Under the pieces are notes generated by a model, which did not search any database, was not told where the DNA came from, and saw only the letters and a program-made list of their open reading frames with translations. DNA of 30,547 nt, taken from positions 1 through 30,547 of IMG/VR virus record IMGVR_UViG_3300020455_000065. One strand, written 5' to 3'. Positions 1 through 30,547 of this stretch are shown here, piece after piece (positions within the stretch are counted from its first letter, which is position 1; every line of letters begins with the position of its first letter). This DNA comes from a virus. The translations under genes and the position numbers were made by a program.

Positions 1-165
1 GTTCAGAGGTACATTGTTACCGATGAGGTTAGTGGATGGCACGGAAAGACCCGTGATCCACGCAATCGTTTGAAAGCCTATGAAAAGTCAGACGATATAA
101 CAGAGCTTCTAGCAAGAATGTTAGGAGATGAAACATCCAAAAAATCAGAAGGAGGTAAGGTATGA
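1..165 (+). CDS. C-terminal end of an unidentified protein (5' truncated)
   Basis: The first frame is open from the window edge and ends at TGA 163-165, giving 54 residues without a start codon. The fragment is hydrophilic, with a basic stretch (GKTRDPRNRLKAYEKSDDIT) followed by a short helix (ELLARMLG) and a charged tail. Its stop overlaps the ATG of the next gene by four bases (ATGA), so the two are translationally coupled and in one operon. In many phages the gene before a DUF669-type protein is a Sak4/RecA-like ATPase, so that is a reasonable guess. No catalytic motif lies in the visible part to support it. Confidence 0.75.
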   Translation, partial: VQRYIVTDEVSGWHGKTRDPRNRLKAYEKSDDITELLARMLGDETSKKSEGGKV

Positions 166-638
166 GTGATTGGAATGGATTTGGGTCGTTAGACCTATCG
201 ACAGTAGACGCTAGTGCGGGTAGCACACGTCTTCAACCTGGTACGTACACAGTTAAATGCGCAGACGCGAAGATTGAAAGTGTAGGTACTACAAAAAACA
301 AAAAGCTGGTAGCTGATCTTGTAGATGAAGGAGGTTCTGGCGATATTCGTATGAACTTTAACATCCTACATACTAGCGATATAGCCCAAGACATTGGCAG
401 ACGTCAGTTGAAATCATTCTTGATCTCATCTGACCACCCTAATCCAGACAAACCTGGAGATATTGCAACGATGAAAGGTCTCGTCTGCAAGATCGCAGTG
501 GGTATGGGCAAGCCTTGGAAAGGAGATGACGGCGTAGAACGTCAGTCCTCAGAGGTTAAAAAGTTTATGCCAGTAACAGACAAGTCCAACGGAGCAGTAA
601 CTACAGCCGAGAAACTGGACGACGAAATCCCCTTTTAG
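162..638 (+). CDS. DUF669/SSB-like single-stranded DNA-binding protein
   Basis: 158 aa, started at ATG 162 behind a clear GGAGG at 151-155. The body resembles the phage DUF669 family: a PGTYTVKCADAKIE strand near residue 27, a beta-rich core, then an IGRRQLKSFL helix near residue 78. The last residues, LDDEIPF, match the acidic C-terminal tip of bacterial SSB proteins (DDDIPF type), which docks other replication and repair proteins. It probably coats ssDNA during phage replication or recombination. It is coupled to the gene upstream and followed by a strong terminator and then a PD-(D/E)XK nuclease, a common recombination-module arrangement. The tail motif is seen directly; the DUF669 assignment is from memory of the family and was not searched. 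Confidence 0.75.
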   Translation: MSDWNGFGSLDLSTVDASAGSTRLQPGTYTVKCADAKIESVGTTKNKKLVADLVDEGGSGDIRMNFNILHTSDIAQDIGRRQLKSFLISSDHPNPDKPGDIATMKGLVCKIAVGMGKPWKGDDGVERQSSEVKKFMPVTDKSNGAVTTAEKLDDEIPF

Positions 639-656
639 GGGATAACCTCCCGACTA

Positions 657-683
657 GGGGGAGCTTCGGTTCCCCCATTTTTT
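657..683 (+). terminator. Intrinsic terminator with cUUCGg tetraloop
   Basis: GGGGGAGC (657-664) pairs with GTTCCCCC (669-676; one G-T pair) around a TTCG loop closed by C-G, the very stable cUUCGg tetraloop. An A and six T follow (678-683). It lies in the 58-base gap between the SSB-like gene and the nuclease gene, so it should make the SSB-like transcript more abundant than the downstream genes. Confidence 0.85.
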
Positions 684-696
684 AAGGGCAATAATA

Positions 697-1518
697 ATGA
701 GCAGAGTAAAAGCAAGTCAGGTTTTAGTAGCAATAGATGACGGATACGACCAACAAAAAGAAGAAAGAGCCAGAGACTACATTGGGGCTTCGGGCATCGG
801 ACATCCCTGTGACGCCTACCAAGCGTACAGTCTACGTGGATTTCCAAACACACAGCCTGATGCTCGCCTCAAGCGTATATTCCGCTTGGGTCACATCCTC
901 GAAGACGAAGTCGTCAAAGACCTAAAGGAAAAAGCCGACGTTCGTGTGTGGGAAACAGACGGGTTGACGGGCAGACAGCATACCTATGAAGAATGGGAAG
1001 GGCATATCGTCTGTCACATGGACGGGCATATCGAATTAGATGATGGCGTTCTTCGTGTCCTAGAAATTAAGAGCATGAATGATGCGAGCTTTAAGAAGTT
1101 TGTGAAAGACGGAGTAAAGTATTCTCACCCAAGATACTTTGGTCAAGTCCAGATGATGATGGGTATGAGCAAGATGGAAGAATGTTTCTTTATAGCCATC
1201 AACAAGAACAACTCAGACTATCACGCAGAGATAGTGAGGTTTGATGACTTTGAATTTGGACACATCAAAGAAAGAATAGAACGTGTTCTCAATGGAGAGG
1301 CGAGGAAGATATCGAAAGACAACTCTGATTGGAGATGTCGTGGTTGCTTTAAGTCAGGCGCATGTTGGGATGGAGTAGAGGTTAAGCCTACATCTTGTTC
1401 TTTATGTCAGTTCGCCAGACCAAAGCCAGATGGTTGTTGGCATTGCACTAAGCATGATAAGAGCGCAAACGTATTGTGTTCTGATTTTAAACTATACGAA
1501 CCCCTACCAAAGGAATGA
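697..1518 (+). CDS. PD-(D/E)XK nuclease with Cas4/AddB-like cysteines
   Basis: 273 aa, ATG 697 behind AAGGG at 684-688. Visible motifs: Cys38 in GHPCDAYQAY; His66 in GHILED; Asp109 in MDGHIE; Glu123-x-Lys125 in LEIKS; and a GQVQMMMGM helix (Gln150, Gln152) typical of RecB/Cas4-type folds. C-terminally, Cys214-x2-Cys217-x5-Cys223 has the spacing of the 4Fe-4S cluster of Cas4/AddB, with Cys38 as likely fourth ligand. It is followed by Cys234-x2-Cys237-x9-Cys247-x2-Cys250, which looks like a zinc ribbon. It probably resects DNA ends as a 5'-3' exonuclease beside the SSB-like protein. The stop overlaps the next start (ATGA). The catalytic core is seen directly; the metal clusters are inferred from spacing. 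Confidence 0.8.
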   Translation: MSRVKASQVLVAIDDGYDQQKEERARDYIGASGIGHPCDAYQAYSLRGFPNTQPDARLKRIFRLGHILEDEVVKDLKEKADVRVWETDGLTGRQHTYEEWEGHIVCHMDGHIELDDGVLRVLEIKSMNDASFKKFVKDGVKYSHPRYFGQVQMMMGMSKMEECFFIAINKNNSDYHAEIVRFDDFEFGHIKERIERVLNGEARKISKDNSDWRCRGCFKSGACWDGVEVKPTSCSLCQFARPKPDGCWHCTKHDKSANVLCSDFKLYEPLPKE

Positions 1519-1799
1519 TGATGGAAGAAACAATTAATTATAATGTAGAAAGCTATATGGCAATGGTTAACAAGCACTCAAAGTTATTGCGTGATGTGGA
1601 ACTAAAGGAGATAGAAATAATTTCTATCACAGAAAGGTTGCCAGACATTTCAGAACAATATCAATCAGACGAACGCATTAAAGCGGTACAAAAGAGAAAG
1701 CTACTGCGACAAGAGATAGCGGATATCAAACATAAAGCTCGGTATAGCAAGGGCATTATGAAATGGATGCTAAAGGAGAGAGAGTATGAACCGATCTGA
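1515..1799 (+). CDS. Hypothetical helical protein
   Basis: 94 aa. ATG 1515 overlaps the nuclease stop by four bases and is preceded by AAAGGA; two more ATG follow in frame (1518, 1521), so the exact start is uncertain by one or two residues. The sequence is highly charged and predicted helical, rich in Lys, Glu and Arg with heptad-like Leu/Ile spacing (residues 20-90), so a coiled coil or small adaptor is likely. I do not recognise a family. Its 3' end overlaps the next gene by 14 bases, placing it firmly in the replication operon. Confidence 0.7.
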   Translation: MMMEETINYNVESYMAMVNKHSKLLRDVELKEIEIISITERLPDISEQYQSDERIKAVQKRKLLRQEIADIKHKARYSKGIMKWMLKEREYEPI

Positions 1800-2052
1800 A
1801 TTTTTACTGACGGCAGAAGAATATATTAATGGCGATAGAGCCAAGGATTATGGTGACGTCAAGGTTAATCATCAACAGATCGCTGATATGTGGAGTGTCA
1901 TTCTTGGTAAGAAAATAACGGCTGACCAAGTGTTAAAGTGTATGATTTGCGTGAAGTTGTCTCGTCTCAACAAGACGTCAGACCATGTAGACAGCATAGT
2001 AGACATCTGTGCTTACGCCGCACTTTTAGGCGAGGTTGTTACCACAGAATAA
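1786..2052 (+). CDS. DUF6378-like small phage protein
   Basis: 88 aa, ATG 1786 with AAGGAGAG just upstream inside the preceding gene. The pattern DYGD (21-24), N28, a Trp in the IADMW helix, then KLSRL (57-61) and HVDSIVDICAYAALL (67-81) fits the DUF6378 family, common in phage replication regions. The all-helical layout with conserved Asp/His/Lys/Arg recalls MazG-like nucleotide hydrolases, but that link is a guess. It is the last gene of the plus-strand operon visible here. Confidence 0.7.
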   Translation: MNRSEFLLTAEEYINGDRAKDYGDVKVNHQQIADMWSVILGKKITADQVLKCMICVKLSRLNKTSDHVDSIVDICAYAALLGEVVTTE

Positions 2053-2093
2053 TATAGTTATTAAACTCTGGTATATCTAAGAGAATTTCGATC

Positions 2094-2219
2094 ATGGGTT
2101 GTGGATTTCTTATAACTTCTAAAAGCCACGCTATTAAAATTATAATAAAGGTAAGACGGCTGACGCCTTTCTCGGTGGTTATCGTCGGGATTTTAATTCT
2201 TCTAAATCTTTCTTCTTAG
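2094..2219 (+). CDS. Possible 41-aa membrane peptide in the convergent junction
   Basis: An ATG at 2094, with a weak AAGAGA about ten bases upstream, opens a 41-codon frame ending at TAG 2217. The product has a basic N-terminal half (SKSHAIKIIIKVRR) and one hydrophobic segment (FSVVIVGILILL), the form of a small membrane peptide. It overlaps the 3' end of the convergent nuclease gene by 41 bases. The short length and poor ribosome binding site leave it doubtful. The rest of 2053-2178 shows only imperfect hairpins without T-runs and no clear terminator for either converging operon. Confidence 0.25.
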   Translation: MGCGFLITSKSHAIKIIIKVRRLTPFSVVIVGILILLNLSS

Positions 2220-2562
2220 TTCCCCCGTCGTATTTCCATGCAAAGCCACGATCTACCATCTCATTATTAATGTTTTGGCTTCCGACAAAAATAGTTCCCA
2301 GCATCCGTCCGTACTTGCCGTCTTTCTTCGTCTGCACCTTTAAGCCTGAAGGCTCGCCGTCGGCGAGACGCCTTGTAAGAAAGGCTTTTGCTTCAAGTCC
2401 CATCTGCTTTTCTTCGAGGTCGCGTGTCCTGCATTCAGGCGTATCAATGCCTGCGAGACGTACTCTTTCTTTCTTTGTTAATGAAAAGCCCAGGTCGATA
2501 ACAATGTCGATTGTATCGCCGTCAACTATTCTTGCGACTTCCTTGATCTTGTACTCGTACAT
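2179..2562 (-). CDS. Staphylococcal-nuclease-like (SNase) endonuclease
   Basis: 127 aa thermonuclease-fold protein. All three catalytic positions of the SNase family are present: Arg35 in VRLAGIDTPE, Glu43 at the end of the same motif, and Arg86 in YGRMLG. The metal-binding Asp is in IVDGDTIDI (14-20). The C-terminal pattern NNEMVDRGFAWKY is also typical. There is no signal peptide, so it should act in the cytoplasm, cutting DNA or RNA with Ca2+. It is the last gene of the late operon, after the endolysin, and its 5' end overlaps the 55-aa gene by 41 bases. It may help degrade host DNA late in infection or at lysis. Function is confident; biological role is inferred. Confidence 0.88.
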   Translation of the reverse strand: MYEYKIKEVARIVDGDTIDIVIDLGFSLTKKERVRLAGIDTPECRTRDLEEKQMGLEAKAFLTRRLADGEPSGLKVQTKKDGKYGRMLGTIFVGSQNINNEMVDRGFAWKYDGGTKKKDLEELKSRR

Positions 2563-2689
2563 CTTTATCTTTCTGCTTTTTATTGTTGAAGCTGTCTGGT
2601 TTAATAAAACCTTCTTCCATTTCTTCTCTTATTTGTTTCAAGACGTCCTTTAGTTCTTGAACCTCGTCTATTTCATTTATTAAAGGCAT
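2522..2689 (-). CDS. Hypothetical 55-aa charged helical peptide
   Basis: Its ATG (2689-2687) overlaps the endolysin stop by one base (TAATG), and the frame runs 55 codons to TGA at 2522-2524. The N-terminal half is an acidic amphipathic helix (INEIDEVQELKDVLKQI), the C-terminal half is Lys/Gln-rich. There is no membrane segment or lipobox, so it is not an obvious spanin. It runs 41 bases into the nuclease gene in another frame. Coupling to the endolysin and the long open frame support it; function unknown. Confidence 0.55.
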   Translation of the reverse strand: MPLINEIDEVQELKDVLKQIREEMEEGFIKPDSFNNKKQKDKDVRVQDQGSRKNS

Positions 2690-3210
2690 TACTCCACCAT
2701 CATCTCTAATGCTTTATCTATTGTCTCTTTGTTACGACGTGTCCAACCTTTGCCAAACGTGTCGAATGTTGATAGGCTTTCATAAAATTTCTGCCGTGCC
2801 TCACCGAACTCTTCTATTAATTGATGTGTCCTATGAACCTCTTCATCTACCTTTGCTAGAGTTGCAGGGCCAATAGCTCCGTCTGGTTTTGCACCCACTA
2901 TTTTCTGTAGCATTTTTGCACTACGACCACTTCCGCTATTAACACTTACGTCAAAAACGCAGTAGTCCAAACCGCTAGGAAGCGAACTACATTTACATTT
3001 ATCCCAGTATCTTTCTCTATATAATGGCGCGACGTCTTCGTGAGTTAGGTTACGCATGTCTTGCTCTGTAACCTTCTTGCCTACCCATTCTTCCCAGACA
3101 CGCTTTGTTACTCCAAAATTTGTGATACCTCCAGGATCTTTTGGATGCGAAACAAATCCTCCTTCGTGGTGTAACATCATTTTAAGACATTCATCGAAGT
3201 TCTTTTCCAT
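2689..3210 (-). CDS. Endolysin, glycoside hydrolase family 108 type
   Basis: 173 aa, ATG 3210 behind a perfect AAGGAG. The N-terminus has the GH108 muramidase signature: HHEGGFVSHPKDPGGITN with catalytic Glu16, followed by FGVT. The middle (APLYRERYWDKC, near 60-75) and the C-terminal KPDGAIGPATLAKV (near 110) match the associated peptidoglycan-binding region (PG_binding_3). It cleaves the murein glycan strand during lysis. There is no signal peptide or signal-anchor at the N-terminus, so it relies on a holin to reach the cell wall. It sits directly after the holin and a 25-aa membrane peptide. Confidence 0.92.
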   Translation of the reverse strand: MEKNFDECLKMMLHHEGGFVSHPKDPGGITNFGVTKRVWEEWVGKKVTEQDMRNLTHEDVAPLYRERYWDKCKCSSLPSGLDYCVFDVSVNSGSGRSAKMLQKIVGAKPDGAIGPATLAKVDEEVHRTHQLIEEFGEARQKFYESLSTFDTFGKGWTRRNKETIDKALEMMVE

Positions 3211-3223
3211 TAGTTTCTCCTTA

Positions 3224-3301
3224 TTAAAATATAAAAAAATAAAGCAAGACTACGCCAACAAACGCGGCGCAGACGTGGGTTATTATTGCTTCCGTATTCA
3301 T
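3224..3301 (-). CDS. 25-aa single-TM peptide between holin and endolysin
   Basis: The ATG (3301-3299) overlaps the holin stop by four bases (ATGA); the frame ends with TAA at 3224. The product has a short polar N-terminus (MNTEAIITHV) and one hydrophobic helix (residues 11-25) reaching the C-terminus. The stop lies just ahead of the endolysin ribosome binding site. Position and shape suggest a lysis accessory peptide, for example a small holin or antiholin, or simply a coupling leader for the endolysin. Short, but exact coupling and strong hydrophobicity support it. Confidence 0.5.
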   Translation of the reverse strand: MNTEAIITHVCAAFVGVVLLYFFIF

Positions 3302-3651
3302 TTTCTTTTCAACTTGCTGAATGTTTTCAGCCCGAAGCTACTCGCTATGGACGCATAAATTCCCCAAGTAACCCACTCTGGACAAGTTGAAAGGTTCTCG
3401 AACCCTCTCTGCATAATGTCTTGCATTCCACCCCAAGGAATAAAGTTTGCTAAAAGTATGGCTACGAAAACAATAGTCCAAAGCTCATCTTTCCAGCTTG
3501 ACTTAGAAGCATCCATTGCCATCACTTCCCAGTTTGCTGTACCTTCTGCGATCTTCTGTTCTTTAGTTGCTTTTGCTTTTTGTATCTCCGCTTTGCTATC
3601 GAGAAAGCTAGTGCCTAACCCGACAACGGAACTAAGTAGTTGTGTTATCAT
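3298..3651 (-). CDS. Holin, GTA/3TM-holin-like
   Basis: 117 aa, ATG 3651 preceded by GGAG. It has an amphipathic N-terminus (1-17), a Lys/Gln-rich cytoplasmic segment with the pattern WEVMAMDASKSSWKDELWT (41-59), a clear membrane helix (58-76) and a second hydrophobic stretch (94-110), ending in a basic tail (KLKRK). The W-x-MA-x-S-x-SWKDE region followed by membrane helices resembles the 3TM holin family also found in gene transfer agents. It should form the membrane lesion that releases the endolysin encoded just downstream. Its 5' end overlaps the 76-aa gene by 20 bases. Confidence 0.75.
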   Translation of the reverse strand: MITQLLSSVVGLGTSFLDSKAEIQKAKATKEQKIAEGTANWEVMAMDASKSSWKDELWTIVFVAILLANFIPWGGMQDIMQRGFENLSTCPEWVTWGIYASIASSFGLKTFSKLKRK

Positions 3652-3862
3652 TTATCTTCTCCGATCCAAGCCAGACGGCGAATGCGCCTGTCATCGCCCC
3701 TGTCACTGTTGCTGTTAAACTTGCCGCCTGCGTTGTCATCTCGTCTGGCGACAGGCTTTGAAACCACCACAAAGTATCGAGGTAGGCATATGTCATAATG
3801 CCCATCATAAATCGGGGCAAAAGTCGCATTTTTAAAATTCTTTCCATCGTAATCTCTGGCAT
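3632..3862 (-). CDS. Small two-TM membrane protein of the lysis cassette
   Basis: 76 aa. The start is placed at ATG 3862, which overlaps the stop of the giant gene by one base (TAATG) and has GGGGA five bases upstream; an upstream TTG at 3874 is less likely. Two hydrophobic segments (17-35 and 46-66) flank a short acidic loop (LSPDE), with a basic N-terminus (ERILKMRLLPRF). The size and hairpin topology match class II holins or antiholins, so the phage may use two holin-like proteins; it could instead be a small virion membrane protein. No family is recognised. Confidence 0.7.
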   Translation of the reverse strand: MPEITMERILKMRLLPRFMMGIMTYAYLDTLWWFQSLSPDEMTTQAASLTATVTGAMTGAFAVWLGSEKINDNTTT

Positions 3863-6800
3863 TATGTTCCCCAACCATCACTCATGCTTGACTTCCAGCC
3901 ACCCGTGCTTCCGCTTGAGCTTTCACCCGCAGTGGCGTCGACTACTGCTTCTTTAAACTTTCTGTTACCACCAAGGACTGGAATACGTGTCACCATCTCC
4001 CTGACGGCTGATCTTTCTTTAGAGTTGCTGTTGTCTTTCTCATCCATTAAGCCTGCGCTTACGTTCATTGTTGCTGTACCTAGACCGAATGATGGGCCAA
4101 GAAGCGTTGACCACATACGTTGTTGTCCGTATGCACCATTGTCTGTCTGTGTTACGGCTGAATGAATGACGTCTCCGAGAAGACCAAGACCACCCATAAC
4201 CATCATGCTTTCTACATACCAGCCAAGGAAGTCGTCCTCGTCTCCGTGCGTATCCTTGTCGTAACCTAATACTTTTAGAATGTTCCTCTTTCTTAACGCT
4301 GGATCTCTGTCTTCCTCGCCACCTCTCATCTGAATAATATCTTTAACGCTGAGAGTAACCATACCGAAAGCGGGGCCAACAGACGCTAAGTACATAAGGG
4401 GTGTAAAGTTCCCGTGGTTTGCTTCTTTAAGAACATGACCGCCGAGACGTGACATCATAAGTGGGAATGATTTAAGCTGGAAGACCAGTGAACCGACGGG
4501 TGTCTGCGCCCACATTGGAATGTCGTTAGGGTTCGGCTGGAAGATTGCGTCGTCTGCAAACTTAATGACCGCCATCCGTAGCTTGTCGTCACTCTCCATT
4601 AACGCTTTGTTGCTAAGACTTTCTTTTGCTTTGCTTGCTCCTGGCAGATACTCCTCAAGACCATAGTTCTTTAAGAAACGATGCGCTGTTTTGTATTGAC
4701 CAGACTGCATTGAGTAGGGGACACCTGCCTTAAAGGAATTGTTAGCTTTAATCTGCATTGTCTTGAACGTCTCATAACCTGTAGCTCCAGCGATCTGCCT
4801 GTTCATGTCTGTCCAAGGTGTAAGTAACGTCGCGTTGAAGAAAGCGTGAGACGCTTTGTTATCGGGTGCGCCATACATGTGTACCATGCGTTCGTGTACG
4901 ACGTTCTCCATAGCGACACCGACATTTCTAATCATCTCTTTGTAATCAGGATCGGTCATTTTAGCTAACCCTTTAGCCCAACTTGAGAAAGAGCCAGATC
5001 GTATGATAGGCAGACCCAAGTCACCGATAGATGTTAGTGTTGTGAAGCCGAGGAGTGAGACGTTGTTAAAGAAACGCAGACCTCGTGATACTCTCATGCC
5101 CGTCTTGTTTGTGCCGTGCATAGGCTTCTTGTGAAGGATGCGCATAGCATTATCGACATACTCTTCGCCAGTATCGTAGGCTATCTGTCCTGTTTTTCCT
5201 TTGAAGTCTTGTATTGCACCAACTATGGCTTCAACTCTCTTCTTATATACAGGACTTATTTGTCCTTTAATCATTGGCGCAATGTCCATAAGCATCTGCT
5301 TTGCCCCTGCTGGGCCAGATGTAGTAGCTACTTCAAGTAACTTGTCTGCGAATGCGACAGCTTCACCTTGATTGTTTTCAAATGGCATACGGATTGTGTC
5401 GACAAGAGTAGCTGTTTCCTTTATTCCTTCAGCGTTCATAGCTGTTATGTCATACTCAAACTGCCTTGCCTTTGATAGAAGTCGGGCGATCCCCATACGT
5501 CCTTCTTTTGCTACCATCATGTAGTCAGAGACAGCGTGGCTGTTAAGTCCAAATCGTTTAGAAGATGTAAGACGTCTTGAGCTACCCTCAAGGTATTTTA
5601 CCATGATACTTTCCAGATTACTCTCAAGGAAAGGCTCTAGTTCGTTAAGCATATCTGGGTATTTCTCTAACTCTATGACCCTTGAGTAGTCTACGTTTTC
5701 AAAGGCTGAGTTCTTTGTTGATCCTTTAACTGGAATAAAGACACCACCTTCGCTTTCGTCTAGTAGCTTGAGCATTATACCTTCAGCAAAGGCTTGAGCT
5801 TCTGCGTCGCTATATGTTCTGTTGTTTGTAAGGCTCTCGACTTCGTAGTATCTCTTCATCTTAGAAATAAACTCGTCCTTGTTCTTACGTATCTTGCTCT
5901 GATCCCATACTTGAGGTAGATAGTTCGGGCCTCTGTCACCAACGTGGAAGCCTTCAGCAATCATTTCTTCTCTTTCAGTGCCTAAGATTAATCTGATGTC
6001 TTTGTATATAGCTCTTTCTTGTGTTGTTAACTGACGTTCGGCACGAGACCCATCGCCTCGTCGTAAGGCACGGGTAATTCGTCCGTGAGACTTAGGTTGT
6101 TCTTGTCCAAAGCCAGCCGTTGATCTTCTGAAGTAGCCTCGCAGTATGCCGTCGCTGTCTGGCAAAGATCTGAGAGCGTTGAATATAGGCATGATCTTCT
6201 TGCCAAAACGCTGTTGCATATCTGGGTAATGCTCTTGGTATCTGTCTGCAATCCAGTTCATTCCCTGACTTCTAATCTTTGTTGATACTCTGTTAAGAAA
6301 GCTAAAGACGCCATGCTTTCGTATCGCTTGCTCTTCGGCAGGCGTTGGCTCTTTCTTTCTAAGCATAGACATAACGGCACTTGTCATTGTGCTGTTTGAA
6401 CCACCTTCTTCAACAAGTTCACCGAATTGACCAACAGGTATATCATCAAAACTATTAAGGTCGCCCTTTATAAAGCTATTAATAAGATTTCCTGAAGTGC
6501 CTCTTTCTATTGGCTCTAAGTTATCTACTTGACTGTATAGTTGATTGTCATTTCTATCAAAAAAGTCTGCGGCCATGTGTTTTGCTTGCTCTGGTTTAAA
6601 GAGGATAACGGAGGTGTGCGAGAATGCAGACGCACCATAGGTCATTCCTCTATTCGTTGCCGCGCCACCATAAGAAATTGTGTTTACATGCGTTGACAAT
6701 ATGCCGTCATACCCAAGGTCTTCTAATATTTTGTTCAGCGTACCTTGTGCGGATCGTTTATTCTGACCCGACCATTGGATGGCAGAAACTAATTCTTTAT

Positions 6801-9800
6801 ATGTGTCTGATCCTGATACGTCATTAAGCAATGCGTCTTGCAAATAAGTAAGCGAAAGCTCTGAGTCGTCTGTTCGTTTTAGTATCTCACCCATGATTGA
6901 TTTAATCATTGGATGGTCAATATTATAATCTGCCTGCATTCTGAAATCAGCAGGAGCTTTAAGGTCAATAACCATCGGCATAACATACGGATCAATCGTT
7001 ACACCTTGTTGGGCCAGACCTTCAGCAATCCATTCCTCGGCTTCTAGTAGACTTTCTATCTCAGCTTGATGCGCTTCGAAGTCAAACATCTCACCTTCAA
7101 CAGCCATATCTTGTTCTAGCTCGCCATACTGTCTTCTCTTTTGCGCTATGTTCATTCTTAGTTTAGCCAAGTCGTGGCTATCTATTAAAAGCTCTTCCTT
7201 CCTTGCGTCATCAACATCAAGGTCTCGTATTTGTTCTGCCGTCGATGCAACTGTAGGTCTTTCGGCGTATACTTCCCCTGCTACGTTAGGGTTTTCTGTT
7301 AAGTAATAGCCAGGGCCGTAGTTTCCTATTTTGGAATGTCTGAAGACGACGTTAGGATTGTCTACTCCTCGTCTGAATGCCCAGCCAGCAGGTGTTCCGT
7401 GGAAGAATACGATAGGTCTTTGAGCCGCTTCATCATATCCATATCCACCCTTTGTGTAATTCACTATGTTGGCTTTGCGTGAGCGAGACGAGCCTTTCCA
7501 TGACTGATACCCTGCATCTGACACATGATTTGGGTGGTGTATAATTTGACCACCATATGGATTTGTCGTAGGTGCATTGGTTTTTCCTTGGAACATGTCG
7601 CCATAGAAACTAAGACGTCTGTATCTCTGCTTAACTGCACCACTACCGATCTGTCCGTTGAGTATATAGGCAGAGTGTTCAATTACCTTGTCGATAGCTT
7701 CATCAAACGTCTGCCTCACAGCAATGTCTGTGTCGTCAGCCAGTATAGCGTTTCGTCTTAGGTCTTCACGAGTGTAGGCACTGACTTGTTCCGCAAACCA
7801 TTCGTCAGCTACCTCTTGAGGAGCGTCTTTCCTATGTTTAGCTTTGAATGCCTGAAGGATGGCATCACTTTCTTTCGGATCAAGAACACCAGATCGGGTT
7901 ATTATGCTCATTAAATTAAACATTGCCTGATCGGATTTACCTTTTCCTCTGTTTACTATTGCGGCTATACGTCTGGCTTCTCTTCTAAAGTTGTTAAAGT
8001 CAGGAGTTCTGTAATCGCCAAATACTCCATCACCTGCCTGCCTTACATTTCCGCCACCGAGACGTGCCATATCAAGCGTTGATAATCTGTCGCCTGACTG
8101 CGTCTTTCCAAGCATGTTTACTAATCTGTAGGCAATAGTTCTTGCAGAGGTCTGAACCTCTGCGTCCCTATGGGTGATCTTGGTAAGCATAAACTTTACA
8201 GATGGTCTTGCTGACGCAGGAATGCCGTCGTCTGTTGCAATTCCTTGACTGTCGACTTTTTCTCTTGCGACAAGAACATCAAGAGATTGATGAAATGTTG
8301 CTGGGATCTTTAATTCTTTTGAAGACTTCTTACGTCTCGTCATTTCCCAAGCCACCATATTAACTGTTATTCGATCCCCTTCATAAAAGGCTTCAGTCAG
8401 TTTTGCGTCTAACTCTTTACCAGACATCTGATGGATTTCTCTGGTAATTGGCACTTCTTCGTTAGCAGAAGGTTTAGCTTTAATCTTTGCTACTATCTCT
8501 GCGCCTATCTGATCTCCATAATCTGTACCTCTATGTTGCCTATACATACGTATAAGTCTCTTAATAGGAATAGACTTAACTTCTTGAGCCGTAGTTGGAT
8601 CAACGTCGGGTGCATCTTGTGGGGATGACTTAGCTCTTTTCTTCTTAGTCGTCTTAGCGTTCTTTACTGCTTCTTTAGTAGTTGACGCTTCTACTCTCTT
8701 TGCTCTATTAATAGCCTCTCTTTTTTTATTTGAAAACTTTACTGTGCCGTCTTCCGCGACAGGAGGAGGATCGCCTTTTATAGAATGTGGAACTGAGCCT
8801 GGTGGAAGAAGTTGATTTCCTTCTTTCCTGTTATAGCCAGCACTTAAACTATCTCTTGCCATTTCAAGCGCGGCTTTAATTGATGATCTGTCTTTTCGTT
8901 GGATCTTAGCAGGTATACCTTCGGATGGTGTCCACTTCCCAAGATAGCCATTGTAGTAGAAATCTTTAAGCGCATCAGCTACCTCTACTGGGTTTTTCTT
9001 CATGTGAGTAAGACCTTCGAACTCTCCGCCCTCAAGGAATTTTCTTGCCATAGGTCTGTCGTCAATAGAAACAAAATCGCCCATTGGATTGCCGCGCATG
9101 ATCTCGTCCATTGCTCTAAACTTGTCGTTAAGAGTAGTGAGTATCTTTTCAGGCTTTCCGTTTGTACGTCTGAGTGCAAGCAGTGGCCCTGTTCCACCCA
9201 TCTTTACGTGTCGGCTAAGTTGTATTTCTTTGTTGTTGACGGCGACGCCGAGTATCCAACGCTGTAAGTCTTGGAAGCCATTGATGATACCATCTGTACT
9301 GTCTGTCTCTATTGCCGAGACGATGTCGTCTTCAATAAGATTGAGCATCTTAAAGCGTGACTCAAGGACTTTGCCTTCTTTTGATTTTGGTTCTCCGTCT
9401 ACGCCAAAAGAGAATTGCTTACGCTCTTCTTCTGGCAGTATCTTTGAAAATAAGGGTTCGAGGTCTGGGTCGATACGTTTCTTATCGTAGTATCTGTCGA
9501 ATATAGCTTTAACAAATCTAGCCATTTTCTTCCAGAAGTTTGGATCTTTATTAATTATACCATCGTGCTTCTGTGCCACCCACATTGAAAACTGATTAGC
9601 AAAAAATTCTTGAGGCGATGTTTCGGTGTTTGTAGTAAGAGGTCTTAAATCCGTTTCCCCGTCTATTCTAATATTTTCTTTAGCAAATTTTGGAAGATGG
9701 TTTCGAACACGGGTCTTATCAATTTTTCCGCCAGCATCAAAATATTTGTCCATGCTTTCCCAGAATGCAATACGATCATCTGGTGTTAATATGTTTTGGT

Positions 9801-12800
9801 AAGCCCAGTGACCAATCTCATGCACAAGTGTTACTGTTCTTGGTTGCATTGATTGTGTTGCTTGGTTAACACCTATTTGATTATTTACGAAGTTATAACT
9901 TCCTGCATTTTCATTACCGCCTGCGGCCGTGCCTTTTAATATAGGCGCAGTATTTGGGTCGCCACCTAGATTGCTGATAAGTCTTTGGGCTGACTTGACT
10001 TCTTCTGGAGAAAACTTATCAAAAACTTTTCCGATATTATCAACGGCAATCTTGCGTTCCATACTAGGAAGCAAATACCCATTAGGCGCGGCACGTTTCT
10101 GGATTGCGTAAAGTATTTTTAATTGCTTAACAATCTTATGCTGTTCTAGTACATCAAGAGGCCATCTTGTACTCCCGTCAAGATTCTCCGTTAATGCTCT
10201 AATATCTTTAAAAGAAACTTCGTTGGGGGCATTTAACTGTTGAAATTGCCCTCCCTGACGTTTCATTACAATGTTATTTACTTCTCTTAATAACTTAGCT
10301 TCTTCATCTGTGAGTTTTACTGTTAGCGCATCAACCTCTTCGACAGCTAATGGCTGACCTGCTCCTGTAGCATTCCCTGCTTCAAACAGACCGCCTGCGC
10401 TAGGCTGTCCTTCCATCAATCCTTCTTCTGGAGGTAGGCTTTCAAAGAGTTCTGTCTTTGCTTTTGATGATCTTGGGTAAGCATCCATTGGGGCGTAACG
10501 TACATCCCAGTTAGCAGGGTCAGACGAACGACCACCTTTCTGCCCAATTATTGAGTAGATGTCTTTGCCGTCTTCTACTTGCTTTGCGCTCATAATCCGT
10601 ATGTCGTCTGGATTATCTTTGCTTCGCACTATAAGTTTCTTGCTTCCACTCTGAGGGGGAGGGCTTGCTTTTGCGTTGGAGCTTTCAGGTAAGTTCTCTT
10701 TAGCTTCAGGCGTATTGCCTTTCTTTTGTTGAACATTACGTTTGAGTTCAGCCAGTAATTGTTCAGGGCCGTTAAGGTCTTTATCTTCTTTTATTTGACG
10801 AAGTAGGGCTTGTATCTTTCCTTTTATAGTTTCGTCTTCAGGCTTTTTAGCTGTAGGTTCAACGGGTGCTGGCTTACTACCTCTTGCCCTTAATGCTAAA
10901 TCCTGGCTTGCAAATGCTTTTCCTGTTACTGCGTCTGCCCATGCTGTGCCACCTTTAGGAATTTCAACCAGACCATTATTACCAAATACTTTCTCTGTTC
11001 CCGTTGTGGTGTAAGGCACAAGGTCAACGCCTTTGCCAGATTTTGCTTGGATCATTGCCGCTTCTCGACCTAGTTCACTTGCTCTCGCTCCGTATCCTGA
11101 TGTTGTTGTGTAGTCTGACCCTTTAGCAATAGGCATACCTCGACGCAGAATGCTCTGTATACGCCCCGTAGATTCCCGTCCAGCCGTTGTGTATACACCT
11201 TTCCTGTCAATGTTCGCCTGCGTTGTTCTAACGTCTGAGCGAGGCTGTGCGCCTCTCTCTTTTCTAACTCTTGCTTCTGCTACTAATTGTACTGCTTCAT
11301 CACTAAGGTCAGGTAATTCTCCTTTGATCTGCTTGGAGTGTGTTCGAATAAGTTTTTTCTCAGTTGTTGTCCAAATGTCATCTGCCATTGCTTTGACTTC
11401 AACGTCATCGAAAAACCCCGCCTTTTTTAGCTCGTGTCGGGCGAGAGCCACAATGTCTCCACTTCTTAATCCTCCCCCAAAATCTTCAGTTTCAGCGAGC
11501 ATTGTCACGGCTCTCATCATAGTGTCGCCAGTTTCTTTGTTTACAGGAAGAGAAGCAAATTCCTCCATCTCAGCAAGGTATTCGAATATACCAGCTACAT
11601 CATCGTCAACTTGTTTAGCTACTGGATCTTTGGCTCCCTTTTTTCTTCCCTTCATAGCTTGAGCCAATGAGCCTCTAGTTATTCTTCCACTTGCTGATTT
11701 TGCACTAGGCTTTAAATTTCGCCAGTCTAACCCTGCCGCTAATGCACGACCTTTCATTTCTACTGAAATAGGGGGTTCGTCTACAACTGGCTCAACAATT
11801 TCTTGGTCAATAACCTCCTCTGGAGGTTCGTCTGCTTTTGGCTCTTCCACTACAGGTTCTTCTGCCTTCGGCTCTTCTGCTTTAGGTTCTTCGACTACAG
11901 GCTCTTCTGTCTTTCCTTCTCCAGCTTTAGGTTTTGCTGTTGCTTCTTCGACGGGAACTTCCTCTGACACAGGTGCTTCTGGTGTTTCGGCTAATTCTGT
12001 CTCTGTGGTTGTTTCTGTCTCAGGCTTACGCTTTAAGCCAAACCCATCTTCCTCCATTCGAGCTATAAGTTGTTCAGAAGAAAGACCTTCTGCTCCGTTA
12101 AGAACCCGTCTGACGTCTCGCATATAAGCCTCGAAACGAACCCGCATTTGAGCCGCTATCTTTTCGTCACCTAAATCAAGTGACTGTTCTAGCTCATTTA
12201 TTTGTTTAGCTTCACGTTTCGCTCTTTGTACTGCCTGACGCATAGAGGCGAGTTGCGCTACCCATTCGGTACTTGCATCTAGCGTCTCATTGTCTGCGCC
12301 ATCAAGACCCTCTCTATCAAGTTGGTCACGAGCTTTTTTTGTTACGTCTTGGAATAATTTTTCTAGGGTGTCTAGGTCTTGAGCGTAGCCGCCGAACTCT
12401 CCTGTGTTAAAAACTGTTTGTGTTTGTTCTGGTTCTACAATCGGTGTATCTGTTGGCGTTGCTTGCGCTTGTGCATTAGGATCAGGGAATGGGCCTCCTC
12501 GTGCGGCGGTTGCCTGTAGTTGTGCTAGTTGTTCGGGTGGTAAAGCGTTTATTTGTTCGGGTGACAGACCCATAAACTGACCCGCTTTTGCTGTGTTTAT
12601 ACCTTCTCGCGCTCCTGCTAAAGCAGTCGGAACACCTATTGCGCCACCCACACCTGCACCAAGGACTGCGCCCGTACCAGACGCAAGGCCTAATTGACCT
12701 AAACTAAATTCGTCTTGCAGACCAAGTTGTATGTCACGGGCTTGGTGTGCTGTATTTACCACAGCTTCCTGTCCTGCTCCGATTGCCGCTTCTGTTCCTG

Positions 12801-13308
12801 CCGCTTTAGTTGTGCCAGACAAGACGCCTCTCATCATAGGTGAAGACTTGCCAGCAAGATAAGCAGATCGTCCCGCAACCGATGCACCTTTGTACGCGGC
12901 AACCCCTGGAATTAAGTTGACTGGGTCAGCAAGAATAGACGTGGCTATGTCACCAAAGGCTTTCGTTCCTCGTCCACCTTCTTGCCAGAAGAATGGCATC
13001 TGTCGCCAGACTTGTTCGATACGCTTCATGCGTTCACGATCTTCTTTATTTCCTGTGTGTGCTTCTACCGCAGAACCTATTGCCCCTATTGTATTGAGGT
13101 CATCCCACGTTTTATCGCTGTAGAACATATCTATGAGATGTTTGTCGTCTGAGAAATATTCTCCCTTGTCTCTGTAGTAACTTCTTAGATCGTTAAGAAA
13201 CGCTGGGTCATTAAGTATTTTATTGGGGTCGACGTTGGCTGAATAATCAGATTGTGTAGTATTATCGTACTTGTTAAGGTCGAGTTGACCCTTCGTATAA
13301 AAGCCCAT
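3862..13308 (-). CDS. Giant polyvalent internal virion protein (zincin + ART-like modules)
   Basis: 3148 aa, ATG 13308 behind GGAG. Layout: N-terminal region with two glycine/alanine-rich hydrophobic segments (about 119-151 and 203-233); a Glu/Pro-rich linker (about 426-513); unknown helical regions; a zinc-peptidase motif HEIGH at 1163-1167 with a possible third ligand Glu1234 (SPQEFFA); a Lys-rich linker; an ADP-ribosyltransferase-like module with HGTP (His1970), YGPGYYLTENP (1997-2007), YDGI (2200-2203) and FKPEQ (Glu2240); then a long C-terminal region with several hydrophobic segments (about 2740-2773, 2960-2993, 3030-3053). This is the style of phage 'polyvalent' proteins carrying LPD domains. 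As the last of four internal-protein genes it takes the place of T7 gp16, so it is probably packaged and ejected into the host. No lysozyme/transglycosylase motif was seen. Confidence 0.85.
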   Translation of the reverse strand: MGFYTKGQLDLNKYDNTTQSDYSANVDPNKILNDPAFLNDLRSYYRDKGEYFSDDKHLIDMFYSDKTWDDLNTIGAIGSAVEAHTGNKEDRERMKRIEQVWRQMPFFWQEGGRGTKAFGDIATSILADPVNLIPGVAAYKGASVAGRSAYLAGKSSPMMRGVLSGTTKAAGTEAAIGAGQEAVVNTAHQARDIQLGLQDEFSLGQLGLASGTGAVLGAGVGGAIGVPTALAGAREGINTAKAGQFMGLSPEQINALPPEQLAQLQATAARGGPFPDPNAQAQATPTDTPIVEPEQTQTVFNTGEFGGYAQDLDTLEKLFQDVTKKARDQLDREGLDGADNETLDASTEWVAQLASMRQAVQRAKREAKQINELEQSLDLGDEKIAAQMRVRFEAYMRDVRRVLNGAEGLSSEQLIARMEEDGFGLKRKPETETTTETELAETPEAPVSEEVPVEEATAKPKAGEGKTEEPVVEEPKAEEPKAEEPVVEEPKADEPPEEVIDQEIVEPVVDEPPISVEMKGRALAAGLDWRNLKPSAKSASGRITRGSLAQAMKGRKKGAKDPVAKQVDDDVAGIFEYLAEMEEFASLPVNKETGDTMMRAVTMLAETEDFGGGLRSGDIVALARHELKKAGFFDDVEVKAMADDIWTTTEKKLIRTHSKQIKGELPDLSDEAVQLVAEARVRKERGAQPRSDVRTTQANIDRKGVYTTAGRESTGRIQSILRRGMPIAKGSDYTTTSGYGARASELGREAAMIQAKSGKGVDLVPYTTTGTEKVFGNNGLVEIPKGGTAWADAVTGKAFASQDLALRARGSKPAPVEPTAKKPEDETIKGKIQALLRQIKEDKDLNGPEQLLAELKRNVQQKKGNTPEAKENLPESSNAKASPPPQSGSKKLIVRSKDNPDDIRIMSAKQVEDGKDIYSIIGQKGGRSSDPANWDVRYAPMDAYPRSSKAKTELFESLPPEEGLMEGQPSAGGLFEAGNATGAGQPLAVEEVDALTVKLTDEEAKLLREVNNIVMKRQGGQFQQLNAPNEVSFKDIRALTENLDGSTRWPLDVLEQHKIVKQLKILYAIQKRAAPNGYLLPSMERKIAVDNIGKVFDKFSPEEVKSAQRLISNLGGDPNTAPILKGTAAGGNENAGSYNFVNNQIGVNQATQSMQPRTVTLVHEIGHWAYQNILTPDDRIAFWESMDKYFDAGGKIDKTRVRNHLPKFAKENIRIDGETDLRPLTTNTETSPQEFFANQFSMWVAQKHDGIINKDPNFWKKMARFVKAIFDRYYDKKRIDPDLEPLFSKILPEEERKQFSFGVDGEPKSKEGKVLESRFKMLNLIEDDIVSAIETDSTDGIINGFQDLQRWILGVAVNNKEIQLSRHVKMGGTGPLLALRRTNGKPEKILTTLNDKFRAMDEIMRGNPMGDFVSIDDRPMARKFLEGGEFEGLTHMKKNPVEVADALKDFYYNGYLGKWTPSEGIPAKIQRKDRSSIKAALEMARDSLSAGYNRKEGNQLLPPGSVPHSIKGDPPPVAEDGTVKFSNKKREAINRAKRVEASTTKEAVKNAKTTKKKRAKSSPQDAPDVDPTTAQEVKSIPIKRLIRMYRQHRGTDYGDQIGAEIVAKIKAKPSANEEVPITREIHQMSGKELDAKLTEAFYEGDRITVNMVAWEMTRRKKSSKELKIPATFHQSLDVLVAREKVDSQGIATDDGIPASARPSVKFMLTKITHRDAEVQTSARTIAYRLVNMLGKTQSGDRLSTLDMARLGGGNVRQAGDGVFGDYRTPDFNNFRREARRIAAIVNRGKGKSDQAMFNLMSIITRSGVLDPKESDAILQAFKAKHRKDAPQEVADEWFAEQVSAYTREDLRRNAILADDTDIAVRQTFDEAIDKVIEHSAYILNGQIGSGAVKQRYRRLSFYGDMFQGKTNAPTTNPYGGQIIHHPNHVSDAGYQSWKGSSRSRKANIVNYTKGGYGYDEAAQRPIVFFHGTPAGWAFRRGVDNPNVVFRHSKIGNYGPGYYLTENPNVAGEVYAERPTVASTAEQIRDLDVDDARKEELLIDSHDLAKLRMNIAQKRRQYGELEQDMAVEGEMFDFEAHQAEIESLLEAEEWIAEGLAQQGVTIDPYVMPMVIDLKAPADFRMQADYNIDHPMIKSIMGEILKRTDDSELSLTYLQDALLNDVSGSDTYKELVSAIQWSGQNKRSAQGTLNKILEDLGYDGILSTHVNTISYGGAATNRGMTYGASAFSHTSVILFKPEQAKHMAADFFDRNDNQLYSQVDNLEPIERGTSGNLINSFIKGDLNSFDDIPVGQFGELVEEGGSNSTMTSAVMSMLRKKEPTPAEEQAIRKHGVFSFLNRVSTKIRSQGMNWIADRYQEHYPDMQQRFGKKIMPIFNALRSLPDSDGILRGYFRRSTAGFGQEQPKSHGRITRALRRGDGSRAERQLTTQERAIYKDIRLILGTEREEMIAEGFHVGDRGPNYLPQVWDQSKIRKNKDEFISKMKRYYEVESLTNNRTYSDAEAQAFAEGIMLKLLDESEGGVFIPVKGSTKNSAFENVDYSRVIELEKYPDMLNELEPFLESNLESIMVKYLEGSSRRLTSSKRFGLNSHAVSDYMMVAKEGRMGIARLLSKARQFEYDITAMNAEGIKETATLVDTIRMPFENNQGEAVAFADKLLEVATTSGPAGAKQMLMDIAPMIKGQISPVYKKRVEAIVGAIQDFKGKTGQIAYDTGEEYVDNAMRILHKKPMHGTNKTGMRVSRGLRFFNNVSLLGFTTLTSIGDLGLPIIRSGSFSSWAKGLAKMTDPDYKEMIRNVGVAMENVVHERMVHMYGAPDNKASHAFFNATLLTPWTDMNRQIAGATGYETFKTMQIKANNSFKAGVPYSMQSGQYKTAHRFLKNYGLEEYLPGASKAKESLSNKALMESDDKLRMAVIKFADDAIFQPNPNDIPMWAQTPVGSLVFQLKSFPLMMSRLGGHVLKEANHGNFTPLMYLASVGPAFGMVTLSVKDIIQMRGGEEDRDPALRKRNILKVLGYDKDTHGDEDDFLGWYVESMMVMGGLGLLGDVIHSAVTQTDNGAYGQQRMWSTLLGPSFGLGTATMNVSAGLMDEKDNSNSKERSAVREMVTRIPVLGGNRKFKEAVVDATAGESSSGSTGGWKSSMSDGWGT
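11800..11910 (-). repeat. Glu/Pro-rich degenerate repeat within the giant gene
   Basis: Repeated short units reading EEPKAEEP/EEPVVEEP give an acidic, extended linker between the N-terminal region and the enzymatic part. At DNA level the units (ggttcttc, ggctcttc and similar) recur every 12-24 bases, so the tract could change length by slippage or recombination. Confidence 0.7.
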
Positions 13309-13368
13309 TTAGGTTCTCCAGTTTACCTATTTCGTTCAGATTACTAGAGAGGTGGGGGTAGGGTCGTC

Positions 13369-15978
13369 CTATTGAGAGGGTGCGGGTCTATTTATATTTA
13401 GGCTTTCCATGAAGCCTTTGCCCTTGGTTTGCCACCAGTTCAAGACAAAATCGTCTCCATTGGAAAGCATAAATTCGTAGGGATTAGATGTAAATGCGTT
13501 AAAAATTTCTGGACTTTCCATAAGTTTTGCTCGAATACCTGGGGTATCAAGAAATCTTCTTACGGCTAATGCCTTCTCTTGCTCTAATTCAGTATTAAAA
13601 AATCCACCGATAAACCCTGCTGTTTGACCATGCTGTGATGCTATGTTTTCAAGTTTCTGAGATAAGTCCAATTCGTTTTTGAAGTCACCCCACGTTTGTG
13701 AAAATGCACTTTGGGTATCATCTAATTGCGTATTGTTATCTGCGTTTGGTGTTGGATTTAACTCTGCTTGCGCCGCTTTCTTTTGTTTGGCGAGGTTGAT
13801 CTTGCCTTGTATTTCTTCTCTTAAACTACTGATAGCCGATCCAAGTTGGGCTTGGACTGTGTTGCCATCACCAAAGAACATGCTGTCATCCCATGCCTCA
13901 GTTCCAACAGTTCTCCAGCCAGAGAAGTCTTTTGATCTGCTTTCACGCAGACGCAATTCTTCCATCATAGCAGTTTGCCCCTTTGTTAAAGCCAGCATTA
14001 GGTCGTTCAATGCTTCAATTTGGTTATCATACTGGTCTGCAAAACGTGACGTGATTGTGTTGATGTCGGCTTGCACGTCGTTAAGGGATGTATCAATTCT
14101 TTGCAAGACGTCGTCTCTGTATTCAGTTACAGACATTTGTTCAAAACGTCCTAGAGTTTGTTGGGCGTTTTCGTACACGTCCTGTTTAGCTTTAGACAAA
14201 GAATTTGTAGACGCTTTAAACTGCTCATCATTTTCAATCAAATCCATTAATTGTACTTGGTCTATTCCTTGCGGTAGGTTTTGATCGAGCATTATTTGTT
14301 GCATTCTATACATGGCTTGCTGTGTCATTTCATATTTGTTTGCAAGCATTGCCGCCGCCTGTTGTCCTGAACTTCCTGTTTTACCGACAATTTTTTCATT
14401 GAACTTGCCTTTTGTGTGATCGCCAAACCACTCTATAACTTTTTCAACATTGGCTTTTACAAAGGCGTCTGCTTTAGTTCCAGCCGCTTCTGATGTAGTC
14501 CTGTTTGCTTCAGTGATATCTTTTCTTTGCCTTACAATTAGCCCTTCGTTAATAAGATTTATTAAGTTCATATAGTAGTCGTCTGGTATTCCGTCTGGGC
14601 CAAACACTCTAGCAATAGTTGCTTGATCGAGAGAGTTCTCAACAAACTGTTTAAGTTTAGGTAGCTGGGTTTCTTTATCATCAAGGAAGAGTGCTGATGC
14701 AAATGACTCGTTAGCCAGAATTGTATCTCTCTGTTCGTTAAGAATATTTTGCGCTTCTCTTGATCGCTCAATGCTTTGATCTGCAATAACTTTGTCTGCT
14801 TCTAGCTGTACGGCTTTGAACATGGCACTGTCTTTACTCATAACATTTTCTGCTCCAAACCTTTCAACGACGGCGGCGTGTATATCCGTTACACCATCTT
14901 TCTTCAGTTGCAGAATATAATTCATTATATCGCCTTTGATCTTGGTCATACGATCATATTGTTTATCTTCGTACTGTTGTGTTGATTTCTTCTGAATGTC
15001 TGCCCATAACGGATCAGTTGAAGGCGGTAGGTTTTCTGCGCCGTATACTCGTGATACTTCGCTGTAAATATTATCTAACCCTCTATCTGCTAGACCTAAT
15101 GCAAGGTTGAGCATTTCTCCGTAGCGATCTCTAGCAAACTTATCACGTTTGTTATTGAGGTTTTCATTAGCTATTTCTTGCCAATTTTCCCATTGAGGGT
15201 CGCCTTTATTTGGCAATGCCGATGCGTCAAACATTCCTGTTATTGTTCCATAAATGTCTTGGTCGTTTCTTGTAATAGCTTTTTCTACTTCACGAAGAAT
15301 AGCTGAGTTCTCAGTTCGAGCGTAAGTCTTCTTACGTTCGACGTCCAACGACAATGCTCTTTCTTGGATAGGTTTCCAAAGTTCTGTTGGCAGGGAAGAA
15401 AATGTTTTTTCAATTAAGCTCATATCAATCTTGCCCCCTGCGCTCTGTATCATCTCTGTGATACGTGGGGTTAGTTCGATTAATTTGTCTTGTATATATT
15501 CTGTCTTTTTTCTGGGATTAAATATTTCTACTGGGTTAATATTCATAGAAGAAAAGTCTACCCCTGTAAAACGCTCTTGAAATTTTTTGCCCATATTCAC
15601 TAGGTCAGACGGAGAATATGTTCCGTTTTCACCAGTGCCTTTAGTATTCAGCATTATGCCTAAAGCCATGTCTCCAGCTTCAGTCATAAATTTCATCGCA
15701 TAACTTAAATCTTTTTGCGCTCTTTCTTTTTCAGCGATAGCTCGTCTGTCATCTGCACTTTTTACTACGGCTTTAAGAGTATCGCCAGCAGGCATACCGC
15801 CACGAAGATAGTTACTACCTCCTGCCGCAGTGTCTATAAAGCCTTGGAACTCTCCTGCTGTAGCCATTGGGTTGAGACGGGTAAACTCGTTAAACGCTTT
15901 CGCCAACTCACGGCGTTCACGCTTCATCTTGTCGTGATTAGTATTTTGTCCTGAAGCAAATCCTGCCCAATTTATCAT
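13369..15978 (-). CDS. Internal virion protein, large helical (T7 gp15-like position)
   Basis: 869 aa. I place the start at ATG 15978, which overlaps the stop of the preceding gene (ATGA) and follows GGTGGA; a TTG twelve bases further out is less likely. The product is almost entirely helical and charged. An N-terminal segment has a conserved-looking look (FNEFTRLNPMATAGEFQGFI, then GGSNYLRGGMPAGD), and the remainder has Gln/Asp/Lys-rich helices and several 'Y..M..L' repeats near residues 240-400. No enzyme motif is visible. Between the 490-aa protein and the giant protein, it corresponds in order to T7 gp15, so a role in the ejectosome is inferred. A 60-base gap without an obvious terminator separates it from the giant gene. 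Confidence 0.7.
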   Translation of the reverse strand: MINWAGFASGQNTNHDKMKRERRELAKAFNEFTRLNPMATAGEFQGFIDTAAGGSNYLRGGMPAGDTLKAVVKSADDRRAIAEKERAQKDLSYAMKFMTEAGDMALGIMLNTKGTGENGTYSPSDLVNMGKKFQERFTGVDFSSMNINPVEIFNPRKKTEYIQDKLIELTPRITEMIQSAGGKIDMSLIEKTFSSLPTELWKPIQERALSLDVERKKTYARTENSAILREVEKAITRNDQDIYGTITGMFDASALPNKGDPQWENWQEIANENLNNKRDKFARDRYGEMLNLALGLADRGLDNIYSEVSRVYGAENLPPSTDPLWADIQKKSTQQYEDKQYDRMTKIKGDIMNYILQLKKDGVTDIHAAVVERFGAENVMSKDSAMFKAVQLEADKVIADQSIERSREAQNILNEQRDTILANESFASALFLDDKETQLPKLKQFVENSLDQATIARVFGPDGIPDDYYMNLINLINEGLIVRQRKDITEANRTTSEAAGTKADAFVKANVEKVIEWFGDHTKGKFNEKIVGKTGSSGQQAAAMLANKYEMTQQAMYRMQQIMLDQNLPQGIDQVQLMDLIENDEQFKASTNSLSKAKQDVYENAQQTLGRFEQMSVTEYRDDVLQRIDTSLNDVQADINTITSRFADQYDNQIEALNDLMLALTKGQTAMMEELRLRESRSKDFSGWRTVGTEAWDDSMFFGDGNTVQAQLGSAISSLREEIQGKINLAKQKKAAQAELNPTPNADNNTQLDDTQSAFSQTWGDFKNELDLSQKLENIASQHGQTAGFIGGFFNTELEQEKALAVRRFLDTPGIRAKLMESPEIFNAFTSNPYEFMLSNGDDFVLNWWQTKGKGFMESLNINRPAPSQ

Positions 15979-17447
15979 GTGTTCCACCAACTATTAAACT
16001 TGTCATTTGCCCATTTATCCATACTGTTCATCCAACTGCCTTCAGTTGCGCTTGAGTCTTTTAACAGTTCGTCAAACCTCTTACCAAATCCCTGACCAGC
16101 TTTATACGCATTGTCGTATGACTTATCGTAAGAACTTGATGCCGCGTTGTAGAGATTGTTACCGATGCCTATTGCGTTGGACATATAGGTGGATGGGTCT
16201 TGTAAGGTCACGCCGTAAGGATCCATTCTACCTGACTTGACATTGAAACCTTGGTTAGAAGAAAGGGATGTTGGTCTTGAGTAGTCAGCCATTCCAGGTG
16301 TTAGCGAACCTTGGACGGCGGCAGTTCCTATTGGTATAGGTGCGTCGAAGTCAGATGCGCTTAGTAGGTTTCTACTGTAGATGCCAGATGGTACGAGACG
16401 TGCGAGTTCGTAAGCGTTTACGGCTGATGATGCTTGAGGTGTCTGCATTAGCTGGTCAATACCTGCGCCGTAGACGTTACCTGTCTCGCCAAGTATTCTT
16501 CCTCTTTGGTTCATTATGTCTTCGATGTTGCCAGTCAGGACATCGCTCTCGCCAGTGATGTAACGGATTGCGTCGTCTTGGGCTTTAACCCTTGCCTGCT
16601 GATATTCATTTGCTAAACGTGCCGCAATGTCTCCTCGTCTCGCAGTGCCAGGGGTGCTTTCGTCAAGGCCTGCCCGAATGAGATCAGCTTCGTTTACAGA
16701 GGCTACACGATCCGCCGCTCTGTCTACGTCGCCCATGTATTGCGTTGTTCTCTTGTCGATCTCAGCGTCTATGTCTGCCTGAGAAATACTATCTACAGTT
16801 GGCATATATCCAAGGTTTCTTGATGTATCTCTGAGTGCGCTTTGCATACCAAAGATCTGGTTCATTATCATATCTCGGTTACGCATTTGGTCATCACGTT
16901 CAGCGAAGGATTGATCCCTTGCATCCATAAACTGACCCATGAGGAACTCACGTTCCATCTGAGCCATTGCTCGCTCTTCGTAGAAGCGTCGCTTGTCTTC
17001 GTCTCGTTCACCTGAAGCTATTGCTTTTACTTCGTTAAGTTGCTGTATAGCAAACTCACGTTCTTGCGCTGATATGTCTTGCCGTTGTAATAGGTTTTGT
17101 AAGTTGAACTGTTGGATCTTTGCCGCTTCTTTGTCTTCAGCCAACTGTCTTTCAATGTCTTGACGCCTTTGCTCCATAGCGTATTGCTTGTTTTCGTCAA
17201 CAATGTTCAGTTGATATTGGCGTTCTTGTTGCATCAAGAGCCTGTTCAACTGCTCCATTTCTCTTTGGTAAGCGTTCTCTTCTCTTTGATCTCTTTGAGC
17301 ATCTGCCATCATGCCTAGTTGCAGATTTTGCATGTCCATCTGCTTGTTGAACATTTTTTCTCTTAATGCTCTGTCTTTGTTGGCTTGATTGTTAGCGGAG
17401 ACTGCTCCGAAAACATTTGATGCTAAACCTAACACTGTTGAAAACAT
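15975..17447 (-). CDS. Internal virion protein, Gln/Arg/Glu-rich coiled coil (T7 gp14-like position)
   Basis: 490 aa, ATG 17447, three bases after the stop of the previous gene. The N-terminus is short and hydrophobic (MFSTVLGLASNVFGAVSA), followed by a very long Gln/Arg/Glu/Met-rich helix (about 20-200) that should form a coiled coil, then a more mixed C-terminal half rich in Asp, Gly and Ser. A membrane-active N-terminus followed by helices recalls T7 gp14, the ejected protein that sits in the outer membrane. That match is by position and shape, not by recognised sequence. It overlaps the next gene by four bases. Confidence 0.7.
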   Translation of the reverse strand: MFSTVLGLASNVFGAVSANNQANKDRALREKMFNKQMDMQNLQLGMMADAQRDQREENAYQREMEQLNRLLMQQERQYQLNIVDENKQYAMEQRRQDIERQLAEDKEAAKIQQFNLQNLLQRQDISAQEREFAIQQLNEVKAIASGERDEDKRRFYEERAMAQMEREFLMGQFMDARDQSFAERDDQMRNRDMIMNQIFGMQSALRDTSRNLGYMPTVDSISQADIDAEIDKRTTQYMGDVDRAADRVASVNEADLIRAGLDESTPGTARRGDIAARLANEYQQARVKAQDDAIRYITGESDVLTGNIEDIMNQRGRILGETGNVYGAGIDQLMQTPQASSAVNAYELARLVPSGIYSRNLLSASDFDAPIPIGTAAVQGSLTPGMADYSRPTSLSSNQGFNVKSGRMDPYGVTLQDPSTYMSNAIGIGNNLYNAASSSYDKSYDNAYKAGQGFGKRFDELLKDSSATEGSWMNSMDKWANDKFNSWWNT

Positions 17448-17450
17448 AGT

Positions 17451-19316
17451 CTAAGCCCTTATAACATTTTGCGTAAACGCTGATGGCAAGCCTGTAGATA
17501 GATTTTCTTCCTCCTCTTGGGTTCTTAGTAGGTTTAAGTATTGCTCTATAGACATTGGATCAATTTGGTTTCTAGCTAGGTCATTAAATTGCATAACGCC
17601 AGATCGCCCTATAGCTGATGCGACGTCTGATGACTCACGTCGTAGTCTTTCGGCTACGTTTGCTTCATCTGTTACCAGTCTGTTTCGCTCGGAGTTTAGT
17701 CTGTTCTCGACTTGTTGTATTTCATCGAGAGCTTGTTGAGCGTTGTATAGTTCTACCTCTGCGTTGAGAGCATCGAATTGTGTTTGTGAACCCGTCAGAT
17801 CGTTTGATGCGTAGAAGTTAGCGTTGTTTATTTGCTCAAGAAGTTCCTGCGCTCTTGTTTCTAATTGACCACGGGCAGTGGAAAGCTCCTGAAGTCGTGT
17901 ATCAATCGCCGAATTAGCGTTAGAAAGTTGAGTTTGCATTTCATTTACTCGCCCTCCTGAGAATTGTCCTAAGTTATAGCCAGCATCACGCAATGCGCTT
18001 TGCAAACCTTCCATCCCTGTCTGGTCGTATGCCTTTAAATCTGTAAGATTAGAGCCAGATGCACCTGTTATCTGGTTAAGAATGTTGTCAAGCTCAGACT
18101 TTCTTCTTTCGTTTAATGAGGCTATGGCTGTTTCAGCGTCTGTTGTTGATCCTGTAGCCCGCGAAAAGTCGTAGGGCAGGGCAGATGAAAATCCAGAGAC
18201 GTCGCCCTGTAGGTCTCGCAGTCTGTCTTCAAGTCTGTCGATACCTGCCGCGCTGTATATGTTGCCACCTTCTGCTGATCGTTCAAGTTCTCTTGCGTCT
18301 CCCAGATAATTTCTTTCTGCTGACGAAATACGATCAAGCTCTCTTTGTCTTTCGTTTTGAAGACCTGAGACGTCTGTATATATGTCGCTAAGTTCACCGC
18401 CTTCTTGCGAAAGATCGAACCCAAGGTCGGAAGAGAAACGTCCTACGCCTCTTTGTCGGGTTTGAATATCTTTGAGAAGGGTGTCTATTGCGTTCTCGTC
18501 GGCGATTGTTATGTCATCAAACCTATCTCTATAGGCATCAACGTCTGTGAGAATGCCAGACTCAAACTGAGAAATTCGATCTTGTTCTGCTTGACGTTGG
18601 TTTCTAAGCTCTTGTAGGCCAGATGTGAGGTTTGAGTATTGCGTATTGAATTGAGATAAACCATCTGGATACATTTGGCTCAAAAGCGGAGAGTTGAAGT
18701 TGTCTGCTCCTGCCTTTAAACCTGATAAATCTCTTTCCATCTGGTTCATTTGTGAGAGATCGCCTATTCCCATCTGCCCAAGTTGAGTGCTGTAGCCAGC
18801 GAGGTCTGTAAGTCCTCTGCTTCTGTAGTCTTCCACCCGTCTTACTTCGTCTTCTCTCTGTCTGTTGAGATTGTTGAGAGTGTTCATCAAATTGTTCAAG
18901 TCCATATTGGCAGTGTTGTACTGATTGGTATTCGCTTTCAAGAGATCAGGAATGTTATTAATGCCGACAGTTCCATACTCTGTATTCATTGATGATTTAA
19001 AGGTTGGTTTTTGAGCGTCCATAGTTAAACCACCAAGACCTGTCTGTAGGTTTTGTAGTTGTGTTTGGTATCCGCTATAAGGATTTTCGTTTTCGGCTGT
19101 TGTTGGGTCGTCGTAAAGATCAGCGTAGGTTAATCCACCTATATTGCTTGATAAGTTTCCTAATTGATTGGTAAATGTACCTAACTGTGTGTTGTATTCG
19201 CCAATAGATTTATTATAAGCATCCGCTTGCGTCTGGTACTTATCCTCTGTGGCCTGTCTTATCTCACCTTTCTCGGCAGAATAATCTGGTGGTGCGTCTG
19301 ATCCCCCTTTACCCAT
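17451..19316 (-). CDS. Internal virion protein with tandem ~80-90-residue repeats
   Basis: 621 aa, ATG 19316 behind GAGAGG. The start (MGKGGSDAPPDYSAEKGEIR) resembles that of other podoviral internal or tail-core proteins. The body is Asn/Gln/Leu-rich coiled coil. Four degenerate repeats can be traced at about 145-233, 234-318, 319-400 and 401-475: each starts with LxxxRxxExxR, passes through a Leu/Asp-rich helix and a Gly-x-Phe-Ser motif (GRFSSDLGFD, SGFSSALPYD, GQFSGG). The C-terminus (LLRTQEEEENLSTGL) is acidic. No enzyme motif is seen. It is the first of four consecutive internal-protein genes, after the GNAT gene. Role in DNA ejection is inferred. Confidence 0.68.
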   Translation of the reverse strand: MGKGGSDAPPDYSAEKGEIRQATEDKYQTQADAYNKSIGEYNTQLGTFTNQLGNLSSNIGGLTYADLYDDPTTAENENPYSGYQTQLQNLQTGLGGLTMDAQKPTFKSSMNTEYGTVGINNIPDLLKANTNQYNTANMDLNNLMNTLNNLNRQREDEVRRVEDYRSRGLTDLAGYSTQLGQMGIGDLSQMNQMERDLSGLKAGADNFNSPLLSQMYPDGLSQFNTQYSNLTSGLQELRNQRQAEQDRISQFESGILTDVDAYRDRFDDITIADENAIDTLLKDIQTRQRGVGRFSSDLGFDLSQEGGELSDIYTDVSGLQNERQRELDRISSAERNYLGDARELERSAEGGNIYSAAGIDRLEDRLRDLQGDVSGFSSALPYDFSRATGSTTDAETAIASLNERRKSELDNILNQITGASGSNLTDLKAYDQTGMEGLQSALRDAGYNLGQFSGGRVNEMQTQLSNANSAIDTRLQELSTARGQLETRAQELLEQINNANFYASNDLTGSQTQFDALNAEVELYNAQQALDEIQQVENRLNSERNRLVTDEANVAERLRRESSDVASAIGRSGVMQFNDLARNQIDPMSIEQYLNLLRTQEEEENLSTGLPSAFTQNVIRA

Positions 19317-19319
19317 AAT

Positions 19320-19733
19320 TTACCTCTCTAACCATTTGCATTCTTCTTTGATTTGCCCGTAGATAATCCCGTCTTCTTCTTTGAAATATTTTCTGAGCCT
19401 ACCTTCTTCTTTGAAACCCGTGGCTTCGCAGAACTTTTTTGATTTCTTGTTTCCGTCCCTGACCAACGCTGAAATGCGGATACAACCGCATTGATTAAAG
19501 GCGTAATCGTGTAGTATTTTAAGATGCTTGCGAGATAACCATTTCGGGTTTGTAGAGACGGCACTGACATGGATGTCTGCGCCCGTCCACTCCGTAAAAA
19601 TGACTGCACCGATAAGATCGCCGTTGGAGACAAAGCCAAACGCTTGAAATTTATCCCACCTAATGTTCCTGTCAATCTTGGGAGCGGCCCACTTTGCAAC
19701 TCTTTCTTTGTCATTCGTTATTACCTCAATCAT
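19320..19733 (-). CDS. GNAT-family N-acetyltransferase
   Basis: 137 aa, ATG overlapping the stop of the upstream tail gene by one base (TAATG). The GNAT fold is visible: a strand GDLIGAVIFTEW (38-49), the central VSAVSTNPKWLSRKHLKIL (57-73) covering beta4 and the acetyl-CoA-binding helix in a variant form, RISALVRDGNKKSKKFCEATGF (86-107) with the typical N-x-x-S/A...E-x-x-GF motif, and a C-terminal EEGRLRKY...GIIYG strand. It transfers an acetyl group from acetyl-CoA to an unknown amine. Such genes recur among the tail genes of environmental podoviruses, so a substrate in the virion or host surface is possible but unproven. Confidence 0.85.
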   Translation of the reverse strand: MIEVITNDKERVAKWAAPKIDRNIRWDKFQAFGFVSNGDLIGAVIFTEWTGADIHVSAVSTNPKWLSRKHLKILHDYAFNQCGCIRISALVRDGNKKSKKFCEATGFKEEGRLRKYFKEEDGIIYGQIKEECKWLER

Positions 19734-21292
19734 TAACTCGATAAAACACTGATCGCCAACGTAACTTCAAGGTTAGCTCCTGAACTATTGTTAGTTACAA
19801 TAAAACCAACTCGTTTATTTGCTGATGTTGCGTCTACTTGGATCGGTGTGCTTAATGCTGTGTCTAACCCCGTTGAGTTAGCGGTGTATGTACTGCCTTG
19901 ACCCGTTCCATTTACTTGTATTTGAACAGTGCAAGAGCCAGACGATGTTAGTACGGATATGCCGTCTATCTGTATCTTCTGTTTGTAGATACGTTTCATG
20001 TCTAGCGTAGCGTTGGAAACGGATGCTACAAGTTGATGAAAACTGTCTGATGATAAGAATGTCGGTAGCTGTGCTGAAGGCATACGTCCCGTACTGTCTA
20101 GGGATGCTACGCCGTTCGCCGCACCCTTTTGCGTGACAGCTATAACTGAACTTAGATCGACTGTACCATACTCCAGAGCAGTACCAGTGCCATTCACTCT
20201 AACAAACTGACCAGCATTAGAAGAGGTAAAAGTTGGTAGCGAGCTTTCGGGTGATGTTCTTAAAAACTGCGTACCATCATAAAACTTTAGCTGGTTAGGT
20301 GTTTGAGAAGTATCATGCCACAAATCTCCAGTTGCAGGGCTGGAGGGTGTTGAGGATGCTACAGTCAATTTCGCTTTCAGACCAAGGTGAGTTACCAGAT
20401 TTGTAATCTTTGCTTGAGGTATTGCGCCGTCTGCAATAGATACCTTGGCTAGTTGAATAAGTCCTGATGATGTGTCGATAAAGTCGCTTTCAAACATTAA
20501 TCCTGTTACGGCTTGAGCAGATGTATTCTCAACAGTAATAATTGATACTGTGTTGCCTGATGCTACGGCTGAATTAAATGTCACTGTGTTACTTGACGGG
20601 CTTGTTGTGTAGTCGTATGAGCCTCCGTCTCGCATAAGAATACCATTCTTGTAAACTTGGAGTTTAGTGTCGCTGTCGTGAACAAAAGCAAACACAGTTT
20701 GACTAGCTGTGGTTACTGTGTCAGTTCGTGTGAAGCCCGTAATGGCTGTTGCTCTTATCTTGTATATAGTAACTGTATGACCAGTAGTGACTGCTGAGTT
20801 AAATGTAACTGCTCCTGCGCTTCCACTTCCTGCGGTTGGGCTTGTTTGGTAATCGAATGAAGCTCCGCTACGTTTTAGTACGCCGTTAACATAAACAAGT
20901 AGTTCGTCTGTGCTTTCGTGAGCGTAATCAAATACTGTCTGTCCTGATGTCGCTATTGCGTCTGCTCTTGTGTGAATAATAGGTGCGCCGATCTCACCGA
21001 CGTTTGTGCCTGCTTCTCCTCTAAGGTCAGCCGCCGCGACTAAAGTAATCCATCCGTCTGCTGAGTTTGTGTATGTTCCAACGCGATATTGAACATCACC
21101 GCTTGTACTTTTTTGTAGTTCGATAGGGCCAATGAATGCGCCTGTGCTATCAAATAGTTTTGCTAGGAGTTCACCGACTGTGTTACTACCCAATTCGGCA
21201 GAGTTAAGGTAGCGAATTACGTTCTCAAACTCCGTGTTTATGTTGCCACTTGACCCGTAGTTTTGTGGGAACTGTTGTCTTATTCTCGCCAT
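19733..21292 (-). CDS. Tail protein with duplicated beta domain (fibre or appendage)
   Basis: 519 aa, ATG 21292 behind AGGAG. N-terminal ~100 residues (MARIRQQFPQNYGSSGNI, then a GAFIGPIELQ strand) probably dock on the tail. Two tandem copies of a beta domain follow at about 108-180 and 188-256, each reading SxQTVFxxxHxSxxxLxVYxNGxLxRxGxSxDYxTSP...VTFNSAVxxGxTVxI. Next come TPSSPATGDLWHDTSQ and a KFYDGTQFL strand (about 315-345), then GVASLDSTGRMPSAQLP and a Ser/Thr/Val-rich C-terminal beta domain. The position right after the nozzle-like gene is where T7-like phages encode tail parts. A tail fibre or tail-side appendage is likely; host binding is inferred. Confidence 0.72.
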   Translation of the reverse strand: MARIRQQFPQNYGSSGNINTEFENVIRYLNSAELGSNTVGELLAKLFDSTGAFIGPIELQKSTSGDVQYRVGTYTNSADGWITLVAAADLRGEAGTNVGEIGAPIIHTRADAIATSGQTVFDYAHESTDELLVYVNGVLKRSGASFDYQTSPTAGSGSAGAVTFNSAVTTGHTVTIYKIRATAITGFTRTDTVTTASQTVFAFVHDSDTKLQVYKNGILMRDGGSYDYTTSPSSNTVTFNSAVASGNTVSIITVENTSAQAVTGLMFESDFIDTSSGLIQLAKVSIADGAIPQAKITNLVTHLGLKAKLTVASSTPSSPATGDLWHDTSQTPNQLKFYDGTQFLRTSPESSLPTFTSSNAGQFVRVNGTGTALEYGTVDLSSVIAVTQKGAANGVASLDSTGRMPSAQLPTFLSSDSFHQLVASVSNATLDMKRIYKQKIQIDGISVLTSSGSCTVQIQVNGTGQGSTYTANSTGLDTALSTPIQVDATSANKRVGFIVTNNSSGANLEVTLAISVLSS

Positions 21293-21293
21293 T

Positions 21294-22805
21294 TTAACTC
21301 CTAATAGTTACGGCAAAGCCGATTATTCTTAGTAAGCCTCCGCCTCCAGATGATTTTAAGCGGTATTGCGCCGCTCTATAACGATGAGACCAACTGCGTT
21401 CATATTGTTTCGATAATGGCACATCCTCCATATAGTTGTCGTCCGATGTATCATTAACTTCAAAAAGTAAACTGCCGAGTATTCTGCCGTCTTCGTCTGT
21501 CGCATCCATCTCGATTGTTCCCTTGCCAGCCGCTTGAATTATTACGCTTCTGGTTTCCTTAATATCCTCTAAACTTCCGTGCCAAAGTAGGGGTGTGATA
21601 ATTTCTAGTTCTGGTGTAAAAGAGGTATCTGTTTCTTCTTCAATCTTTAAAACTTCGTATATACCTCCCGTTGTTCCTAGTATGAGAGTTCCTCCTAAGA
21701 ACGCTCCGCATCGTGCATTGAGAAAGTTTCCTGTGCTAAATTTTGGCTGGGGTTCTCCTCCTTCTGGGTTCATAGCCAGAGTGAGACGTTTGCATAACTC
21801 CCCTCCAGGCTGTGGAAAGAAGACGTGGTATTGCGCTGTGTCCTGATCGAAGACTGCGTTTATTGTTTCTGGGTTCTCCACTGACTTGAATAGTTCTCTG
21901 AAAAGAAGGTCTATTTTGTCAGATAAACTGTATGAAAAAACGAGGATGCCGTTTTCTTCTGATCGTTTAATACTGTGTATACCAGAACGGGAGCAGAATA
22001 TTAGGTCTGTTCCTGCGTTAACGATAGTGTTGTGCGATATGCAACCAATGTTTATGTTGGCGTTGTCGTCTACTGTCCATCTGTCTATGTCTGGGTCTAT
22101 CCTGTAGATGATAGCTCGGTCAGACGTGAAGACGACCAGACGATTTTGTTCGAATGTACCCAGACCTGTGATCTGGTCGGCTGTTCCTAATAGATTGGCT
22201 ACGTCTACAAAGCCTGCACGTAATACGTTTGTGCTTGTAGCGTCTTCGTCGTCTGGGAATATTTCGTCTTGGTCGACGCGACTAAGGTGGACTTGCGTTT
22301 CTTTTCCAGGGATACCTGCTACCGCAAGACGTCTTTGCACAGACGTAATGTATGACGGCATCATACTATTAATTGAGGGGGATAAATTTCTAGTAAAATT
22401 GATGCCGTCATATCTATACATAGGGCGTGATCGGGCGGCGAATTGTACGGACTGATTGAATACAGTGCTTGTTACTATTGCCACCGATGGGTGTACGCCC
22501 TCTAAAACGTGATCTCTTTCTGATCGAAAGTTAAGTCCTGAACCTGTTTCTTCAACATAGCAAAGCTCATCTTTACCAAAGTGACGAACGTGGTTTACTT
22601 TAAATTCTCCCTTACGAAACTTACAAGAAGCATCACGGACGATTTGACCTCGCCAATCTACTGTAGCGTTTAGGCTCTTTGAAAGATGTTGGTTCTTGCC
22701 AGTATCAAGGCTTGTAATGTCGCGTGACGTATCAAGACCTTGAAAGTTCTCATAAGCAAAAGTGGTGGCTTTAACGCCACTTACAGATTTGGTCGTGCTG
22801 GGCAT
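21294..22805 (-). CDS. Tail nozzle/stabilisation-like protein (T7 gp12-like position)
   Basis: 503 aa, ATG 22805 overlapping the previous stop by one base. The protein is beta-rich. N-terminal FQGLDTSRDITSLDTGKNQH and NATVDWRGQIVRD, then VVFTSDRAIIYRIDPD (about 225-240), GCISHNTIVNAGTDLIFCSRSGIHSIKRS (about 253-281) and YHVFFPQPGG read like the propeller blades of podoviral nozzle (tail tubular B) or P22 gp10-like proteins: a coordinate check 'GC...S.V..G.D..F.S..GI' is characteristic. It should form the lower part of the short tail tube. Order after the adaptor-like gene supports this. Confidence 0.7.
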   Translation of the reverse strand: MPSTTKSVSGVKATTFAYENFQGLDTSRDITSLDTGKNQHLSKSLNATVDWRGQIVRDASCKFRKGEFKVNHVRHFGKDELCYVEETGSGLNFRSERDHVLEGVHPSVAIVTSTVFNQSVQFAARSRPMYRYDGINFTRNLSPSINSMMPSYITSVQRRLAVAGIPGKETQVHLSRVDQDEIFPDDEDATSTNVLRAGFVDVANLLGTADQITGLGTFEQNRLVVFTSDRAIIYRIDPDIDRWTVDDNANINIGCISHNTIVNAGTDLIFCSRSGIHSIKRSEENGILVFSYSLSDKIDLLFRELFKSVENPETINAVFDQDTAQYHVFFPQPGGELCKRLTLAMNPEGGEPQPKFSTGNFLNARCGAFLGGTLILGTTGGIYEVLKIEEETDTSFTPELEIITPLLWHGSLEDIKETRSVIIQAAGKGTIEMDATDEDGRILGSLLFEVNDTSDDNYMEDVPLSKQYERSWSHRYRAAQYRLKSSGGGGLLRIIGFAVTIRS

Positions 22806-23311
22806 TAATAACTAACCGATCCATTAAATGCGCTTGTTTTACCGCCATCAATATTTCTTTTGTTCGTTCCATCATCCACTACTTTTAGCTGAATTTTGGT
22901 GTTGCCGTTCTTTCCTTCCCACAGTTCTCTGTTGAGCGTGTTGTAGTAGGTCGGCATGTAGAATTGTATCTTGTCACTGCCTTGCTGAACGGCGTAGTGA
23001 TAGAGAAGTCCTTGAACAATTATAACATCTTTAATTTCTCTAACATCTGTCTGTGATACGTAGTAATCAATACCTGTTACGGCTGTTGTTGTTGTGCCAT
23101 TCGTTGTGGTGCTTGTTGTTGGGGCGTATGGATGCGCCCTTATCTCGTCTATTATCATGTTAGCGAAATCAACGAACATCAGCATAACGTCGCCATCTAT
23201 TGTGCCAGGGTGGAAGTCTCCGTATCGTCTGAGAGCCTGCATAGCCAAGGCTTGGAGAGTAGAGTTCTTTTCTCTTATATGGGGGTTGCTATCACTATTA
23301 GGTGTTGCCAT
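22805..23311 (-). CDS. Head-to-tail adaptor-like protein (T7 gp11-like position)
   Basis: 168 aa, ATG 23311 behind GAGGG. The first half is helical (STLQALAMQALRRYG, DGDVMLMFVDFANMIIDEIRAH), followed by a Thr-rich loop (residues ~75-88) and a second helical part (VREIKDVIIVQGLLYHYAVQ, YMPTYYNTLNRELW). Two-helix packing with a flexible insert is common in podoviral adaptor (tail tubular A) and gp6-type connector proteins. Its place between the capsid and the nozzle-like gene fits an adaptor. No family was recognised with certainty. Confidence 0.55.
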   Translation of the reverse strand: MATPNSDSNPHIREKNSTLQALAMQALRRYGDFHPGTIDGDVMLMFVDFANMIIDEIRAHPYAPTTSTTTNGTTTTAVTGIDYYVSQTDVREIKDVIIVQGLLYHYAVQQGSDKIQFYMPTYYNTLNRELWEGKNGNTKIQLKVVDDGTNKRNIDGGKTSAFNGSVSY

Positions 23312-23313
23312 TG

Positions 23314-23631
23314 TTAAACCCTCTTCTTAACGATCCTTGCGTTCATTACAAAGTGGTTCTGCTCGAAGCGAGTGATGTCGTCTTTGTGTACTTTGTATTC
23401 AAGAGTTCCGTTTGCAAAATTACGTATTGGTGAAATCCCTGCTACTTCAAACATTGAAGGCTCTTTGTTCTTGCTTTCGTACCAGATGTGTTCCTCGCCA
23501 GACCAGCCTGTTTTCTTTGCAGGCTCTTCGCTGACGTATGCTTCATTTACGTCTGGTGTGCTAGGATCATCAGCTTTGTAGTGTCCTGTTTCGGTTCTTG
23601 CTCTTTTCTTGGTAATCTTTTTTTCTGCCAT
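23314..23631 (-). CDS. Hypothetical structural-operon protein
   Basis: 105 aa, started at ATG 23631 with GGAGA six bases upstream. An in-frame ATG at 23658 would sit in the loop of the capsid terminator hairpin and is rejected. The N-terminus is basic (AEKKITKKRARTETG), the middle acidic and polar, and the C-terminus contains FEVAGISPIRNFANGTLEYK and MNARIVKKRV, probably a small beta domain. It is the first gene after the capsid terminator. A head-completion or decoration role would fit the position, but nothing in the sequence shows it. Confidence 0.7.
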   Translation of the reverse strand: MAEKKITKKRARTETGHYKADDPSTPDVNEAYVSEEPAKKTGWSGEEHIWYESKNKEPSMFEVAGISPIRNFANGTLEYKVHKDDITRFEQNHFVMNARIVKKRV

Positions 23632-23641
23632 TTTTATCTCC

Positions 23642-23673
23642 AAAAAGTAAAGGGGCATAATTGCCCCTTTACT
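23642..23673 (-). terminator. Intrinsic terminator after the capsid gene
   Basis: A perfect 12-bp stem (AGTAAAGGGGCA at 23646-23657 with TGCCCCTTTACT at 23662-23673) and a four-base loop; read on the minus strand it is followed by TTTT (23645-23642). It lies 28 bases beyond the capsid stop codon. Confidence 0.9.
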
Positions 23674-23701
23674 ATCTCAAAAATCACGATCAAGGTCGTC
23701 C

Positions 23702-24895
23702 CTAGTTAGTTCTGGTTACCCAGTTCTTAACGTAGGCATGAGTCTTGTCTTGCAAGAGTTCTAATCCACACTCGGTTAGATACTCGTGCTTTGTGCTATC
23801 AGCATCAGTTGCCTGTCTGTTTTCCAATAGCTGTGTATCTCTACCTTCCAAGTATCTGTAAACCATATAAGGGAAGTCGATGATAACCATAGCGTTAGCC
23901 ATGTTTGGAATTTGACGGAACTGAGGATGTAGATGAACCATCAGATCGCCTGCGAATGTGGTGTACCTTGTTAGGTTCACTCCGTATGCGCCTTCGACTG
24001 CTGTTGGCTTCCATCTGTCCTTACCCATCTGCTGTAGCTGGTTAGCGACATTAGTTCCTACAAATGCGATCTTTTGCTTGGAGCCGTACTTGAAGACAGT
24101 AGAGATAAGCAAGCTATCAAAACCTTCTTCAGTCATTTTCCCTGCGCCAGTACCACCATAAGACGCATAGTCTGTAGTGATGTCTACCACGTTTGTAAGT
24201 TGATTGATGATACCACCAGTGTAGCGAGTTGGAGCAGACGTTGAGCCGTTTGCCTCATGCTTGTATCCAAAGAACATAGCTCTTTCGATATCAGACATGT
24301 GCATCTTTAAGGCTTTAGTCATAGCTTCGTCCAACTTATCACCAGTTCTTAGGTAGGTGCTGTTCATAGTGTTAGTTACTTGAAACGCAGTCCTAAAGAT
24401 CTGAGTGTAGTTGCTGGCTACAGTTGCATCAAATGAGATTGGAGTGGGTGATGTCGCGCCTTCAGCCGCCGCAAACCCTGCAAGAAACAGTTCTACGTTA
24501 TCGGCAATCTGGTGAGACGTACCTCCAATGTTTCGTGTGGCTGTTACTGTTGTAGCTGTTGTATCAGCAGTAACGTGCATAACTTCGCCAGTTGTCGCAT
24601 TGATGAGGATAGAGCCAGCGATAGCAAATTTGTTATCGTCTGACGCATCCACAGTGATGCTTGTTGTTGAAGTTGATGCTACCGCACCATTCACTTTTAG
24701 CTTTCTGTCGGGGAGTTCATCTCTGAAACACTTAAATTCGGCGTCGTCAGTTGGTTCAGAGGAACCCATAGAAAGCATCGCGTTAAGTGGTGCGTTGCCG
24801 TTTGGTTCAAGGAGTGTAAATAACTCCCTGTAGTTTTTGGGACGGAAATCAGTACCAAACTCGCCTGTTCCGCGCATCCCTTGTATAGCCGCCAT
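23702..24895 (-). CDS. Major capsid protein (SU10/DUF5309 type)
   Basis: 397 aa, ATG 24895 behind a strong GGAGG. The sequence resembles the SU10-like capsid family (DUF5309): an N-terminal FRPKNYRELFTLLEPNGNAP, a Thr/Val-rich beta insert (about 70-150: TTSITVDASDD, GEVMHVTADTTATTV), then SNYTQIFRTAFQVTNTMNS, LDEAMTKALKMHMSDIERAM, FGYKHEANGS (about 165-217), followed by a GGTGAGKMTEEGFDSLL segment, the LTRYTTFAGDLMVHLHPQF strand and the C-terminal ECGLELLQDKTHAYVKNW. This is the HK97-fold shell subunit. No N-terminal prodomain is obvious; a separate scaffold gene lies just upstream. The gene is flanked by intrinsic terminators. Confidence 0.88.
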   Translation of the reverse strand: MAAIQGMRGTGEFGTDFRPKNYRELFTLLEPNGNAPLNAMLSMGSSEPTDDAEFKCFRDELPDRKLKVNGAVASTSTTSITVDASDDNKFAIAGSILINATTGEVMHVTADTTATTVTATRNIGGTSHQIADNVELFLAGFAAAEGATSPTPISFDATVASNYTQIFRTAFQVTNTMNSTYLRTGDKLDEAMTKALKMHMSDIERAMFFGYKHEANGSTSAPTRYTGGIINQLTNVVDITTDYASYGGTGAGKMTEEGFDSLLISTVFKYGSKQKIAFVGTNVANQLQQMGKDRWKPTAVEGAYGVNLTRYTTFAGDLMVHLHPQFRQIPNMANAMVIIDFPYMVYRYLEGRDTQLLENRQATDADSTKHEYLTECGLELLQDKTHAYVKNWVTRTN

Positions 24896-25033
24896 TATTG
24901 GCCTCCATTAATTAAAGTTGCGATTTGACGAGCTTGCGGGAAAAACCTTCGCTTACTCTATAGCCTATGAGCCGTAGCGCAATTATTGACTGGGTTTAGT
25001 ATAGGGGAGAGATTTATAGTTTTCGTCCCTATC
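24896..25033 (-). promoter_or_regulatory. Capsid leader region, probable promoter
   Basis: These 138 bases lie between the scaffold terminator and the capsid ATG, so the capsid gene needs a promoter here or read-through. On the minus strand there are -10-like hexamers TATACT (24998-25003) and TATAGA (24957-24962), but neither has a convincing -35 box at 16-18 bp. The stretch TACGGCTCA followed by CTATAGAG faintly recalls a T7-type promoter split by a few extra bases. The promoter is inferred from context; the exact site is unresolved. GGAGG precedes the ATG. Confidence 0.45.
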
Positions 25034-25059
25034 AAAAAAAAAGCCCCTTTGCAGGGGCT
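25034..25059 (-). terminator. Intrinsic terminator after the scaffold gene
   Basis: AGCCCCT (25042-25048) pairs with AGGGGCT (25053-25059) around a four-base loop; on the minus strand a run of eight T follows (25041-25034). It lies 25 bases after the scaffold stop and ahead of the capsid leader. Confidence 0.9.
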
Positions 25060-25083
25060 AGTTGGAAGGAAGGGACATGAAAA

Positions 25084-26112
25084 CTAGGTTAATCCGCGCT
25101 TTGACATTACACTTGCGGATAGTTTATCGAACGTACTCTCACCTTGAGGGTTTGCTCCTTCGGGTGAGGGTGTCGCTGATGGGGTAGAGCCAAGAGATCC
25201 TGTGTAGGCTTGGCGTCTTTCCGCCATTGCCTTCATTCTATCCATCTCAGGGCTGTTCATATTGTTTTTAAAGTCTTGCATAACTTTGATTGTAAGTTGT
25301 GGGTCTACAAAATCCTCTAGGGTGTAGCCTCGTTCGCCAGCAAAGACCATAAAGTCATTTGCCGCGCTGTCTGGCAGACCGATTGCTTGTTGTACGCGGT
25401 CAATGTTGTTTGCTATCTGTTGTTGGACTGCTTGTATCTGTTGATTTTGCGCTCCTTGTACGCCTGCTCTTGCGGCGTCTGCTACGCCTGCTGAATTAGC
25501 TAGGACTTGCTGGAGCATTTGTTGTGTTTGTTGAAGCTGGCTTTGAATGTTAGACATTCCGTTGCCATTATTCATCATCATCTCTGCATAGCCAGGGGGT
25601 AGTGAAGCGGCGTTGTCTTCTTCCCATTTCTTGAGTGATGCCTGCATATCGTCTGGTGATTGTGACTTCTTCCCGTCTGTATTGCCCATAGTCGGGTTTC
25701 GTTCTCCACCTTTAGCCAGATTTGCTAGGGTTTCTGCTACTTCTTTGGAAGATGTGCCTGGATTTGCCTTCATATAGTTACGAATAACGTCCATGATAGG
25801 TTTAATCTTTGCATGTTCGTGGTTTAGTGCGCCATATCTTTCAAAAGTAGACTTGATTTGTTGAGGTGTTAGCTTGCGATTGTTGCCTTCGCCGAAGTCC
25901 ACCTCATATATGATAGCTTCTGCGGAAATTTTATCGCCTTCAGTGTCAGGAGAGCCTTTCGTCTGTGCTTTATCTTCTTTGCTGTCCTTTGGTTCTGGTG
26001 TTGGTGCTTGAGGGGCAGGTTGTTGCGCCTGTTGCGGGGGAACGCCCATTGCTTTTGCGGCTATTCCATCTATCATAGCGGCTTGTTGTTGGGGGTCTTG
26101 TGGTTTTGCCAT
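25084..26112 (-). CDS. Scaffolding protein
   Basis: 342 aa, ATG 26112 behind AAGGAG. Composition is typical of scaffolds: Pro/Gln-rich N-terminus (PQQAQQPAPQAPTPEPKDSK), acidic stretch, a small folded part (VDFGEGNNRKLTPQQIKSTF, about 72-92), a long Gln-rich helix (SNIQSQLQQTQQMLQQVLAN, about 182-245) able to form a coiled coil, and a flexible, basic C-terminus (TFDKLSASVMSKRGLT) suited to binding capsid protein. It lies directly before the capsid gene. It guides procapsid assembly and is normally lost on maturation. Identification rests on composition and order. Confidence 0.78.
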   Translation of the reverse strand: MAKPQDPQQQAAMIDGIAAKAMGVPPQQAQQPAPQAPTPEPKDSKEDKAQTKGSPDTEGDKISAEAIIYEVDFGEGNNRKLTPQQIKSTFERYGALNHEHAKIKPIMDVIRNYMKANPGTSSKEVAETLANLAKGGERNPTMGNTDGKKSQSPDDMQASLKKWEEDNAASLPPGYAEMMMNNGNGMSNIQSQLQQTQQMLQQVLANSAGVADAARAGVQGAQNQQIQAVQQQIANNIDRVQQAIGLPDSAANDFMVFAGERGYTLEDFVDPQLTIKVMQDFKNNMNSPEMDRMKAMAERRQAYTGSLGSTPSATPSPEGANPQGESTFDKLSASVMSKRGLT

Positions 26113-26166
26113 TTAATTTCTCCTTACCAGCCGAAGCGGGTTCTTTTGTTAACAATATCGAAGATT

Positions 26167-26433
26167 TTAATGGTCGGTTGGCTGTCTGTCGTCCGTATCT
26201 AATGCAATTTCTGCTTCTAATTTCTGTCGCAGACGTACAGGCATATCTAACATTTGCTTCGCCGCCCATATAGAGCCACGTCTGAAATTGATTTCCTGTA
26301 TGTCCATAGACGCATTGTCTGCAATAGACATGGCAGACGAAACGATCTCGTCTTTCATAATTTGATTAAGGATTTGCCAACCTTTTGATTTCATAAGGTC
26401 GTCAATAGCCTTGAGCTTGGCTTTGGAGTTCAT
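26167..26433 (-). CDS. Hypothetical helical protein upstream of scaffold
   Basis: 88 aa, ATG 26433 overlapping the stop of the 44-aa gene by one base (TAATG). It is helical and charged, with an amphipathic N-terminal helix (KAKLKAIDDLMKSKGWQILN) and a second region FRRGSIWAAKQMLDMPVRLRQKLEAEI (about 50-76). Phages often carry similar small proteins between portal and scaffold genes, but I recognise no defined family. It may be a minor head or assembly factor. Confidence 0.68.
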   Translation of the reverse strand: MNSKAKLKAIDDLMKSKGWQILNQIMKDEIVSSAMSIADNASMDIQEINFRRGSIWAAKQMLDMPVRLRQKLEAEIALDTDDRQPTDH

Positions 26434-26567
26434 TATCTCTTAGCTTTTTTGCCTTTTTTTGCAGTGGCTTTTTTTGACATGACTGCTCCGTGTCCTTTGT
26501 TATTCTTGGTTCGAAGGACGGCACTGCCTTTGGGGTTATACTTTACTGCGTTTCCTGTCTCACTCAT
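26433..26567 (-). CDS. 44-aa very basic peptide
   Basis: ATG at 26567-26565 with GGAG ten bases upstream (inside the end of the previous gene); TAA at 26433-26435 overlaps the next start. Sequence begins MSETGNAVKYNPKGSAV and ends in a Lys/Ala-rich tail (KKATAKKGKKAKR) like a histone or DNA-binding tail. It lies in a tightly packed run of small genes. A nucleic-acid-binding or head-related role is possible; function unknown. Confidence 0.65.
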   Translation of the reverse strand: MSETGNAVKYNPKGSAVLRTKNNKGHGAVMSKKATAKKGKKAKR

Positions 26568-26568
26568 T

Positions 26569-26736
26569 TTACATTCTCCATAGTATGCTGATTAATAGTA
26601 GTATGCTTGCGCCAGCCGAACCGATGAGTATAGACTCGATGCGCTTGACGCGGTTGAATAGGTCTTTGAATTGTATGGCTGTCTCTGTTTCCAGCTTTGT
26701 AATTCTTGGTTCTAATGGGGGTCTTCCTCTGGTCAT
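26569..26736 (-). CDS. 55-aa coiled-coil plus C-terminal TM protein
   Basis: ATG at 26736-26734 with AGGA upstream, stop TAA 26569-26571. Residues 1-10 are basic and Pro-rich (MTRGRPPLEP), 11-33 form a charged heptad helix (ITKLETETAIQFKDLFNRVK), and 37-53 form one membrane helix (ILIGSAGASILLLISIL) ending WRM. This helix-then-TM shape is like the XhlA type of phage membrane protein associated with lysis, or a small spanin/holin accessory. It is far from the lysis genes, between fibres and scaffold, so the role is open. Confidence 0.65.
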   Translation of the reverse strand: MTRGRPPLEPRITKLETETAIQFKDLFNRVKRIESILIGSAGASILLLISILWRM

Positions 26737-26748
26737 CTGTCTGTCCTA

Positions 26749-27828
26749 TTAAGCAGTTGCATAAGTAAAGTGAAATCGAAAATACAATTCATTATCATCA
26801 CGGAAACTATGCCTTCTTGTTCTTGCACCAGTATAAAGAACTCCACTAGGAGGTTTAACACTGCCTATTATTACTAACGTATTAGTCCCAGATAAAACGA
26901 AAACGTCACCATTTGCTTGACTAAACCCAGCCGCCCTACCACCACCAGCATAAGTGTCGCTAGAGGCGGCAGTAAAAGGAAGTCCACTTAATAATAATTG
27001 GGTATCAGAACGAGAACTTTCTGTACCACTTGTATAAAAGCTACATCTACAATGACAAATCTTTCCAACTTTTACATATTTAGCAGTAACACTATGCGTG
27101 TTCCCCACTCCAAATGATGGTGTCCAATTCCCAACTGTTGATGCCACAGACGTATTAGTTAAATTTGCTCCACTAACTGCTGGAAGTGTTGCTGGAAATC
27201 GTGCATCTGGCATTGTTCCAGAGGTAAGATTAGAAGCACTAAGATTTGATAAGTCAACGTGCTGAGTTATGTTTGAGGCGGCAAAACGAGCATCATCAAA
27301 CGTACCAGATGTAATCTTTGATGTTGCTAAAGCTGGAACATCACTAGCTGACAAAGATAATCGAGCAGAGGGAACAGTGCCAGACGTTAGGTTTGAAGCT
27401 GACAATGCAGTCAAATCAACGTGTTGAGTTACAGAGCTACTTGATAGCCTTGCATCAGAAAACGTACCAGTTGTCACTTTTGCGGTGTCTAAATTAGGAA
27501 CATCACTAGCGGAAAGGGATAATCTTGCAGACGGGACTGTACCAGATGTTAAGTTTGATGCTGACAGTGAAGTTAAATCTACATGCTGAGTTACATTTGA
27601 AGAAGCTAATCTAGCATCCGCAAAAGTACCCGAAGTTATTTTAGATGTGGCTAAGTCTGGTATTCTTGCATCAGCTAAAGTTCCAGAAGTAATCTTAGAG
27701 GTTGGCAAATCTGGTATTCTATCTGCACTTAAACTGCCAGACGTAATCTTAGAGGCTGGCAAAGCTGGTATATCATCAGCAGTTAAGCCACCAGAAATTA
27801 TGTTTGCTAAGTCTCTTGCTTTGGTCAT
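26749..27828 (-). CDS. Short tail fibre / receptor-binding protein (paralogue A)
   Basis: 359 aa, ATG 27828 overlapping the previous stop (ATGA). The N-terminus MTKARDLANIISGGLTADDI is typical of phage fibres. It continues as collagen-free beta repeats: 'ITSGTxxDAR' and 'SASNLTSGTVPSARL', three copies of a 54-residue unit (64 to about 225). After NLTNTSVASTVGNWTPSFG (about 230-247) a C-terminal head follows, with YVKVGKICHCRCSF and LLLSGLPFTAAS. The head is homologous to that of the 235-aa gene but diverged. Repeats should form a trimeric beta shaft; the head should bind the receptor. No intramolecular chaperone motif is visible. Confidence 0.82.
   Translation of the reverse strand: MTKARDLANIISGGLTADDIPALPASKITSGSLSADRIPDLPTSKITSGTLADARIPDLATSKITSGTFADARLASSNVTQHVDLTSLSASNLTSGTVPSARLSLSASDVPNLDTAKVTTGTFSDARLSSSSVTQHVDLTALSASNLTSGTVPSARLSLSASDVPALATSKITSGTFDDARFAASNITQHVDLSNLSASNLTSGTMPDARFPATLPAVSGANLTNTSVASTVGNWTPSFGVGNTHSVTAKYVKVGKICHCRCSFYTSGTESSRSDTQLLLSGLPFTAASSDTYAGGGRAAGFSQANGDVFVLSGTNTLVIIGSVKPPSGVLYTGARTRRHSFRDDNELYFRFHFTYATA
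27190..27639 (-). repeat. Three 162-bp coding repeats in fibre A
   Basis: Copies of a 54-residue unit start at about 27639, 27477 and 27315 (the last incomplete). Each reads from SGTFxDAR through TQHVDL, SASNLTSGTVPSARL and SASDVP. The DNA copies are diverged (not identical), so they are not recent, but they still offer sites for recombination that alters shaft length. Confidence 0.8.
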
Positions 27829-28226
27829 TTTGCTTTTTCCGCAGTTACATATTTAGCTTTTAAATCATCAGTAAAGTAAGAGGTAATAGCACTCTTTACA
27901 TCAGCATCAACTTCACCAAAGACCCTAGTTAATTCTGCATCCCAATCATATTCTTCTTCTTGCCAGCCTTTAGCTTCAACCTTGACATCACCAACTTTTT
28001 TACCCTCTGGCAAAGTATCTCCAGCAATAAAAACATCACCAACCTTTTTGCCATCTGGTATAAGTCCATCATTTTGGTGCTGGGTAGTGTAAAGAATATC
28101 TCCTTGATATGTTGAACCCATATCTTCCCAAACATTCTTTGCCATAAAGCCACAAGAATGACCATCAGATACCCTCATAACATCTACTGAAAATTCGTGT
28201 TTATTTATTTCATATTTTGTAGCCAT
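27825..28226 (-). CDS. 133-aa protein between fibre genes (possible fibre chaperone)
   Basis: 133 aa, ATG 28226 behind AGGAGA; its stop overlaps the start of fibre A (ATGA). No recognised domain. The first half has MATKYEINKHEFSVDVMRVS and GFMAKNVWEDMG; the middle has a 16-residue direct duplication (GKKVGDVFIAGDTLPE, then GKKVGDVKVEAKGW); the C-terminal part is acidic and helical with a Lys-rich end (DLKAKYVTAEKAK). Small proteins next to fibre genes are often assembly chaperones or adhesin tip proteins. Either fits the position, neither is shown. Confidence 0.6.
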   Translation of the reverse strand: MATKYEINKHEFSVDVMRVSDGHSCGFMAKNVWEDMGSTYQGDILYTTQHQNDGLIPDGKKVGDVFIAGDTLPEGKKVGDVKVEAKGWQEEEYDWDAELTRVFGEVDADVKSAITSYFTDDLKAKYVTAEKAK

Positions 28227-28236
28227 TTTTTCTCTC

Positions 28237-28944
28237 CTATGATGCAGTTATATAAGTACATTCAGCATAAAAATATCTATATTCAGTTCCTAGATAACTA
28301 GGGTATAAACTTTTAGATCTGTTCCATAAACCCCCAGTTGAGTTGTGTTCATTAAGAACCCTTTGTCCATTACCATTCGACAAGAAATCCATAACAGTTG
28401 AATTTGCCATAACCAAACATTGACCTTCATCATAAGACCCATAATAAGAACCTTGCCCAATAGGACTACCACTATTCCAAGAAGTAAAAGGCAACCCACT
28501 CATATAAACAGCTTCATCACCACCACCACCACCACTAGCTGTCCATTGAAAGTAACAAGTAACATGGCATATTCTTCCAACTTTAACATATCTAGCTTGA
28601 TGAAAACTCCAACTATGATAATTAATACTTGGCGACCAAGAGCCAACTGTTGATGCTACGGACGTATTTGTTAAGTTACTGCCATTAAATGTTGGTGTTC
28701 CGTATCGTGCATCTGGTACTGTTCCACTCGTTAGGTTTGATGCTGATAAGTTAGATAGGTCAACGTGTTGGGTTACTGACGAACTTGATAGTCGAGCATC
28801 AGCGAAAGTTCCACTTGTAATTTTAGATGTAGCCAAGTTAGGTATTCTAGCATCAGCCACAGTACCACTTGCTATGTTACTTCCATTCAATGCAGTTATA
28901 CTTGCACCACTAAAATTATATCTGTTTGCTTCGTATGTACTCAT
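28237..28944 (-). CDS. Short tail fibre / receptor-binding protein (paralogue B)
   Basis: 235 aa, ATG 28944 with GGAGA upstream, directly after the long fibre stop. It has a shorter shaft than fibre A: about 100 residues (NGSNIASGTVADARIPNLAT, then SGTFADARLSSSSVTQHVDL, SASNLTSGTVPDARY), then NLTNTSVASTVGSWSPSIN and a head with RYVKVGRICHVTCYFQW and VYMSGLPFTSWN. Head and shaft are clearly paralogous to fibre A. The head carries a poly-Gly (SGGGGGDEA) loop encoded by a GGT repeat, and a Ser/Tyr/Gly-rich loop (GSPIGQGSYYGSYDEG). It is probably an alternative or additional receptor-binding protein. Confidence 0.8.
   Translation of the reverse strand: MSTYEANRYNFSGASITALNGSNIASGTVADARIPNLATSKITSGTFADARLSSSSVTQHVDLSNLSASNLTSGTVPDARYGTPTFNGSNLTNTSVASTVGSWSPSINYHSWSFHQARYVKVGRICHVTCYFQWTASGGGGGDEAVYMSGLPFTSWNSGSPIGQGSYYGSYDEGQCLVMANSTVMDFLSNGNGQRVLNEHNSTGGLWNRSKSLYPSYLGTEYRYFYAECTYITAS
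28519..28533 (-). repeat. (GGT)5 trinucleotide tract in fibre B head
   Basis: Five consecutive ACC units on the plus strand (GGT read by the gene) encode five glycines in the predicted receptor-binding head. The triplet length preserves the reading frame, so copy number can vary without disrupting the protein. Confidence 0.9.
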
Positions 28945-28945
28945 A

Positions 28946-30547
28946 TTATTTCTCCATCATCAACCAGCCTTGAGTGTCACCAGAAAAAACCAAGGCAAAA
29001 CCAGCCCTCTCTGTTGCTACAGTCATATCACTTGCATCCCCCTGGATCTTCTTTCCATTCCTTGCAACTGTAAGATTATTGCTATCAAAAGTAGCACTCA
29101 GATCTATAAATCTCATTGTATCTCCAGCCGTAGGACTCGCTGGCAAGGTAGCCGTAATTGCACCGCTTGTTGTATCTACAAAATAACCCTTATTAGCTGA
29201 AGCGTTGAAGGCAGACGTTTTGGTCTCCCATGTGAAATCAACTTCAACTGTGACGCTACCACCCAAGGCGATAGCGGAACCATTAACTGTTATGGAAGAG
29301 TTAGCTAAAGCTGAGTTAGGTACAGACGATAATCTGGCATTTGGCAATGTACCTGTTGATAGATTGGATGCGTTAGTTGTATCTACTACAGCAAAAGTAT
29401 TGTCACCTCGAAGGAAGGTAGTTGAATCTTTTGTTCCAGAGGTTCCTAGTCTTGCTATGTTAACTGTGCCAGTTGAAAGATTTGATGCGTTTGTTGTGTC
29501 TACAACGGCAAATGTGTTGTCACCTCGAAGAAACGTGGTGCTGTCTTTTGTGCCTGAAGATCCAAGTCTTGCTATTGGAACTGTACCACTAGCCAAATCA
29601 CTTGCATCTAAGTTGGTGAGGTTAGCTCCGCTAATAGCAGGCAATGTTGCAGGAAACCTTGCGTTTGGAATTGATCCTGACGACAAATTGCCAGCGTCTA
29701 TAGAGGCGACGTTGAATGTGCCGTATGCAACCACGTCCACGACGTCTCCATTTGCTAATGCTGATGCAAAGACTACAGACGTGCCAGATGAGATTGTTAT
29801 GTCTGCACTAGATAATCGAACACCATTCAAGTAAACATCTGCGTATCCAGCGTCGTATCCTAAAGTTGCGCCATTTGCGTCTGAGCCTGAAACAGTGGTG
29901 GGCGTTCCGCTTATATTATAGGTGTATCGTTGTGATGTTCCGTTGACTGTTGATCCAGCCGCCGCCCAACCAGAAGTTTTATAAACCTTTAGTTCATTGG
30001 CAGACGTGTCAAAATATAAATCTCCTACATCTAGTGAAGACGTCGGTGCAGACGAAGAAATACGATATCGGTCTGCAAAACTATTAACTCCACTGATGTT
30101 GGTCGCTACTGTGTTGATGTTTGAAATTGCCGCGCCGACTGTATCCACGTTTGCAATCGAATTTGCTACTGTATCTATTTCAGATGTCGTTTCCAATAGA
30201 TCATTTGCAGTGGCTTGTACTTTTGCAATGTTACTGTTGACTGTAGATATTGCAGAAGAAATCCCAGAAACATTCGAAACTGCCGAACTTATCCCAGCTA
30301 CAGTAGCAATTTCACTACTTATTCCAGCCGTAGTACCAATATTCGCAATAACTCCACTCGCATTTAGGCTCGCTATGTTCGTAATAACACCACTGGCATT
30401 GAGGTTTGCCATGTTGGTAATGACACCAGAAGCATTTAAATTAGCCATGTTTGTTACGTTAGCGGACGTTCCGAGGTTCGACATGGATGTAATATTTGCT
30501 GATGTTGCTAATAAATTCATATCGGCAACTGCATCACTTGTGCCGAG
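28946..30547 (-). CDS. Long tail fibre protein (5' truncated at window edge)
   Basis: An internal ATG at 30520 begins 524 residues, but the frame stays open for nine more codons to the window end and the repeat pattern (LGTSDAVADM, then NLLATSANITSM) continues there, so the gene starts outside. N-terminal visible part: 12-residue repeats (NMANLNASGVIT) and IATVAGISSAV repeats ending in INTVATNISGVNSFADRYRI, the common fibre-linker style that forms a trimeric helix. Next are PTSSLDVGDLYFDTSANELK and a beta domain with YADVYLNGVRLSSAD...VVFASALANGDVVDV, then two 39-residue repeats (GTSGTKDSTTFLRGDNTFAV) and a C-terminal AGDTMRFIDLSATFDSNN / GKKIQGDASDM domain. A tail fibre that reaches the cell surface. 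Confidence 0.8.
   Translation of the reverse strand, partial: LGTSDAVADMNLLATSANITSMSNLGTSANVTNMANLNASGVITNMANLNASGVITNIASLNASGVIANIGTTAGISSEIATVAGISSAVSNVSGISSAISTVNSNIAKVQATANDLLETTSEIDTVANSIANVDTVGAAISNINTVATNISGVNSFADRYRISSSAPTSSLDVGDLYFDTSANELKVYKTSGWAAAGSTVNGTSQRYTYNISGTPTTVSGSDANGATLGYDAGYADVYLNGVRLSSADITISSGTSVVFASALANGDVVDVVAYGTFNVASIDAGNLSSGSIPNARFPATLPAISGANLTNLDASDLASGTVPIARLGSSGTKDSTTFLRGDNTFAVVDTTNASNLSTGTVNIARLGTSGTKDSTTFLRGDNTFAVVDTTNASNLSTGTLPNARLSSVPNSALANSSITVNGSAIALGGSVTVEVDFTWETKTSAFNASANKGYFVDTTSGAITATLPASPTAGDTMRFIDLSATFDSNNLTVARNGKKIQGDASDMTVATERAGFALVFSGDTQGWLMMEK
29349..29582 (-). repeat. Two 117-bp tandem repeats in the long fibre
   Basis: Two copies of a 39-residue unit (NASNLSTGT..., KDSTTFLRGDNTFAVVDTT) lie at about 29466-29582 and 29349-29465. 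Their proteins are almost identical while many third positions differ, which indicates selection on the protein rather than a recent copy. Confidence 0.8.
30342..30449 (-). repeat. Three 36-bp coding repeats in the long fibre stalk
   Basis: Units at 30414-30449, 30378-30413 and 30342-30377 each encode NMANLNASGVIT or a close variant. The period of 12 residues and the following IxxVAGISS repeats suit a repetitive fibre stalk. Confidence 0.8.

Follow-up and report, generated by a model that had tools for sequence, protein, structure and literature searches.

A giant viral protein appears to join a T7 gp16-type ejection protein to 'polyvalent' cargo

Introduction

T7 gp16 is a 1318-aa protein with an N-terminal transglycosylase that is encoded after the core-protein block, and gp16-like proteins range from 609 to 1337 aa, with an N-terminal transglycosylase that is not universal in the class (2022 review, PMC8954989); it is present in T7 and absent in P22-type proteins. 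'Polyvalent' proteins are large, multi-domain products of virion gene blocks that carry zincin and ART domains, with more than one zincin in about 8% of them (Iyer et al., 2017, PMC5512222). The N4 gp50 virion RNA polymerase is a giant ejected protein with a HExxH domain, and the cyanophage A4 pre-ejectosome protein (9k3a_B, probably A-4L ORF27; Hou et al., 2025, doi 10.1073/pnas.2423403122, as cited in PMC12810830), solved in the virion, holds an ART fold within a podophage ejection protein of 1717 aa. The Roseobacter (CHUG) phage CRP-810 (OR671924; PMC11288001), which has Roseobacter FZCC0198 as its host, encodes gp34-gp36, of which gp36 is recorded as 'internal virion protein D' and the others as hypothetical, with no domains noted. 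Phages of the CRP-810 type have hosts in Roseobacter CHUG and SAR11, and three prophages of this type have been described (PMC11288001). Here, we report a giant protein of the CRP-810 gp34-gp36 family, encoded in a window of 30,547 nucleotides (the whole of the DNA analysed, from IMG/VR record IMGVR_UViG_3300020455_000065), which a well-supported reading makes a fusion of polyvalent cargo with an ejection protein of the T7 gp16 type.

Results

The single 9.4-kb reading frame of the original prediction, which gave no strand, is real and lies on the minus strand; it opens with ATG, runs for 3148 codons and encodes a protein (P0001) of about 348 kDa. The frame and the ejection-block genes upstream of it are:

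3862..13308, minus strand: giant reading frame.
13369..15972, minus strand: upstream ejection-block protein, 867 aa, no cysteine, homologue of CRP-810 gp37.
15975..17447, minus strand: upstream ejection-block protein, 490 aa, no cysteine, homologue of CRP-810 gp38.
17451..19316, minus strand: upstream ejection-block protein, 621 aa, no cysteine, homologue of CRP-810 gp39.

Gene order is the same as in CRP-810 and comparable to that of T7 and pelagiphage HTVC168P. CRP-810 gp34-gp36 have the same neighbours and share 57% identity with the giant protein over its C-terminus and 36% over the rest, but are encoded by three ORFs where one is found here. About 58 distinct relatives exceed 2800 aa, most with the same module order, and comparison with the relative L002 places all modules under purifying selection, with the lowest dN/dS in the gp16-type core at the C-terminus (0.08), 0.15-0.26 in the N-terminus and modules, and the highest in an acidic linker (0.46). 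Bacterial genomes scanned for prophage copies of the gene yielded none. Pfam matches to CSTF_C and FlgN in the giant protein, and to assorted eukaryotic families in its relatives, were judged to be chance. PDB sequence searches with zincin, ART, C-terminal, N-terminal and combined profiles returned noise only. Predicted structures cover the protein from aa 1055 on, and Foldseek alone gave no significant match for either structure model.

The giant protein has no cysteine in its 3148 residues, a feature that the original prediction did not mention. Cysteine is likewise absent from 54 of 58 sense-strand relatives, all 27 pelagiphage homologues, T7 gp15 and gp16, and N4 gp50-52; the other window proteins counted hold 27 cysteines per 3848 aa. 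The N4 major capsid protein is also cysteine-free, so the trait is not unique to ejected proteins. A literature search for cysteine-free ejection proteins found nothing relevant among the papers covered.

Both ends of the protein resemble known internal virion proteins:

12604..13308, minus strand: N-terminal module (aa 1-235), homologue of the N-terminus of pelagiphage 'internal virion protein D' by tblastn and profile-profile comparison.
12613..12693, minus strand: glycine-rich hydrophobic segment (aa 206-232), a candidate membrane or pore segment.
3862..6441, minus strand: ejection core of gp16 type (aa 2290-3148), including the hydrophobic segments of the C-terminus, assigned by fold, profiles and synteny.

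The N-terminal module matches pelagiphage internal virion protein D over 199 columns (profile-profile; probability 99.9, E 4.7e-33). For the C-terminal model, the top four VIA matches are all T7-type core or ejection proteins (PhiM1 8vb2_A, Z 9.5; T7 9jyy_I, 8.8, and 7eyb_I, 8.1; E1004 9vvp_W, 8.4), the next row standing at 5.7; these scores of 8.1-9.5 fall below the tool's caution level for helical models, a Z of about 13, and weight is therefore placed on the top four being one class and on a chain of sequence matches. In that chain, the giant protein matches phrog_684, a virion structural protein (E 7.7e-20), and its C-terminal profile matches a protein from a Microcystis phage (probability 96, E 4.8e-9), the same region of which belongs to phrog_342 (E 4.9e-91), as does T7 gp16 (E 0). 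A direct profile match (hhalign) to T7 gp16 614-716 is short (E 8.4e-4, probability 24) and colinear with the fold match. The predicted C-terminal core fold is shared with T7 gp16 and the PhiM1 tetrameric ejection protein; no homology was detected between the core and the A4 pre-ejectosome protein. The C-terminal profile matched neither pelagiphage internal virion protein D nor HTVC033P gp52, which carries LPD38, so that these comparisons do not establish that a shorter homologue simply acquired an insertion.

These results bear out the placement of the protein in the T7 gp16 slot, through synteny with CRP-810 and the fold and profile links to gp16, as well as the hydrophobic C-terminal segments, which lie at about aa 2750-2770, 2968-2992 and 3027-3053. 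The reported lack of a transglycosylase motif also holds, no transglycosylase having been found in the giant protein by Pfam and PHROGs searches, in contrast to T7 gp16, nor any in the three upstream block proteins. It is likely that the giant protein serves a marine podovirus of the CRP-810 type as its gp16-class ejection protein, and that polyvalent cargo has been added to it between the N-terminal segment and the gp16-type core.

Relative to T7 gp16, the cargo and its linkers add roughly 1800 residues, with the following features:

11794..12048, minus strand: acidic, Pro/Glu/Ala low-complexity linker (aa 421-505).
11653..11775, minus strand: PSBD-like (E3_binding) domain (aa 512-552), from the family profile and relatives.
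9304..10146, minus strand: zincin 1 (aa 1055-1335), from fold match and conservation.
9808..9822, minus strand: HEIGH zinc-binding and catalytic motif (aa 1163-1167).
9607..9609, minus strand: predicted third zinc ligand, Glu1234 (in SPQEFFANQF), conserved in 73 of 76 sequences.
7447..8331, minus strand: zincin 2 (aa 1660-1954), degenerate here.
7906..7920, minus strand: FNLMS (aa 1797-1801), the degenerate zinc site, where relatives including L018 and CRP-810 have HExxH.
6547..7446, minus strand: ART-fold module (aa 1955-2254), from a structure match, with a weak PF18760 match.
7399..7401, minus strand: ART His1970, kept in 63 of 64 sequences.
7303..7305, minus strand: ART Tyr2002, kept in 65 of 66.
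6613..6615, minus strand: Thr2232 in the usual catalytic Glu column, as placed by alignment.

The acidic stretch confirms that low-complexity linker is present. The PSBD-like domain that comes after it is an addition to the original prediction. PSBD is the E3/E1-binding domain of the 2-oxoacid dehydrogenase E2 subunit. The family profile of the domain matches about 34 PDB sequences, nearly all of them E2 PSBDs (best E 6.8e-8), and PF02817 exceeds its cut-off in five relatives (L022, L070, L074, L049 and L057). The virus's own segment has no Pfam match, so the case for a PSBD-like domain in the giant protein is one of homology only. A literature search for PSBD in phage virions found nothing relevant among the papers covered, and the searched text of PMC5512222 mentions neither gp16 or internal virion proteins nor PSBD.

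The HEIGH motif, already reported, is conserved among relatives: H1163, E1164, H1167 and E1234 are all kept in 70 of 73 sequences. At least one HExxH arises by chance in 3.9% of shuffles of the giant protein's composition, and HEIGH is not a chance occurrence because it is fixed in relatives together with the downstream Glu. Residues 1084-1297 match the lethal-factor catalytic domain at a Z of 7.5 (148-149 aligned, rmsd 4.0-4.2), a moderate score that counts only together with the motif. Zincin 1, as judged from predicted fold and motif, is probably an active metallopeptidase. Zincin 2, which the original prediction did not contain, has a profile that aligns with zincin 1 (E 2.6e-4, probability 42); of about 62 relatives, 37 keep its HExxH...E site and about 40% have lost it. 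CRP-810 has an intact site, but this virus has lost it, and its zincin 2 is probably a dead structural or regulatory copy.

The ART-like module is also real, with HGTP at 1970 and GPGYYLT around Y2002. Its model best matches the A4 pre-ejectosome protein 9k3a_B (Z 10.9, 176 aligned, rmsd 3.6), which, unlike the giant protein, has no HExxH, with further matches to tankyrase/PARP (Z 6-7) and MbcT (Z 6.4). Pfam ART-PolyVal (PF18760) matches weakly (E 0.0011, 20.1 bits, under the 31.2 cut-off; 22.6 bits in relative L022). The H and Y of the H-Y-E triad are kept; the third column is Thr here and, in the 64 relatives scored, E in 19, T in 15, D in 12, K in 5 and Q in 5. Zincin and ART folds, whose absence from predicted structures was to count against the original prediction, were thus both found in one chain with conserved motifs, and the comparison with polyvalent proteins is apt. 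The further claim of a multi-enzyme protein stands for the presence of the two folds; catalytic competence of the ART in this virus stays conjectural, the usual Glu column being Thr, and so does the suggested action of the cargo on host defence or transcription.

Discussion

From these observations we infer how the protein is packaged and ejected, its topology, and its catalysis and targets; packaging and ejection now stand much more firmly than in the original prediction, and are well supported but unproven. The C-terminal core would seat the giant protein above the portal as part of the internal core, and on infection it would unfold, exit through the tail and refold in the envelope, like T7 gp16; the absence of cysteine fits such unfolding and refolding. 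The cargo would lie between the hydrophobic segment near the N-terminus and the gp16 core, which, by analogy with T7 gp16 topology, would expose PSBD, zincins and ART on the cytoplasmic side. After delivery, zincin 1 may cut the giant chain into working pieces, or cut host proteins, and the ART-fold domain may modify, or merely bind, a host factor.

The inserted modules could instead be structural leftovers, degenerate zincin and ART folds that the ejectosome retains for spacing, docking or help with folding and that have no enzymatic role in the host. The loss of the zincin 2 site here and in many relatives, and the free variation of the third ART residue across the family, are in keeping with this, but the near-invariance of the zincin 1 site and of the ART H and Y under purifying selection is difficult to account for unless the domains catalyse a reaction or bind a ligand, and we regard leftovers as possible but rather unlikely. 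We also think it unlikely that zincin 1 is a maturation protease at work during assembly, ahead of ejection, where it would cleave either the giant protein or other proteins of the head, so that the cargo enters as separate pieces; this is compatible with the gp16 assignment and differs in mechanism. P1 DdrB, for which such a role has been proposed, is processed prior to being packaged, and autoproteolysis has been put forward as a role of these metallopeptidases (PMC5512222). The three pieces encoded by CRP-810 also point this way, but the gp35/gp34 boundary coincides with an exact 31-bp tandem duplication and may be an accident, and N4 vRNAP, the analogue that comes nearest in size and also has a HExxH domain, is packaged uncut (PMC5512222). 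An N4-type virion RNA polymerase-like protein is highly improbable: size class (N4 gp50, 3500 aa), HExxH domain, lack of cysteine and ejection context are similar, and ART fusions are known in N4-like vRNAPs (PMC5512222), but no polymerase was detected by Pfam or PHROGs family searches, the zincin, ART and C-terminal alignments (aa 1055-3148) have no profile match to N4 gp50, no sequence relationship having been found, and the C-terminus is gp16-like instead.

Under the gp16-type reading, the giant protein probably delivers its cargo into the bacterium with the phage DNA. The PSBD-like domain hints at a host target that had not been suspected. Like the PSBD of E2 subunits, it follows a Pro/Glu-rich linker, and it might dock on the host pyruvate or 2-oxoglutarate dehydrogenase complex, from where zincin or ART would act on central metabolism, or draw on the NAD pool there, in the opening minutes of infection, a scenario that we consider doubtful. 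Proteins of the gp16 type and polyvalent proteins are both already known; their fusion, its size and the PSBD look new, and link the podophage ejectosome structures (T7, PhiM1, A4) with predicted polyvalent effectors. Absence of cysteine, a trait common to these proteins, may offer a simple way to recognise ejected proteins from sequence. With CRP-810 as a cultured member, the reading is directly testable and, if true, a DNA-delivery protein would be an effector-delivery vehicle in a family of widespread marine phages.

Results

The window is a virus record of 30,547 bases. A single long frame at window 3862-13308 encodes a giant protein of 3148 aa, as the original prediction held; it lies on the minus strand, the protein is ~348 kDa, and residue n lies at window position 13308-3(n-1). 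The HEIGH and ART-like motifs predicted with it were located at the following sites, and the low-complexity linker and hydrophobic segments were also found.

Motifs of the giant protein
aa 1163, minus strand: HEIGH motif
aa 1970 (HGTP) and GPGYYLT with Y2002, minus strand: ART-like motifs

In order, the minus-strand late genes encode a scaffold-like protein, the major capsid protein (phrog_1328), a pair of small proteins, a match to the CRP-810 stabilization protein, a tail fibre and a GNAT; next come three proteins (621, 490 and 867 aa), the giant, a small protein, a GH108 lysozyme and an SNase-type nuclease. This late gene order is the same as that of CRP-810 and resembles the successive gp14, gp15 and gp16 of T7, in keeping with the claimed gp16-like place. 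No transglycosylase match was obtained in the giant, where such a motif had been said to be absent, or in its three upstream proteins. The GNAT acetyltransferase gene (window 19320-19733, phrog_4470) sits inside the tail/ejection block, as does that of CRP-810 at the same position. The stand-alone nuclease gene (window 2179-2562) adjoins the lysozyme gene, and in loci L119 and L133 a 78% identical copy immediately follows the giant gene. Tail-fibre-like genes lie at window 19733-21292, 26749-27828, 28237-28944 and 28946-30520; the last three have repeated 'SNLTSGTVPDAR'-type segments in common, which suggests duplicated fibre parts.

An AlphaFold2 model of aa 2290-3148 (54 sequences; mean pLDDT 72.6, pTM 0.73) was compared with the PDB using VIA, and the top four matches were all T7-type ejection/core proteins, with the next at Z 5.7.

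Top PDB matches of the C-terminal model
PhiM1 8vb2_A: Z 9.5, 292 aligned, rmsd 6.6
T7 9jyy_I: Z 8.8, 270 aligned, rmsd 5.7
E1004 9vvp_W: Z 8.4, 256 aligned, rmsd 5.3
T7 7eyb_I: Z 8.1, 246 aligned, rmsd 5.6

Because helical models frequently score middling Z, sequence support was sought. Protein P0001 matches phrog_684 (virion structural protein, E 7.7e-20), and its profile aligns over 329 columns (probability 96, E 4.8e-9) with a region of a 1500-aa Microcystis phage protein that is phrog_342 (E 4.9e-91), as is T7 gp16 itself (E 0). T7 gp16 was also matched directly, at its residues 614-716 (E 8.4e-4, probability 24), and this match runs colinear with that of the fold. Together, the fold matches and this profile chain make a gp16-type core at the C-terminus well supported. 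Aeromonas phage phiA008 carries different cargo on the same chassis: its 2050-aa protein (L249:7765-13917) has an SNase-type nuclease at the N-terminus, and its C-terminus is a relative of this core.

A marine phage family has been proposed with Roseobacter/CHUG phage CRP-810, the closest cultured relative, as its founder (PMC11288001). The CRP-810 counterpart of the giant is split across gp36 (annotated internal virion protein D), gp35 and gp34. An exact 31-bp tandem duplication shifts the frame at the gp35/gp34 boundary (L034:24067-24128) and, as a genuine mutation or a sequence error, may be why these two ORFs are separate; the giant gene of locus L003 is split at other places. In IMG/VR scans, the C-terminus was found at 32 loci; its profile retrieved 180 relatives and the zincin profile 155, of which 80 were kept in each case. 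Most relatives (frames of ~2870-3954 aa) share the order N-terminal module, zincin 1, zincin 2, ART and C-terminal core. Cargo differs from lineage to lineage: a few divergent relatives, including the giant frames of L170, L175 and L090, are missing a recognisable ART block. Two stretches of the L170 frame match the zincin 1 profile. Conservation is highest at the C-terminus, followed by the N-terminus and motif blocks; dN/dS against L002, the nearest non-identical relative, is 0.08 for the C-terminus, 0.15-0.26 for the N-terminus and modules, and 0.46 for the linker.

The zincin and ART folds expected from the motifs were both matched among PDB structures by an AlphaFold2 model of aa 1055-2254 (45 sequences; mean pLDDT 79.5, pTM 0.49). 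Residues 1936-2247 match chain 9k3a_B of the cyanophage A4 pre-ejectosome (176 residues aligned at Z 10.9 and rmsd 3.6), followed by tankyrase/PARP ARTs (Z 6-7) and MbcT (Z 6.4). Residues 1084-1297 match a lethal-factor-type zincin catalytic domain at Z 7.5, which alone is within the noise range but coincides with the HExxH block; polyvalent metallopeptidases are assigned to the same superfamily (PMC5512222). Zincin 1 residues H1163, E1164, H1167 and E1234 are all present in 70 of 73 relatives. The zincin 2 profile (aa 1660-1954) aligns motif-on-motif with zincin 1 (E 2.6e-4, probability 42); its HExxH and Glu are intact in 37 of ~62 relatives, and its site reads HEIGH in locus L018 and CRP-810 and FNLMS in the giant. 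The ART His and Tyr are nearly invariant, and the third column (64 scored) holds Glu 19, Thr 15, Asp 12, Lys 5 and Gln 5 times, with Thr in the giant. Judged from these site residues, in this virus zincin 1 is probably active and zincin 2 is predicted to be dead; its ART may lack activity, act unconventionally or serve for binding.

The PSBD-like domain (aa 512-552), immediately C-terminal to the acidic Pro/Glu linker, is conserved among relatives. Its family profile matches ~34 PDB sequences, with a best E of 6.8e-8, and almost all of them are E2 peripheral subunit-binding domains; PF02817 scores above cut-off in five relatives. Since the giant's own segment, searched alone, gave no Pfam match and is missing the G-T/S-G loop, it is probably a divergent member. 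Docking onto a host 2-oxoacid dehydrogenase complex is purely hypothetical; similarly shaped small helical domains of SAP/Rho-N type bind nucleic acids in other settings.

With a probability of 99.9 (E 4.7e-33), residues 20-235 match internal virion protein D of pelagiphages, and a glycine-rich hydrophobic stretch closes this N-terminal module. The N-terminus of Pelagibacter phage HTVC033P gp52 (L251:11833-16014, 1393 aa) matches that of the giant; gp52 also contains LPD38, a Pfam domain of polyvalent proteins whose function is unknown. In T7 gp16, the gp16-C part, which is placed in the cytoplasm, has a putative membrane region on either side (243-410 and 1119-1290; PMC8954989). As the hydrophobic N-terminal segment precedes the giant's cargo and the core follows it, we infer by analogy that the cargo would face the cytoplasm.

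The giant contains zero cysteines, where ~22 would be expected at the rate of other window proteins counted (27 in 3848 aa). Also cysteine-free are 54 of 58 sense-strand relatives >2800 aa (the remaining four have one or two; two antisense frames, with 23 and 30, were counted apart), all 27 pelagiphage homologues, the three upstream proteins (window 13369-19316), T7 gp15 and gp16, and N4 gp50, gp51 and gp52. Exceptions to the pattern are the N4 capsid protein, also without cysteine, and A-4L ORF27, with one. This absence is compatible with, and not proof of, unfolding and refolding across the oxidising periplasm, and is a possible sequence marker for ejected proteins.

Discussion

Neither polyvalent effectors (PMC5512222) nor gp16 ejection proteins are new, and a solved podophage pre-ejectosome also has an ART fold. 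Reported gp16-like proteins span 609-1337 aa (PMC8954989), and ARTs were detected in only ~3% of podoviruses (PMC9503650). The giant is ordinary in kind and unusual in construction. We consider its ejection likely; enzymatic action by its cargo is plausible. New in the literature searched is a single chain, ~3-4 thousand residues long, that unites a gp16-type core with tandem zincins, an ART and a PSBD-like domain and is maintained across a phage family.
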